NCBI GenBank assembly: GCA_030248195.1
Contig: JASAND010026191.1
Location: 1-64,000, forward strand
Origin: Trissonchulus latispiculum
Lineage: Eukaryota; Nematoda; Enoplea; Enoplida; Ironidae
Direction of reading: 5' to 3'
Length of the DNA stretch: 64,000 bases
Under the pieces are notes generated by a model. That model was given only the letters and a program-made list of their open reading frames with translations. It made no database searches and was not told where the DNA came from. The translations under genes and the position numbers were made by a program. Each line of letters begins with the position of its first letter. Positions within the stretch are counted from its first letter, which is position 1. Below are positions 1 to 64,000 of the stretch, in pieces.

Positions 1-278
1 AGGTAAAATAAAATACTGTTAGTTTCAAGTTTGGATTCAAGCAAACAAACAGCCAAACAAACGATTAAACAAGCAGACAAGCAACCCAGACAACATATTG
101 TTTTCATTTTCACTTTTCATTTCTAACGGACTAAATTCCTATGTCATTTTCACAGATTAGAAGCTCAGAGACAGTAGTTCACAGATTAGACGCTCAGAGA
201 CAGTAGTACAAAATGTAGGTAGGCCTTAGAACCAAAATATACAGACAAAAACGATCAAAACGCAGCCTACCCATCACA
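1..278 (-). repeat. Partial 3' LTR of the large retrovirus-like element
   Basis: Positions 1-278 repeat 17431-17708 with a single visible difference (T at 31, C at 17461). The outer end reads TGTGATGGG on the minus strand, the usual TG start of an LTR. The element is transcribed on the minus strand, so this is the downstream LTR, and it continues beyond the left edge of the window. Inside it a motif of about 29 bp (CAGATTAGA.GCTCAGAGACAGTAGT) is repeated twice between 150 and 208. No convincing polypurine tract is visible next to 278 on the minus strand. Confidence 0.85.
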
Positions 279-829
279 CTTCACACAATAAAAAAGCCGG
301 TAAAGTTACACTAGGGGGACAAAATATACAGACAAAAACAGACAAAACGCTATACCAGAAAACTCATCGCCGCAGTTTGCAAGGTTAGTTTTGGTCAGCC
401 AAAGGAGTCAATCCGAGGAACCTTTTAGGACGAAAGGAGCAAACCGGGGGCACAACCACAAACGTTCACAGCTAACCAGTCAGCAAACACAAGTAAAATT
501 ACCAACCTTTTTAGGCAAAAGGAAGAAACCGCAGTGTACAATAGCAATACATTTTATGCATACATTTTACTAGACTGTCTACACTTAGGATCAGGATGTG
601 GATCGGGGTGGCGCTACGAGAGTTTTTTGCTACTCCCAACTGTCTTTAGGGAGTAGGTTACCAAGTCATGGCAACCAGCGCCGAGGCAGGATGGGACCAG
701 GGATCATCTGTGGCAGAAATCCAAACAGTTCGGTAGTCACTGTGGCAATAGTCCAATCAGTTCTGTTGGAGGTTAGGTGGCCAGACTTGGCCACGGGCAG
801 GATGAGCTGGTGTTGATGATGATGGTGAT

Positions 830-1345
830 GACGGTGATGACGCCGACGATGTTGACGCTGACGATGCTGACGGTGATGCTGACGCTGTTCACGGACGACC
901 GGGATACGGTCTGACGGGGGATGCTGACGATGCTGACGATGCTGATGCTGACGACGCTGACGCTGATGCTGACGCTGTTCTGGCGACCGGGATACGGTCT
1001 GACGGTAGGGATGCTGACGATGCTGACGCTGACGATGCTGACGCTGACGCTGACGCTGTTCACGGACGACCGGGATACGGTCTGACGGGGGATGCTGACG
1101 ATGCTGACGATGCTGATGCTGACGCTGTTCACTGGCGCCCGGGACACGGTCTGATGGTAGGGATGCTGACGATGCTGACGATGCTGACGCTGACGCTGAC
1201 GCTGACGCTGACGATGACGCTGACGCTGACGCTGTTCTGTCGACCGGGATACGGTCTGACGGTGGGGATGCTGACGACGCTGACGCTGACGATGACGCTG
1301 ACGGTGCTGACGCTGCTGACGATGACGCTGACGACCGGGATACGG
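830..1345. repeat. GC-rich minisatellite with a CTGACG/GATGCTGACG core
   Basis: Short GCTGAC(G) units are strung together and punctuated about every 90 bp by a spacer of the form GACCGGGATACGGTCTGACGG (near 893, 985, 1068, 1140, 1240 and 1334). The spacer contains the inverted arms ACCG...CGGT. It lies in the 3' untranslated part of the retroelement. Long frames cross it on both strands, but they are Ser/Ala/Arg/Gln repeats produced by the hexamer and are not credible genes. Confidence 0.85.
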
Positions 1346-1440
1346 TCTGACGGGCTGCGCGCTGAGGTTGCTGGCCGGGAATCGAACCATCGGACCAACC
1401 ACCACTGGACAAGAAACAGGAAAAAACCATTGGAGTAGCA

Positions 1441-1790
1441 AAATGAAACACAAAAAAATGAGGGAAAGGGGGGCGAAAAGCGAGGGGGAAAAAACCGGGT
1501 TTTTGGGGGGGGTTGGTTTTTTGGGGAAAACAGGGGGGGGGGTGGGGTTCAAAACGGGGGGAAAAGGGAAAAACCAACCACCACTGGACCAAGAAACCAG
1601 AAAAAAACTTTGGGGGAGAAAAAAAAAAAAAAAAAAAGGGAAAAGGGGTGGAGAGCAAGCCAGCGGGAGAAAAAAACTGAGGACGTTTTGTGGGTTAGGG
1701 GTTTTTTTTTTGTAAAAAAAAAAAAGGGAATTTGGTGTGTTTAAGGGGGGAAAAATTAGGGAGTTAGGTTGGGGAGTTGGGTTAGTGTTT
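1441..1790. other. Low-complexity G/A homopolymer stretch, probable poor-quality consensus
   Basis: Runs of G and A are irregularly expanded here. A phrase of about 30 bp (CAACCACCACTGGAC, then AAGAAAC) occurs at about 1397 and again, stretched, at about 1576. This looks like the tail of low-quality reads and not a natural gene or repeat. A similar patch occurs at 58585-58690. The neighbouring 1791-2840 has no recognisable gene. Confidence 0.55.
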
Positions 1791-2840
1791 TTGTATTTTT
1801 TATTCTACATTTTAGTCAGCAATTTAACACGACCGGAGTTAATATTCTCTCTTTCCATAATCAATACCACGTCAGCAATACTCTGATACTCATAAACGGT
1901 ACTTTCTACCGCTAGAAAAGTCAGCCTAATAACAGGTAAAATTGGCCTAAAAACGAGAGAGAGTTGGTCTAAGGTCGAGCAAAATTAGCCTAGACCCATT
2001 TTTCCTAAGGCCGGATTTAGTAGCGTGAAAATGATCCTTTTAATGACGACGGTTAAAACAATGATATTAGCGTTTTATTCGTTATTCGCAATTTAACCCT
2101 TAAAATCAACCGTAAAATCACTTCGAAACTCGCTCTCTCTCTTTGCAAACTCAAATCCAAGAAACTAAGAAAACAAAACCGACAATAAGGTGAAACTCAT
2201 GACAAGTCCAGATGCAGGTGTGCTGTGCTTCAAGATCCATGGTGAAGGGTGCTGGAACTGGAACCAAACAGTGCAGAAAAGAAAGAATCTAAAACTAGTA
2301 CACGACATGCATGGTTAACGAAACAGCTACTATCAATTTAATTCGTGCTACTTTATCGTTAGTATTTTTAGTTCCATCAATAAACGTTCTCTATCAATTC
2401 AAGTGTGCGTTATTAATCAATTCAAATACTACAAACAACTAAGTTAGGGACGGTGGAGGTGGTTGGAGTGAAACAAAATAGAACTCGTGCGTTAATTCGG
2501 AACACAACTGGGCAGTAGTCTCTGTATGCCTAAGGGGTCTTGGGTCCGGACACGCCGTACGTGGGGGTAAACTCAGTACTGCCGAATTCTGTATTCAACT
2601 GAAAGAAAACATACAGGCGACAGAGAAAAACAGTGCAAAAAGGAAAGGAAAAAAGAAAGGAAAAGAACAGAAGGAAATGAAAGGAAACTGATGGGTGCAA
2701 CTAACTATGTCATTTTATTTTATATCTGTGAGAACTTCCTACTCTACTAACTTATCATTATTCAATCATAGGTATAAGCAACTGGGAGTCTAGAAGGGCT
2801 GATGTTACAATCTAGATAGTTGCACCTCAACTAAACAAAC

Positions 2841-3599
2841 TTAAAAGTCAACATTCAGAAAATCCTCCGGAATGGGAGGGTCATGCAAACCAGGCAAACA
2901 ATCCAACAAAGTTTCAACAAAAATGGGCTGCCGGTTACGAATAGTGAACGGGCCATGCAAACGCCAATTAGGGATCTCGTGCAAAATGATAGTAGAAGAA
3001 CTCAAACAGATCCTATTAGGACAACGGAAAGCAGGCGAACGGTTAGGAAGAACTAAATTCAACAGAGAAGACTTAGTGGGAAAATCATAAAACTGGAACT
3101 TAGTAGGTGCAGGAACAAAACGAAAAGGCACTCCAAAATAACTTAAACTAAATTTCCAAAAACAGTTCACACACAACAGAGTGCAACACGCAACCACATC
3201 AGAACTCAACACACAGAGGGGGCGGAAGGGGACGAACTTATCATTGGCACCTGGCGCACAGTAGATGACATCTCGCTGACCACGGTGGTGGAGCATCTTC
3301 AGCTCCGGCGGCAATTGGCTTTCAGCTCTCATTGGACCTCGCTGGGCGGACGATGGACAACAGCTCTCCGGGGGACCGGGATCATATCTCAACTGAAGGA
3401 CCTTCGGCAGGATGGTAGGAGAACGACTCCAGCACGCAATGCCGGAAGACGGCGAAGAGGAGGAGGAAGAAGAAGAAGAAGAAGAAGAAGAAGCGGACCA
3501 GGACGACGGCAGGTAGGCAGCTGCCGAATGATAATCATCATCACTCTCCTCACTCAACAGATCACACTGGGCCAACCAACGGGCAACGTAACTTGACAT
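2841..3599 (-). CDS. Retroelement accessory protein B (paralogue of 3785-4411), unknown function
   Basis: The frame runs open to 3662, but its first codon is GTG. The first ATG is at 3599. Four bases upstream is an excellent minus-strand splice acceptor, a T/C-rich tract ending TTTTGTAG at 3604-3605, so the protein is probably made from a spliced mRNA. The N-terminal third is Ser- and acid-rich. The C-terminal half is clearly related to the neighbouring protein at 3785-4411: both have CxxC followed by FW, an S-Y/F-x-GVPF motif, a later FRCPN motif and an ILHE motif. No known family is recognised. It lies 3' of pol, where retroviruses keep env or accessory genes. Regulatory, counter-defence or structural roles are all possible and none is shown by the sequence. 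Confidence 0.65.
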   Translation of the reverse strand: MSSYVARWLAQCDLLSEESDDDYHSAAAYLPSSWSASSSSSSSSSSSSSPSSGIACWSRSPTILPKVLQLRYDPGPPESCCPSSAQRGPMRAESQLPPELKMLHHRGQRDVIYCAPGANDKFVPFRPLCVLSSDVVACCTLLCVNCFWKFSLSYFGVPFRFVPAPTKFQFYDFPTKSSLLNLVLPNRSPAFRCPNRICLSSSTIILHEIPNWRLHGPFTIRNRQPIFVETLLDCLPGLHDPPIPEDFLNVDF

Positions 3600-3784
3600 G
3601 ACTCTACAAAACAAAAGGAAAATGAGGATCTTAAGAGGGTTATCAACATTCACACTACGCACGCACAGTATTATATCGGATTCTATTCTAATATCTACCT
3701 AAGGATTGAGTCAGGGTCAAAGGAATTAGGACAGATTAGGAATAAGGATCTTAAAAGGAACTTATGGTCTTACGGATCAGGAAC

Positions 3785-4411
3785 TTAGTTAAGAATAATA
3801 GGATGAAATGGTGGACACTCACCAAGCATACGCATACGATAGTCTAAGACATCACACGGGACATGCAACGGGAACACACGATGGATGTTATTTAACAGAA
3901 ACCTAGCCTCTGCAGGCAACACTTGCACACCGTTACCATAATACCAATCCTCATGCTCATGTAAAATAACGACCTTCGGACATTGACACCTAATGTTAGG
4001 GCAACGAAACATTCCACCTCCTAATGAGGGAACAAGCTCAAGCAGACGCAACTTATGAGGATCACGGGACAAACGCACATCATCGGACAACGGAAAAACT
4101 ACGAACGGGACTCCATAAAAACTTAAACCCACTCTCCAAAAACATTGCAAGCACAGAAACGTGCAAATTTGGGCAATTTGGGACACTAGCTGTACACGCA
4201 CATTAGGACGAAACAACTCAGCTCTACGGGGATCTGTGTAGATATCAATCATTCCAGGCTCCATTCTGAGACCTTCGGGCAAATCACTACTCCAACGATG
4301 AGGACCTCTTAAGGATTCAGGACAATCTAACGGCAAGGGAAACTCTGGATCAGCAACACCTTCAATTTTCTCGTCCGACTCGACTGACGTTACGACCAAC
4401 TTTGGAGCCAT
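3785..4411 (-). CDS. Retroelement accessory protein A (paralogue of 2841-3599), unknown function
   Basis: A 208-residue ORF with an ATG start at 4411. It shares with the downstream ORF a block beginning C-x-F-L-C-L-Q-C-F-W, then LSFYGVPF, then MFRCPN and VILHE. Several Cys and His residues are conserved in spacing, so a metal-binding or disulfide-stabilised fold is possible. The N-terminus (about residues 1-70) is acidic and Pro-rich and is not shared. The two genes are arranged head to tail with about 185 nt between them, which suggests duplication inside the element. A TTTAG splice-acceptor-like site lies a few bases upstream of the ATG. Function is unknown; I do not recognise any viral or cellular homologue. 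Confidence 0.65.
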   Translation of the reverse strand: MAPKLVVTSVESDEKIEGVADPEFPLPLDCPESLRGPHRWSSDLPEGLRMEPGMIDIYTDPRRAELFRPNVRVQLVSQIAQICTFLCLQCFWRVGLSFYGVPFVVFPLSDDVRLSRDPHKLRLLELVPSLGGGMFRCPNIRCQCPKVVILHEHEDWYYGNGVQVLPAEARFLLNNIHRVFPLHVPCDVLDYRMRMLGECPPFHPIILN

Positions 4412-5534
4412 TCGTAAATCTAAATTTCATGCTAACTTTTTAGTAAGATCACTCTGGGCAACACCATGCTCTGTTAATTAACTATCCACACTAATTAGCA
4501 ACGATTATCATTCATTCAAGCAACACACAGTTAGAGACGAGAGGAGACCTAAGAACATTCCAGTAAAAATCTATGGAACACACACTACCCATCATTCGGG
4601 AAAAGAAGAAGTCAGCTAAACCTAAAACTACGTAAGGTTACAGAGATGTCAGCGGTTTATCAATTATCTGGTTATAAGGTGTCAGCGAGTTAAAGACACA
4701 ATCAATACTTAATATTTTCGCATATCGAATCACTACAAATTACTTATTATAACACTTAAAAATTACATCAGAATATTATTTAACGAAGAAAAAGAAGAAG
4801 AAGAATGTTTTTTGATATTTTTGAGAGTTTTCTATGTTTATATTGCTTTTTATGATGAGTTTTATCTTTTATTCTAGCAATAATAATGTACATCAATAGA
4901 AGTCTATAATAGGTATCTATTTTACAAGGATTACATCAGTCTACGCATAAAGTTTACATTCGTTATTCTATACAGTACATCACTATTTTTGTGTTATTTC
5001 TAAGATTTTATAACATTTTTATGGTTCTAGATTAGCTAAATTACGAATCTAGGTTTTCTGCACAAACATTGTTATCGATGCCCAATTCGGACAAGAATTT
5101 CCGAGGGCCACACATGGGCTTAGCCCGAAGACCTAACTCCTGCGAATTTATGCCTATACCATCGACAGATGTTGAAGTCGAGGTACTGTGCCCAACATGG
5201 AGCAAGCGGCAATAACTAATACACATTTCTTCCTACAGTACGGATGTTATGTACTGAGGCAATGCCCAACATGGAGCAACTTTAGCAAAATCCAAATTCT
5301 AGATCATCGGTACAGATGGTATAACCGAGACCTCTTATTCACAAATCAAAACACTATTCGCTAGAAGGAAGTTTGGTCAATACAAGGTTACGACAGTCAA
5401 AACTATACAGGCTCTTAGAGTGCAGTGCACTATTCCTAAAAATTCTACAAATTTCTTTACAAGCTTGGCAATAATTTTCTACAAATTTTATACAGATTCT
5501 ACTTTACAATCACAACACTGTTTAGCGTCCAAAC
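4412..5534. other. Non-coding spacer of the retroelement
   Basis: AT-rich sequence between the stop of the pol ORF and accessory gene A. Only short open frames occur. A phrase GCCCAACATGGAGCAA is repeated at about 5190 and 5261. A leader exon or regulatory RNA cannot be excluded, but nothing else is supported. Confidence 0.5.
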
Positions 5535-8500
5535 TTATTGTTCAGACGAGTGACGACCCGAAGCAGGGCCGGAGGAGGCATATCCACGTTTGGACCTCCT
5601 AAAGGGATTCTGGAAAAGGGGACTTGGCCCAGAAAACAAAGGGCTTTCTGAGAAAAGTTTCTCTACATTAGGTGCAGAGGATCTGCCGGACTTCTTAGGA
5701 TCATCGGCAGGGGAAGACTGATTTGAGGAGGAGGTTGAAACCAACTCCATAATCGAGATTTTGGGTGCATTTTTGGTAGGCCATTGGTATCCGGCTGGCG
5801 TCTGTACGGATAGCACTACCATAAAGTGGTCGCTATTCTCATTGTAGAGATAGAGCGAATTTCTCTCGTAACTTTGACTTGATCCAAGCAAGGCGTCTGG
5901 CAAGAATTGTTGCCAAGCCCAAACGGGACCAAACTTTGAGTATGACTGTATAGGCGTACGTAGCCAAGCAGCAGTCAAAAAGAGTTCATCATCGGTAGCA
6001 TATTCGGCGGTTTTGGTAAGTCTGTTTTTGACTGACTCCAGGTCGTTAAAAAGTGTACGAAAACGCCGTTTATGCTCGTAAGTCTCAAGAAAGGTGAGTA
6101 AGTCTCGCTTGATGTGTACCCAATGCTCTTCAGAGCCAGTAATGGCTAAGGAGATGGCACGATAGTAACAATTCCCGTCTCCAATAACATTAATGACCTC
6201 ATAAGGCTCATGGAGTGGGGTGTGTCTCATCATCTCTGGTAGGATATGGTCAATTGGTAACCCGCGTAATAATGCCATATGACGTTGCCAACGAGCATCA
6301 ACGGGATTAAAGAAATGCCTACGGTTAAAAGCAATGGGATCCTTTTCTGGTGTTAAAGATTCTTCACCCATAAACTGAGGAATACTATCGGAATCTGAAG
6401 CGGAATCTTGGGAGGAAACAGCAACTTTCAACGGGGCAATACTTTTCTGTTTAGGAGAAAGCGGAACTCGCTTCCGAGGTTTCACAGCCGGTTTTTCCGG
6501 GCTGGTATCTGAACGAGCAACTTTAGATTTTCGACTTGATGGCTTGCGAACTACCGGTTGCGGGTCCTCATTTTCAGAGGGAGAGTCAGAGGCAGGTGGT
6601 GTTTTAGAAGGTTCCTGCTGTAATGGTACCTTGGCAGCTTTCAAGTGTCGCTCCTTAGGAGCAGAGGTTTCATCCTTATCTGAATTTGAATCATCATGGT
6701 CGTGAACTGGTGCCGTAATTACACGAGGTTCAACACAAGGATACATGTTATTAAACTGAACTTTAACCCTTTTTGCGCGTCGATTTCCCGCGGGGTAAAC
6801 CTCTGCGACACATCCAATAATTTTCTCTATACGATAGGGTCCAATTTTCTTGTCCAAAAGTTTGAAAACCTGATCTCGTTTCGCAACATTAGATGCTTTA
6901 ATCATAACCAAATCTCCAATCTGAAATTTTGGCTCAACCGCATTTTGATTATAATTTGCATCCTGAATTTTTCTAGCAGCTCCTATTTTTTCACGAGCTA
7001 AAGACCAGGCTAATTGCAATGCTTCAGTTGCTTCTCTAACATAATCAAACCCGGAATATTTTCGGTCAGTAGGTATAGAGACGTTGGTTGCACTAGGCAA
7101 AACAGGATCCCAGGCATGTATAAGGTAATGCGGGGTTTCACCCGTAGTCGAATTTATAGAAGTATTATAGGCAAACTGGCAGTAAGGGACCATGTTATCC
7201 CATTCCAGGTGATTTTCGGTTACTGTAGCTAACATATCAAGTAAAGTCCGATGCCATCTTTCAACTTGACCATTTGCAGCGGGGTGATAGCGAGTAGTCT
7301 CAAGTTTTCGAGTTTGCACTTGCGAGCAAATTTCCTTGTTTAGCAGCGCAACAAACTCCTTTCCTTGGTCTGAAATGAGCAGTTTTGGAGAACCATATTG
7401 TAAAATAATAAATTCGAGAAAACTTTGTGCCACAGTGTAGGCTGTCTTGTTTTTAATGGGAATTGCAATAACATATTTGGAAAAGGCGTCGACAAAACTC
7501 AAAATATGTTTCATACCACTTTTGGAAGCTTTACTTACATCCATGAGATCACAATGGACACGTTCAAAAGGTTCTACAGCCATAGGAGCATGCTGTAAAG
7601 GCGCTTTTGGGTTTTTGGGTGGGCCTTTTCGTTTTTGACATCGAGGGCAGGATTCTACCCAACGTTTAACATCTGTATACATTCCAGGCCACCAAAAATG
7701 TTGAGATAATCGGAAACAAGTCTTATTTCTCCCGCTATGCGCTGCATAAGGGCTGTCATGACACGCTGCAAGCGCCTCATCTCGTAAACTTTCGGGTACA
7801 GCTAAAACTTCAAGGGTAGTATCTCGTACTTTCTCTAAATGCACTAAAACGTCATCACGCATATCGCATTGCTCAGCTAGCGAAGTAATTTTGACTGCAA
7901 GATTAAAATTGCTCGGGAGGTTTCCATTAACTTTGTAATCTATAATGCCATTCAAAAGTAAATCCTCACGCTGCAAGGCTTGTAATTTTGTCCAAGATTT
8001 AGGGTTAAGAGAAACGTTAGAGTTATCACGTACGGCATGGTGAAAGACCTCGCTAAACATGGCTGTGGTCGGGTCATTCCGTTTAGGGCGACCAGTATCA
8101 GATAGCCGGCGTTCGGGTCGCGGTTCTAGCGACTTCTCATAGGCCTTACTAGGGTAGTCCAAGTCTAAGATTTTTGGTCTAACAGATCTTTTAACCTCTG
8201 GTTCCAATTCTTCGGAATCCGAACTAGAAATTTTACCAGCACTTTTCAGTTTCGGTTGCTTCTCCGGCGAGGGTTGGCTTTTCTCCTCGTCCGAGCTACT
8301 AGAACTAGAAGGTTGAGAGATTTTTGAAACTTTGGATCGAACAGTAGTTACACCCTTTTTTGCGCGTAATTTGTTGACCACTGACACGTTCGGATCTCGG
8401 GCCCTTCGGGCTCCATCTCGTACAACTACCATGTTTATGTGAGCGACTAAATCTTCACTCTCATCCTGATAAACTTGAACGAATTTCCGATCATTCTCTT

Positions 8501-9728
8501 TTTCGTCTCCGAGTAGACCTTTAGCAATATCGGCAAAAAGTGGATTTCGTGAAAGTCCATCAGCGTTTCGAAGTTGGGGGTTATTCCGATGTTTAATTTC
8601 AAAGTCATACTCTGAAAAGGTCATCTGCCATCTAGCTAAACGAGAATTTCGTGGGGGATGTTTCATTAACCATCTCAAGGCAGAATGATCGGTAAATAAA
8701 GTGAAAGGGGGACCTCCGTATAAATAGTGACGAAAATGTTCAATACCAAATTTCATAGCTAAACATTCCTTATCATGTGTGGAGTAATTTCTCTCATATT
8801 TCTTTAATGATCTAGCTGCATATGCGACAGGATGGTATTTACCATCATCCTGTTCTTGTGATAGCACGGCGCCTAATCCTAAGTCAGAAGCATCGGTGTG
8901 CAAAATAAATCCTTTCGCGAGATCAGGGTGCGCGAGTACAGGTGCCTCGACCAAACTTTTCTTGAGTAAGTCAAAAGATTGCTGGTGAGTATTATTCCAG
9001 ACGAAACGCACTCCCTTCTTTTTCAACGAATAAAGTGGCGCGGCTAAATGGGCAAAACCCTTAATAAATTTCGCGTAATAAGCGCACATCCCCAGAAAAC
9101 TTTCGACGTCCTTGATGTTTTTGGGCACAGCTAAGTCATGAATAGCCTGAATTCGCTCTTTCAAAGGCTCAACACCTAGCTCCGAAATAATGTGCCCGAG
9201 GTATGTCACAGATTTTTTCAAAAAATGGCACTTTCCAGGATTCATTTTTAAATCAGCTGCACGTAGTCGATCAAAAACTTCCTGCATAATTTCCAGATGC
9301 TCCTCAAATGTTTTGGAAAAAATCAAAATATCGTCGATATAAATAATGCACTTTTTCCATTGCAGATCTCCTAAAATTCGCTCCATGCAGCGCTGAAAAT
9401 TGCCTGGTGCACATTTTAACCCGAAAGGCAAAACATTATATTCAAACTGGCCATGAAAAGTATTAAAACTAGCCTTGGCCTTAGATTCCTCATCTAATTC
9501 AATTTGGTTGAATCCTTTACTCAAGTCAATGGTGGAAAAGTATTTTGATCCTTTTAAGGAGGTCATGATATCATCAATGCGCGGGATAGGATAGACGTCA
9601 GGGTCGCTAATTTTGTTGACTTTCCGAAAATCTACGCAAAGTCGCAATTTTCCACCCGGTTTTGGGACGTAAATCATAGGTGAGCTCCAAGGGCTAGTAG
9701 ATGGTCTAATTAATCCGTATTTTAGCAT
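5535..9728 (-). CDS. pol: Pol: reverse transcriptase, RNase H, integrase and C-terminal OTU-like cysteine protease
   Basis: This 1397-codon frame continues, after one stop at 9753-9755, the frame of the upstream polyprotein. It is Ty3/gypsy-like. The RT catalytic box YIDD is at residues 130-133. RNase H has HTDAS (Asp at 279), a downstream Glu and TDHSA. The integrase has an HHCC zinc site (His657, His664, Cys694, Cys697) and the catalytic triad Asp727, Asp787, Glu823. Between RNase H and integrase is a charged Ser-rich linker (about 400-560). After the integrase C-terminal domain and a basic/Ser/Pro linker, residues about 1170-1310 form an OTU-type domain: GDGNCYYRAIS with the Asp-Gly-Asn-Cys signature (Cys1187), and a C-terminal SDHFMVV with the candidate catalytic His1301. 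OTU proteases are known deubiquitinases in viruses and cells; here it could act on host ubiquitin signals or on the polyprotein, which is inference. The first ATG shown is not the natural protein start, since the RT N-terminus lies upstream of the stop. Confidence 0.9.
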   Translation of the reverse strand: MLKYGLIRPSTSPWSSPMIYVPKPGGKLRLCVDFRKVNKISDPDVYPIPRIDDIMTSLKGSKYFSTIDLSKGFNQIELDEESKAKASFNTFHGQFEYNVLPFGLKCAPGNFQRCMERILGDLQWKKCIIYIDDILIFSKTFEEHLEIMQEVFDRLRAADLKMNPGKCHFLKKSVTYLGHIISELGVEPLKERIQAIHDLAVPKNIKDVESFLGMCAYYAKFIKGFAHLAAPLYSLKKKGVRFVWNNTHQQSFDLLKKSLVEAPVLAHPDLAKGFILHTDASDLGLGAVLSQEQDDGKYHPVAYAARSLKKYERNYSTHDKECLAMKFGIEHFRHYLYGGPPFTLFTDHSALRWLMKHPPRNSRLARWQMTFSEYDFEIKHRNNPQLRNADGLSRNPLFADIAKGLLGDEKENDRKFVQVYQDESEDLVAHINMVVVRDGARRARDPNVSVVNKLRAKKGVTTVRSKVSKISQPSSSSSSDEEKSQPSPEKQPKLKSAGKISSSDSEELEPEVKRSVRPKILDLDYPSKAYEKSLEPRPERRLSDTGRPKRNDPTTAMFSEVFHHAVRDNSNVSLNPKSWTKLQALQREDLLLNGIIDYKVNGNLPSNFNLAVKITSLAEQCDMRDDVLVHLEKVRDTTLEVLAVPESLRDEALAACHDSPYAAHSGRNKTCFRLSQHFWWPGMYTDVKRWVESCPRCQKRKGPPKNPKAPLQHAPMAVEPFERVHCDLMDVSKASKSGMKHILSFVDAFSKYVIAIPIKNKTAYTVAQSFLEFIILQYGSPKLLISDQGKEFVALLNKEICSQVQTRKLETTRYHPAANGQVERWHRTLLDMLATVTENHLEWDNMVPYCQFAYNTSINSTTGETPHYLIHAWDPVLPSATNVSIPTDRKYSGFDYVREATEALQLAWSLAREKIGAARKIQDANYNQNAVEPKFQIGDLVMIKASNVAKRDQVFKLLDKKIGPYRIEKIIGCVAEVYPAGNRRAKRVKVQFNNMYPCVEPRVITAPVHDHDDSNSDKDETSAPKERHLKAAKVPLQQEPSKTPPASDSPSENEDPQPVVRKPSSRKSKVARSDTSPEKPAVKPRKRVPLSPKQKSIAPLKVAVSSQDSASDSDSIPQFMGEESLTPEKDPIAFNRRHFFNPVDARWQRHMALLRGLPIDHILPEMMRHTPLHEPYEVINVIGDGNCYYRAISLAITGSEEHWVHIKRDLLTFLETYEHKRRFRTLFNDLESVKNRLTKTAEYATDDELFLTAAWLRTPIQSYSKFGPVWAWQQFLPDALLGSSQSYERNSLYLYNENSDHFMVVLSVQTPAGYQWPTKNAPKISIMELVSTSSSNQSSPADDPKKSGRSSAPNVEKLFSESPLFSGPSPLFQNPFRRSKRGYASSGPASGRHSSEQ

Positions 9729-9752
9729 CTCAGTGAGTTCTTCGAGTAGAGG

Positions 9753-9755
9753 TTA
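9753..9755 (-). other. In-frame TAA separating the upstream polyprotein from pol
   Basis: The codons on both sides are in the same frame and encode contiguous parts of the RT N-terminus (PYRLPVHLR before, PLLEELTEMLKYG after). The stop therefore falls inside a domain. A programmed stop would be expected at a domain junction and is usually UAG or UGA, so a point mutation or sequencing error is the simpler reading. Confidence 0.8.
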
Positions 9756-12700
9756 CCGTAAATGCACCGGTAGCCTGTAAGGGGTGGCGTAAATCGGTTT
9801 TGACTCACCCGTATTAATGTGTGCTTTAAAAATTGTACATTTTCCGATGTCAAACGGATGCTGAGAAAAACAAATTTTGTTCACATTCAAGAGTCCCAGA
9901 AATTGCCCAATTTCACTCTCACTCATATTTTCCTTGTCGAAAGAAATTTCGCGCATGGCCTCAGGGAGGTCATTCAATTTGCACGGACGATTAAGTTTAC
10001 AGGTGTTAACGTTGAAATTTTGGCTTCCCTTGATGCCCCGAGCATAATTAGACTTGAATGAGTTTCTGAGACAGACGGTCTCACCATGTTCATTAACAAG
10101 TGGCTTGTATTCGCGCATAATTTGACCTCTCCTAAGTTCATTTTGAGGTGTAACATTACCCAGCGTAGAATTTTCGTAGACAGTCAGCGGCTGGCCTGTT
10201 TTATTTTTCATTAAAACCGGAATTAGTCTTTGTCTCAAATTAACCATAGCAGGCATGACTTGAATAGAAGAGTCATTGCTTTCAAATTTCAATTCAGAAG
10301 GTTCGAAAAATCCATCATATTTTAATTTGTCCATACTTTCAACTAAAGCAGGCACAGTGACTTCAGAGTAAGCAGGGATTGTAACTTTCCTGATTGCTGA
10401 CACCCTATAGGCAGTCTGCGTAACAGGCGTGTGATGAATCAATTTGGCAATCATGGGGGGTCTCTCAGGCTTTGACAATCTTAATTCACCCTGCACAAAA
10501 CTTAAAGTCAAATCCCCTCCATGTTCGTATAGAAAATCAGTTCCAATTAAACAGTCTTCTGCTAAACCTTTTGGTACCAAAAAGGTGTGTTCAACAGTAA
10601 CCCCAGGCGTATCATAAAATTCAACTGGAACTTTGACGGCTCCCCGAAATTTTAAGGCTTGGCCATTAACACCTTCCGCATGTAGTGGTCTATCCATAGG
10701 TAGAATTTTCAGCCTTAAATGTCTTACTAAACTTTCATTCATTAAACTCAAATTTGCGCCGGTATCCAATAAAGTTTGCACGAGTTGCCCATTCAGATTT
10801 ACGTAAATCATAGGTAACGGCCTAGGAGGCAGGGAAACAACTTCCTCCTCCAGTTGACAAGTACAACATTCACGTTTGGTCATGCCTATCTGAAAAGTTC
10901 TGCTCGTTTTCTGTTTAGCTGGTATAGTAAGAGGCAAGGTCACACGGGTGCCATCAAGCGCTGGCCAAGTTATCGTGTGCTGCCCCAGATCTAAGGAAAT
11001 TTCTCCAGGAAAGGTTACCATGAAATCAGATCCTAGGATACAGTTTGTTGTAAGTTTTTCAACCACTAAAAATTTCCAGTTATGAACAGGTAAACGTCTT
11101 TCGGCTCCCCGGAAAAGAATCGGTATTTTAACATACCCCAAAATTTGACATTTTCCACCGTTAGCGGTGCGAAGTGAACCTAAAGTTTCTACAGGCGTAG
11201 TGGTTAAGCCCAGCTTTTCGACCAAACTTTGCGAGACGACAGATACTAACGAGCCAGTGTCAAAAAGCGCATCCACTGGTCTACCTACCAGAAGCAAACT
11301 GATCATTAACGGTATAGTTCGTACCATCAAAACAGAATGTGCATTTACAGTTCTTCCGGAGTTCCTAATGCCTGAGCGAGTCTGTGGTCCTGATCCGTCA
11401 GATTCAGGACTAGTTGGCCTAACATGTCGCTTAAAAGGACTCGTGGCGGCGTCAGCCTGTGTATGGCCAGGTGACCCACTATTATCTTCCTCCGAACCCT
11501 CAAAAGTTACCTGTCGTGAAAAGCGCACGATTCTTTCTCCTTTTCCTTTTGCATTTCCGAAATCTAAGTCAATTAGCGGTGACGGTTGACTTTCCTGACT
11601 ATCATCAGTCATAGGCCGAGAACTCAGGTCCAGGTGGTCATGCCCGTAGTCGGACATAGACGAGGCATAGGAGGTGTCTCGGGACATAGGTTTGTAGTGT
11701 GCCATCACGTGGCAACGGTTGGCCATTGATCTACGATTTCCTTCTGCGAAAGAAGTTTCTAAATTTTCTCGTGGCCGGTACGGCATAGGATCACTCTTAA
11801 CCGATAGGTTTCCCAATTCTAGGGGAGGTTCCTCTTCATCATCGCTAAACAGAGATGCTTGTAACTTTTGGCTTTCTACCGGGGCTGAGATAGTTGGTCG
11901 GTCAGGTCGCGGCGGGGGGCCTCGTCGATTACGTATTCGGGCCCTAAACTTCCTGCCACAGGGTGTAATCCACCAAACTATAAAACACCCTACTAAAACA
12001 ATTACAATCACTATTACCAAACCATGCTTAAGCTCTAAGGGTATTAGCGGTAGATGCACATAATTCTTCACCTGACTTTGGATCAGGTTTTTGGCTTGCT
12101 CGTTTTCATAAGCGGCGGTAGAAAGTTCAGTGAAATGCAACGGGATCCGTCCCAACGGGGCGGGAACAATAATTTCTTGTAAATCCGACATGGTTATGGT
12201 AGTTTTTGCAACACCTAAGGTGCTGGTTAAAATCGTATTCCCTATGATTAAATGTAGATAGCGTCCGTGCTCAAACCAAAGTGTTCCAGTTGCAGGGACT
12301 GGTACTCTCTCACCTTCTGCGACGTGATTCAGCGAGGGAGAGCGAGCGACAATGACCTCAGTATAGTTTGTCCTAATTAAGACTCCTGCCGGTGTAGTGC
12401 GGTAAATAGTAGAATTATCTAAAACTTTGACTTGAATATATTCTCGGCAGTGTTCAAACTCTTTCCCCATATGTTCAATAGGACGACTAATTAAGATTTG
12501 TAGACATTTTGCTTTTAAGCTAGTTACAATCGCATTAGGCGGGCAAAACCATAATCCAGGCGCGGTTTTACACTCTGAAACATCAATTTCGCGAACTTCA
12601 CCCGTGTCTAGTCGCTGCGCATACTCAGGTAAAGGCGCCAAAGCTGTAATTCCATTTTCTCGAGAGTTGTAACCAACGTTATGAATGGCGTAAAGAGGAC

Positions 12701-15590
12701 GCACCTCCTGTTCCAGGGGAACGGGAATTTCCAGCATGAATCCGAAACGTAGAGTACTGAAATCAATTTTGATCGGGTAAACTTTTCCAAACTGGTAAAT
12801 CAAACTTGGCTCCTGGCTGAGCAAGGAATTCCGTAATGACGGATGAGTTCGGATAATTCCTTTCAAAGTTTGCAAATTTATCAAATTCGGGTTAATTTCT
12901 GAATGCAATCCAGCTCTCATAACAGAATTTAAACCATCTCTCAAAGAAGAAGTGAAAATATGCGCTAAAAGTTGCATGTAAATTTGTCGCATATAAGAGA
13001 AGTTCGAACACCTGGCCCGGATAATTAAAGTTGTCAAGTCCTGTACGGTGTGGTGTAAAAAGGCATAAACTTGCTCGTTCGCATGGACTATACGTTTGAT
13101 GGAGTCAGTAATTTTGAGCTGGTCCTCTCGCAAAACATTGAATCCGTGTTCAACAGCAGAAACCCGATTATCTAACTGCCCCATATGATAAGTGTTAGCC
13201 AAACTATTCGCTAAACCTCCTAATCCCAGGGCCCCAGCCAACAGGAACTCGATAAAACGCTTTGGTCGGCTATGCTGTTGCTCAGGTGTAGGGTATGACG
13301 TACAAACTCCAGGCGTAGATCGACACAAACTAGATAGAAGTTTCGAGTAAAAATGCGTATTCAGTACTCCTGAATATAGTTTTCGATATTCTAATTTAAT
13401 AGCATCCACTTCGCGCTCTAGGTAATCAAACTGCGGGCAACTTTGATTAATCATACGGACGCAGTATTGGTCAGTCTTCGTTTTTCCAGTAGTTAAATCG
13501 ATACAGTCCTCCTCATTAGCCCATTCGGGGGGCTTCCATTGAGGGGACATTGGCGGCACCGCCAGCTGTACTATCAGAGCTAGATACTCCGTTTTCTGCG
13601 ATATGACCCCTATCCCAGCGGGACTCAAAACTGCTCCCCAGCGGGGTAAGACCAGCGTTCCAATTTTGGCTATTTCATCCGCTAAAAATCGCGAGGAATC
13701 TGTGTCCGCCTGCGTCTGTGCATTGGCTTTCGACACTAGAAATGCTAGCAAAACCCAAGCAGCGGGTACAGCGGCCTTTCCCAAGCTACGAACCAGTACA
13801 GTCATGACCCATAGCAGGCACACGACTACCGAGGAAAGTTGGCCTCGGCGAGGCTTATTTTCCTCACTACCCTGAACCTCTACGTTATTCTCAGCTGGTT
13901 CAAGGCTGCACTGAACTGCAACTGTATTGGTATCCACAATGGGCTCATGAACTTTGCGGACCCGCCTGGCACTAGGCATACGGGTAGAATTGCGAGAGAG
14001 AGGCACAAATAGTTCCTCCTCAGTTGAGGTAAATGAGCTAGAACTGGGTGGCCTAACTACAGGCCGTTCGTAAGGCACATACGACTCCGGTGCTCGACAA
14101 GTACAGATCAAAGGCTGTCGGCACATCAAAACTTTATGTTGGAAGTGCGGTGAGACCAGACAACGCTTAGCATGCATCAAACAATTTCGAGAAACATTTC
14201 GTGCAGAGTGAACCGAATATTGCCCGGACGAGTCAGACCTAGGATCTCCTCTGCGGCGGGGAGAGTAATATCGCTCACCCTCATAGCGATCATTCTGATC
14301 ATCACTATGGGCTGAACCAGAGGCACTAGAATAACGCCCAGATTGATATCCGCCCTCACGGCGTCGATCTCCTTCCTGTGTCTTAGAGCAAGACACCGCA
14401 AACTTAGGCCCATATTCCCTCTTCATTTCCGGGGGAAAATCTCGACCCCGATCCCTGCGATCATAATTTTGATTTCCATAGTACTGTTCCCTTCTGGGAC
14501 CACGATCATCTCGGCGATCGCCCTGGTAATTCCTATTACTTTGTTGGTAACGGTCTTGTCGACCATTCTGGTCAAAATTTCCTTCTCGTCGGCCTTGGTA
14601 GTTCTGATTACCCCTAAAATTCCTATTTACGTCCAGCCTTCTTTGAAAATTTCTGTCCGAACCCTGATTATTGGGCCGGTAAGCGCCTCCACCAGGTTGG
14701 CGACATTCCCTGCGAACATGTCCTGGTCTGTTACAATTGAAACAGGTGGTGCCTGGAGGCAGGTCACGCCCTTTCCCGTTTCTGCCAGAATTTCCGCTCT
14801 GTTTAGAGTCAATTTCAAATTTCTCAAACTTTGCCTTCAGTTCTTTAACAGCTTTCTCGGCTTCTGCAATGGCTGCAGGCGTGTCCTGGCTACTTCGGAA
14901 GTTTGGTTCGATAAAAGATGGATAGGCTTCACCGGGATATTCACCCTCGGCCTGCAATGCTTTCTCAACCGCGCGCTCCATTGTCTTGCAGCCTGGAGGC
15001 ACACGAGCTTTCAAATCACTTCTTAGTCCGAATAAAAATAGGCGTAACTTTAGCACCTCAATCTGACTTTCTGAAAAACCATCTTTTTCTGTGAAGCTCA
15101 GTCGCGCATACCTATTGAGCCTCATAAGGTAGTCCATCACTGGCTCTCCCTTCTCTTGTTTCACTTGAAACATAAGAGATGACGCATGCAGCGCCGTGTG
15201 GGGAGGAATCATAACTTTCTTAGCGGCTTCGACCATTTCAGCCCATGTTCCGCGACAAGCTTTCGGTACTGACCGGAATTGTTCTAATGCCCTACCTTCG
15301 AGCGAACTTGAAAAGGTTAAAATTTTCTGCCCTTCTTCAAAGTCCATGACCTGGCAAAAACGGTCATATTTTTCGAGATGCTCCTCGAAGGACTCTGAGG
15401 GTAACCCATGGTAAGTGGGAACTGAACTGTAAGCGGTGGCAACTCCTTGTGCCCTAATAGCTGAATTGAAATCAGAAAGTGTGTCAGTCAATTTCTGTAA
15501 AACTTGAGTCTCAACGCTAGGGGAATGGTTCTGATTTCCCCGGGGCCCTGGCTGCGCAGGCGGCCCAAGCTCAGCTGTCTCATTCGGCAT
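9753..15590 (-). CDS. gag-env-pro: Gag-Env-protease-protease polyprotein
   Basis: One 1945-codon frame with an ATG at 15590. Residues about 55-220 resemble a retrotransposon Gag capsid region. A CCHC zinc knuckle lies at 283-296 (CFNCNRPGHVRREC), followed by an Arg/Gly/Asn-rich RNA-binding tail. About residues 585-625 hold hydrophobic segments ending in a signal-peptide-like A-x-A site, then an Env ectodomain, a furin-type RPKR site (775-778), a hydrophobic fusion-peptide-like stretch and a transmembrane helix (about 1189-1207). After a cytoplasmic, acidic linker come two retropepsin domains, with DTGS at 1444-1447 and DTGA at 1609-1612, each followed by a hydrophobic-Gly motif (ILGSDF and LIGTDF). 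The frame ends in a TAA inside the RT N-terminus. Gag, Env and Pro in one frame, in that order, is highly atypical; Env is presumably expressed from a spliced mRNA or released by signal peptidase. No frameshift is seen within it. Confidence 0.85.
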   Translation of the reverse strand: MPNETAELGPPAQPGPRGNQNHSPSVETQVLQKLTDTLSDFNSAIRAQGVATAYSSVPTYHGLPSESFEEHLEKYDRFCQVMDFEEGQKILTFSSSLEGRALEQFRSVPKACRGTWAEMVEAAKKVMIPPHTALHASSLMFQVKQEKGEPVMDYLMRLNRYARLSFTEKDGFSESQIEVLKLRLFLFGLRSDLKARVPPGCKTMERAVEKALQAEGEYPGEAYPSFIEPNFRSSQDTPAAIAEAEKAVKELKAKFEKFEIDSKQSGNSGRNGKGRDLPPGTTCFNCNRPGHVRRECRQPGGGAYRPNNQGSDRNFQRRLDVNRNFRGNQNYQGRREGNFDQNGRQDRYQQSNRNYQGDRRDDRGPRREQYYGNQNYDRRDRGRDFPPEMKREYGPKFAVSCSKTQEGDRRREGGYQSGRYSSASGSAHSDDQNDRYEGERYYSPRRRGDPRSDSSGQYSVHSARNVSRNCLMHAKRCLVSPHFQHKVLMCRQPLICTCRAPESYVPYERPVVRPPSSSSFTSTEEELFVPLSRNSTRMPSARRVRKVHEPIVDTNTVAVQCSLEPAENNVEVQGSEENKPRRGQLSSVVVCLLWVMTVLVRSLGKAAVPAAWVLLAFLVSKANAQTQADTDSSRFLADEIAKIGTLVLPRWGAVLSPAGIGVISQKTEYLALIVQLAVPPMSPQWKPPEWANEEDCIDLTTGKTKTDQYCVRMINQSCPQFDYLEREVDAIKLEYRKLYSGVLNTHFYSKLLSSLCRSTPGVCTSYPTPEQQHSRPKRFIEFLLAGALGLGGLANSLANTYHMGQLDNRVSAVEHGFNVLREDQLKITDSIKRIVHANEQVYAFLHHTVQDLTTLIIRARCSNFSYMRQIYMQLLAHIFTSSLRDGLNSVMRAGLHSEINPNLINLQTLKGIIRTHPSLRNSLLSQEPSLIYQFGKVYPIKIDFSTLRFGFMLEIPVPLEQEVRPLYAIHNVGYNSRENGITALAPLPEYAQRLDTGEVREIDVSECKTAPGLWFCPPNAIVTSLKAKCLQILISRPIEHMGKEFEHCREYIQVKVLDNSTIYRTTPAGVLIRTNYTEVIVARSPSLNHVAEGERVPVPATGTLWFEHGRYLHLIIGNTILTSTLGVAKTTITMSDLQEIIVPAPLGRIPLHFTELSTAAYENEQAKNLIQSQVKNYVHLPLIPLELKHGLVIVIVIVLVGCFIVWWITPCGRKFRARIRNRRGPPPRPDRPTISAPVESQKLQASLFSDDEEEPPLELGNLSVKSDPMPYRPRENLETSFAEGNRRSMANRCHVMAHYKPMSRDTSYASSMSDYGHDHLDLSSRPMTDDSQESQPSPLIDLDFGNAKGKGERIVRFSRQVTFEGSEEDNSGSPGHTQADAATSPFKRHVRPTSPESDGSGPQTRSGIRNSGRTVNAHSVLMVRTIPLMISLLLVGRPVDALFDTGSLVSVVSQSLVEKLGLTTTPVETLGSLRTANGGKCQILGYVKIPILFRGAERRLPVHNWKFLVVEKLTTNCILGSDFMVTFPGEISLDLGQHTITWPALDGTRVTLPLTIPAKQKTSRTFQIGMTKRECCTCQLEEEVVSLPPRPLPMIYVNLNGQLVQTLLDTGANLSLMNESLVRHLRLKILPMDRPLHAEGVNGQALKFRGAVKVPVEFYDTPGVTVEHTFLVPKGLAEDCLIGTDFLYEHGGDLTLSFVQGELRLSKPERPPMIAKLIHHTPVTQTAYRVSAIRKVTIPAYSEVTVPALVESMDKLKYDGFFEPSELKFESNDSSIQVMPAMVNLRQRLIPVLMKNKTGQPLTVYENSTLGNVTPQNELRRGQIMREYKPLVNEHGETVCLRNSFKSNYARGIKGSQNFNVNTCKLNRPCKLNDLPEAMREISFDKENMSESEIGQFLGLLNVNKICFSQHPFDIGKCTIFKAHINTGESKPIYATPYRLPVHLR
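10506..10808 (-). other. Second retropepsin domain (PR2)
   Basis: Residues about 1595-1695 of the polyprotein. LLDTGANLSLM is the active-site strand and DCLIGTDFL the second conserved motif. Sequence and spacing differ from PR1, so it is a diverged tandem duplicate and not an assembly repeat. Retroviral proteases work as homodimers; a linked pair could form an intramolecular dimer, which is inference. Confidence 0.85.
11001..11291 (-). other. First retropepsin domain (PR1)
   Basis: Residues about 1434-1530 of the polyprotein. The active-site motif LFDTGSLVSVVS is followed about 70 residues later by NCILGSDFM, the flap-side hydrophobic-Gly motif of retroviral-type aspartic proteases. It is immediately preceded by a hydrophobic strand (about residues 1427-1436). 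It is separated from PR2 by a short Cys-containing linker. Confidence 0.85.
11901..13838 (-). other. env: Env-like region embedded between gag and pro
   Basis: Residues about 585-1230 of the polyprotein have the anatomy of a class-I-like retroviral envelope: hydrophobic leader with an Ala-x-Ala cleavage site near residue 624, Cys-containing surface subunit, RPKR furin site, immediately hydrophobic FIEFLLAGALGLGGLAN, a helical segment with heptad-like spacing, scattered Cys and N-glycosylation sequons (for example NQS, NFS, NST, NYT), a single transmembrane helix and a basic juxtamembrane tail. This general layout is shared with errantivirus and baculovirus F-type proteins, but I cannot assign the family from the sequence alone. 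Its place inside the gag-pro frame, and not 3' of pol, is the oddity. Confidence 0.8.
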
Positions 15591-17430
15591 CTTATCCCGA
15601 AGTTTGCCTCAACAAAAATAAACCGATATCAAAAAAAAAATAAACTCGAAAATTAAAAAAGTGTTGTGCTTCTTCAAAAACTACTGATAACTTCAATTAG
15701 TAAAGTGCAATATCTCAAAACGGAAATAGGGTCAAAAGAAAGGTCCAATCTAAGAATTTGGAAGTTTAATAGCTAACCGTACGTATAATGGAAATTATTA
15801 AAGTTTAAGGCCTACGTAATGTATAATTAGCGTACAAATTAATGGAAGTTAATGACAATTTATGACGATACAATCATACAATAGTTTTGTAAACCAGGGG
15901 GAGTCTTTTAAGAAATTGTAATGGTCGTGAGTTTTCGTTTTCGAGGAAAAGGATTAGTTAACAATTCAAACATTAAAGACAGATTTGAAATGTTTTCAAA
16001 TGCAGAGCTCTATTTGAAGAATTAACACCCGATTTTTCCTCACCGGGGGCTCCACATGTAATAAAATAGGCTTTTGCTGAGGGTTAATTTAGTCAAGGTA
16101 ATCCTTTTAACGGCACTGGTTCTAAGCTCTTTTGACGTTCCAGGGGATTTAGCCTCCAACCCACAGAATAGCCCTAGTTATTACAATCACAATTGCCTAT
16201 GTTATCTAGGGTTAGATTATCATCACTCTTTGAAGGGGGCTTCTACACTCTAAGCCTCTTCGTCAGGTTTCAAGACTGTTCACTATGTTATGTTCCAAAC
16301 GTAAATTCAAGTCAGATTTCAGCTTATTGCTCTGTACGGTCCGATAGCGCCAGTAGGTACGCGCTCACGAGATTACTAAACTACGCTAGTCCAAGACGAT
16401 TATTCCCTAAGAGAAACAAGACTTTAGAGTTTGGTTCTATTAAGTTCAAATAGGTACGTCCACAGACAATTAGACAAATTAAGGAAATGTTCGCAATATA
16501 AACAAAAAACAGGTCAGACCAAACAGTTACTACCACAAGTTCAATATGTCACAACCTTACAACACAAGATAAGCGAAACAGGGTACGAACCACAAGATCA
16601 TCAAGAAGCTATGAAACTTTTTTATCAATAGTTAAAAAGACTTAAAACTTTTGTGTCGATGGAATCAAGTTACTAGAATATTTCCACAGGCGGTTTTCAG
16701 ACACACTTTGAGATCGTCAACTTACACTCTGGATAGGCCACTCCAAAAGAAGCACTGGACGGGAGAATCAGAATTAAGCGTAAATAGGATTAAACACGGT
16801 TCAGGTTAAAAGTAGATGGATGGGGCTTGCAAAAAATTAGCTGCTCTGGATTACCAACCAGATAGAGACTCTAAACACCAAGGCTCAATAGGCCAATCTG
16901 AACTTCCAAATATACCGAAAAGAAAAAACCGTACAACACTGCTTTCCGCAGACTTGAAGACACAACTTGTCAGCACCGAGTCCACCCCAAGACTGACTTG
17001 GGTGAAAAACAAGAACCTTGCTGAGTCAGTCACCCCAGCAGATTACTCTTTGTCCTGACTGAAACTGTCAGTCAGGATTTGCGGTGAGCGTTGGAAGTCC
17101 TTTTAGAGAGTGGCCATAATTTTTGATTAGAAAGGGGAAAAATTTCTTATCGTTCCTAAATTGGTTTCTAAGAGGCTTACCTGGGGACCAAAAACTCCCC
17201 AGGTAAGTAGTTTGTCAAATATTTTCGTCTTTACCCCAAAATTAATTGCTAACCGACCCATTAGAAAGGATCAAAGCGAAAATTTGGATCAAAACAGGAA
17301 ATTTCCACAATTATCAGTTATCAAAAGATACAAACAGGGGGGTCACCCCATTAGAGGCAGCAATTATCAGTTATCAAAAGATACAAACAGGGGGGTCACC
17401 CCATTAGAGGCAGCTAAGCATACAGGTAAA
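15591..17430. other. 5' leader and possible inner part of the 5' LTR, with a 53-bp tandem duplication
   Basis: No credible gene. It lies between the 5' LTR sequence matched at 17431-17708 and the gag start codon. The inner edge of the LTR cannot be fixed because the other LTR is cut by the window. A 53-bp unit beginning CAATTATCAGTTATCAAAAG is duplicated exactly at 17308-17360 and 17361-17413; each unit contains the inverted motif GGGGTCACCCC. No primer-binding site is assigned. Confidence 0.55.
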
Positions 17431-17708
17431 AGGTAAAATAAAATACTGTTAGTTTCAAGTTCGGATTCAAGCAAACAAACAGCCAAACAAACGATTAAAC
17501 AAGCAGACAAGCAACCCAGACAACATATTGTTTTCATTTTCACTTTTCATTTCTAACGGACTAAATTCCTATGTCATTTTCACAGATTAGAAGCTCAGAG
17601 ACAGTAGTTCACAGATTAGACGCTCAGAGACAGTAGTACAAAATGTAGGTAGGCCTTAGAACCAAAATATACAGACAAAAACGATCAAAACGCAGCCTAC
17701 CCATCACA
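17431..17708 (-). repeat. 5' LTR (outer portion) of the retrovirus-like element
   Basis: Matches 1-278 at all but one position. It ends at 17708 in CCATCACA, that is TGTGATGG on the minus strand, after which the two copies diverge completely. The near-identity of the LTRs indicates a recent insertion. The true LTR may extend leftwards of 17431. The target-site duplication cannot be checked because the other end lies outside the window. Confidence 0.85.
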
Positions 17709-18710
17709 TAAATTAAAATTTAAAGATAAGCAACATACATCCAGGCTGGCGATCTCACCCGGGTTCCAACTCGACAGCACCAGCCCCTGGAGTCTTAGAT
17801 TTCAGCATTCAGATAATTATAGTTTTTTTTGGAAAATAAGCTTGAATTTTATCTTATCTTAGCTTATCTTAATTTTAATCTGTTGCCGCATGTCCCAATG
17901 GTGGGTGGCCCTGAGCAAAGCTATAAAGTTAAAATTTAACAAACCTTATCTTAAAGGCCTGCCACTCACCGATGCGTGTTGGATCAGATCTTTCATCAAT
18001 TGTCTTCCTATTTGCGATCTTTCTTAAAATAATGCGAAATCAAAGAATATCTAGAAAATGCATATTTGAAATTTGGCTGAGGGTTATTACGGAACGGATA
18101 GTGCGGGCCTATTCGGCCAGAAACCGATGGACCGATTCAGCTCATTCAGATTCAGGCCGATGCGGTCGCCGGCCAGGAAATGCAGATCCCGGCCTACCGG
18201 CTTTTCAGATGGGTGCCAAAAACTATAGTAATCAACAATGTGTTCAGTGTATGTTGTTTATTTGGAAATCTGAAGCTTCTTTTTGAGAAGGACTTAGAAA
18301 CGAAATAACCACTAGAGTTCAAAATTTGAAATTTTGGGATGATGCCGGTCAGATTTTGTAGAGTTATAAAAATTGAACTAGATAGAGCTAGCTAGACTTT
18401 ACATATTTTGAATGAGAATTCGTTCGAAAACTGTTGCTTTTCTATTAAAAGCTTACAAGCCAGCAAAACGCTCAAAACTAGGGGAAATGTACATCTTCAA
18501 AATACAAGTTTCATATTGGTTTTTTCCGCTTGCTTAGTCTGACAAATCGAAAATACCTCAAATTTGTTGAAAGGGCTAAAGTTCTATAATATTGTCCCCA
18601 GATACCGTTTGTATCAAACCAAACTTTGGGCTGCTATCATTTTAAGACCATGCCAGTGCATCAACAGAAACGACATCGATACTTATTTATTCATTTGTTT
18701 GTTGTAATAG
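17709..18710. other. Host-like intergenic or intronic DNA without recognised genes
   Basis: Begins immediately outside the retroelement. Only short unremarkable frames occur; a 104-codon frame at 17972-18286 has no recognisable motifs. It ends in the splice acceptor of the exon at 18711. Confidence 0.4.
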
Positions 18711-19043
18711 AAACTCCGGAAGTGCACACTGTTCATACAGAAAATGGGTTTTCCTACGTCTGGAGTGACTACGAAAGCAGTTGTCGGAAAGCCTGTTTGT
18801 CCATATCCAGTGTCTGCCAGCTGAGCCTTACTCCAACTGACGACGGCAACTTCACTATGTACTGGATGGAACAATTAGCAATCACCGACGGCCATCCTTG
18901 CTCCTATAATGGTCCACATTCCTTAACGTATTATACAAGCTATCAAATAGGTGACTCTTGTGCCTACTTAAACAATAAGACAGAGTCCCCTGCTCCACAT
19001 TGCAACATCGAGGGATACAACATGCGAAATTGGTGTAAATGCA
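18711..19043 (+). CDS. Cys-rich extracellular exon of an unidentified host gene
   Basis: A 333-nt open segment bounded by a good acceptor (T-rich tract ending GTAATAG at 18710) and a donor (GCA|GTAAGG at 19044). It encodes about 110 residues with ten or so Cys, N-glycosylation sequons (NFT, NKT), many aromatic residues and no membrane span, consistent with a secreted or ectodomain module. No family is recognised. The exon ends in phase 1, compatible with the Ser/Thr-rich exon that follows, so the two may belong to one gene. Confidence 0.5.
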
Positions 19044-19292
19044 GTAAGGAAAGCCTCACATTTTATAACAAAGTATATATTTGTTGTTTTCGGCTGCTTG
19101 GGTCACAAATCAGACCTTTGAAGTTTTCACTCATATTATGTCCATCCTTCACTCAGGGATAAAAAAGTTTAACGATGCCGTCGAGGAGTTCAAAATTGGT
19201 ATCCTAGTAGAAATGTAGGAATGACAACATTCATTAAATATTGAAATCACGTCCCTTTTAACATTGTACACCTGCTGCTATTGTCTCAGACG

Positions 19293-19462
<170 letters not shown>

Positions 19463-19841
19463 ACCACATGAGACAAAGCACAATGCACACAGCACTCCGT
19501 GAACCGGGCATAAGTTTAGTAACTATACTATGCATGCTAAAATATAATGCAAATATGTTATCATAGAGGCAATGAAGATACCATTTACTTTCCGGTATCT
19601 TTTTCGCTTTATCGCAAGAGTTTAGCCAGTCTAAGGTTTCGATTAAATTACAATTCCAATTATTTCATACAACGTTTTAGCATCAATAATCAAAACTTGA
19701 CTTAATACACCCAATTTGCCTAACAGAAATGTTAGTTGTTGTTGCGTATTCAGTAAAGGTAAATAATAATACAAAAGTAAATAATAAATAATAAAGTAAA
19801 TAATACAATATCTGAAACTGTACTTCAAATGGCAACCGTAG

Positions 19842-20324
19842 GTGTGCCGGCTACCACTTCCTCACCACCTCTGACAACGACAGGCACATCCTGCGCGGCT
19901 GTTAGCGTCAAATGTAGTACAACCGTAACGTCTTCGACATCGCCAGCTGTAACCACTACAACAGGACCTGCTACCAGCTCAGCAACAACTACCGAACCTA
20001 TTCCCCTAATAACAACCGCCAGCTCAACCTATTTCTCGACAACAGTTGATGTCGAACCCACACCTGTGATCACTGGAGCAGATTCGTCAAGCACTAACAG
20101 TCCCCTTTCGTCACCAACAGAACCAATACCGTCTCTGTCTAGTCAATTAACCATAGCAGAACTATCAACTATCTCCACTCGGTCACAGTCAATCACACCA
20201 ACTACAACCTCAAAAGCAGTTACTGATTCGCAATCTACCGTGGTGTCTTTTATGCCACCAGCTTTGCCACCAATGGATGCAGTGCCACTCCTGCAAACGG
20301 CAGCATTGCATACAATCTCCGCAG
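19842..20324 (+). CDS. Ser/Thr/Pro-rich mucin-like exon of an unidentified host gene
   Basis: A 483-nt open stretch encoding about 160 residues, overwhelmingly Thr, Ser, Pro and Ala (for example TTTTGPATSSATTTEP), typical of an O-glycosylated stalk. It is bounded by a weak acceptor (CCGTAG at 19841) and a clear donor (GCAG|GTAAC at 20325). Both boundaries are phase 1, so the exon is symmetric and phase-compatible with 18711-19043. Probably the stalk of a secreted or membrane protein. The frame happens to run on to 20431. Confidence 0.5.
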
Positions 20325-22264
20325 GTAACATTACACAAAGCATTATAAACTTATTTGCATTAACTGGTTTCCACTCTCAGGTTTCCTCATTAGTAGGATA
20401 TTGCAAGCGCTGGCCCCGCATTAGCCTTTAATCCTTTTTAATCCCTTATATCAGCACCGCTGAGGGGCCAACCCTTGCAATTTGTGTTGGGGATGTAGGA
20501 GGTTTAAATTTCCTTAAGGTAAGGTTCGCATTAATCACCAGTAAACCCGCAATAAATCCATGATCCATTTCTGTATCCGCAGTTATTTCCAAATTTCGCG
20601 GTTAGTCCTTAAATTCGCAGTTTACCCCACGAATGCTCAGTTAATTCCTAATTTTGCAGTTTATCCCTAATGCCGCCGTTAATCTCTACCTCCTCCGCTG
20701 CCTCTGCTGATCTAATCCACAGCTTACTTAACTAAATCTGCTTTGAAATAATACATGTAACTATTTTAATCTTGCACTCAATTAATTTTTTATCACATTG
20801 TGATAAATCACATTTATCACATTAATCATTGTTAACACATACATTACATAACATAGGGTCGGGTTCTTGTCCCCAAAACATTTTAAGAAGGCTTGTGCCT
20901 TGAATGAAGATTTTCATGGGGGGGGGTTGCACCTCAAAACTAAATTCGTAAAATTTTTCGAAAAATGTACGCTAATTATTAAAAACTGCGATTGTTGATA
21001 AAAGTTTGCACCAAAATCATCAATTTTTAGACGATTTTTACGAGAAATTAAACATGTTAGCTAAAACATTCCGGCGAAGCCGGAAACTTTTAAAATTTTA
21101 GTGTAAAAACTTAATTTGTTTCGGCTATTTTTGCATAGCCCTTGGCCATTTTTTCGTTACCCCTTGTCCCCGACTGCGGTAGGGCTTGTACCTTGTCCGG
21201 GTTGGGGGGGGGGCTTGAACCCCCGCAGACCCCCTCCGCGTTAACCTATGATTAACCATAAGAAGTTAAATTCAAACAGCCCTCTCGCTGTATAATGAAT
21301 ACATCCTATTTAAAGAAAGAAATCTTATTCAATATCACCATCCTTTATTCAGTTATTCCGCAATCTTATAAAGTCGTTTTGCAAGCATGTCTGTACGTTA
21401 ATACTCATTTACCTATAAAAATATTTTCACAATACCATTTTTATTGAAAGAATAAAAATATGTGCCAATAAATAAAAAATTTTAATAGCAGTCGGGAAGT
21501 ACATTCTTACTATTTAGAAACGTGTGCATACACGTCAAAAAATACCTGCAAAAACGGGATATTCTTAGCAACCTAAAGAAGAGATTAAAGCCGACAGTCA
21601 ACTTAGTCAACCCACGTAAATTGGTCCCTAATCTCTTCAACAAGAAACACTACCCGGTACACTAAGGCAACCTTAAGCTATATCTAGACCTGGGTGTGAA
21701 ACTACGGAAGATTCATCGAGTCTTAGCGTTCACCCAAGAGTCATGGTTGGAACATTATATTATGTTCATTACTAAGATGCACACATGGGTTACGAGTTCA
21801 TACGAAAAAGTGTTCAATAAAACTGTATTTGTAAAGACAACTTGTTTTGACTAATTCGATAGCTAATGGTCGAACAGTTATTTCGTCTATTAATGCCATA
21901 ATGAAGAAACTTCCTGTATGAAACAGTCTTATAGTATCCCCATTTGCTGTTGTTGTGAAAAAGTATCCCCCAAAAATGTTGTTGTGAAAAAGTTTTGTAA
22001 GTGGATCAGTATTAACTTACAGACATGCTAACAAACAACTTATGATAAATTTATAAGACTGTGGATTACTGAAGAAAGGATGTTGGTTCTTCTTATGGTT
22101 AATGGATAAAAAAAATTAGTGTATCTTTTAATCTATTTGATGAGTGCATTCAAACAATATCCACAGCGTTATGATAAAGGTACTCGAAACCTTGATAGCG
22201 CTACTAATAGGAAGGAACGCCAGGATAACGGACGCACGACTGCTAAAAAGACTGCATGTCCAGG
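20325..22264. other. AT-rich DNA with no recognised gene
   Basis: Contains loosely repeated phrases of the type CGCAGTTTA/CGCGGTTAGTCC at 20580-20690 and G/C runs near 20920 and 21210. No ORF with recognisable motifs, RNA gene or inverted repeat was identified. Confidence 0.4.
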
Positions 22265-24435
22265 CAGAGTTGTATGCGGGCCGCGGGTACCCGCGGGGCG
22301 GGGCGGGGCGGGCCGAATTTTACTACCCGCGCGGGCCGCGCGGGCCGATGCGGGCCGATTTTGGCTACTTTCCTGGGCTAATCTTGCTTTCTAGAAATTT
22401 CATACATACCAAATCATATACAAAAGGAGGCAATATTTCAGAATTTTAAACATTACTTGACTTCGTTATGCCATTGGATACCTTCAGCATGCACTACATA
22501 CTCAGTTAGCATTATCAGCGTATCGAGTAATAACCTGTAGCTGTTGAGTAAAACATATAAACCCATTAAAACTACAGGTTTTATTTGTATTGAAAGCGTA
22601 CAAGTCTAACTTGTAATCCCGTATCCCTTGAGAAAAATATCAACGATGTCCTGTAGAAATTATATAAGTCGAGACTTATTTATCATCTACAAACTTGAAT
22701 CCTGTGGTTTCTACATGAACTTTTTTTAAGTGTTTAGCACTGAAAGTGAGGGTCAGCAATTAGCGCAGAAACTGAATTTTTAGTTTAATTTCGGAACTTC
22801 GTGTTGGAAACTTAAGCACCTAAATATAAATCCCTGATATCTTCTCACTGAAGACTTTAATTCATTTAAGGTGCTGGTAACCTTTAGTGCAGTGCATTTG
22901 GTGATTTTTTAAAACGCTATAACTTTCACAATTTTGGGAGTTGGAAAGAGTTCTGTACATCGTTTTAAAACTTGGAATCTGTACATTCAGGTGAGCTTAC
23001 GGAACTAGCAAAATTAACAAAAAATTTTCAGACATACTGACATCTGGCAGCTTCCCTGCGCGGATACTGGATTTTTCAGACCTGATTGAAGTACAGGCCT
23101 CAAGCTTAACGGGAAGAAATGTTATATAAGATCCTGAATTATTGAGCAAACATTTTTGAACATCGATTTTTCAAAACTGTAGAATTAGATAAAAGCCCTG
23201 TTCGTGCCAAGATATGAAGGACATATTATGGGCTGAAGGACGTTTTTTTGGATTTGGCTCTGCCTGCAGGTCTTCATTGTCGAGAAAATCCGCCAAATGC
23301 GCATTGAGTTTTCTTGCTACTCATTATGTTCTAGCCAAAACCAAATAAAACCAAGAAGTTCGAATTTCCACTCTGCCAAAAATCTCCGGAATCCGCCGAG
23401 TAGTTTTTTAGAAATCGACGTTAAAAACAAAATAATCGCAGTTTTGCCAAAATTGTTTTTCGGCCAAATCTCCAGTATAAAGCAATCAACTCCTGCTAAT
23501 AAACATTCATAAATGTAAACTAGACTGTGTATCGATTGGATATACATGGATCAAAATTGTCCGCTAAGATTTGGTAGTATTTTTGAAAAAGCTGATTCTT
23601 CGAAAATGACAATTTTTTGACCCTAAAAATCGTTTTTTGATTATACTGACTTAATCACTGGAGATAGCTCGTAGGTTGTAAAGGCAAAAATGTTCATTTC
23701 GGTGTCCTCTTTTCAGCCATAACAACCAATCCGATGTATCAACTACTTACTGAGAGAATAGTGGCAAAAACCTAAGTTTCCATCTTTTCCCTAAAAATGC
23801 GTGACTGGTCCGAGAATGGTAAAGAGCACCAAAATAGCATAGTTGGAAAGTTTCAGCTATTTAAGTAAAGGACTAAAGCCGTATGGGTCAAAAATACCCG
23901 AAAGAAAACCACTAAACCAGTACCTTAAGGTCACTTACAGCCGAGTGAAGTTCCACAGCATACGGCGTTATGGGGAAATTATGTGTGTTTGCTGCAGCTG
24001 CGGCGCCGCCGCTTTCAAAACCAATTTTCATTTTTCGTACAATTAATAGCTGGTTAGTTAAGCTCGTTAAGGTGCTCTCAAGGATATATGCGACAAACAT
24101 TTGAAAAAATGAGCAAAATCCCCGCCCCAAAAATTTTTTATGGCGTACCTTTTTAGTTAAGGGAAGCTAAGCTTTAGTTACCACTTTAAGAACAGTAAAT
24201 TGGTAGACAACAAAGTTCAAATCGAACAGAAAAATTTGCCGGATCCGGAAGTATCTTTGAAAATACATCAGTTTTGGTGCTCAGGTACTAGATAGGAAGC
24301 AATTTTTACGTGCGGGTACCTGCGGGCCGGATCTCGCGTGTGCGGGCCGCGGGCCGGAGTGTTGCGGGCCGCGGTCATAAGGTGCGGGCTGCGGGCCGGG
24401 CGCGGGCCGGAAAAATCGGCCCGCATACAACTCTG
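22265..24435. mobile_element. Non-autonomous hAT-type transposon
   Basis: The ends are perfect inverted repeats, CAGAGTTGTATGCGGGCC at 22265 and its complement ending at 24435, beginning CAG and ending CTG as in hAT elements. They are flanked by an exact 8-bp duplication, TGTCCAGG (22257-22264 and 24436-24443), the hAT target-site size. Both ends carry GC-rich subterminal GCGGGCCG repeats. There is no transposase inside. A TTAA-flanked MITE (22866-23938) occupies most of its length, so the original hAT derivative was only about 1.1 kb. Confidence 0.9.
22866..23938. mobile_element. TTAA-flanked MITE (piggyBac-type), copy 1
   Basis: Flanked by TTAA on both sides, with short inverted termini GGTGCTGG and CCAGTACC. 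The interior is alignable by eye with 33478-33770 plus 56066-56784 (shared phrases include CGCTATAACTTT, ATTTTGGGAGTTG and TCAAAAATACCCGAAAG). It has no coding capacity. TTAA duplication and short GG-starting termini are characteristic of piggyBac-mobilised MITEs. Confidence 0.75.
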
Positions 24436-25237
24436 TGTCCAGGTGGCTCGTCATGGTATATGACCTTGCCAAGGAAAAGTTTGAGGACGCTGTCGGGGCG
24501 CTTGATGAAAGCCTGGACAAGACAGTTTGACACAAAAGTTTACTGGGATAGACCCAGGACACTATCTAGCCAATTAGCCGTCAGCAATTAAATCAAATTA
24601 AACCTATTAAATACTAAAGAATGGATTTTAGTAACAAGGGGCAGAATTTCTGTGATAATAATAGTGAAGAATTAATTTAAAATGGCTGTACAAAATATAT
24701 ACACAAATTATAAGGGAATTGAAGAAGATGAGTAGTACAGTAGCAAGAGGGTACGTGGAGGCTGTGGTAGCTTCAGGTGTACAAATTTGGGATGTGGAAG
24801 ATTAGAAAACCCGCGCGGGCGGGGCATAGACATTTATTACCTTATGCTATACTGTACTAGTAAGTAAGTTAGATAGGTAAGTTAGAATTTAAAATTTAAC
24901 ATAAAATCAGACATTCAAGGATAATATTGTTTAAATTGTTTGGTTAAAAACAAAGCGTGTTAATTTGAGGTGAAAGAAAACGTAGGCAAACATTAGAAAT
25001 AGAGAAAAAAATTGACAGAATGATTTCCATATTGGGCGGTTTCCGCTACATTCAATTTTGACCTACTTTCCAAGTTTTTCCCTCATCACTGGTATTTTAG
25101 TATTTGTTTTGGACTTAGATACTAATACACTACCTCTTCGAAAACCTCTAGAAATTGCTCAGTGGGCACAATTCTGAATTAGTTCCTTCTCATATGAGGA
25201 GGTATGATCCAGTTGCAGTCTGCGGTTTAATTTTCAG
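24436..25237. other. Spacer upstream of the channel exons
   Basis: AT-rich apart from a CCCGCGCGGGCGGGGC patch near 24810. Earlier exons of the DEG/ENaC gene (N-terminus and first membrane helix) would be expected to the left, but none was identified here. Confidence 0.35.
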
Positions 25238-27205
25238 GACCTCCAGAGGATAATGTCGAGTGGTGGAAGGTTGAAATCATGGACTTAATCAATAGCTTGG
25301 AAGAAAGCAAAACAGTAGGAAATCAATTGTCCTTAATAACGAAAAATATTTAGTATTTTCTATCATGTTTTGCAGAAGGTAAGAGCTAAAACTGTGCTAC
25401 CGCCTGAATTGTGACATTAATGATGTTCTATTAGGAAGCTGCCTGTTCACTAGTTCCAGAATTTGTAGTAATAGCGGTGAGTATGCTTTCTAGGAAGCCG
25501 GCAAATTGTATTCCTCGAACAATGGTAGACTAAATGAACAAGGCATATATGCTATGTTTCGTGAACTGCTGCCCCTGTTAAGTGCTTTCGTAACCAAAGA
25601 AGAACGAGCGTCTGCTGGTTACAGTATGTCGCAGTTTCTTGTTTCTTGTTGACTGTCATTATGCAGGGGCATTCCACAGGTGTGAAAGGTGAGACAACGT
25701 TTTTGCTTCTGCAAGTAATAATGATTATTCATTTTAACGCGACACAGGCCCACTGGCGCTTCTCTCGAACTTGGAGTTAAGAAGAACTTGAAAATTGATG
25801 CTGAACTCACGCAAGATACTGCGCGCCATTACATGGTTACAGAATGAAACAGAGTACACCAAATTGTAATTATTATGCTCAAAAATCTATGATGTATCTC
25901 AGGAATGTTCCCATTTGTAGCAAGTAAGCTTTTGTTTTTCCTAGCTAACGGACTGCTAATTTTATAGCATATTTCCTGCTATGCTAACCAGTGTCGAACA
26001 CGGAAATTGTTTCATTTCTCACAATGAATCAGTTCGACAATCACTTAGCATCAGTGGAATCAATGAAGATGCAGATAAGCTTACTTGCTTTATTGTTTTC
26101 ATCCACATTCTGTCCCTTAATATTAATTTTGCCTTAATTTTGCTCCACGGGATCGCACACCGCTTCTCAATGTCCATTGCTATACGTCTTCATGAAATTG
26201 GTTGCTACTCATACTTGCATATATACTTTAGATTTTTTAATTTTATATTTCGTTTATATTTTAAGTTTAGAAATATTGCTGACCCTTGGCAACGAAGAAT
26301 ATCTTACACAAATAACTTCGCTGGGAGCAGTTATGTCTTTATCAGTGCCAACTACTACCTCCCACGTTCAGCTGCAAGATCCTTTTTATATTCTTCCTGC
26401 CAGGCATATAAGAACATCCATTACAAGTGTAAGACGATGTTGTTTGCTGGAGTATTCGTAAATCATAAGTAACAATGTTTGTACATCAACTTTACTTTTA
26501 AATACATAGCAAGCTGTAAAATTTAGCCAGGCGTTCAGTCAGGATCTGCATGGGAAGGACAGAACCTTAATTATGCGCAAATAACCACCGTTCCTCTCCC
26601 TGTTTTATTCACAATAAATCTTGCTGTAGAAGGTTAGCACACAGCAGATTAGACTAATTGTCAGTAGCAGCATTAGCCAATTTCAGGTCCTTAGGTTCCC
26701 AGAATGGTGCCACGTAACCTACTTGATGCCACGTAACATACTTGATGATCTCTCTCAGGACTTCTGGTTTAAAAAACATTAGCGTCTGCAATTGACTGTA
26801 CGAACTACTTTACGCGAATAAAGTGGTCAGCTTAAAGTCAGTTTTTAGACTGAGGTGCCCGCAGGACTATCACCATCTTCTGGATACTTGTTGTTATAGT
26901 TGTGATTTAATCAGTAACGTAGTGTAGCTAACTTATGGTATGAAGAATTCTTAACAAGAATTCGTAATGGTCGCTATGAGTGGTCGGATTGACTGGAAGC
27001 TATAAAATGTACTTGGTCAGATAAATTAAAGTAGTTTACAGCTAGTGCGGCTAGTACTGGTGAACAACCAGTCACAGCACGTGTCAGCGAGAACTGTCCA
27101 TTTTCAATTCACTAAAAGCAATCTGATTTGAAACAAACCTTGATAAATTTGTTTTGTAGTGAGATTAAAATGTAAACAGCATAGAAATGAATAATAATAG
27201 TAATT

Positions 27206-27281
<76 letters not shown>

Positions 27282-30200
27282 GGCTTGTAGGAATCTGGTG
27301 GGGCCCCCAAAATTGGAAGAGAAAATTAATCCTTTAATTGCTCTCCTGCTGAGAGGTTGGTCTGTATTAAAGAGAAGTGGAAAGGTTTAAAGAGAAGTGG
27401 AAAGGTCAGACGTAAAGGTCAATACTTTGGGGGCCCCATCAGATTCTCTAACTACAAAGTTAGTACAAAAGTACAAAATAAGTACTTATTATTATGAGTA
27501 CTTATTACAAAAAGTACAAGGTTTTACTATAGCATAATAATTTCCCAATTAAAAGTTAAAGCTTCTCTATAATGCTTTGAATGTTTAACTCTTTCCTATT
27601 ACACAAAATTGTGGTAAGTTATAGTTTGATTTTAGCTTTAAATTTTTTGCAATTAATTTAATTTTAAATTTATAGAAATAATTTTCTGAATACTTTTAAT
27701 TGGTGCAATTACAGTCGAATTCTGCTGTATATAATCCAGGCAACCTAACACTAGAATCTCTTACATTAACATTGTATTTAGTATATATATTTGCGTTTTC
27801 AGTTCATTTCATAACTTGTCAAGTACTCGAACGCAATTCGAACACTGCTCGAATTCCAAAACTGAAGTTTCAATATTTCTTACTTTTGTACTAACTTTGT
27901 ATTTAGAGAATCTGATGGGGTCCCCAAAGTATTGACCTTTACGTCTGACCTTTCCACTTCTCTTTAATACGGACCAACCTCTCAGCAGGAGAGCAATTAA
28001 AGGATTAATTTTCTCTTCCAATTTTGGGGGCCCCACCAGATTCCTACAAGAGCCAATAATAATAATAATACGATGTTTTGTAGGATGTTATTACTACTCT
28101 ACCTGACCCTGAAGGCCGGTGCATATCCTCAGTTCACAGTGTGACTCCATACTATTATGGTGAAGACTACTCCCCTAAGGTAATAACTTATGTTTAAGCA
28201 AGTTTAGCATCTCATCTTTAAACAAGTAGCTACTGCAAGTTGCTTGTATGGTTTATAGGAACTTGGAAATATATGACCAAATTAAGGACAAAAAAGAAAA
28301 TAAACGAACCTACTTAAGGGGGGGGTCGCTTTGGGTCAAAATCGATAGTCACTGATTTCGCTCATTTTCACACACAATATAGGTACATATGTTCTCAAAA
28401 ACAAGACAAAATATTAGAGTTCGAAATTAAACGGCGGCAAAGATATTCAGCTATAAATTTGGAAAACTTGAAAATCACTGTGATTTGCCCTCCAAGGTCA
28501 TGCTGAGACAGAACGGCAGCGAAATTGGGATCAACTAATATGGCAAATTAATTCTGTGGGTTGGCTAATATTCTAATACTAAAACGACTCCGGGATATCC
28601 TGCCAGTCGTTCACAGTACATTTTTCAATTGTGAACTCAGCCTTTTTCAGCTAACTGTGCCTCAAACTTTAACTTGCTCTAACTTTCAGATACTACATTT
28701 CACACACATAGTTCTATTAGAAAAGTTGTTCAGCTCATCAGTAGCTATCGAATGATACCCAATTTGTCTATATTTTGGAAATTTCAAAAATTGACTTTTG
28801 AGACCTATAAGAGATCAAAGGAGCCGACACGACAGAAAAGCTTTACCTTGAAGCATTTGCCTTTAGCATAATGTCCGGCAGGCATTGAGAGTTTTATGTG
28901 CCAATTTTGGTGACTTTCGAGTGGGTAACGAGTGAGAAATTATTAAAAGAACGTGAAATTTGTGCAGAATGATGATTTTTGGCAAAATTAGCACATTTTG
29001 TGGCAAGTTTTTTGAGAGCACTACAAATGGTAGAAATCTGCAACTACTGTCATAAGAATTCTGTGTATGCGTAGATTGCAACTATCTATAAGCGATTTCT
29101 GTAGCGTTTGCCAATCGTGCAGGTGAGGCGAAAATGTTTCGCTGGTCCTGTTTTTCGTGGTACAGAAAGCACCATTTTTACAAAATTTTGACTTTGAAAA
29201 ATCGCCAAAAATCTGACACTCAACAGCAATTGTACCAGAAGGATTATTTGCACTCTCTCATATGTCCTTAACATGTACAACAAGGTTGTAGCGCTGTATC
29301 TTGCATACAGCGAAAAATTTTTCTGCCACAAACTTTTTAACCTAACTTTTTCATTTTGCTATGTTTAACACATGTCGAGGTCACCTTCGAAGGGCTCTAC
29401 AGGACGATAGAAGCAATATTACGCAAAACGCTCTTGTCTTGTTTTGAGGAACCATTGGGACTATAAAATATGTGAAAATGAGCAAAATCGGAGTTGGTCG
29501 AAAAATCGGCCAAAAAGCGACCCCCCCCCCTTAAGGGCAAAAAAGAAGAAGAAAAATAAACAAGTTCCTCTATTCTGAGTGTTTGTAACTAATATTCCTA
29601 ACTTGTCAATTCTGAGTTTGTGGCGGTCTGATTAGACCTGTTTGACCTTTAGCGCCATATCAAGACACATTCAACAACACTTTTAACACAAACATCGAAA
29701 AAAATTTGAGTTTTGCTACAGTTTGATAATTTTCTAGGAAATGCTTCTAAGAAACTGCAAATTTAATACTGTTATTACTAATTTTCTAACAAAGTACGTT
29801 AATTTATGATTATGGTACTAACTCCTTGCAAACTTGACTCCACGGTACAAACCTTTGGTACTTCTGTTGGGACTCTCCAGGATCCGACCCCATGTTAACT
29901 CATGATTCGAAGAATGCTTACACCACAATCAGAAGCTCCTGAGTTCATTGCAAAATGCAAAATGCAAAATGCAAATTTCAGTGAATTCGTCTCAATTTGA
30001 TAGCTAGACAATGGAAGCATGACTTTCCCATTTTCTTATAGGCATGCTTGTACAGCAGTTTACAAGACAAATACGTAGAAAAATGTGGATGCTCACACCC
30101 CATTTATGCTACAAGTCCTAATGCCACTATTTGCTCAAATTTGGTTGGAAGTAAGTGTATTTTGTGTGGAACTATAGGGTGTCAAATTACATCAATGATA

Positions 30201-33200
30201 TTTAGTCAAAATAGTAAAACAAGGATTAAATAACTGAAGCACTAAACGAAACCACTACTCAAACTGCAATTGACTGGATTTATAATTTTCGCAAAGTTTG
30301 TGAGTGGCTGTAGGAAGTGAAACAAGCAAACAAGCGGTATATTGATTGGTTTTTTCAATGTAATTTAGGCAGTAGCGGAAGCATTTTATGGTTTTATGGC
30401 AAATTTGACTCAAATTTACAAATTTTTCATCCAATTCTTGAGCACCCCATATTTACTTTTACCTGGGTTTCTGCGGTATTTCCATAGTGGTTTAGAGCAT
30501 CGTTGTGCAAATCAGATGGTACGAAGATATTAAAATAGCATTTCTCCTTTATTAATCATACATGCAACGCTGTATTTGCATGTCGAATATCTTGTGAAGA
30601 TCGAGGAGACGCAGTATTGAGATCAAAATGCTTATTGGGAAACTTGTTTTTCGGCCCAACTCTGCTATCCGGCACCCTAGCTAACAGTTGACCAAATCAA
30701 CTGCACAACTTTTCAAATTTGTGCAGGACTGTCTCAGCTTTAAAAATATGCCAAAGGATTAAATTTGGCGCTGCATACATATTTGGAAATGAATTTTCTT
30801 TCTTTCTTTCAGAATAAATTTTCTTTCTTTCTTCTTGCGATATGCCAAGGATATGATAAGGCAAAGGTCAAAACTTTGAATGACAGGTGACACATTTAAG
30901 CATTGACATTGTGTGCGACAAACTTACGCAGCGTTAACTGGGAGGGATTAAATTACACTTGACCTTTACCTTAACATTCTTTCCTCCTTCCTTATTTTGA
31001 AACAATCTTTCTTTCTTTCAAAAGAATCTTTCTTTATAATCTTCTTTTCTTTAAACTTAAATATGAGCGTAGCTGTAACAACTGCACATGTGTTAAAGAT
31101 TTAACGGCGGAATAAAAGAGCACTTGGAAAACGGCACCGGGACTTGGAAAACAACTACAAAGGGGAGGTGGATCAGTAGCTTAATATTTAATACAAACAA
31201 TGCTGCCTCAATGCCTCAAACAAAGTGCTTCATTCCCGAAGGGCCTTGTGTATTTTCCTATGACATGTTTGCATTTTCAGAGCATAAAAATTAAAGACAA
31301 GTGTCAAAATTTATGTAAAATTCATCATTCCCGAAGGGCCCAGTGCTTTTTAAACAGTTCGTCACCGCTATCAGACGTAACAATGAAAAATTGAGAATTT
31401 TAAGAGTTACGCCAGACCGGCGTAAATTTGACTTTTTCGCCTATGTTTTACATGTATTTACGCCGGATAACGGTAATATACCGCTATCCGGCGTAAATGT
31501 GAAAAATTTACAATGTTAAGAGTTACGCCAGAGCGGCGTAAATTTGACTTTTTCGCTTATGTTTTACATGTATTTACGCCGGATAACGGTAATATACCGC
31601 TATCCGGCATAAATATGAAAAATACGCCAGAGCGGCGTAAGTCTGAATTCTTCGATCATAGGCTATTTACGCCAGTCACTGAAAAAACACAAGGCCCTTC
31701 GGGAATAAAGAAATTTATTTTTAAGGTTATCTCGCTACTGTGGATGTATGGTTATTGCAGTTGTTGTCTGTCTTTGTTGTTCCATGATGTTTAATAAGGA
31801 GATAGCTCTTCGGGAATGAAGGTCTTCGTTAGTGGAGGCATTTTGAATTATGTGCACTGTAAATGGTTGCTATCAAGTGCAATCATAGAAAGGTGCCGGA
31901 TAGCAGTTTCGTTAATTTTATAAATAGTTTGCAGCCAGCTAATTGATTGCTTCATAGCATCCCAGGTTGTGCACATTAGTTATTTCCAAAGCTCGGATCA
32001 TGCTGCACAAATTTGAAAAGTTGTGCAGTGGATTTGCACAACTATTAGCTAGGGTGCCGGATAGCAGAGTTGGGCCCTTGTTGGGATGAGAGTCGAATTT
32101 AATCAGTTGGAAGAAGGTTTCGTTGACATCTATCGAGCTAGACTGAGAAATGCCCTTGCCAACCTCTTTACATTAAAGGATTAGGACCCAAAATTTTTTA
32201 ATTTGCTTCTATTGTTGTCTTGTTGGTTAAGAATTTTAAATAAGTAGTAACAATTTTTAATAATTTTTAACCAACAGCCACTTTCCCCATCCAATGCCGG
32301 TTCGATTTACGCCTGTCTACTTTCTAACCGGATTTTGCCATGGTATTCTTTTCTTCGTCCCGTGCCCAAGTTGTTCATTGTTTTATTGTATATTTTCAAA
32401 TGTTCTGTTAAAAATTATGTATTTTTCTGCTTTCCAAATTTAAATCCTCATAGTGTCTAACTCAGTTTTAAATAGAATTTCCCCCTATTCTTTGCCAATA
32501 GTTCCTACGGGGTAATCGCCCTAGGGGTAGCCTTGGGGTGCGGTAAGTCAGTTGATCAAGTGGTTCCCTTTTTAACTGGACGTTGGACTATGAGCCCGGA
32601 TTCCTCAAAACATTTGTACCACCCTAGTACTCACTAATAAAAGTTACATTTAGCGGTCGCCTGGCCCACGTTTGTGTTGTTGCTGTTGCTGTTGCTGTTG
32701 TTGTTGGCTGGATGTCCACGTTACTTCTAAGGTAGTGTTGGTCTGGTCGTCAAAGCAATTTAAAAACCCTGTCATTTCCTGTAGATATCTAAATTGAGGT
32801 CGTGCAGAGTATTTATAGCTTACCGAATAATAACATTAACTCTTTTCACTTTAGCAGCATGTTTGTGGCTTTCAACTGAAGAGATCATAGCATCGTCTTT
32901 TAAGATTAATCATTGCAAAGATCCGTGCAAGTAAGCCTATTTGTTTTGTCCCAAGCGTCTTTGAAGCATTATTAGTTTAGCAGCGATTCTTGAATCTCGA
33001 GCAAAGAAAATAATAAATCATTGATGAATGCAGACGCTTTTAATAATTAACGAGAGCTTGCATAGTTTTGGTACTTCAGTCTTGATCTGCAACAAACTTG
33101 TAAAGTGAACCAGTTATACCATTTAATGATGTTACAGATGGAGTAATAGGTTAGCGCATTACAGCGTCTGAGAAAACATAGCAAATAGGATAAAAGAACA

Positions 33201-33311
33201 ATTGGTCATGGTGTTTACAATTCCGTATTAATTTCAGGCAGGTCTTGTACCATCGAATAACAACATTTGGGCTATACCCCTCAAAGAGCTACAAGGTTGG
33301 CTTGATGTGTG
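25238..33311 (+). CDS. DEG/ENaC-family (amiloride-sensitive-type) sodium channel gene, partial
   Basis: At least nine exons can be joined with compatible splice phases: about 25238-25314, 25435-25476, 25494-25688, 25968-26053, 26271-26428, 28084-28179, 30042-30150, 32855-32930 and 33238-33311. They follow the order of a DEG/ENaC ectodomain: a finger segment ending GYSMSQFL...DC.Y.G.F..C, HGNCF (family GNCYTFN), a Glu-Glu-Tyr segment with GAV, LPDPEGRC (family LP.PYG.C), CLYSSLQDKYVEKCGCSHP, and INHCKDPC leading to LYPSKSYK. First and second membrane helices were not found; the 3' end meets a MITE and Polinton 1. Exon 3 holds a 7-bp tandem duplication (TTTCTTG at 25635-25641 and 25642-25648) that shifts the frame, so this allele may be non-functional or the sequence may be wrong there. 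Family assignment is by motif order. Confidence 0.7.
25494..25688 (+). pseudogene. DEG/ENaC exon 3 with frame-breaking 7-bp duplication
   Basis: Acceptor CTTTCTAG at 25493, donor AAAG|GTGAGA at 25689. The first part reads through to a Cys and then TGA. The second part reads in another frame as DCHYAGAFHRCE. The two halves are exactly the parts flanking the family's SC.xxG..C motif. The exon is 195 nt; subtracting the 7-bp duplicate gives 188 nt, whose end phase matches the next exon. The break could be natural or a sequencing artefact. Confidence 0.65.
26271..26428 (+). CDS. DEG/ENaC exon 5 (palm/beta-ball segment)
   Basis: Acceptor TTTAG at 26270, donor ACAAGT|GTAAGA at 26429. It encodes KILLTLGNEEYLTQITSLGA and continues to RTSITS, resembling the family's L..Ln..qeEY...... 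Ga.v.vH/I and G...SI.i segment. The start phase fits exon 4 and it ends in phase 0, matching the exon at 28084. Confidence 0.65.
27185..27281. repeat. (AAT)n microsatellite
   Basis: About 95 bp of nearly perfect ATA/AAT triplets directly left of a foldback element; the poly-Asn frame over it is an artefact. A second short AAT tract lies on the other side at 28057-28071, consistent with insertion into an AAT-rich target. Confidence 0.95.
27284..28050. mobile_element. Foldback/MITE element with about 150-bp inverted repeats
   Basis: 27284-27447 is the reverse complement of 27905-28050: both ends carry CTTGTAGGAATCTGGTGGGG, followed by shared sequence running to the GGGGGCCCCATCAGATTC block. 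The left arm has an extra 20-bp copy of TTTAAAGAGAAGTGGAAAGG. The AT-rich middle has no gene. Flanking AAT repeats obscure the target-site duplication. It lies in an intron of the channel gene. Confidence 0.85.
28084..28179 (+). CDS. DEG/ENaC exon 6
   Basis: Acceptor TTTTGTAG at 28083, donor CCTAAG|GTAATA at 28180, 32 codons, phase 0-0. It encodes VITTLPDPEGRCISSVHS and ends YYYGEDYSPK. LPDPEGRC fits the family LP.PYG.C motif. The next exon begins ACLYSS, the family's (A)C...C segment. Confidence 0.75.
28314..29534. mobile_element. TTAA-flanked MITE with poly-G termini
   Basis: Ends in TTAAGGGGGGG...TCGCTTT on the left and AAAGCGA...CCCCCCTTAA on the right, with further imperfect pairing inward (GATTTCGCTCATTTTCACA versus TGTGAAAATGAGCAAAATC). 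There is no ORF of note. It is another piggyBac-type MITE, different in sequence from 22866-23938, and sits in the intron between exons 6 and 7 of the channel gene. Confidence 0.8.
30042..30150 (+). CDS. DEG/ENaC exon 7
   Basis: Acceptor CATTTTCTTATAG ending at 30041, donor TTGGAA|GTAAGT at 30151. 109 nt, phase 0 to 1. It encodes ACLYSSLQDKYVEKCGCSHP and then IYATSPNATICSNLVG, a clear match to the DEG/ENaC C...C......C.C..P.Y.......C thumb-domain disulfide segment. This is the most diagnostic exon of the gene. Confidence 0.85.
30653..32076. mobile_element. Composite inverted-repeat element (about 1.4 kb) with nested repeats
   Basis: Left end GGCCCAACTCTGCTATCCGG, right end its reverse complement (to 32076), extending through CACCCTAGCTAA; a second inverted block involves TTTTCAAATTTGTGCAG. 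Nested inside are inverted copies of TTCCCGAAGGGCC (31231 and about 31692, also 31325 and 31806) and a tandem pair of 116-bp units (31401-31640) built around TTACGCC...GGCGTAA palindromes. There is no protein-coding gene. The target-site duplication is unclear. Confidence 0.75.
31401..31640. repeat. Two 116-bp tandem units rich in GGCGTAA palindromes
   Basis: Each unit contains GTTACGCCAGA(C/G)CGGCGTAAATTT followed by TTTACGCCGGATAACGGTAA and ATACCGCTATCCGGCGTAAAT, so each can fold into strong hairpins. The second unit is followed by a partial third (TACGCCAGAGCGGCGTAAG). It lies in the centre of the 30653-32076 element. Confidence 0.85.
32855..32930 (+). CDS. DEG/ENaC exon 8
   Basis: Acceptor CTTTTCACTTTAG ending at 32854, donor GTGCAA|GTAAGC at 32931, 76 nt. 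With the single base carried from exon 7 it encodes T-ACLWLSTEEIIASSFKINH and then CKDPCK, matching the family's C..PC motif that precedes the wrist and second membrane helix. Confidence 0.75.
33238..33311 (+). CDS. DEG/ENaC exon 9
   Basis: Acceptor TAATTTCAG ending at 33237. It completes the Lys codon of exon 8 and encodes QVLYHRITTFGLYPSKSYK, the segment that in this family follows C..PC and contains the (W/Y)PS motif. The donor is either at 33296 (AAG|GTTGGC) or 33312 (GTGTG|GTTAAA); the latter fits a possible exon 10 beginning at 33347 (acceptor TTTATAG) and ending about GIYRDNR, right where a MITE starts (33478). Confidence 0.65.
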
Positions 33312-33770
33312 GTTAAAGCTATACATAATGCTAACTGTCTTTATAGTTTATGATGGCTATAACCGTAGATCTGGTGTGACAGTAACAACTTTCAGAAGCG
33401 TTGCTATTTTTAAGGCTATATCGAAGCAGAATAGCAACGACAGTGTCAAAAAGCCGGGTATCTATAGGGACAATCGTTTAAGGTGGTGGTATCCTTTTGT
33501 GCAATGCTTTTGTGGTGATTTTTTTGAAACGCTATAACTTTCGCAATTTTGGGAGTTGCAAAGAGCTTTATACATCGTTTTAAAGCTTATTATCTGTACA
33601 TTCACATGAGCGTACAGAACTGGCAAAATTAGCAAAAAAATAGCAGAATTTTTCTGACAAGCTGACATCTAACATAGACCAAAAGTTTTTGAACATCGAT
33701 TTCTCAAAACTGAAGAATCGGTCAAAAGTTCTTTTTGTGCCACGATATGAAGCACATATGGGCCGAGGGA

Positions 33771-34194
33771 AGTAGTATAGTGCGGCCGTTTCGACCTGCA
33801 ATCTTGGGATTGGCCGCGTCCCCCTTCGGGAATTAGATTCAAGGTCATTTTTATTCAAGTTAAGATTCCACCCGCTTCCTCCCTGGGGACCACAACTTCT
33901 ACAAATCCAGTCCATCCCTCTGTGTTCTTCCCCCGGGGCTTGGGACCCGGCGTCGGCCCATTACCGGACTCCTACCTACCTAATCTATACACTACCTAAT
34001 TCCTACGTACCTGCCTGACTACCTACCTAACTTACCTAAACATAATCTATAATATACACTAACCTAAGCCCGCTCCTAGTCTAATGTTTTTGTATTTTTT
34101 GTTTTATTCTTTTTTTTATTTTCTAAGTACAATATACAACATATTCATATACAACTATATACAGTAGTCCTTAAGAGGACTGTTGGGATAAGGG
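33771..34194. repeat. Left terminal inverted repeat of Polinton 1
   Basis: Reverse-complement match to 55556-56065 with indels. The outer 200 bp are nearly perfect (for example GGAGTCCGGTAATGGGCCGA on the right copy); the middle is a (CTAC)n-rich tract of differing length; the inner part includes a shared stem-loop and the phrase ATATAGTTGTAT. Confidence 0.9.
34166..34181 (-). terminator. Histone-type stem-loop at the 3' end of the leftward transcription unit
   Basis: On the minus strand: AGTCCT-CTTA-AGGACT, six base pairs with a 4-nt loop, preceded by ATCCCAAC. It begins about 17 nt after the stop codon at 34198. Size, loop and flanks resemble the metazoan replication-dependent histone mRNA 3' stem-loop. 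The matching site at 55571-55586 differs by compensating substitutions. Confidence 0.55.
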
Positions 34195-34197
34195 AGG

Positions 34198-34443
34198 CTA
34201 TTGTAGACGTTTACCCACGGCATACTCAGTCCCATCTACTAGACAAACGAATATTGTCATTGTCACTTCACTTCGAAATGGTGAAACTTTTTCTAAAATT
34301 ATTCCCACCGCCGGAATTTCAGGGTTGTTTCTAATGTAATTTTCAGCGTCCATCCGAGCCTCAGCGAATGAATCGAACACCCCTGACCCAAGTGAAGTTT
34401 CCCCATTATCAAGAATAATGCTCCAATAGTAACTGCAGTCCAT
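34198..34443 (-). CDS. Small hypothetical Polinton protein (81 aa)
   Basis: ATG start at 34443; last gene of the leftward block, 2 nt downstream of the NADAR gene stop, so presumably on the same transcript. Soluble, acidic N-terminal half, no Cys pattern or membrane span and no family recognised. The central S-FAEARMDAENYIRNNPEI helix is its main feature. Confidence 0.55.
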   Translation of the reverse strand: MDCSYYWSIILDNGETSLGSGVFDSFAEARMDAENYIRNNPEIPAVGIILEKVSPFRSEVTMTIFVCLVDGTEYAVGKRLQ

Positions 34444-34445
34444 CC

Positions 34446-34946
34446 CTATGTTTTGTGTGATTTTGGGTTTCTTCTACTTTTATTAATTTCGTCCCTTACT
34501 TTCTCCAACAAGTTTCCCAAACGATTTTCTCCTTGATATTCCTTTGTATAGGTTTCAGTTCCAGTTCCCCAATATTTTTCAAACGAATTGACAAAAACTA
34601 TTTTCTTCTCTCCAGTACTCAGTAATATTTCCCTAGCTTGTTTGTTTTGTTCAAATTTTGCTCGAATTCCTTCTAGAACGACTTTATCCTTTATTAGGTC
34701 CCATACATTTTCATCGAACCCTTTTATGTTCTTTGCGGCTTCCCTTTGACGTCTAGCGGTTTTTTCTTTTAGGATAGCTTTTCTAGTCTCCCAATCATTA
34801 AAATAAGCAGCTTTTTCACCTTCGTACCACTGCTGGACTGAGTAGTACATTTTTCCGTGAAGTCGAAAGGGACTGAAGTGAACGTTGCTTAGCGGGCAGT
34901 AGCCAGTAGAGAAAGTAGCGCAATCATTGACTATAGTTGGCTCCAT
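34446..34946 (-). CDS. NADAR (YbiA/DUF1768) domain protein
   Basis: A 166-residue ORF with ATG at 34946. It shows the NADAR signature: CPLSNVHFSPFRLHGKMYYS near the N-terminus with the following V..W.E..KA, a W-D-L-I...V...G...KF.QN...R..LL.TG core, and YWGTG...NRLG.LL...R at the C-terminus. YbiA-like enzymes are N-glycosidases. Published work links NADAR proteins to removal of ADP-ribose from guanine bases, and bacterial YbiA to hydrolysis of riboflavin intermediates. In a virus-like element a role in reversing host or competitor nucleic-acid ADP-ribosylation is attractive but unproven. It is intact, unlike several neighbours. Confidence 0.85.
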   Translation of the reverse strand: MEPTIVNDCATFSTGYCPLSNVHFSPFRLHGKMYYSVQQWYEGEKAAYFNDWETRKAILKEKTARRQREAAKNIKGFDENVWDLIKDKVVLEGIRAKFEQNKQAREILLSTGEKKIVFVNSFEKYWGTGTETYTKEYQGENRLGNLLEKVRDEINKSRRNPKSHKT

Positions 34947-34950
34947 TGTA

Positions 34951-35696
34951 CTAGAATCTTTTCAGATGTTCTTTAACGTCGTTTATGGTCTTTTCTGTTT
35001 TTATGTCTGCTTTTATTTCTGCTTTTATGTACTCCCCATTCAAGAATTTATTCTTGAAATTGTCCATTCCCTCGACCATCGATTTCCAAGTACTTTCCTC
35101 GAAATCAACTCGAAAAACCTGTAGCTCATGTTTTCTCGGAGCGTGCACAACTAGGTCGCATCTTGTTATTCCTGTAAGACTCATCATTCCCATGATTTGA
35201 TGAAATATTTATGGCGTCTTTTCAGAACAAGCTTGGTTCCCTGAGAAATTAGATAGAACCCTTTCCTTTGGAGAACGATTTCATAAATAGAACGAGGTTT
35301 GGGATTTTGGTCGAATATTGTCTTGATCTCCAAAAGCCAAGGGTCAGGGTTACCATCCTCATATACAATACCATCAGGGCTACCACCCAGCCAATCTAAA
35401 TGAGGAGGAACGCAAAAGCCTGCCGGAAGAACTCGAACTGTATAGTTCATGTGTCGAATATATGCTTGCCTCCCATCATCCTCGTAGCGGATTCCGTAGG
35501 CGCAAGCCGGAATTAATTTTCTTTCTGGATTGTTTATGCGCTCAGCAAGATTTTTGGCTGCTTTCTCGGACTTTACCATAAGAACGTCACCAAATTTTGA
35601 ACTAGTTATTCTCCCCTTCCGGTGGCTGAACCAGTTTTCGTTGTCGCTCTGGCCCAGTGTGGACAAAAAGACCTCTGTATCTATCGCCGCAGACAT
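34951..35696 (-). pseudogene. YqaJ-like viral recombinase/alkaline exonuclease (PD-(D/E)XK), frameshifted
   Basis: The first part has a TTG-initiated frame to 35708 with the first ATG at 35696. It contains W.S.RKGRITSSKFG, ACAYGIRYEDDGRQAYI, GGSPDGIV and LLEIKTIF: the conserved G-D and E-x-K nuclease motifs of the YqaJ family. At about 35190-35205 the frame shifts by one base. The C-terminal part (GMMSLTGITRCDLVV, the usual continuation after HKYF) lies in another frame and ends at 34951. Such nucleases pair with strand-annealing proteins in phage-type recombination. The break may be real decay or a base-call error. Confidence 0.8.
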
Positions 35697-35917
35697 TTGT
35701 GAAACCAAGCTTTTTTCTGTCCACAGTACCTACAGTGAACTTTTTCGTATTCGTCCAGTCTTTTATTTCTTTCCGCCCTTATTTCCTTCTGTTTAGGTGT
35801 TAAAACTATTACTCTTTTCTGGGTGATGTTTAGTTTCTTAGGTTGGGAAGTTACTTCTTTGCAATATTTAAGAACGGCGTCGACACTGTTGAAATGTTTA
35901 CCATGAAAAGAAATCAT
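35681..35917 (-). CDS. Small basic protein with a CxxC...HxxC zinc-binding motif
   Basis: A 78-residue ORF with ATG start. The C-terminus reads CRYCGQKKAWFHKC, a possible single zinc site, after a Lys/Arg-rich helix. It overlaps the start of the YqaJ-like gene by about 16 nt, as do other neighbours in this compact block. No family recognised. Confidence 0.5.
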   Translation of the reverse strand: MISFHGKHFNSVDAVLKYCKEVTSQPKKLNITQKRVIVLTPKQKEIRAERNKRLDEYEKVHCRYCGQKKAWFHKCLRR

Positions 35918-35986
35918 ACCGTGTTGCTTTCGTCGTTTTTATTGATTTATCGTTTTTATTGATTTTTTGTTGCTTTCTTTCTTTTA

Positions 35987-36352
35987 TTAATGGCACAAGC
36001 TGTGCAACAATTTTCCAGCCTCGATTCTTGCTGAATTCCATTGCAGTAACCTTTGCCACCAAGGAGTCCTTTCTTTAATAATATCAGAAATCCATTCTAA
36101 CTGTTCGTCTACTTCTTTGGGTGATAAACACTTTAATCCGATAATACGACCGTTATCATAATTTGTTTTCCAAAAATCTATCAAAACGTCTGCTTCCAAA
36201 ACGGCCAAACAGGGATCTCCAAAACAATCAGGATAAGAGAAATCTGTAGATTCAGCATCCTCAAGTGCAGCCTCTAAGGTTAAGAAATCTCTTTTACTCT
36301 TTGCAAATATCTCAATTTCCAGGTAAGTCCCAAACCAGCACCACGAATACAT
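35987..36352 (-). CDS. Hypothetical Polinton protein (about 121 aa)
   Basis: Open from 36373 (a TTG codon), but the first ATG is at 36352. It begins MYSWCWFGTYLEIEIFAKSK and is acidic with several aromatic residues; the C-terminal half has an amphipathic helix containing PWWQRLLQWN. No family recognised. It is the first gene downstream of the promoter at 36391-36455 and therefore probably heads the leftmost transcription unit. Confidence 0.55.
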   Translation of the reverse strand: MYSWCWFGTYLEIEIFAKSKRDFLTLEAALEDAESTDFSYPDCFGDPCLAVLEADVLIDFWKTNYDNGRIIGLKCLSPKEVDEQLEWISDIIKERTPWWQRLLQWNSARIEAGKLLHSLCH

Positions 36353-36390
36353 TGTGACGAGTTGTACAATCAATGAGAGCTTGAAAGAAG

Positions 36391-36455
36391 CGACCGTTCA
36401 CGATGGCAGATCAAGTCAAACTGACGAGGTACCAAGGATTTGATCGTTTATATAG
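36391..36455 (-). promoter_or_regulatory. TATA-Inr-DPE core promoter for the leftmost gene block
   Basis: On the minus strand TATATAA starts at 36454; TCAGTT has its A at 36422, that is 32 nt downstream; GGTCG occupies +28 to +32 (36395-36391). These are the textbook spacings of TATA box, arthropod initiator and DPE (RGWYV). A nearly identical 68-nt block with the same spacing lies upstream of polB at 51041-51108. The predicted 5' leader to the ATG at 36352 is about 70 nt. Confidence 0.75.
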
Positions 36456-36706
36456 ACTTCTGAGTTAGCTAATAGTTGCTTGGCTTTCCACTTACGTTGA
36501 CCGTACACGGGATGTAGTGCTAACTTTATAACATTTTGAGGTAGCTAATAGTTGGTTGTCCACCCCTCTGCGATTTTACCGGCTCACCGGAAGGGCTTGG
36601 GAACCTTCTGAGCTTTCGCCCAGGCCGCATTAATGGTTTTTGTTTTGTAATTTTTTTGTGGTTTTGTGGTTTTATAATTTTTTTGGTCCCTAATATACTA
36701 TTCACA

Positions 36707-37096
36707 CTATGTACAAGTGGTTTTTACCCCTTTTCCTTGGGGAGCCCTAAAGAGGACTGTTTGGATAGAGACGCTTAAAACGTCATAGTTGTGACTGAAG
36801 CATATCTCTGCCCAGTCGATGTTGAGAGAGTACCAACAAGGCTCAGTTCCGAGGACGGTTAGATTAACTTTTTGATCGAAAGATTGTCTGAGTTGGTCTA
36901 TCTTTGTTTTGTCAAGACATAGAAACTTTGGTGAAATAAGTGCACCTACCAAGACAGTCAGTGTAACGGCGGCAAGGGAGATAGAGCAGACTGCAATTAG
37001 TATTTTACCCCAACCGAAGGATACGCCTCCTGAGAACTCTATGGGCGGCACGTAACTGCTCTTCATTTCGTCCATTAACAATGAAGCCTTTCCCAT
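36707..37096 (-). CDS. Single-pass membrane protein of unknown function
   Basis: A 129-residue ORF with ATG start. Residues about 31-55 (WGKILIAVCSISLAAVTLTV) form one transmembrane helix, with a Cys-containing, N-glycosylation-competent (NLT) C-terminal domain, suggesting a type II orientation. Its start overlaps the TBP-like gene by 92 nt. A histone-type stem-loop falls within the last 20 codons, and a TAA in the +1 frame sits 16 nt before that stem-loop, so the final residues may be out of the ancestral frame. Confidence 0.55.
   Translation of the reverse strand: MGKASLLMDEMKSSYVPPIEFSGGVSFGWGKILIAVCSISLAAVTLTVLVGALISPKFLCLDKTKIDQLRQSFDQKVNLTVLGTEPCWYSLNIDWAEICFSHNYDVLSVSIQTVLFRAPQGKGVKTTCT
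36743..36758 (-). terminator. Third histone-type stem-loop copy
   Basis: Minus strand AGTCCT-CTTT-AGGGCT (one G-U pair), preceded by ATCCAAAC and followed by CCCCA, close to the CCAAA and ACCCA flanks of metazoan histone stem-loops. It is probably the 3' end signal of the MCP/protease/TBP transcription unit, just upstream of the next promoter. Confidence 0.5.
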
Positions 37097-37541
37097 TGTG
37101 AAACATTCGTACTTTTAGACCGAGACTAGTGAATGTAATGCCGGAGAAAAGTTCAGGTTCAATAGCTGCGTTGTCTAGCCATTTATGCATAGTCGGTAAA
37201 TCCACTCTCCGGTCAAAGGTGAATGAACCGACCATGTTTACAACCCTGTAGCTGGATACTCCAACTCCGAGTAAGTTTGCAACTTCCTGAATAGCATTTT
37301 CTGCTTCTTCTTGCTTTTTAGCCCCCAGACAATTGAAAGTTCCTGTTTTGAATATAACAAATGTAACGGGATCCCACCTTAGAGAAGCCCCACTGAATTT
37401 TTGAGGATTGTACTTGACGCCAGGAATTGTACTGAGGTTGATAGTTTGGTCAAATTTCCCACTGAGCACAATATTTTCAATTTTTAACTCAGACATGGTT
37501 TGTAAAAAATTATTGTTAAACGTAGAAATTTCCTCCCTCAT
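37005..37541 (-). CDS. TATA-box-binding-protein (TBP) homologue
   Basis: The frame is open to 37598, but the codon there is GTG; the first ATG is at 37541. The protein is two imperfect repeats of a TBP half-saddle. Repeat 1: NIVLSGKFDQTINLSTIPGV, then YNPQKFSGASLRW, FVIFKTGTFNCLGAK, and a C-terminal helix. Repeat 2: YRVVNMVGSFTFDRRVDLP, then IEPELFSGITF, VRMFHNGKGFIVNG, and a helix. These correspond to cellular TBP motifs IQN(I/M)VGS, YEPELFPGLIYR and F.SGK.V.(T)GAK. TBP nucleates transcription at TATA boxes. A virus-encoded copy could select the element's own promoters, which have strong TATATAA boxes. The gene sits between protease and a membrane protein. Confidence 0.8.
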   Translation of the reverse strand: MREEISTFNNNFLQTMSELKIENIVLSGKFDQTINLSTIPGVKYNPQKFSGASLRWDPVTFVIFKTGTFNCLGAKKQEEAENAIQEVANLLGVGVSSYRVVNMVGSFTFDRRVDLPTMHKWLDNAAIEPELFSGITFTSLGLKVRMFHNGKGFIVNGRNEEQLRAAHRVLRRRILRLG

Positions 37542-37585
37542 TGAAGGTTGAGTACTACGCAGAGTCTCGTTCCTGATTGGGTAAT

Positions 37586-38002
37586 TTACCTCAGACACTC
37601 TACAAAGCTTTTTACAATTTCGTCGTTTTTCGAAGGTCGTTCTCGAAGAAAGGAGATTATGTCTTCGAAGGAAATCCCTTTATCCCGGTGATAGATAAAG
37701 TAGATGCAGTACTCACCACAGACGAAAGTGGTATAATCTTGTAAGCGAACCGGGTTATGTTTTTGCAATCTGTCGTACTTATCAAACTCTTTAAGTGGAG
37801 GTCGGCCGTAGCTGTCGAAGTACTCAGCGTAATCTTCTAAATACATCGCAACCCAGTGCTGCCCAGGAAGTTGGCAGGGGTCGGTGTTGGCTACGAAGCA
37901 GCTTGGTTCATGGTGAATTTCAGGAAGGTGGTCAATGGGAAAGACTCCAACGAAATTTTGGACGAGAGGACCTAGTGTGTTTTCAATTTCTAGTGTATTC
38001 AT
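37586..38002 (-). CDS. PRO: Adenovirus-like maturation cysteine protease (adenain family)
   Basis: 138 residues with ATG start, overlapping the MCP stop by 4 nt. NTDP...GQHWVAM carries the catalytic His (His49), EYFDSYG the acidic residue (Asp63), LQDYT the oxyanion Gln, and VCGEYC the nucleophile (Cys95). Length and motifs match the Polinton PRO family (C5). It cleaves virion precursors, probably the pVI-like and other capsid proteins encoded next to it. Intact. Confidence 0.92.
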   Translation of the reverse strand: MNTLEIENTLGPLVQNFVGVFPIDHLPEIHHEPSCFVANTDPCQLPGQHWVAMYLEDYAEYFDSYGRPPLKEFDKYDRLQKHNPVRLQDYTTFVCGEYCIYFIYHRDKGISFEDIISFLRERPSKNDEIVKSFVECLR

Positions 38003-39246
38003 ATGGCGTAATCAAAGAAAGGTGTGCGATTATAGTCGATTGAGACAAGGTTATCAAACTCCCCGTATATAATGATTTCAACCCCCTGAGGATAGCTTGT
38101 AGCACTCAACGCCTTACTCAGTTCCATCCGCAGAGAGACGTCTCCCTCTCGAATTAACTGCATGGCGCCGGTGTCTGTGTTATCCGGGGTCAGATCAAAG
38201 GCGAAGAAAGCGTTACCATCTTTAAAATCGGCGTAGCTAATGTAGCACCCTTTATCATCCCCTGCCATATCGATAGCTTCAAAAAGAAAAACAAAAGGGA
38301 AGGTGTACCCCCGAGGTTTTGAGAAGTCAATTTTCATGGGTTGTCTAGGAATGTATTCGTCCCCACATTTTAGACTAATTTCGGTGATGTTAATGGTCTC
38401 CAGGGTCAGGGGGTCAGCTGTCAGAGAACCGTTAAACGCCTCAGACTTGACTACCCCGATAATCACCTTTCTAGGAAGTTGGCCAGTGAATATAGAATTT
38501 TCGACGATGGTTTGTACGCCTGCGCTCAGATGTCTAGCCACCACCTTAGTTCGTCGGATGGGGTATTTAGCAGTGTTACCTTGGGAAAGAATATTTTCAA
38601 TAGCGAGAGACATAGAGTCTTGGCACTTAACCTTTCTTACGTACCAGCGCATGTCCTCAACCTTTACTTTGCTGCTTCCCTGAGAACTGAGACAGAACTC
38701 ATCGGGATTTCGGTGCAGCTCAATAGTCAGTTGACAGTCGCTTAGGAGGTACTTTTCTTGCTTAAACAGGTCGCAGTGGATAGGTGCCATAAACTCAGCG
38801 GACTTTGTTGCCACCCAGGTGCCCCTTGTACCGGAGTCGAACTCGTAGCCGGCAGCCTGTAAATGGCCTTCTTTTGCATTGCGAGAATAGTTTAGCATAG
38901 TTTCAATGTAAGCCTGGTATGCGTAGTGGGGACCCGAATTGTAAATTTCCTTGTCTGAAAGTTTGACTATGCAGCGCTGGAAAAAGGTTTTGCCGAAAAG
39001 GTTAATGGGAGTCCCAGCATCGCCCTCAATTTTAACCCTAAGATAAAGGTAATTTTTGTTCAGATCGAGCATGTACGAGTCTTTAGGAACGTTGAATCGG
39101 TAAGGGCCCGAGTCTGTAATTGGATTTTGGGGACCGATTTCCGCCCAGTACCCGTGCTCTACGGCGACTTGAGTAGGTGGGACAGAGAATAGGTCCAATT
39201 CCGACTTGAACCCAGGGAGAGATCGTGAATCAACTTGCTTAGTCAT
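37999..39246 (-). CDS. MCP: Major capsid protein (double jelly-roll hexon)
   Basis: 415 residues with ATG start (MTKQVDSRSLPGFKSELDLF). Clearly homologous along its length to the 445-residue protein at 60221-61558 of the second Polinton: shared blocks include VPKDSYMLDLN.NYLYL, VKLSDKEIYNSG, HCDLFKQ.(K/R)YLLS(D/E)CQL, PIRRTK(V/L)V.RH, VENSIFTGQLPR and YPQGVEIIIYGEFDNL at the C-terminus. This is the Polinton/adintovirus MCP family, related to adenovirus hexon. Intact and without frameshift. Confidence 0.93.
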   Translation of the reverse strand: MTKQVDSRSLPGFKSELDLFSVPPTQVAVEHGYWAEIGPQNPITDSGPYRFNVPKDSYMLDLNKNYLYLRVKIEGDAGTPINLFGKTFFQRCIVKLSDKEIYNSGPHYAYQAYIETMLNYSRNAKEGHLQAAGYEFDSGTRGTWVATKSAEFMAPIHCDLFKQEKYLLSDCQLTIELHRNPDEFCLSSQGSSKVKVEDMRWYVRKVKCQDSMSLAIENILSQGNTAKYPIRRTKVVARHLSAGVQTIVENSIFTGQLPRKVIIGVVKSEAFNGSLTADPLTLETINITEISLKCGDEYIPRQPMKIDFSKPRGYTFPFVFLFEAIDMAGDDKGCYISYADFKDGNAFFAFDLTPDNTDTGAMQLIREGDVSLRMELSKALSATSYPQGVEIIIYGEFDNLVSIDYNRTPFFDYAI

Positions 39247-39262
39247 GCTTAGTCGTGCTTAG

Positions 39263-39676
39263 TTATGTGAATATATCTAAATTTTGTTTCGGTGGTCTAC
39301 CTCGTCCACGTACTCCTTTTATGTTGTTAGCTCTAGGTCTTTGACCGATACCTTCACCTTGTTGAATATGTTCACCTGCAGCGGTTAATGTCTCACCAAG
39401 AAACTGTTTACCTCTCCGTTTTGCAGCTGCTTTTATGTCTTCACCTTGGGTTACGTCTGATGCTAGTGCTAATGCGTTTTTTGCTAGACTTTTGCCTGCA
39501 GATAGACCGACTCGTTTAAGAATTGGAAGTGCGGCTCTAAATAGTCCCCGGAATATGTTGCCTAACCCTGCTCCTCGTTGGTACGGAAGCCCCGCGTATG
39601 CAGGAAGCGCCCCACCAGTTTGAAGTAGGGTTAGCTCCCAAGTATCTTGAGTCTCGGGTATGTACTGGCAGCGCAT
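39263..39676 (-). CDS. pVI-like small virion protein
   Basis: 137 residues with ATG start. Homologous to 61589-61975. The N-terminal part has Q(R/T)G..YAG..YQRG.GLG then an amphipathic FRGLFRAALPILKRVGLSAG segment; the C-terminal part has a conserved IQQGEGIG.RP motif and basic tail. Gly-Gly/Gly-Leu-Gly steps resemble adenovirus-protease sites. In adenoviruses pVI is a membrane-lytic, protease-activated cement protein; the assignment here rests on position and amphipathic helix. Confidence 0.6.
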   Translation of the reverse strand: MRCQYIPETQDTWELTLLQTGGALPAYAGLPYQRGAGLGNIFRGLFRAALPILKRVGLSAGKSLAKNALALASDVTQGEDIKAAAKRRGKQFLGETLTAAGEHIQQGEGIGQRPRANNIKGVRGRGRPPKQNLDIFT

Positions 39677-40449
39677 TATCGTCGCCTTCTGAAGTGAAGC
39701 TTAACGTAAACTTTTCCGAATGCAAATTGTACAGGCCTCCCCGCATCATCGTTTATATTGATTTCTACAGTATCGAAGTCTTTGTGAAGGACAGGGACGT
39801 AATGTGGATTGTGGTATTCCTTATTTACTACCGCCCCATGAGTTCCCTCTGTTGTAACTACCCGAATTAGAGGTACCAGTGCGTTTCCTATAACTTGAGG
39901 AGCCACCAGGTCGCAGTAAACGAAGAGAGAGTAGAAACCTAGTCTAAGATCAGGTTCAGACTCAGCTACGAAAATTATTTTGTCATCTACTGGATCACCG
40001 TCCCTTTGCATTGGGTCGGGGTAGTAACCTAACATCATCCAGAGATTTTTGCTTAACTTAACGGTATTGGGAAAGGTCTTTGGTATTGAAAACATTACCC
40101 TGTGCCTATACCCATCGAATCTAAATTTAATTGGTGCTCTCTCGCCTGTGACGGGGTGTTCCATGTTGAGTATTGTGAAATTAATTGCATCACATAGGTC
40201 GTCCACTGTTTCGTAGTGTCGTTTAGGTAGGAGTTTAACCATTGAGGTCTTGTCAGGAAACTTAAAGGAGACGGCCGAGTTAGCTGCAGAAAGATTACCC
40301 CAAGTCACTGGATACATCATTTCTACGAGAGCAACTTCCCACTCACCCTGTAATTTAATTCTATGAGGGAGCTTAACCCGGTAGTCATTTAGAGAGTTGG
40401 TTTCGAAGTCCCCCGTGTTACTGGGGAGGAACATATAGAAATCCGTCAT
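39676..40449 (-). CDS. mCP: Minor capsid protein (penton, single jelly-roll)
   Basis: 257 residues with ATG start. It begins MTDFYMFLPSNTGDFETNSL and has KLPHRIKL.GEWEVALVEMMY, then a C-terminal NPHYVPVLHKDFD...I.I.DD.G..V.F..GK.Y.KLHFRRR block shared with 62723-63487. It matches the Polinton minor capsid family. Its start overlaps the integrase stop by 32 nt and its stop overlaps the pVI-like start. Intact. Confidence 0.9.
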   Translation of the reverse strand: MTDFYMFLPSNTGDFETNSLNDYRVKLPHRIKLQGEWEVALVEMMYPVTWGNLSAANSAVSFKFPDKTSMVKLLPKRHYETVDDLCDAINFTILNMEHPVTGERAPIKFRFDGYRHRVMFSIPKTFPNTVKLSKNLWMMLGYYPDPMQRDGDPVDDKIIFVAESEPDLRLGFYSLFVYCDLVAPQVIGNALVPLIRVVTTEGTHGAVVNKEYHNPHYVPVLHKDFDTVEININDDAGRPVQFAFGKVYVKLHFRRRR

Positions 40450-41473
40450 TTTCTGATATCCAACTATTGAACTTATCTGGATAGCCTAACCACTTGACAA
40501 AGTACTCTTTCCTTCTACCCCGCTTCCGAGTTTTTATTACCTTTTCAACCCAATAAGAGTCTGGTTTATCTACTTTTTGTAACTCTTCGGGATAGAATAG
40601 ACCCTGTATTGGTTCATTGGCTAAGTCTTCAAGTTCGTACATTCCGCTTGGGTGAACCGACTTTATTTTGAAAAGTTCCTCTGACCAATTTGGTAGGTAG
40701 CCTTTCTCAAATCTCCCTTTAGTCTTACTTATTCGAACAATGTCCCCTATCTTAAACTGCTTGCTTAACCTGTTGCTCTTTCCTAGGAATATTTCTCTAA
40801 CTCTTGCCTCATTCTCTGGCATCGAAGCCTCAGTTGGGGTCATTTTAGTTGTACGGTGCTTTGAATTGTTATAGCCACTTACGAAACTTTGGAGAACGTC
40901 TAGGTATCTATAGCTCCTTGTCCGCGTAAAATACTTCCATATTTTTGTCTTCAGGGTTCTGTTAAAACGCTCAACTATGCTGCATTTTATGTCTGGGTTA
41001 TTGCAGGTGTAGTAGCGAATTTCCTTTGATTTTAGTAACTGTTGAAACTTTTTATTCTGGAATTCTTTCCCTCTGTCACTTAACACTTTCTGGGGTTTAC
41101 GTCCTTGAGATAGGATGTTCTCGAACGCTGCAGTGATGTCAGCCCCCGATTTAGTTTTTACAGGCTCTACCCAGGCATACTTACTGAAGCCATCTATACA
41201 GGTGAGTAGAAAGTGGTAATCGTCATTTTGGTCAGCTAGGGTTGCCATGTCTGCTAAGTCAATTTGCCACTGCTCATCAATATCATGGAATACGTAACTA
41301 AGGTGGGGATACTTTCGCTTTATTGGTTTGTGGACAGAGTAGGTATACTGCTTTCCCAACCACCCTTTGACCCGTTTTTGAGAAATCCCTGCTGCTTTTG
41401 CTAAAGTGTTTATCCCGGAAAACGCTGAAGGTTGGGTGGGATCGTAATATAATTTGGTTAGAAGGTCTTCCAT
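40418..41473 (-). CDS. INT: Retroviral-type integrase with C-terminal chromodomain
   Basis: 351 residues with ATG start. The catalytic core has Asp72 (WQIDLADM), Asp133 (KVLSDRGKEF) and Glu168 (CSIVERFNRT), the DD35E arrangement. After an SH3-like region (FKIGDIVRISKTKG) comes a chromodomain (about 305-345) with YWVEKVIKTR...EYFVKWLGYPDKFNSW. The N-terminal zinc-binding region is degenerate. It inserts the element with a 6-bp duplication. Intact, and nearly identical at the C-terminus to the second Polinton's integrase. Confidence 0.95.
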   Translation of the reverse strand: MEDLLTKLYYDPTQPSAFSGINTLAKAAGISQKRVKGWLGKQYTYSVHKPIKRKYPHLSYVFHDIDEQWQIDLADMATLADQNDDYHFLLTCIDGFSKYAWVEPVKTKSGADITAAFENILSQGRKPQKVLSDRGKEFQNKKFQQLLKSKEIRYYTCNNPDIKCSIVERFNRTLKTKIWKYFTRTRSYRYLDVLQSFVSGYNNSKHRTTKMTPTEASMPENEARVREIFLGKSNRLSKQFKIGDIVRISKTKGRFEKGYLPNWSEELFKIKSVHPSGMYELEDLANEPIQGLFYPEELQKVDKPDSYWVEKVIKTRKRGRRKEYFVKWLGYPDKFNSWISENDGFLYVPPQ

Positions 41474-42165
41474 TTTAGTTTCGCCAGTGCTTTACTGAAG
41501 TTAAAATGTTTCGGCTTACGTTCTGTACCTTTTCGTCTTCCAACCTTTGTGCGTTTTCGTTTCGTTTTGTCGCTTGTTGTTTTAGGTTGATTTACGTAGC
41601 GTCCCGTTCCAAACTGAAGTCTCTGCCTTACTCTTCGTATCCGTTCAACCGTGTCGGTTATCGAAGGAGTACCTTTTATTGCTTCCCAACGTTGGCGATT
41701 GCCGATAAACTCCCTTGGGACGTTACTTTCCCTTAGAGCCTCAGCAAACAATTCCCAACCCTTAGCGGGAGAAACAGTTTTACGATTGCGGACAAAGTCA
41801 TGGATTAGGTCGAAGATTCTAGAACCCGGCTCAGATTTACCTTTATACTCTATCTCACCTTTCTCGTTTACTTTGAAGTCAGGAATAGATTGGACAAAGT
41901 TAATGAGGTTTTTTCCTTTACTTTGGAGAGTTATAGGTAGAGTGGAAACGATGTCGGGAAGAAACTGTTCGGTGGGTTCGGTAGTGGTTATATCTAACTT
42001 ATAGGGCTTTTCCTTCAAGAACCGCCTTCTGTAATTAGCTTGTTGGTACTTTTTTAACTTTGTGTCGGCAGATTCTTTGCCTTTTAACTTCTCTACGACA
42101 TCTTTCTCTAGAATTTCTTGGTGCTGATCGAACTCTTCAGGTTTTACTAAGATTGAGTACTCCAT
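41458..42165 (-). CDS. Conserved Polinton protein of unknown function
   Basis: 235 residues with ATG start. The stop overlaps the integrase start by 16 nt. The N-terminal helix is charged, the middle holds DFVRNRKTVSPAKGWELFAE, and the C-terminus is strongly basic (KRKRTKVGRRKGTERKPK), suggesting nucleic-acid binding or nuclear import. I do not recognise it as a named family; position between integrase and the pX-like gene suggests a virion or morphogenesis role. Confidence 0.6.
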   Translation of the reverse strand: MEYSILVKPEEFDQHQEILEKDVVEKLKGKESADTKLKKYQQANYRRRFLKEKPYKLDITTTEPTEQFLPDIVSTLPITLQSKGKNLINFVQSIPDFKVNEKGEIEYKGKSEPGSRIFDLIHDFVRNRKTVSPAKGWELFAEALRESNVPREFIGNRQRWEAIKGTPSITDTVERIRRVRQRLQFGTGRYVNQPKTTSDKTKRKRTKVGRRKGTERKPKHFNFSKALAKLKWKTF

Positions 42166-42499
42166 TATTTTATAAAGCTACTTGCAATACCACTGACTAT
42201 CCCAATTAGCGGACCGAGGAGAGCGGGATAAAGCCACCCTTCTGAACTATAATTTGCTTTTTCTCCTTAAGTTTTACTTTCTTATCTCTCAAAGTTCGTA
42301 ATATATTCACGTGTTTGCGTAGAGCTCTTTTGTCTGCTTCAGTTAGTTCAACGTTTCCAGAAAGTACGTTTTCAATACAGTCTAGGATTGTTCGAATTAG
42401 ACTAAGATCGCTGCTTTCAATGATAGCTTCTCTGACCTTTTTCTTACAGTTGCAGAGATGTATGAGACAGGGAAGATTACTTTCAAATCGTTTAGCCAT
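42165..42499 (-). pseudogene. Adenovirus pX-like core protein, frameshifted near the C-terminus
   Basis: The frame starting at the ATG at 42499 gives 97 residues ending IVQKGGFIPLSSVR. A basic, helical protein with the terminal QKGGF.P motif followed by a hydrophobic tail is typical of Polintons and resembles the adenovirus pX C-terminus. Here the expected hydrophobic tail (LLGPLIGIVSGIASSFIK) is in another frame, beginning around 42225, and ends at a TAA that overlaps the next ATG (TAATG) at 42163-42167. The overlap supports that as the true end, so one base is lost near 42225. Confidence 0.6.
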
Positions 42500-42553
42500 T
42501 TTGCGTTTTTATTGATTATCAATGCTATTATCGGATTGTGGGCACTTGCGTTT

Positions 42554-43204
42554 TTATTGATTCTTCCCCGTTTTTATTGATTTCGGAAGGTAAACTCCGG
42601 TTCGATCGAAAATATCTGTCCTAAGCCTGTACTGCTCTGGGGTTTCTTGGTCGAGGTCAATTAAGAGGTAACCATGGGGTTTTGAGGTTGCGTGGTTAAA
42701 AGATTCCATAAAGTAAGCGGTATTAGTTGGAAACATTTGTCGGGCTAGATTCATTGCCGTAAGCTTATCTGCTGGATTTTTCATCAAAACTATGTATTGG
42801 CAGTTTATCCTGTTAGTTCTTTGTTTATCATAAAATAGGTCCTGGGTGATGTGTATGACACTGCAAGACCAGTGGTGGCATCCCCGGGTGAACAGCCTAA
42901 TCAGTTAAGAGTCCTTTTTTACTTCATCCATGAGGTCATCAAGAATTAGTAAAATCGGTTCTGTATTCCCTTTTAGTTGCACCAAGTCAGGCAAACCCTC
43001 AACAAACTCTGCATTAATTTTTTCGTAGGCCGCCTGCCACTCGGTAAAACACCAAATAACTCGTTTCGGGGGAGGTCTTATCAGTCTGTGTGCGTTTTTG
43101 ACAAGTTTTGACACGAATGTAGTCTTTCCTGCTTTAGTCGGTGCGGAAACCATGCAAGTAAAGGGGTGTTTAAAATACAGAAAGTCACAAGGAATACAAG
43201 TCAT
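42554..43204 (-). pseudogene. ATP: FtsK/HerA-type genome-packaging ATPase, interrupted by one stop
   Basis: ATG at 43204. Walker A APTKAGKTTF at residues 21-30, Walker B ILLILDDLMDE at 83-93. The frame stops at TAA 42905-42907. Codons downstream remain open in the same frame and carry the family's FTRG.HH and ITQ(D/N)LFY motifs, through YLLIDLDQ near the C-terminus, ending at 42554. A single nonsense change has disabled packaging, unless it is a sequence error. The ATPase normally pumps DNA into capsids built from MCP and mCP. Confidence 0.9.
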
Positions 43205-43598
43205 TGAGTTCGCTTTTTGTGAGATAGATAGGTCCGAGGTAAGCGCTTTCTATGTTTTTATTGACGTCAAGACAAATCTGGAAATTGTACACCTCTGAAA
43301 TGAAAGGGCAGTGCTTAGCCGAGGCGGTTACACAACTCCCAATAGAGCACTCGAAGTATAGGTCAAGAATTGCATTAAAGTGGGATGGAGAGTAGTAAAC
43401 ATATTGCCCTTGTTTGGAGATCCGTATCCTTCCGTCTGTTTGGTCGTCTAAACGAAGTGGCTCCTTACAGCTTGCGGTCCAAAGCCAAATATTTAAAGAA
43501 ACACTGACTAGAAAAGCTAGGGTGAGTATGACACTAAAACCCCACTGGAAAATATCCTTGGTTGGGCTCATTTTGCAAGTCTCAGAATTCTGCTTCAT
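43185..43598 (-). CDS. Small type II membrane protein with Cys-rich ectodomain
   Basis: 137 residues with ATG start. Residues about 20-41 (FSVILTLAFLVSVSLNIWLW) form a membrane anchor. The C-terminal domain has six Cys. It overlaps the ATPase start by 20 nt and is the first gene of the leftward structural block, next to the central divergent region. No family is recognised, but its layout resembles the membrane protein at 36707-37096. Confidence 0.55.
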   Translation of the reverse strand: MKQNSETCKMSPTKDIFQWGFSVILTLAFLVSVSLNIWLWTASCKEPLRLDDQTDGRIRISKQGQYVYYSPSHFNAILDLYFECSIGSCVTASAKHCPFISEVYNFQICLDVNKNIESAYLGPIYLTKSELNDLYSL

Positions 43599-43654
43599 AA
43601 TTTTAATTTATGTTCACAGTTTTTATGACGTCATCATATTTTCTATTTATTCAT

Positions 43655-43940
43655 CTTCCCTGGGGCCCATAACCGACGCCACATAATTACCCCCCTGGGA
43701 CCTTTTTCCAAGTTATTTTCTAAGCTTACCATCTGTCACCCCATGGGACCGAAAACCGACGCCACATAATTGCCCCCAAGGGACCTTTTTACCAAAGTTT
43801 TTTCTACGCTTGCCATATGTTATCCCATGGGACCGAAAACCGACGCCACATAATTGCCCCCAAGGGACCTTTTTACCAAATTATTTTCACGCATACCATC
43901 TGTTACCCCATGGGACCGAAAACCGACGCCAAAAAGTCTA
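43655..43940. repeat. Tandem repeats (about 82-87 bp) in the central divergent region
   Basis: Three to four copies of a unit containing CATGGGACCGAAAACCGACG, CCACATAATTGCCCCCAAGG and GACCTTTTT. Related phrases (TGTCGGCGCC, CCCTTGGGA, TTTTGATTGAT) continue on the other side of the gypsy insertion at 50895-51030. The region separates leftward genes from rightward polB and may hold regulatory or replication signals. Confidence 0.8.
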
Positions 43941-43988
43941 ACTTAGCATCCCTTGGGGAATACCTGTCACTTTTGATTGATGACCCAG

Positions 43989-44180
43989 TGTAATGAATTA
44001 AGTAGAACGGAACTCAAACCAAAAAACTATAAAAAGACGTTCTTATGTATTTTTGGTGATATGATCGGCCGCTTGTGAAAAACGTATACACATGTATATC
44101 GCCTGATTGCCTTGCTCTGATTTTGGTTTCTTGTTGTTGACTAAACTTCATATCCGAGCTTAGAGGTTTCCAACATCACA
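43989..44180 (+). repeat. 5' LTR of the gypsy element
   Basis: 192 bp with a TATA-like CTATAAAAAG at about 44026. The LTR is followed after two bases by TGGCGAGGCTGCC, which starts with TGG as a primer-binding site should; I cannot name the tRNA. Confidence 0.93.
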
Positions 44181-44383
44181 ACTGGCGAGGCTGCCAGGAT
44201 ACCTGGCTCTTGGTTGTGCGGATTGATTGGAGTTATTGTCAATTGGGAATGGATGCTATTTCAATTCTGGAATTGGAATCTCTTTACAACTGCTAAATCC
44301 GGTGGAAAACTGAAGATTGCTTATCCGAAAGACAGAGCGACGGACGATAGAAGAACTCACTAACAGAAAATATTTCGTGGGAA

Positions 44384-44396
44384 ATGTTTCATGCTG
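44384..44396 (+). promoter_or_regulatory. Leader mini-ORF and splice donor for the third ORF
   Basis: An ATG at 44384 is followed by exactly four codons and then a consensus donor GTAAGT at 44396. Joining phase 0 here to the acceptor at 49302 would place the ATG in frame with the NADAR-SGNH ORF, which otherwise lacks an upstream ATG. Confidence 0.5.
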
Positions 44397-44462
44397 TAAG
44401 TGAATAGTTGCAAGTTTAAATCTAGGTAGCCATGAGAAATTTATACATCATAAAATCAGTAT

Positions 44463-45596
44463 ATGCCTCGTCGTAAGATAGGATTGCGAGAGTTGAAATC
44501 ACTTAATTTGGATAATTTATTTCCTGAATCTTCTACTTCCGATTCAGATTCAGATAGTAGTGCAAACAATCCAGAACAGGGGTTGAGTGTGGAAATGGCT
44601 TTTCAAAATCAAGACTTTTTACCTCTGCTCAGCTTAGCTACTCACGGTTTAAATCCGTTGAAAGGGGACGCCGACCAAGATTTGAATGAGTATTTTTCTA
44701 ACTTTGACCGTGTTGTTTTATCAAATGGCTGGAATGACAATGATGATGCAAAAAAACGTATGCTTCTAAGAGTCTTAACCGGACGAGCTGCAACAGTGTT
44801 TGATACGTTTCCGGAAGCTGTTAAAAATGGCACGTATACTGACATAAAGCAACATTTGTTAAACAAACTGACTTCTGTCGGCGATCAAGCGATTTATTGG
44901 AATAAATTGCGCGAACGCCGACAAGGAGAAGCTGAAAGTGTAGAGGATTTCAAAACAGAATTGCTTAAGTTTGCTAAAAGAGCTGAACCAAACAAAACTT
45001 ACGATGAGCTGCAGTCAATGGTTAAAAATCACTTTATGTACCAAACCCGTCCTGAAATAGCGAAAGCGCTTCTTAGACGAGACCACCCTACTTTGGATTC
45101 TGCTGTTGAGGCCGCGAAGAGGCAAGAATATGTCTTGTCCGCTTTCCCAGATCCCCAAAACGCAGTAAAATTACAAGTAAACGCGCTAGTCACGCAAAAT
45201 GAAAAAATTGTATCTGCTCTCAATGATATTCAAGGCGCTGTTGCTAAATTTAGTGGAAACCACGCAACAGGAGAAAAAGTTTGTGCACTCCAAACTTCGG
45301 ATTTACACGACCAGCAGTCCTCCGAATTAGCAGCTATCAAAAAGGAGATGAGTGAAATTACAAGACGCTTGGATAACTTGACCATGCGGAAAAGTACTGA
45401 AATTCGGTGCTACTCTTGTGGTTGCATCGGACATATTGCACGTTCGTGTCCGAACGCGAATGCTTCGACAAATACTCGAGGCCGCATGCGATCTTCCTTT
45501 TCCTCTTTTAATGACAGTGGTACAAGGGATTACCTCGGAAACAGAAGTTTGGGAAATGGGAGACAGCCGCCTCCGGGGGACCGAGGCGGCTGGTAA
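44463..45596 (+). CDS. gag: Gag of the gypsy element
   Basis: 377 residues with ATG start. The capsid-like region (about 60-230) contains LRERRQGEAESVEDFKTELL and downstream helices. A zinc knuckle CYSCGCIGHIARSC lies at about 318-331, then a Ser/Arg/Gly-rich tail. The stop TAA at 45594 directly follows a GC-rich hairpin that belongs to a -1 frameshift signal. Intact. Confidence 0.92.
   Translation: MPRRKIGLRELKSLNLDNLFPESSTSDSDSDSSANNPEQGLSVEMAFQNQDFLPLLSLATHGLNPLKGDADQDLNEYFSNFDRVVLSNGWNDNDDAKKRMLLRVLTGRAATVFDTFPEAVKNGTYTDIKQHLLNKLTSVGDQAIYWNKLRERRQGEAESVEDFKTELLKFAKRAEPNKTYDELQSMVKNHFMYQTRPEIAKALLRRDHPTLDSAVEAAKRQEYVLSAFPDPQNAVKLQVNALVTQNEKIVSALNDIQGAVAKFSGNHATGEKVCALQTSDLHDQQSSELAAIKKEMSEITRRLDNLTMRKSTEIRCYSCGCIGHIARSCPNANASTNTRGRMRSSFSSFNDSGTRDYLGNRSLGNGRQPPPGDRGGW
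45551..45592 (+). promoter_or_regulatory. Programmed -1 ribosomal frameshift signal (gag to pol)
   Basis: The heptamer G GGA AAT (45551-45557) has the X XXY YYZ form in the gag frame. After a 6-nt spacer come CAGCCGCCTC (45564-45573) and its exact complement GAGGCGGCTG (45583-45592), a 10-bp hairpin with a 9-nt loop. The -1 frame is open from about 45512 through pol. All elements sit at textbook distances. Confidence 0.85.
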
Positions 45597-45652
45597 ATAA
45601 TTGCGGAAAGTCGCTCCCCAATAGCAATTCTATTTGTGATGTATGTATAGAT

Positions 45653-48600
45653 ATGTGTCTAAGAGTTAATTCTGTTAGTAGTACTTTGTCGGAAACATCA
45701 GCACCATTTTTGGTTGAATGCTCGATAGGAAATTTGGTTACCAAAACTTTGATCGACACCGGCTCCTCGATTAGTTTACTATCTCTAAAATTCTTCAATT
45801 CGTTGCCCCAAAAACCGCCGTTACAAAAAGCCTGTTGCAAACCTATTGGGGTTACCGGGGATCGACTTCGAGTTGTCGGAGTTGTCACTTTGCCAGTAGT
45901 TCTGGGAGAGGAAAAGTTTATGATACCTTTTGTTGTAGTAGCCGCAATGACGTATGACTGCATTGTAGGCATGAATCTTCTTCAAAATTATAACTCCTTT
46001 TTAAAATTTAGGTCTAGTCTCCAAGGTAAATCTGATTCCTCAAGTTTACCTTCAGTGTTGAAACCCAACCTTTCTTATGCTGTCACAGGAGTTTACCTTA
46101 GTGACTGTGTAACAATACCCCCTTTCACGGAGGCAATTGTTCGGGGAAAAATTTACGATTTGCCCAGAGGTGGAGAACTTTATTTTGAACCAACATTGAA
46201 GATACGTGGGGCAAAACCGGAAGCTGCTGCCGTTTCACCCATGAATGGGAAAATTCCGGTTCTGATAAATAATGGTACATGCAAACCAATTAAACTTCGT
46301 AAGGGTACCTGTTTAGGAACAGTGGATAACTCTATTTTGTCAATTAATTCCGTATCGACTGGTACAGTACCTCAAACCACTGATTCTAGGGTCGGAATAT
46401 CTGAATCGTCACGACTGCCGGTTGGGGTTTCCCTGACTGAAGCAAAAACTACGTTGCAGTCACATGAAATTCAACAATTGGAACGTCTTCTTCGAAAACA
46501 TCAGCACTTATTTTCTAAAAATGATCAAGATATTGGCAAAACCCATTTGGTAGAACACACCGTCGATGTGCAAGGGAGTTTCCCTATAAAGCAACAGTAC
46601 TACAGAATAGGGGAACACGGACAGCAAATTGTTGAGAAGCATGTGAACCAGATGATGAAAGATGGTATAATCAGGGAATCGTGCAGTCCATGGGCATCTC
46701 CGGTAGTCATAGTAAAGAAAAAGGACGGCAGTGATCGTTTTTGTGTTGATTTTCGGAAGGTAAACTCTCTAACGAGGAAAGACACTTTCCCATTGCCCAG
46801 GATCGACGAAAGCCTAGATGCCATGGGAGGGGCCAGCTACTTTAGTACTATGGACTTATCTAGCGGATACTGGCAGATAGGCATGGCGGAAAGGGATAAG
46901 GAAAAAACAGCATTTGTGACTCGTAACGGCCTATTCGAGTTTAACGTCATGCCGTTTGGTTTGACAAATGCTCCTGCTACCTTTCAGCGGCTAATGGCAA
47001 CAATTTTTAAAAAATATTTGTATAAGTTTTGCTTAGTATATTTGGATGATATTATAGTCTATTCCAGAACATTTGAAGAACACTTGAATCATTTGTTGCA
47101 AATCTTTCAATGTTTAAAAGAAGCAGGGCTTAAACTCAAGGGGCGCAAATGCTGTTTTGCTAGAGCGGAAGTACCCTATCTAGGTCATGTGGTTTCACGC
47201 TCAGGGGTTAAGCCTGACCCTTCTAAACTTACCGCCATCGCCAACATGCCGGCGCCATCAAATGTTCACGAAGTTAAAAGTTTTTTAGGGCTAGTACAGT
47301 ACTATCACAAGTTTGTACCAATGCTAGCAAGCATAGCTTCCCCTATTCATCGGCTGCTCAAAAAAGGTGTGCCATTTCTCTGGTCAGCTGATTGTTCTAG
47401 AGCTTTCGCCACTTTGAAAACCTTACTCACACAAGCGCCCATTTTGGCCCTGCCAGATTTCAATGAGCCGTTTATAATACAGACTGATGCAAGTGGGCAC
47501 GGTATCGGTGCCGTGCTAATGCAGAGAATAGACGGTAAGGAAAAGGTCATTAGCTACTTGAGCAAAAGCTTAACAGACGCAGAATCCCGCTGGTCAACAA
47601 TAGAGAGAGAGGCGTTTGCTCTAATTTGGGCTGTTCGCAAATTCCGCCCTTACATATACGGGCAAGCTTTCACTGTTGTTACTGACCATAATCCATTAAC
47701 GGCGTTTCGTTCACTAAAAAGTCCCTCTCCTAAATTGCAGAGGTGGGCTTCAGAATTTCAACAATATGACGGATATGCAACTATAGTTCATCGTCCTGGC
47801 AAATCTAATGCGAACTGTGACGCTCTATCGAGGTTACCGATACCGATACCTGAATCCTCTGAACACAACTTTGTGGCGGCAGCTGTTGCTGTGGATTTTC
47901 CTGAAGAATGGAGTAAGGACATGCTTTCAAACGAACAAAAGCGGGACCCGTTTTGCATAAAACTTTGGAGCCGCATGCAAGGTGATAGCGTAGCATTACC
48001 TAGGGGTATTTCAGCAGCCCAATTCACAGTTTACGACGGACTCTTGCATAGGAAATCACGCAGAGGTGGTGGTAGGTTAGTTATTCCTGAGAATCTGCAG
48101 AGGACTTTACTTGAGCAGACACATGATAGGAAGGAATCTGGACATCTTGGTTTCCAGAAAACGTTTGGCCGATTAGTCAAAAATTATTATTGGCTAAGCA
48201 TGCACAGAGATGTGCGGAACTGGTGTAGGTCATGTCCGATTTGCCAGGAATTGAAAGGACCAGTTGGGAGAGGAAAGGCACCACTACAACCAATTCCTGT
48301 AGCGGGACCCTTTGACAGAGTAGGAGTAGATATAATAGGGCCGCTACCTCGCACTCGACGGAAAAATCGCTATATTGTTGTGTTTGTCGACTACTTTTCG
48401 AAGTGGCCGGAGGCATTCCCGGTAAAAAGCATAGAAACCGAGGTTATAGCGAAACTTTTCGTCGAGGAGGTAGTTGCTCGTCACGGCTGCCCCAACGTGC
48501 TTCTTTCTGACCAGGGATCATCCTTTACGTCAAGGCTCATGAAGGCTGTAGTTGAAATGTTGCGTTGCAGGAAGGTACAAACCACTGCATATAGGCCCCA

Positions 48601-49135
48601 GTGTGACGGCCTTGTGGAAAGGTTTAACAGGACTCTAAAAACTATGCTTTCGTCTTATGCAAATAAAAAACGTACAAACTGGGACGAATCCTTGCCTTAC
48701 GTATGTTTTGCTTTCCGCACATCAGTACAAGCCTCCACAAATTTCTCGCCCTTCGAGCTGCTATATGGGAGACCACCGCGCCTGCCTACAGGGAGATATA
48801 CAGGCCCGGAAGCCAAAATTCGAGAGTCGCAATACTTCAACCGTTTACGCAAAAATCTCTCAAACGTTTATGCCAAAGTGCGCATGAATATAGAGAAAGC
48901 TCAGGAGAGACAAAAACATTACTATGACAAGCATACCACTCAAGTTGAGTTTCGAAAGGGGGATAATGTTCTATTAAAGAGATGCCCCAGACATCCGAAT
49001 AGGCCTCCGTGGGAGTCAGGCTATGTTATTACAGCTAAAACGTCTGCGGTGAATTATGCAATTCGTAAAAGTAGCGGAGGAAAATCATTTGTAGTTCACA
49101 GTGATCGATTAAAATTGAGGCACTTTAGGGACTGA
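45653..49135 (+). CDS. pol: Pol of the gypsy element (protease, RT, RNase H, integrase)
   Basis: The first ATG is at 45653, but the frame is open upstream into gag, so it is probably translated by frameshift. Protease DTGSS at residues 35-39; RT YLDD at 463-466; RNase H TDASG (Asp612) and TDHNP (Asp678); integrase zinc site His824, His831, Cys858, Cys861 and triad Asp893, Asp953, Glu989. The C-terminal part contains the FRKGDNVLLK region. It is complete and uninterrupted, so this copy may be active. Typical Ty3/gypsy order with integrase last. Confidence 0.95.
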   Translation: MCLRVNSVSSTLSETSAPFLVECSIGNLVTKTLIDTGSSISLLSLKFFNSLPQKPPLQKACCKPIGVTGDRLRVVGVVTLPVVLGEEKFMIPFVVVAAMTYDCIVGMNLLQNYNSFLKFRSSLQGKSDSSSLPSVLKPNLSYAVTGVYLSDCVTIPPFTEAIVRGKIYDLPRGGELYFEPTLKIRGAKPEAAAVSPMNGKIPVLINNGTCKPIKLRKGTCLGTVDNSILSINSVSTGTVPQTTDSRVGISESSRLPVGVSLTEAKTTLQSHEIQQLERLLRKHQHLFSKNDQDIGKTHLVEHTVDVQGSFPIKQQYYRIGEHGQQIVEKHVNQMMKDGIIRESCSPWASPVVIVKKKDGSDRFCVDFRKVNSLTRKDTFPLPRIDESLDAMGGASYFSTMDLSSGYWQIGMAERDKEKTAFVTRNGLFEFNVMPFGLTNAPATFQRLMATIFKKYLYKFCLVYLDDIIVYSRTFEEHLNHLLQIFQCLKEAGLKLKGRKCCFARAEVPYLGHVVSRSGVKPDPSKLTAIANMPAPSNVHEVKSFLGLVQYYHKFVPMLASIASPIHRLLKKGVPFLWSADCSRAFATLKTLLTQAPILALPDFNEPFIIQTDASGHGIGAVLMQRIDGKEKVISYLSKSLTDAESRWSTIEREAFALIWAVRKFRPYIYGQAFTVVTDHNPLTAFRSLKSPSPKLQRWASEFQQYDGYATIVHRPGKSNANCDALSRLPIPIPESSEHNFVAAAVAVDFPEEWSKDMLSNEQKRDPFCIKLWSRMQGDSVALPRGISAAQFTVYDGLLHRKSRRGGGRLVIPENLQRTLLEQTHDRKESGHLGFQKTFGRLVKNYYWLSMHRDVRNWCRSCPICQELKGPVGRGKAPLQPIPVAGPFDRVGVDIIGPLPRTRRKNRYIVVFVDYFSKWPEAFPVKSIETEVIAKLFVEEVVARHGCPNVLLSDQGSSFTSRLMKAVVEMLRCRKVQTTAYRPQCDGLVERFNRTLKTMLSSYANKKRTNWDESLPYVCFAFRTSVQASTNFSPFELLYGRPPRLPTGRYTGPEAKIRESQYFNRLRKNLSNVYAKVRMNIEKAQERQKHYYDKHTTQVEFRKGDNVLLKRCPRHPNRPPWESGYVITAKTSAVNYAIRKSSGGKSFVVHSDRLKLRHFRD

Positions 49136-49302
49136 ACACAAACGCCTAATTTTTCTGTATTCATCTAGTATTAATTTGTTTTGGACATTATTTTATCTTA
49201 GTTCACTTTTTTATTTTCCTTAACCCTTCAGTAAAACAACGCAAATTTAACCGAGGTGTCCTGACCTCTTTAGCAAGGTTAAATAAATTTGCATTGTTTT
49301 AG

Positions 49303-50373
49303 GTGAATGGTCAAACTGTTATACCTTTCTTTGGCAAAGATGATCCATTCTCCAATATGCACCCGTCCCCGATTTGCATCCTGGGAGAAAAGTTCGAATC
49401 TGCTGAGCAAGCATATCAATTCACTAAAGTCCTCATAGCAGAGGATGACAATGCTAGGCATGAAATCTGCAGTTCCTCTGATCCGTTTGAATGTAAACGG
49501 CGGACCAAGCCTGGACGCATGCACTGGAATGTTAGTCAAAGGCGCTGGAACGACTCAAGGAAGATTGTTATGACAGGGATACAAATGGCAAAGTATACCC
49601 AAAATCAGGAGCTGCGCTCTGCTTTGTTGGAAACGGGAAATGCATGGCTTATTGAGGCAAGCCCACATGATTCCTTTTATGGAGCTGGTATGAAGAAGGC
49701 GGATCTGCAACGTTGGCTGGCCTCCCACGACTACATAGAGGCAGACAATGTTATGGGAGAAATTCTAATGGAGATAAGATCTTATTTAAGAGGAGAGTTC
49801 TACTACCCTGCGGCTCTCATTGTCGCGGACTCTCAAGGAAGAAACATGGATCCAACAGCACTGTGGGATGTTGTATTTGTCCCTGGTGCGCGCATTCAAA
49901 CGGTGGTGAAAGTCCTCCGTGCGGGTTGCCATCAAGGATATAGAGCTGGGATTTGCTTTGCTGGAACGAATAACTTGATTTTACCAAGTAGGAAGCGAAC
50001 TTCCGATGGTGCTGTTCGGTGTAGTAAATTTAAGGACATCTGGCAAAGATTTGAGAGAAGCTTGGATAAGCTGGTGAGGGAAAAGCCCGACAAAGTTGTA
50101 CTGGTTCTTGAGGTTCCCCCTCGCTTGTGTGACGAAGGCGAACTTGGCAAATTTTCGAATATTGCCAGGCTCATTAAAAGATTGAATAATGCCTTAAGAG
50201 CATTTTCGAATTCTTTAAAATCTGAAAATTTTAGCATAAATGTCCTTGCTATCCATGAGTTGCTATGCGAAGCTTCAAATTTCCGTATTAATGATATTCA
50301 CCTTTCTGAACAGGGTTTGCAGACGGTTAAGACGGTAATCGAAGAAGCTCTGGGAACACTATTAGTTCAGTGA
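49303..50373 (+). CDS. Third ORF: NADAR domain fused to an SGNH-hydrolase-like domain
   Basis: The frame is preceded by TTTGCATTGTTTTAG at 49302, a strong splice acceptor, and its first codon is GTG, so it is likely exon 2 of a spliced mRNA. Residues 1-165 are NADAR-like: FFGKDDPFSNMHPSP, FESAEQAYQFTKV, then a W...R..VM..G...K..QN..LR..LL.TG core and the D.FYGAG motif. Residues 170-356 resemble an SGNH hydrolase: VADSQGR (Ser177), CFAGTNNL (Gly221, Asn223/224) and NDIHLSEQG (His333). The usual block V is D-x-x-H; here the residue three before His is Asn330, with Asp331 adjacent, so catalysis is uncertain. It occupies the env position. A role in countering nucleic-acid ADP-ribosylation is inference from the NADAR family. 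Confidence 0.8.
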   Translation: MNGQTVIPFFGKDDPFSNMHPSPICILGEKFESAEQAYQFTKVLIAEDDNARHEICSSSDPFECKRRTKPGRMHWNVSQRRWNDSRKIVMTGIQMAKYTQNQELRSALLETGNAWLIEASPHDSFYGAGMKKADLQRWLASHDYIEADNVMGEILMEIRSYLRGEFYYPAALIVADSQGRNMDPTALWDVVFVPGARIQTVVKVLRAGCHQGYRAGICFAGTNNLILPSRKRTSDGAVRCSKFKDIWQRFERSLDKLVREKPDKVVLVLEVPPRLCDEGELGKFSNIARLIKRLNNALRAFSNSLKSENFSINVLAIHELLCEASNFRINDIHLSEQGLQTVKTVIEEALGTLLVQ

Positions 50374-50689
50374 TCTGATGTTTGTGGGTGACCTGACCCT
50401 TAAGAAGCAAACACTGTCAGATTACTGTTCCAGACGTTTTTTTTTGACTGCAGTTAGATATAATGTATGCTTGTTTAACAAATGTTGTCTTGGTGTCTAC
50501 GGGTGTCATGTACTATTTTTGCCATATAATATTTACTAATTGAAGTTATAAGAACATAGAAGAACAAAGATAATTTCTCTTAAGTCCTAGCACAGGGGTA
50601 AAATTGTTTAAATTTAACCACGGCTACCTAGATGCAACTAATCACTTCCAATAATTAAGCCGTTATGAATTAGGAATCAATCCTGTTGT

Positions 50690-50702
50690 GGAAAGGGGGG
50701 AG
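50690..50702 (+). promoter_or_regulatory. Polypurine tract of the gypsy element
   Basis: GGAAAGGGGGGAG lies immediately before the 3' LTR start at 50703, the expected site for plus-strand DNA priming. The spacer 50374-50689 between ORF3 and this tract has no other feature. Confidence 0.9.
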
Positions 50703-50894
50703 TGTAATGAATTAAGTAGAACGGAACTCAAACCAAAAAACTATAAAAAGACGTTCTTATGTATTTTTGGTGATATGATCGGCCGCTTGTGAAAAACGTA
50801 TACACATGTATATCGCCTGATTGCCTTGCTCTGATTTTGGTTTCTTGTTGTTGACTAAACTTCATATCCGAGCTTAGAGGTTTCCAACATCACA
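50703..50894 (+). repeat. 3' LTR of the gypsy element
   Basis: 192 bp, read as identical to 43989-44180. Followed by Polinton sequence resuming at 50895 (CCCACACTGTCGG). Confidence 0.93.
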
Positions 50895-51040
50895 CCCACA
50901 CTGTCGGCGCCTTTAATCTTAGTCGCACCTGTCAAATTTGATTGATGACCTGTCACTTTTGATTGATTACCCCCGCTGTCGGCACCTTTGATCTTTGCCC
51001 CTTGGGACCCGTAAGCACTCCCTTGGGAATTAACAAAAAC

Positions 51041-51108
51041 CTATATAAGGACTAAAATCCTGGCTACTTCGTCAATCTGACTTCTGCAGTCGTAGTGAAC
51101 GGTCGATT
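51041..51108 (+). promoter_or_regulatory. TATA-Inr-DPE core promoter of polB
   Basis: TATATAA starts at 51042, the initiator-like TCAATC has its A at 51074 (32 nt later), and GGTCG lies at 51101-51105 (+28 to +32). Shared with the promoter at 36391-36455 in sequence (AAATCCT, TCGTCA, TGACTT, GTGAACGGTCG) and exact spacing. Confidence 0.75.
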
Positions 51109-51268
51109 CCAAAAAGTGCTCTCTGTGTCTGAAGATTGCGACATCTTACGTTAATAAAAGCGTTGAAAACTAAAACTTATATAAACGGAAATAATCTAAA
51201 AGGGAAAATTTAAGAAGTCAATAAAAGGCTATCAACTTTTGCATTTTAATAAGCACCAAAATTGAATT

Positions 51269-54200
51269 ATGTCTGCGATATCACAACTTAATGCTGCCAT
51301 CAGTACTGGAATATGGAAGGGTAATCCTTCAATCACCCGAGCATTTCGTGACCAAGCCGTATCCCTTGTTAAATCAGACTGGGACGGCAAGGAGGTTGTA
51401 GGATCAGATGAGTTCTGGGAGTATGCTCAAACCATTCCCGAACCTGAAGGCCCAACTGCTATCATCATCCACAAATGCCCTACTTGCGGTAATTCATTCC
51501 ATAGTTTGTCTGAACTCCAAAGACATAAGAAAGCAGCCCACTCCATCAAACCAACCTTTTCATGCCCACATTGTGAGAAAACGTTAGAGGAAAGCATAAT
51601 ATGACTCGACACTTTCGGAAATTTCACACTGCAGACGTCCCACCATACCGTTGCAGGAAGTGTGGGTTTACGTACAAAACCTTCAAGGGTTATCAAGGCC
51701 ACCTTCGTACTCACCGAGATGCCCCAAAACCTCAAGACCCGAATACTCTACGGCAGACCCACTTTTCAAATCTCCCAACTGAAGACGCCCCCAAATTGAC
51801 AAGGAGTATTGTAAAAGATTTACCGGAGGACCTCGCCCAAATTTATAGAGAAAATTGGAGCAGAATTCGAACTAGATATTATATTTCTCCAGGCATTCAA
51901 AACAGGTACAATTTCAGAATCTCCAGCCCCTCTCAACTTCCGTACTTGATCAAAATTATCTTCAAACTCCAAAGGTGGCAACTTAAATTCAATCTTTCCT
52001 TTGGGTTTGTTCTTAGGAACATTGAAGACGGGGAGCTTAGGTATTACTACCCATCAGGAAACAGCCGCTATTTTGATGAGCCAATCCATATTTCGAACGA
52101 AGGAGATTTGAATAAAATTTTCAATGAGTTGGATAAGGGGGACATTTTAGAGTGGGCTAGACAGCAGCGCCCAAATACTAAATGGACGGTACTTCAGATT
52201 ACAAATGTTTGCTTCTACATAAATAAGTTAATTTCCTATCCCGTGGGTGAAGCTAGATACCTTCCAGAGTACGTAAAAAAATAATCGAGGTCTTAATGCG
52301 CTAGTAAAAGATAACTTTGGTAGGCCTTATGGACACGAAAAATGCTTTTTTAGATGTCTAGCACTAGCCCTCGGTTCTAAAATTGGATCGCTCGAAATAA
52401 AAACTAACGAGTTAATCAATCAATGGGTACAACCAGGGGATGAGTTTAATGGGGTGCATTTGGAAGATCTTGACAAGCTAGAGGAAAAATTTAATATAGC
52501 TATCACTGTTTATGAGTTAGGTCCTACAGTTGAGGAAGCCGCAGAAGAACCAGAAGATCTCAATGAACTTCTTATACGAAACCATGAAAGAGATCAGGAA
52601 GTTTCAGAAGTAGCTGCCAAACTTATCCGACGGCCTTTAGGAAAGAGGACCCGGAAAATGGCCATTAACATTTATGAAAACCACTTCTCCTTCATCAAAA
52701 ATTTAAACAGATTCACCCAAACTTGGAAATGCTCAAATTGTGATAAGCTGTTCCATCACCACTCTCATTTCATTCGACAAAAATTGTGATGTTGGTGTTA
52801 AGCATATCTTTCCTGGCGGAGGAGTTGGGCCAACGAAAACAATTCTACAAAAAATCAGTGAGTTAAGAATCCCTGTGCCAGAATGGTACTACCCCTTTAG
52901 AATTTCCTACGATTTCGAGTGTATGTTCAAGGAAACTGATAAGAAAAGCGGGCCAAAATTGATTTACGAAAAAGAACTAATCCCAGCATCGGTTTCCATT
53001 GCATCCAATGTCCCAGGGTATGAAGAGCCCACCTGTCTAATCACCACTGGAGATCCCTATGACCTAGTGGTCCGAATGAAGGACTACATGGAGGAAATCG
53101 CTGATAAGGCATACGAGCTTCTTAGAGAAATCTATGAGCCCACCCTTTCTGGTCTAGCTGAACACGAAAAACTTCTAGCCGACTTCGAGGAATGGTTAAG
53201 GGAAGTTCCAACTCTAGGATTTAACTCTGGAAAATTTGATATGAACCTTATAAAGTCTTGTCTAATCAAAAACCTACTCCTTAATGGGCAAGAAACTAAG
53301 TATGTGGTCAAAAAGAATAACAACTACATGGCCCTCTCCACCCCCAAATTGTACTTTCTTGATATCACAAATTACCTTGCCGCTGGGACCTCCTACAAAA
53401 AGTGGCTAAAGGGATTCAAAATTGAAGATCAAAAAGGTGCCTTCCCATATGAGGCCTTCACTTCCCTTGAATTTTTAAACCAAGGGTTCCCACACCGTGC
53501 CTTGTACTACTCAACCCCTAAACAACAGGAAATTTCAGATGAGGATTTCACAGCAGTTGTAGCAGCATGGAGGAAATACAAATTCAAAACTATAAGGGAT
53601 CAACTAATTTGGTACAATAATTTGGATGTAGGGCCCTTCCTTCAAGCTACCGAAAAGATGGTAGAATTTTGGAAAACTATGGGGATTGAAATGTTTAAAA
53701 GTGGGGCAATCTCCCTCCCTGGTCTAGCATACAAACACATGATGAACAAAATTCCAAAACATACGATCCTTCCCCTTGTTAATAAGTTCACAAAACATTG
53801 GCACAAATTAATTAAGGATAACATAGTTGGTGGGCCTAGTTTGGTGTTCCATAGATATCATGAAGCCGGGGTAACTGAAATTACAAATGGGTTCAAAGTT
53901 GCTCAAATTTTTGGGTTCGACGCCAATGCCCTCTATCTCTGGTGTACAATGCAAGAAATGCCCACAGGTTTGTACGCCGAATGGAAACCCACTTAAGATG
54001 GGAAATTCAAGAGATGGCTACAACGAGGTAGAAAAGAAACAATGTGGCTGGAGTATATGGCAAAGTCAATGGGGGTTCGAGTTGAGCATGCTTACAATGG
54101 GGGACAAAAAAGAATAGGAAAATCTAAAGTGGATGGGTGGGTCTCCGAAAAGAATCTAGTCCTACAATTTCATGGGTGCTATTTCCACGGGCACGGCTGC

Positions 54201-55553
54201 CAATTGGATAGGAATCAGGACCCAGAAGATAGAACTAAAAGAAGGGAAAGAACAGAAAGAGTCTCCCAGTCAATTAAGGATGGGGGTTTCGATTTACTTG
54301 AAAAGTGGGAATGCGAGTTTGATAAAGACCTAAAAGATTCCCCGGATATGGAAGAGTTTATGGAGGAACACTTCAATCTCCCTAAAAAAAGATCGGTCCT
54401 TACTTTTGCACAGTTAGTCACCCAAATTCAAGCCAATAGACTCTTTGGATTAGTTGAGGTAGATATTGAGGTTCCTGAAGATAAGAAAGAACATTTTGCT
54501 GAGATGACCCCTATTTTCAAAAATGTAGAAATTACTAAGGAAGACATTGGGGATCACATGAAAACTTTTTGTGAATTGAATGATCTTATGAATCAACCTA
54601 GAAGGGGTCTAATTGGAAGCTATTTTGGAAAGAAAATTCTTTTGGCTACTCCTCTAATTAAGTGGTATTTAAAACACGGGCTAAAAATTACTAAGATTTA
54701 CCAGGCAATAGAATTCAAACCTAAGGCTTGTTTCAAAGAACTGGGAGATAAAGTTACTTACCATCGATCTGCAGCCGATTCCGATCCAGATTTAGCACTC
54801 AAGGGAGAAATGTTCAAACTTCTGGGTAATTCTTACTATGGGCGAACTATTACAAACTTAGAAAAGCACCAAGATGTAAAATATTGTCAAAGGTCAGGAG
54901 CCAGTAGAGAAGTGAATGGGTGGAGGTTTAGAAGACTAGATGATCTGGGAAATGGGGTATACGAAGTGCAATCAGCTAAGTCAAAAATTGTATACCGACT
55001 TCCTGAATTAGTGGGGTTCTTCGTCTACCAATACGCAAAGCTTAGGATGCTCCAATTTTACTACGATTGCTTGAAACCAAATTTGTGGCCTGAAACTTTC
55101 CAACTTTGCCAAATGGATACCGACTCCCTCTACTTCGCCTGCTCCTCCAAAAATCTAAGTGATTGTGTCCCTATTAGAAATGAAAAACAATGGCAAAAGG
55201 CCCTTAAAAATTTCTTTGTCCTAGACCCTTCCCAAAAACGTATCCCTGGGTTGTTTAAAGAAGAGTGGACCGGAGATGGCATAATAGCACTCTGCAGCAA
55301 AACCTATCTGGCATGGGGAAAGACAAATAAAGTCTCCCATAAAGGAGTAAGCAAAGGCCTAAATAGCTACACTCCAGAAGATTTTAAAGAAGTTTTAGAA
55401 ACAGGAAATACAAAGTCCGGGGAAAATCGGGGGTTCCTGCATCCAGATAATAAAACATATCAGTATCAACAAACTAAAGACGCCCTAGGCTATGTCTACC
55501 CCAAAAGGAAAGTGCTAGCAGATGGAGTGAGCACGGCCCCTTTGGATATATAA
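51269..55553 (+). pseudogene. POLB: Protein-primed family B DNA polymerase with N-terminal zinc fingers, inactivated
   Basis: ATG at 51269. N-terminal C2H2 fingers (CPTCGNSFHSLSELQRHKKAAH; CPHC...H; CRKCGFTYKTFKGYQGHLRTH), a conserved CFFRCLALALG segment, another zinc-binding segment (CSNCDKLFHHHSHF), then the exonuclease with YDFECMF, FNSGKFDMN and WYNNLDVGPF. The polymerase motifs follow: DANALYLW (A), KLLGNSYYGR (B), QMDTDSLYF (C). Four lesions are visible: one base missing near 51596, one extra base in an A-run near 52278 and another near 52781, and an in-frame TAA at 53994-53996. The gene replicated the element; it cannot do so now unless the lesions are base-call errors. It ends with a histone-type stem-loop 17 nt after its stop. 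Confidence 0.92.
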
Positions 55554-55555
55554 AT

Positions 55556-56065
55556 TTGGTTTATCCCAACAGCCCTTTTCAGGGCTAACGGTATATAGTT
55601 GTATGTAAATGTTGTATACTGCATGTAGAAAATAAAAAGAATAAAAGATAAAAATACAAAATCAATAGACTAGGCCGGGCTTAGGTTGTACATATTATAT
55701 ATTATCTACGATAGGATTAGGTTAGGTAGGTACTTAGGAAGTAGATGAGGTAGTGTACTATAGTTTAGGTAGATTAGAAATTAGGTAGTTAGGTAGGTAG
55801 GTAAGTAGGTTAGTTAGGTAGGTAGGTACGTAGGAATTAGGTAGTGTATAGATTAGGTAGGTAGGAGTCCGGTAATGGGCCGACGCCGGGTCCCAAGCCC
55901 CGGGGGAAGAACACAGAGGGATGGACTGGATTTGTAGAAGTTGTGGTCCCCAGGGAGGAAGCGGGTGGAATCTTAACTTGAATAAAAATGACCTTGAATC
56001 TAATTCCCGAAGGGGGACGCGGCCAATCCCAAGATTGCAGGTCGAAACGGCCGCACTATACTACT
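55556..56065. repeat. Right terminal inverted repeat of Polinton 1
   Basis: Reverse complement of 33771-34194, with a longer (GTAG)n-rich tract (about 55730-55865). Includes the stem-loop at 55571-55586. Ends ...GGCCGCACTATACTACT, then the GAGGGA duplication. Confidence 0.9.
55571..55586 (+). terminator. Histone-type stem-loop after polB
   Basis: AGCCCT-TTTC-AGGGCT, 6-bp stem with a TTTC loop, preceded by ATCCCAAC, starting 17 nt after the polB stop. Metazoan histone mRNA stem-loops have a 6-bp stem, a TTTC-like loop and a CCAAA-like 5' flank. No obvious purine-rich downstream element follows. Confidence 0.6.
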
Positions 56066-56784
56066 GAGGGACGTTTTTTGGATTTGGCTCAGCAGGTCTT
56101 AACGGTCGAGAAAATGGGCCAAATCCACAGTAACACGAAATTTCGCAACTTCGTATTGAGTTTTCTTGCTACTCAATATGTTTTAGCCCAAACCAAGAAA
56201 AACGTCCCTCCGCAGAAGTGCGAATTTCGATTCTGGCGAAAATCTCCGGAATCCGTCGAGTAGTTTTTGAGAAATCGATGTTCGAAACAAAATAATCGCA
56301 GTTTTGCCAAAATGGTTTTTCGGCCAAATCTCTAGCTGAAGCAATAAAGTCCGGCTAATAGGCATTCATAAAATGTGCACTTGGACGATGTAACGATTGA
56401 GTATAACTAAGCCAATTTTGTCCTTAACATGTGGCAGTAATTTTGAAATAAATGATTTCCTCGAAAATGGCCATTTTTTGACCCTAAAAACAGTTTTTTG
56501 CTTATTCTGCCTTAACCACTGGAGATAGCTGAAAGGTTGTAAGAGCACAAATGTTCATTTTCGAGTCCTCTTTCCAGCCATACCTACCAATCCCGTGTCT
56601 TGTCTACCTACGAGGAGCTTAAGGCCAAAAACCAAAACTTTCTTATCTTTTCGCCTAAGAATACGGGACTGGTCCTAAAATGTTAAAAAGCACGGAAATA
56701 TGTTATTTCGTAAGTTTTAGCCATTTGCGTAAAGGATTAGAACCGTAGGAGTCAAAAATACCCGAAAGGAAACAAGCACCTTAA

Positions 56785-57165
56785 ACGGTTGGCACTTGGA
56801 TAAACCGTTAGCGTATGCATGCTGAGTTCGGTTGTTCGCCCTGGAGGTGCCACTGCATGATAGGTTATATAATAGACTAGTTTTGAATGATGAGAGTCAG
56901 GAGTAGGAATCACTTCAGCGACGTCTTTGGCCAGTTAGTCTACAATAACTTTGTTGTACTGAGTAAAAAGTGCTGTGTCGCTTTTACAACAACAAATAAA
57001 ATAAGTCTAATGCTAATTGACAAAGTCTGCAAATCTGAACCACTTTCTGTCTATGGCCAAATCACAATGTCTATTTTTGTCAAAAATGACACATTCACTA
57101 AGTTTTTGAGACAATTTCGCCTCGGATATTAGTAGTAGTAATAGAGACATCAATTGAGCACACTT
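56785..57165. other. Host-like DNA between the MITE and a minisatellite
   Basis: No supported gene. A short open stretch at about 56900-57130 with a GTAAAA donor-like site was considered as a missing downstream channel exon but lacks family motifs. Confidence 0.35.
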
Positions 57166-57835
57166 TGGGAGACGATTTTAATCTCAAATTGGGTGCCGAT
57201 TTCCTTCCCTATTTTTGGGTGACTATTTTAATCTCACTTTTGGGTGACAGTTTTGAATCCCTATTTTTGGGTGACTGTTTTGAATCCTTATTTTTGGGTG
57301 ACTCTTTTAATCCTAGTTTTGGGTGACTATTTTGGTCTTCTGATAATTTAACTGAAATATATGTGATGAGTGAAACTTTTGGGTGACTGTTTTGATCCCT
57401 ATTGTTGGGTGACTATTTTAATCCTTATTTTTTGGCGTTATTTTGATCTCAATTTTGGGTGACTGTTTTGATCCCACTTTTGGGTACCACTTTTGATCTT
57501 ATTATTGAATGACTTTTTGGTCTTCTGATAATGTAATGTAAATATATGTGATGAGTGAAACTTTTGGGTGACTGTTTTGATCCTAGTTTTGGGTGCCACT
57601 TTTGATCTCTATTTTTGGGTGACTATTTTGATCCCACTTTTGGGTGACTGTTTTGAATCCCTATTTTTGGGTGACTGTTTTGAATCCCTATTTTTGGGTG
57701 GCTATTTTAATCCCACTTTTGGGTGACTATTTTAATCCCTATTTTTGGGTGACAGTTTTAATCTCACTTTTGGGTGACTATTTTAATCCTAGTTTTGGGT
57801 GACTATTTTGAATCCCACTTTATGAAACCTATACT
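57166..57835. repeat. Minisatellite of TTTTGGGTGACTRTTTTRATCC units
   Basis: About 28 degenerate copies of a 22-26-bp unit, TTTTGGGTGACTGTTTTGATCC with variants (-AATCCCTA-, -GCCAC-). A longer phrase, TCTTCTGATAAT.TAA.TG.AATATATGTGATGAGTGAAAC, occurs twice (about 57337 and 57513), indicating higher-order duplication. It directly precedes the second Polinton's polB exon. Confidence 0.9.
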
Positions 57836-57916
57836 GTTTATGCTGCAAAATTAATTGATCTACCAACCTTTTAGCTGAATTTGTAAGTTGTGAAATATAC
57901 CAGAGATCCAGTCAAG

Positions 57917-58850
57917 ATGTCAACACAAGGCGCAACTGGTATGTTTGCCTTTATGTTAAATGCAAAAGTGTTGTGAATGTATTGAATGTAATGTATTTGG
58001 ATGGAGTGATAGAAAATTTGTGACTAATCTAACCTATTTTAGTTTTAGAGAACAACCAGCCTGTGTGTCCCGTGTGCCAGCAACAATTCACATTGCGATA
58101 CAACCTGCAGAGGCACCTACGAAAGAAGCATCGCATGGATTACAGCTCCTTGTTTCCCAAGACAAATAATCACATGTGCTCCGAATGCAACCAGACATTC
58201 ACGCAGTTGAAGAGCTTGAACCGACACAAGAAAGAACAACATGGCGAATCAGATACTTATCGCTGCGATCAATGTGGGAGTACCTTCCTAAGAAAAGCCT
58301 ACCTCACGGAACACACATGTGAACCGATATCGCAACCACCTCCAGATCAATCATCCGAACAGCGATCAACTCAGCCTCCACAACAACAACCACCAAAAGT
58401 CCAAGAAACTCCGACTAACACTGAATCACTTCCTGAAGATCCCATTGAACCACCGACTCAGGATGATATCTACGCCAGAAACTGGGCACGGATTCGTACT
58501 CATCATCACATAGCCAGGAAATTACAACTTCCGCCTGGAAGGACTAGATGAAATCGAAGACAACCTAAAGCGAGTATTCCTTATTAAGAAAAAAAAGGGC
58601 AAAAGGAAAAAATCTTTTGGGTTTTTCCTTGGGGGAAAAAATGAGGGAAAAAAAAATATATAAATAGGGAAAAAAAAAAACAAACTTATTAAAGCCGGAG
58701 AAAAGACTTGACTAAACTCATTGATGATATTGAAGGAATGGATGTACTTGAATGGGCACAACAGCAACGCCCTAATACTAAATATGTTTTTGACAGCGTA
58801 ACAAACATGTTGGTTACTGTGTATTGTATGGTAGGTTATGTTATTGGTTG
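57917..58850 (+). pseudogene. POLB: Truncated polB of the second Polinton (zinc-finger N-terminus only)
   Basis: The start codon is at 57917; a 22-nt exon ends at the donor ACTG|GTATGT (57939) and resumes after TTTTAG at 58042 (or TTTTAG at 58048, also in frame). Three C2H2 fingers follow (CPVCQQQFTLRYNLQRHLRKKH; CSECNQTFTQLKSLNRHKKEQH; CDQCGSTFLRKAYLTEHTC), then a Pro/Gln-rich linker and DDIYARNWARIRT, the counterpart of QIYRENWSRIRT in Polinton 1. A frameshift near 58515 and a degraded A/G patch (58585-58690) follow; LEWAQQQRPNTK near 58750 still matches Polinton 1 polB (LEWARQQRPNTK). The exonuclease and polymerase domains are missing. Confidence 0.75.
58585..58690. other. A/G-rich low-complexity patch, suspected poor sequence
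   Basis: Expanded A, G and T runs (for example CTTGGGGGAAAAAATGAGGG) replace about 40-60 codons of the polB homologue that are normal in Polinton 1. Similar in texture to 1441-1790. Confidence 0.5.
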
Positions 58851-59381
58851 ATGCGTATTGTACGTATAATGTATGTGTAAATAAAATGCCTAGTTCTGAA
58901 GCAAGTAGCAATGCAAAAGTTAGGTGGTTAGGTTAGGTTAGAACAAAGTAGTAACAAGTAATTAGTAATAAGTAATTAGTGATAAGGAAATGCAACTAAG
59001 AAAATTTGAATTTCATGAAGCAACAAAGAACAAACACACTAGTTTACATTTACCGGTAATCATGAAGTTAGCGGTATATCAAACGAAAAGGTATACATAA
59101 AGTTAGCACTACATGCAAAACAGTAAAACTTGACAAAAGCGAATAAGACATGGACATTACAAACACTGACATTACAAAACATTGCTAGTACAAAACACTG
59201 ACATTACAAAAGATTGATATAACAAAAGGCTGCTTTCGCAAATTCAGATTTTACAAAACATTGACATTTTAAAATACTGATATTACAAAAGGCTGCTTTC
59301 ACAAATTCAGATTTTACAAAACATTGATATTAAAACACTGCATACGAAATGTATTGAACATACATTATACAACTTACAAGT
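58851..59381. repeat. Non-coding stretch with imperfect ACATTACAAAA repeats
   Basis: Between 59150 and 59340 the phrases GACATTACAAAACATTG and GGCTGCTTTCRCAAATTCAGATTTTACAAAACATTGA recur several times. No gene. It separates convergent polB (plus) and the structural block (minus). Confidence 0.6.
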
Positions 59382-59726
59382 TTACTGATAATATTCCCTG
59401 AGTGCACCACGTAAATAGTTGAGGTCACTGGTATTGTCTATTTTGAAGTCTGTCATCTTATCATGGATAGACTGAAGGCGTCTGTCAGTGTCGTAACAGT
59501 ACTCCCAACATTGATCCCATTCAACATAGGGACAGGCATTAGATCGATGACTTAGTTCCGTTTCTCTACATAGATGTAGACTGCAATCTGCCAAGCGATG
59601 GAAAAGACTATCACTGGCTAATAGTGTAGTAACATTGTTGTGGGATAGTTCAATACCGTACTCTGTCTCCGTAATGTTAATTGAAGACACTACGGTAAAA
59701 AGGGTCACTAGTATAAGTTGGAACAT
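59382..59726 (-). CDS. Small secreted Cys-containing protein of the second Polinton
   Basis: 114 residues with ATG start. A clear signal peptide (MFQLILVTLFTVVSS) is followed by NIT and NVT glycosylation sequons and several paired Cys (DCSLHLC; CPYVEWDQCWEYC). No membrane anchor and no family recognised. It occupies the position taken by TBP and the membrane protein in Polinton 1, i.e. the variable slot just 3' of the protease gene. Confidence 0.55.
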   Translation of the reverse strand: MFQLILVTLFTVVSSINITETEYGIELSHNNVTTLLASDSLFHRLADCSLHLCRETELSHRSNACPYVEWDQCWEYCYDTDRRLQSIHDKMTDFKIDNTSDLNYLRGALREYYQ

Positions 59727-59753
59727 GGTTCTTTATTCAATAAATTAATGTTG

Positions 59754-60224
59754 TCATTGGTACTTTTTATGGGATTTCTGGCAGTAAGGTGTGGGTTCCA
59801 GTGTCACTCGTAGTCTATCAACAAAGTTCTTGACAATGTTATCATTAGTGTCACTTCTTCGCCTTAGATAGTTGATAATGGATTCCATTGATCTGCCTCT
59901 AGCCCGGTGATGAAGGAAGTATATACAGTACTCTCCACAAACATCAGTAGTGAAGTCTTGTAACTGAATCGGATTATACTGTAGTTCTCTGTTGCCAATG
60001 AATGACATGAATAGGAGCGGTGGTAATCCGTAACTGTCAAAATATTCTATTCCATTATCCTCTAGCCACATTGCTACCCAGTGTTCTCCAGGGTGATTGG
60101 CTCCTTCAGTGTTAGCAACAAGACATCCTGATTGGTACCGTGGTAACTGATCACTTGGAAATACACCAAGGAGAGGAACTTTACAATCCTTCCTTAAAGT
60201 CTCGAGGATCTCGCGGGTGTTCAT
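59754..60224 (-). CDS. PRO: Adenovirus-like cysteine protease, second Polinton
   Basis: 156 residues. GEHWVAMWLE carries His48, EYFDSYG Asp63 and VCGEYC the nucleophile; LQDFT supplies the oxyanion Gln. About 50 percent identical by eye to 37586-38002 over the core. It overlaps the MCP stop by 4 nt, as in Polinton 1. Intact. Confidence 0.92.
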   Translation of the reverse strand: MNTREILETLRKDCKVPLLGVFPSDQLPRYQSGCLVANTEGANHPGEHWVAMWLEDNGIEYFDSYGLPPLLFMSFIGNRELQYNPIQLQDFTTDVCGEYCIYFLHHRARGRSMESIINYLRRRSDTNDNIVKNFVDRLRVTLEPTPYCQKSHKKYQ

Positions 60225-61540
60225 AGTGCGTAGTCAAAGAATGGTGTTCGGTTGTAGTCTATTGATATGAGATTATCAAATTCCCCGTATATAATGATTT
60301 CGACACCTTGAGGATAAGTTGCCGCTGGTAAGGCCTTTTCCAGTTGCATCCTTAGTGATACGTCTCCTTCCTTGATGAGTTGCATTGCCCCTGTATCAAT
60401 ATTGTCTGGTGTCAGGTCAAAGGCAAATATAGTGTATCCTTTACCAAAATCTTCATAGGAAATATCTGCACCCTTTGTTGATCCTGCCATATCGTTGCCT
60501 TCATAGAGGTATATGAAAGGCATTGTGTACTGGAACTTGTCCCATGCCATCTTCATTGGTTGTTTTGGTACAAACTCGTCACCATACTTAAGGGCTATCT
60601 CATTGACATTACAGTGTTGGAATTCAAGGGGGTTGTGCTTCTGACTTCCATTGAATGCCTCTGATTTAACCATTGCCACTAGAACTCTGCGTGGTAGTTG
60701 ACCAGTGAATATAGAATTTTCTACTACTGTTTGTACTCCAGGTGCGATATGCCTAGTGACCAGTTTAGTCCTTCTGATTGGATACTTTGCTGTCTCATGA
60801 TCTCTCAGTACACCCTCAATTGCCATGGTAAGAGAGTCTTGAGGTTTGACTTTCCATACACACCATCGGATATCGTCTACAACAATCTTATAACCACTGG
60901 TTGCTGACTGTAGTAGTATGTCGTCACTGTTACGATGTAATTCCAGGCTCAACTGACACTCACTCAGAAGGTATCTGTCTTGCTTGAATAGGTCACAGTG
61001 TAAAGGTCCTGCAACCACTACATACCGACCATCAGTGAATGGAATCCCTCTATGTTTAGCTGCAGTAGTGGAGATATCATTGAAATCACTGTCCTTTGCA
61101 AATAGATTGCTCTGTAGGTGAGACGTTTTTGCTTCTTTTCCAAAGTTGGCAATAGTCTCTAGATACGCTCCATAGTGATAAAGGTCTCCACTATTGTAAA
61201 TTTCCTTATCGGACAGTTTAACCACTAGTCGCCTAATGAATGTCTTTGCTAGCATATTGATGGGTGCTACTGATATGCTACCGTCTGCTGCCTTTGCTAC
61301 TGCATTTCCATCACTATCAGTAATCCTTAACTTTAGGTATAGGTAATTCCGATTCAGGTCAAGCATGTAAGAGTCCTTTGGTACTAGGAATAGGTATGGA
61401 CCATTACTGGTAACAGGATTTAAGGGATATATTTCTGCCATGTAACCACTCTCCACACTGACCTGAGTTGGAGGTAGTGAGAAGAGATCCATTTCGGACT
61501 TAAAGCCCGGCATAGACTTTTCATCAACTTGCTTAGCCAT
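60221..61540 (-). CDS. MCP: Major capsid protein, second Polinton
   Basis: The frame is open to an ATG at 61558; the ATG at 61540 aligns with the Polinton 1 start (MAKQVDEKSMPGFKSEMDLF) and is preferred. The full double-jelly-roll MCP motifs listed for 37999-39246 are present, and the C-terminus YPQGVEIIIYGEFDNLISID is nearly identical. It has an extra insertion around residues 70-90 and another near 150. Intact. Confidence 0.93.
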   Translation of the reverse strand: MAKQVDEKSMPGFKSEMDLFSLPPTQVSVESGYMAEIYPLNPVTSNGPYLFLVPKDSYMLDLNRNYLYLKLRITDSDGNAVAKAADGSISVAPINMLAKTFIRRLVVKLSDKEIYNSGDLYHYGAYLETIANFGKEAKTSHLQSNLFAKDSDFNDISTTAAKHRGIPFTDGRYVVVAGPLHCDLFKQDRYLLSECQLSLELHRNSDDILLQSATSGYKIVVDDIRWCVWKVKPQDSLTMAIEGVLRDHETAKYPIRRTKLVTRHIAPGVQTVVENSIFTGQLPRRVLVAMVKSEAFNGSQKHNPLEFQHCNVNEIALKYGDEFVPKQPMKMAWDKFQYTMPFIYLYEGNDMAGSTKGADISYEDFGKGYTIFAFDLTPDNIDTGAMQLIKEGDVSLRMQLEKALPAATYPQGVEIIIYGEFDNLISIDYNRTPFFDYAL

Positions 61541-61588
61541 TGAAGTAATTGTTTGCATATTAACATTATTACATACGGTGGTGGGTTT

Positions 61589-61975
61589 TTATGGGCTGTA
61601 AATGTCGCGCTTCAATCTCTTAACTTTGCGCCTATATGGTCTGGATCCGATACCTTCACCTTGCTGTATTGCCTTCCCACTGTTCTCTAGGAGGCGTCCA
61701 ATGGCTGCTTTTCCGTGCCGTTTAAGTGATTCCTTTGGATCTTCACCTCTGTTTAGGTAATCCCTAGCCACATCTCCGGCTGTCTGAAAGGCCTGTCTAC
61801 CTGCCTCCAGACCTACACGACGTACTACTGGCCAAATGAAACGACCAATACCTCGCAGGAGACTACCTAATCCATCTCCTCGCTGATACCTTTGACCGGC
61901 ATAGAAACCAGACCCTCTCTGAATCAGGTGTAGGTGCCAGTCTTCAACGGTTTCTGGATGATATCTCGTCCTCAT
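61589..61975 (-). CDS. pVI-like small virion protein, second Polinton
   Basis: 128 residues with ATG start. It shares with 39263-39676 the N-terminal Y.PET...W.L.L(I/L)Q.G pattern, YQRG.GLG, an amphipathic segment and IQQGEGIGSRP, with a basic C-terminus. Its start overlaps the penton-like gene by 32 nt. Confidence 0.6.
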   Translation of the reverse strand: MRTRYHPETVEDWHLHLIQRGSGFYAGQRYQRGDGLGSLLRGIGRFIWPVVRRVGLEAGRQAFQTAGDVARDYLNRGEDPKESLKRHGKAAIGRLLENSGKAIQQGEGIGSRPYRRKVKRLKRDIYSP

Positions 61976-62726
61976 TGTCTTTCTTGAAGTGAAGCTTTAT
62001 AACTATACTACCATACTCAAAATGAACTCTCCTGCCAATATGATTGTTTATATGGACTTTAATGCTATTGATCACATGCTTATTCACAGGAACGTAGTGG
62101 GGTTCAGGAGAGTATTGAATTGTATCACCATACTCTTCACCTGCCTTTACTACTGCCAGTACATTACCGGTAGTTGTGCCTATTAGCTGTTCTTTCACGA
62201 TATCACAATGGACTTGAAGATAGTGGTAGTTGAGGCAGGGTGGACGTTGTGCGTAGAACTTCTTACTCCTAAGGGCATCCCTGCCATCCTCAACGCTGAA
62301 TTTCTGAGAGTCGAAGCCAAGCATGCGTACAATGGTAGGAGCGAACTGGACAAAACCAAAGTTAGGCCTTTCAAGGTGTTCTGGATTCTCGTATAAGTCT
62401 AGGTAGACTCGATCCTTTTCCTGATCATAGACGAAACGTATAGGAGGTGATTCCTGACGTTCATTGAGCATAGACTGGATGGTGAGGTTAACGGTATTCA
62501 TTAGGTCGTGGAGGTTAAAGTATCTTCGCCTGGGTATGTTAGCCACCTTTCGTAACTTGTCATCAAATAGGACTATGATGAATGTGTCAGTATTAGAATT
62601 AATGGCTTTCCAGGTGTGAGGATAAATGAAGTCAATCATTGCAACAGACCACCTACCATGTAGATGCAGAGGGTGAGCTAGCTGGTTTTCAAAGGTACCT
62701 TCCTTTCCGGTCAAGTATACAATCAT
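61944..62726 (-). CDS. Second penton-like minor capsid protein (diverged paralogue)
   Basis: 260 residues; ATG overlaps the stop of the upstream penton gene (ATGA). It aligns with the penton family at both ends: HLHGRWSVAMIDFIYPHTW near the N-terminus (family ...GEWEVALVE..YPVTW), then YLQVHCDIVKEQLIGTTTGN and EPHYVPVNKHVINSIKVHIN followed by G..VHFEYGSIVIKLHFKK. The N-terminal SNTGDF segment is reduced. Polinton 1 has only one such gene, so this is a duplication. It may form a heteromeric penton or a spike base. Confidence 0.75.
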   Translation of the reverse strand: MIVYLTGKEGTFENQLAHPLHLHGRWSVAMIDFIYPHTWKAINSNTDTFIIVLFDDKLRKVANIPRRRYFNLHDLMNTVNLTIQSMLNERQESPPIRFVYDQEKDRVYLDLYENPEHLERPNFGFVQFAPTIVRMLGFDSQKFSVEDGRDALRSKKFYAQRPPCLNYHYLQVHCDIVKEQLIGTTTGNVLAVVKAGEEYGDTIQYSPEPHYVPVNKHVINSIKVHINNHIGRRVHFEYGSIVIKLHFKKDNEDEISSRNR

Positions 62727-63487
62727 CTTCGCTTCCGGAAGTGTAGTTTAGCAAAGACCTTTCCGTACTGAAAATTTACCGCCATACCGTGATCATCCTT
62801 TATATGTATTTCAATACTATCAAACTCTTTTCTTAGCACTGGTATATAGTGTGGATTATTGTATATTCGATCAACGGTATCATTATGTTTTCCTTCGATA
62901 CTGACAACACGAATGATGGGTGCAATGGTATTTCCTATCATTTGCGGTGCTACCACGTCACAGTAGATGAAGAGGGAATAAAGTCCACCTCTCAGGTCTG
63001 GTGCATTAGCGGCTACTGCGTATCTAGGTGGCGAGACTGTCTTTTCCTTTGGTACGACCTTGGTATCTGAGTATCCAAGCATATACTTTAACTGTTTACT
63101 GAAATGTAACGCTTTAAAGTCTGGTTCTTCGTCTAGGGTAGTAGGTTTTAGTCCAACACGTCTATGAAGTTCATCATAGGCCAGTTCACAGTTGATCTTC
63201 TTTGTTAGTTCAAGGGTATAGTTGATGGCATCGCATAGCTGGTGTATTGACTCATAATTGTTCAATGGGATATGATTATGGAATGTCTTCTTGCCAACTG
63301 TCACTCCAAGCTTTGCATCATCTTTGTTTCCTACATTGAACCAGGTAACAGGATATCCGAGCTCTACAAGTGCCACCTCCCATTCACCTTCGAGGTCAAC
63401 GCGATGAGGTAGTTTCACTCGGAAATTGTGCAGTTTGTTCGTTGCATAGTCTCCAGTATTACTGGGTAGGTATAGGTAAAAATCCAT
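62723..63487 (-). CDS. mCP: Minor capsid protein (penton), second Polinton
   Basis: 254 residues with ATG start (MDFYLYLPSNTGDYATNKL). Direct counterpart of 39676-40449: shared KLPHRVDLEGEWEVALVELG, GGLYSLFIYCDVVAPQMIGN, NPHYIPVLRKEFDSIEIHIK and FAKLHFRKRR. Its start overlaps the integrase end by 29 nt, as in Polinton 1. Intact. Confidence 0.92.
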   Translation of the reverse strand: MDFYLYLPSNTGDYATNKLHNFRVKLPHRVDLEGEWEVALVELGYPVTWFNVGNKDDAKLGVTVGKKTFHNHIPLNNYESIHQLCDAINYTLELTKKINCELAYDELHRRVGLKPTTLDEEPDFKALHFSKQLKYMLGYSDTKVVPKEKTVSPPRYAVAANAPDLRGGLYSLFIYCDVVAPQMIGNTIAPIIRVVSIEGKHNDTVDRIYNNPHYIPVLRKEFDSIEIHIKDDHGMAVNFQYGKVFAKLHFRKRR

Positions 63488-64000
63488 TGTCTTCAGTTAT
63501 CCAACTGTTGAACTTGTCAGGGTATCCAAGCCACTTGACAAAATACTCTTTCCGACCCTTTCGACGTCTGGTTTTTATTACCTTTTCTACCCAATAGGTG
63601 TCTGGCTCATCAACCTTTTGTACCTCAGGTTCATAGAAACCACCAACCACCTCTTCACCACCATAGTCTTCCAGGAGGTACATGGGTGGGTCACTTGTCC
63701 TTACACTTCGAATGCGGAACAATTCTTCTGACCAATTAGGGAGGTATCCTTTGTCAAACAGACCTTTAGTCTTACTGATTCGGACCATATCTCCGACCCG
63801 CAATTTAGTTGGTGTAGGATTTGCTTGCTGTCCGTATAGTGCTGTTCTGACTACCTCCATATTTTCAGGCCTCGATGCTTCCACTGGTGTCATACGAATA
63901 CTCCTATGGCGAGCATTGTTGTAGCCTTCAACGAGTTGAGGGAGGTCGTCAATGTACCTATAAGATCTGGTCTTTGTAAAGTATTTCCATATCTTTGTCT
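63459..64000 (-). CDS. INT: Integrase with chromodomain, second Polinton, cut by the window edge
   Basis: The C-terminal part is shown; an internal Met is at 63893, and the frame stays open to the right edge (encoding KIWKYFTKTRSYRYIDDLPQ just upstream, aligning with Polinton 1 KIWKYFTRTRSYRYLDVLQS). The SH3-like LRVGDMVRISKTKG and the chromodomain YWVEKVIKTRRRKGRKEYFV are present. The catalytic core lies beyond 64000. Confidence 0.92.
   Translation of the reverse strand, partial: TKIWKYFTKTRSYRYIDDLPQLVEGYNNARHRSIRMTPVEASRPENMEVVRTALYGQQANPTPTKLRVGDMVRISKTKGLFDKGYLPNWSEELFRIRSVRTSDPPMYLLEDYGGEEVVGGFYEPEVQKVDEPDTYWVEKVIKTRRRKGRKEYFVKWLGYPDKFNSWITEDNGFLPIPTQ

Follow-up and report, generated by a model that had tools for sequence, protein, structure and literature searches.

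Does a Polinton carry its own TATA-binding protein (TBP), and what could such a protein do for the element? The question is raised by an open reading frame (ORF) in the window, the whole stretch of 64,000 nucleotides of Trissonchulus latispiculum DNA analysed here, which a sequence-only reading had taken for a TBP homologue. It is virtually certain, in our judgement, that this gene is the TBP of a Polinton.

A TBP gene inside a complete Polinton insertion

The gene lies in a single Polinton insertion that is complete, bounded by inverted repeats and by a target duplication of 6 bp (Table 1). The repeats (33771-34038 and 55798-56065) are 97% identical over 268 nt and end in AGTAGT. According to PMC8097293, vertebrate Mavericks most often end in a doubled AGT. 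The Polinton setting that had been proposed for the gene was upheld by these repeats, by GAGGGA on both sides, by an integrase with chromodomain, by a weak capsid match and by DNA polymerase B (PolB). Pfam matches of the capsid protein and of the packaging ATPase are under the cut-off, and Adeno_IVa2 is not the best of the four weak Pfam matches of the latter. The names penton and PRO are putative, assigned mainly by position; homologues of the penton-like protein were found in loci L009, L020, L022, L024 and L086. As neither PolB nor the packaging ATPase has an uninterrupted frame, the window insertion, taken as a whole, is probably non-functional.

Table 1. Features of the Polinton insertion and its flanks, in window coordinates.
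Feature	Coordinates	Strand	Basis or remark
Left target-site duplication GAGGGA	33765..33770		outside left inverted repeat
Polinton, 22,295 bp including nested retrotransposon	33771..56065		inverted repeats and target duplication
NADAR-domain gene	34446..34946	-	Pfam E 2.6e-33
YqaJ-type recombinase gene	35184..35696	-	Pfam E 3.9e-12
Promoter-like site with TATATAA followed by TCAG, preceding the 35987-36352, YqaJ and NADAR genes	36421..36454	-	A of TCA 32 nt downstream
ORF of 129 aa, overlapping the end of the TBP gene	36707..37096	-	directly after PRO where TBP is absent
TBP homologue	37005..37541	-	Pfam PF00352 E 8.3e-28; 178 aa as ORF
Stretch missing from L082-L085 (approximate; breakpoints vary by some bases)	37018..37585	-	alignment to window
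PRO, putative adenovirus-type protease	37586..38002	-	position and sequence-only reading; weak Pfam Peptidase_C5, E 0.11
Major capsid protein, double jelly-roll	37999..39246	-	weak Pfam match E 0.0047; many genome copies
Penton-like minor capsid protein	39676..40449	-	name by position; no Pfam match
Retrovirus-type integrase with chromodomain	40418..41473	-	Pfam rve 2.2e-14, Chromo 9.1e-9
Packaging ATPase, IVa2-like, frame interrupted	42557..43204	-	weak Pfam Adeno_IVa2 E 0.0091; tblastn with open L009 relative
Gypsy-type retrotransposon, nested, not part of the Polinton	43987..50894	+	194-nt identical LTRs
Second, similar promoter-like site, ahead of zinc-finger and PolB genes	51042..51077	+	TATATAA; A of TCA 32 nt downstream
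DNA polymerase B (PolB), frame interrupted	52797..55553	+	Pfam DNA_pol_B_2; tblastn with open L025 relative
Right target-site duplication GAGGGA	56066..56071		outside right inverted repeat

The product is a two-lobed TBP core

The claim that the ORF holds both TBP repeats was borne out: PF00352 matches its product with 96.5 bits (cut-off 22.9) in two stretches corresponding to the two lobes, and the three motifs first pointed out (VVNMVGSFTF, IEPELFSGITF and HNGKGFIVNG) are all present in the translation. The gene is read from the minus strand, the plus-strand reading having many stops. In a sequence search of the PDB, 35 of the 39 matches up to E 10 were TBPs, with E of 8.4e-6 or better and 2z8u as the best (E 7.7e-16); the remaining four had E 0.41 or worse. 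The true start is probably the second methionine, at position 37496, since most related copies begin there, which would give a protein of 163 aa, a bare TBP core. Eight of eight further representative Polinton TBPs also match PF00352 with two stretches.

The expected TBP saddle was predicted by AlphaFold (pLDDT 90.5, pTM 0.81) when the window protein was aligned with 24 other TBPs, cellular ones included; as a single sequence it gave no good model (pLDDT 42.3). In a fold search with the aligned model, the best 44 PDB matches were all TBP structures, with a TM of about 0.8, and the best match in a library of viral structures was the TBP of Heterosigma akashiwo virus 01 (HaV01).

TBP genes occur in several Polinton families of the same genome

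We searched the genome (734 Mb, 21,732 contigs) in two ways. The TBP family search started from 1271 first-look candidates and found a match in each of the 150 scored; the search with the window protein, for which 150 of 827 candidates were scored, gave 152 matches. Joined, they yield at least 253 distinct TBP-like places, two of which are exons of the host TBP. The at least 251 others are a lower bound for TBP-like matches, Polinton context being shown for a sample of them: integrase, capsid, ATPase or PolB genes of Polintons were present in 19 of 20 neighbourhoods sampled from the matches of the family search, the exception (L023) being a 5-kb stretch at a contig end. The conservation in other Polintons that the sequence-only reading looked for thus holds within this genome. 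It is hardly conceivable that the assembly is at fault here, or that a host TBP gene just neighbours a Polinton: inverted repeats and a target duplication enclose the gene, the host encodes its TBP in a spliced gene of contig C14517, and the TBP copies are spread over many contigs.

Neighbourhoods were read for five families, A (that of the window) to E; the L058 and L062 families are known as TBP ORFs only. The proposed position next to PRO is found in families A and E, where TBP follows PRO, but not in the other three. In family B, TBP lies beyond the ATPase gene on the other strand; in family C the order is NADAR, TBP, capsid gene, and in family D integrase, TBP, capsid gene. Fused ORFs were also seen, NADAR-TBP in L026 and TBP-penton in L025. 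By profile search, a TBP ORF was identified in 57 of 60 loci, the exceptions being L023, L042 and L066; on iteration the profile drifted to penton proteins via the fused L025 ORF, and those rows were left out. The presence of an intact-looking TBP in the window element, and of TBP in many related ones, suggests that such elements supply some of the machinery that switches their genes.

Presence of the gene varies between related elements. At least 20 of 82 window-type capsid places (identity of 82% or more) have a listed TBP within 6 kb, and in 19 of these it is always on the same strand, 461-531 nt downstream. Four further window-type elements were read among the other 62 (L082-L085); in all four the TBP stretch is cleanly missing and PRO is directly followed by the 129-aa ORF. 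At least two window-type capsid places (C301 and C5547) stop at a contig edge on the TBP side. Among 35 full-length capsid rows of family C, a TBP is listed for at least 22. In family E, with only 59% identity between the capsid proteins, TBP occupies the corresponding position, and loss rather than gain therefore seems the more likely course in family A, although counts of this kind cannot prove the direction.

The gene is maintained by selection and looks old

Open copies of the Polinton TBP appear, from their substitution patterns, to be under purifying selection in several families. Median dN/dS was 0.11 in family A (74 of 78 pairs usable), 0.16 in B (16 of 21), 0.12 in C (10 of 10), 0.19 in D (2 of 6), 0.14 in E (9 of 15) and 0.18 in G, the L058 family (3 of 3). 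These sets contain open-frame copies only, a choice that biases the values down; we judged this bias insufficient to produce values of 0.11-0.19 at a median dS of 0.3-0.7.

In a first tree (LG+R4, 73 rows), all Polinton TBPs fell on one side with 83% support. A mixture-model tree was made from 41 of these rows, long, odd and near-identical ones, L025 among them, being dropped; it joined families A, E, G, L062, B and C in one group (99/99) and left family D on a long branch of unsure placement. A single clade of all 22 Polinton TBP rows was not rejected by the AU test (p-AU 0.297). The grouping of family C with eukaryotic TBPs, chosen after the first tree had been viewed, was rejected (p-AU 0.009). 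On the strength of these trees and tests, TBP looks like an old gene of these Polintons and not a fresh host copy.

Outside this genome, a single-sequence protein search gave no relative at E <= 0.001. A search with profile A1 gave 42 matches, all with PF00352, of which the few named ones were cellular or from a bacterial assembly. Among viral contigs, none was confirmed in scans with the A1 (TBP) and A2 (integrase) profiles or with the TBP of family C.

These data bear on the view that TBP is a passenger, taken recently from the host and of no use to the element. Such a view could appeal to the window-type capsid genes, most of which have no TBP listed nearby, and to its absence from the four elements read. 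It is nevertheless very unlikely given the dN/dS of 0.11-0.19 among open copies, the occurrence in five families with read neighbourhoods, the PRO-TBP order shared with family E in spite of a capsid protein only 59% identical, and the rejected grouping of family C with eukaryotic TBPs, even if that grouping was picked after the first tree. Rather, the TBP core appears complete and kept by selection in several Polinton families.

DNA contacts and most TFIIB contacts are kept and the basic patch is mostly lost

We scored single positions in 30 Polinton TBPs, under their assumed residue numbers and roles. Both minor-groove asparagines and the intercalating phenylalanines 1, 2 and 4 are present in all 30, and the third intercalating position is aromatic in 29 (F in 22, Y in 7, with L in one). 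The first TFIIB-contact acid, E284, is acidic in 24 of 30 (23 Glu, 1 Asp) and the second, E286, in 30 of 30 (27 Glu, 3 Asp). Family C, whose TATA boxes are the clearest seen, has Thr at the first acid.

The picture is different for the basic patch of the N-terminal lobe. Four helix positions are basic in 2, 8, 2 and 6 of the 30 Polinton TBPs, compared to 11, 12, 11 and 12 of 12 reference TBPs, taken as eukaryotic by sequence. A fifth position is kept in 12/30 versus 10/12, and a sixth, at 5/30 versus 2/12, is uninformative. Most of the patch thus appears, at the level of sequence, to be lost. According to PMC7221094, the two acids are the TFIIB site of TBP and a basic N-lobe cluster is the common site of TFIIA, TAF1, Brf1/2 and Mot1; we infer that the helix columns scored here equal the positions of that cluster.

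A TFIIB search of the genome (six of six candidates scored) gave one match, a 57-aa open frame on contig C20553, which is absent from both TBP match lists. None of the 20 window ORFs scanned matched TFIIB, in a search that a very divergent TFIIB could escape.

Another possible use of the saddle is to bend DNA as an accessory for replication, integration or packaging, the transcription machinery not being engaged. TBP-lobe folds also exist outside transcription, and in families A, C and D the TBP gene is set amid those for integrase and capsid proteins, as would suit such a role. We consider it improbable, for it leaves the conserved TFIIB acids unexplained.

TATA-like promoters of the elements

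The sequence-only reading had also described TATATAA boxes at a suitable distance from an initiator. Two such sites do exist in the window element (from 36454 on the minus strand and from 51042 on the plus strand), sharing TATATAA, a middle block and TCA, with the A 32 nt from the first T; as a general rule for the element's genes, the pairing did not hold. A 33-place pattern of this promoter had 78 matches in the genome with up to two mismatches, and its reversed control had none. The promoter core was present in 14 of 17 window-type flanks examined: in 11 of 13 with TBP (not L069 and L070) and in three of four elements read without TBP (not L082). Since three of these four TBP-less elements keep it, the TATATAA promoter appears to be independent of a TBP gene in the same element. 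In L071, L075 and L076 the core is common and the flanks upstream of it are unlike; the first base of the TATA box differs in these three and in L072.

Over the window element and 20 neighbourhoods, we found nine TATA-initiator pairs, four of them in the window element, versus 5.5 expected, hence no enrichment. Within 200 nt upstream, a TATA box was found for just five of the 18 genes in the window element; those for TBP, capsid protein, integrase, ATPase and PolB are not among them.

In word counts covering 100 nt upstream of the genes, the top octamer was ATAAAAAC in family A (5 of 18 genes, about 0.29 expected) and in family B (4 of 14, about 0.06 expected), and TATAAAAG in family C (4 of 9, about 0.07 expected). 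A TATA-like octamer thus ranked first in three of the four families examined; family D showed no upstream TATA motif, as judged by both patterns and 7-/8-mer counts. The seven upstream patterns scored at first were post hoc, having been picked after the upstream sequences were viewed; the 7-/8-mer counts covered all words in the same genes, from one element per family and two for D. Other 7-mers stand beside the TATA-like words in rank, for example TGGCTGA in C and GCCTGAT in D. In family A, AATAAAAAC may be a polyadenylation signal, an explanation that fits CATAAAAAC in B and TATAAAAG in C less well.

In family C, TATAAAAG lies at -34 to -42 from start codons in six of seven loci. TATAWAW was found within 100 nt upstream of 4/11 ORFs in L015, 4/7 in L018, 6/9 in L019, 4/7 in L021, 1/10 in L026, 3/6 in L027 and 3/10 in L028, counting ORFs of 105 aa or more, chance ORFs included. 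In L021, most of the boxes are nearer to the start codon than in the other family C loci.

The same observations must be weighed for an interference factor, which would compete with host TBP for TFIIB or for promoters and so damp host transcription or silencing of the element, instead of driving the genes of the element itself. TFIIB contacts that are mostly kept, together with a regulator patch that is mostly lost, would suit a competitor too; some elements have no TBP gene, and the TATATAA promoter persists whether TBP is there or not. On the other hand, the DNA-contact residues, kept in nearly all copies, would be superfluous for a pure TFIIB decoy, and in three families the octamer that ranks first upstream of genes is TATA-like. 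We regard interference as unlikely.

A possible role in transcription of the elements

We infer, as the best reading of the sequences, that the element may bring its own promoter-recognition factor. Once made, the Polinton TBP would bind the TATA-like boxes of the elements and present the usual stirrup to host TFIIB, so that host RNA polymerase II would be loaded there. Without the patch used by Mot1, NC2, TFIIA and TAF1, it would escape the control exerted on host TBP. It may also work in trans, on elements that do not have the gene. We find it reasonably probable that Polinton TBP acts in this way, loading host TFIIB and RNA polymerase II at the elements' TATA-like promoters outside host TBP control.

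A more speculative extension, which we put forward tentatively, is that the TBP of each Polinton family is matched to its own TATA variant ([C/A/G]ATAAAAAC in A and B, TATAAAAG in C). The families would then use parallel promoter codes that all lead to one host TFIIB and polymerase, are out of reach of the regulators of host TBP and are shared in trans among elements with and without the gene.

An animal-type transposon with a general transcription factor of its own, present in many copies and several families, would mean that Polintons do more than borrow host promoters. The elements would also offer a natural set of diverged TBPs, seemingly made for host TFIIB, unlike those of giant viruses. 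With such a set it becomes testable which TBP surfaces act in loading and which in control, and in what way transcription of the elements begins.

Comparison with known systems

The window-type elements share with animal Polintons/Mavericks the AGTAGT-ended inverted repeats, the 6-bp duplication, the rve integrase with chromodomain, the double-jelly-roll capsid protein, PolB and accessory genes, and differ in adding a TBP gene to the accessory set. Neither TATA nor TBP occurs in the main texts of PMC11071308, PMC10120064, PMC4642659, PMC7805220 and PMC12721341, the main text of PMC8097293 on Mavericks has no TATA, and PMC12220804 has TATA in its reference list only. In the full-text literature searched, outside which most subscription papers lie, we found no Polinton or Maverick TBP.

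TBPs are known from other virus-type genomes. TBP comes up in work on mirusvirus-derived elements (PMC10675990), and own TBPs are found in mirusviruses (PMC10132985) and giant viruses (PMC12085832, PMC11464507), among them HaV01, Chrysochromulina parva virus BQ1 and megavirus. The Polinton resembles these in being a virus-type genome with its own TBP, and giant-virus TBPs, like those of Polintons, keep the DNA-contact residues. They differ at the protein contacts. PMC7221094 describes divergence of viral TBPs both at the TFIIB acids, with about 40% kept at the first, and at the basic cluster, whereas the Polinton acids are mostly kept (24/30 and 30/30). According to the same paper, almost all TBP-bearing viruses also have a TFIIB-like protein, a pairing that differs from the situation here, where no TFIIB was found with the Polinton TBPs and the single genome match is on a contig that neither TBP list names.

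Cellular TBP and its relative TRF2/TLF have in common with the Polinton protein the two lobes, the saddle (predicted here) and a core of 160-180 aa. Compared to cellular TBP and its paralogues, the Polinton TBP is without the long N-terminal extension and has mostly lost the basic patch of the N-terminal lobe. TRF2/TLF has lost the intercalating phenylalanines; in contrast, the Polinton TBPs have kept them.

A second Polinton and repeats around the first

The first Polinton adjoins a second one, of family B, whose TBP gene lies beyond the window (contig C17742, 67175-67663). In this family-B neighbour, the TBP and capsid genes are on opposite strands. At two further loci of the same genome, TBP is part of a fused open frame, joined in one to NADAR and in the other to the penton-like protein, a minor capsid protein named by position.

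At window 42499-42599 (- strand), within 100 nt 5' of the 97-aa ORF, AATAAAAACG occurs three times and may be promoter-like or a polyadenylation signal. The array of ~84-nt units is possibly a regulatory region.

Features in and around the window and at loci L025 and L026
Feature	Position	Strand	Remarks
Second Polinton, family B	window 59754-64000		continues on contig C17742 to ~68 kb
Tandem array, three copies of ~84 nt	window 43658-43931		upstream of capsid-strand genes of first Polinton
Dense tandem repeat, unit ~25-27 nt	window 57189-57809		TTGGGTGACTATTTTGATCC-like; between the two Polintons
Third ORF of nested Gypsy-type retrotransposon	window 49357-50373	+	after pol; NADAR domain
NADAR-TBP fusion	L026:3061-4017		open frame
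TBP-penton-like protein fusion	L025:6813-8027		open frame

A NADAR gene in the nested retrotransposon

The NADAR domain in the third ORF of the nested retrotransposon was recognized with E 2.8e-27, and the same ORF gave a weak GDSL-lipase match. Compared to the NADAR protein of the first Polinton, it shows 23% identity over 142 residues. To our knowledge, no other retrotransposon carries a NADAR gene.
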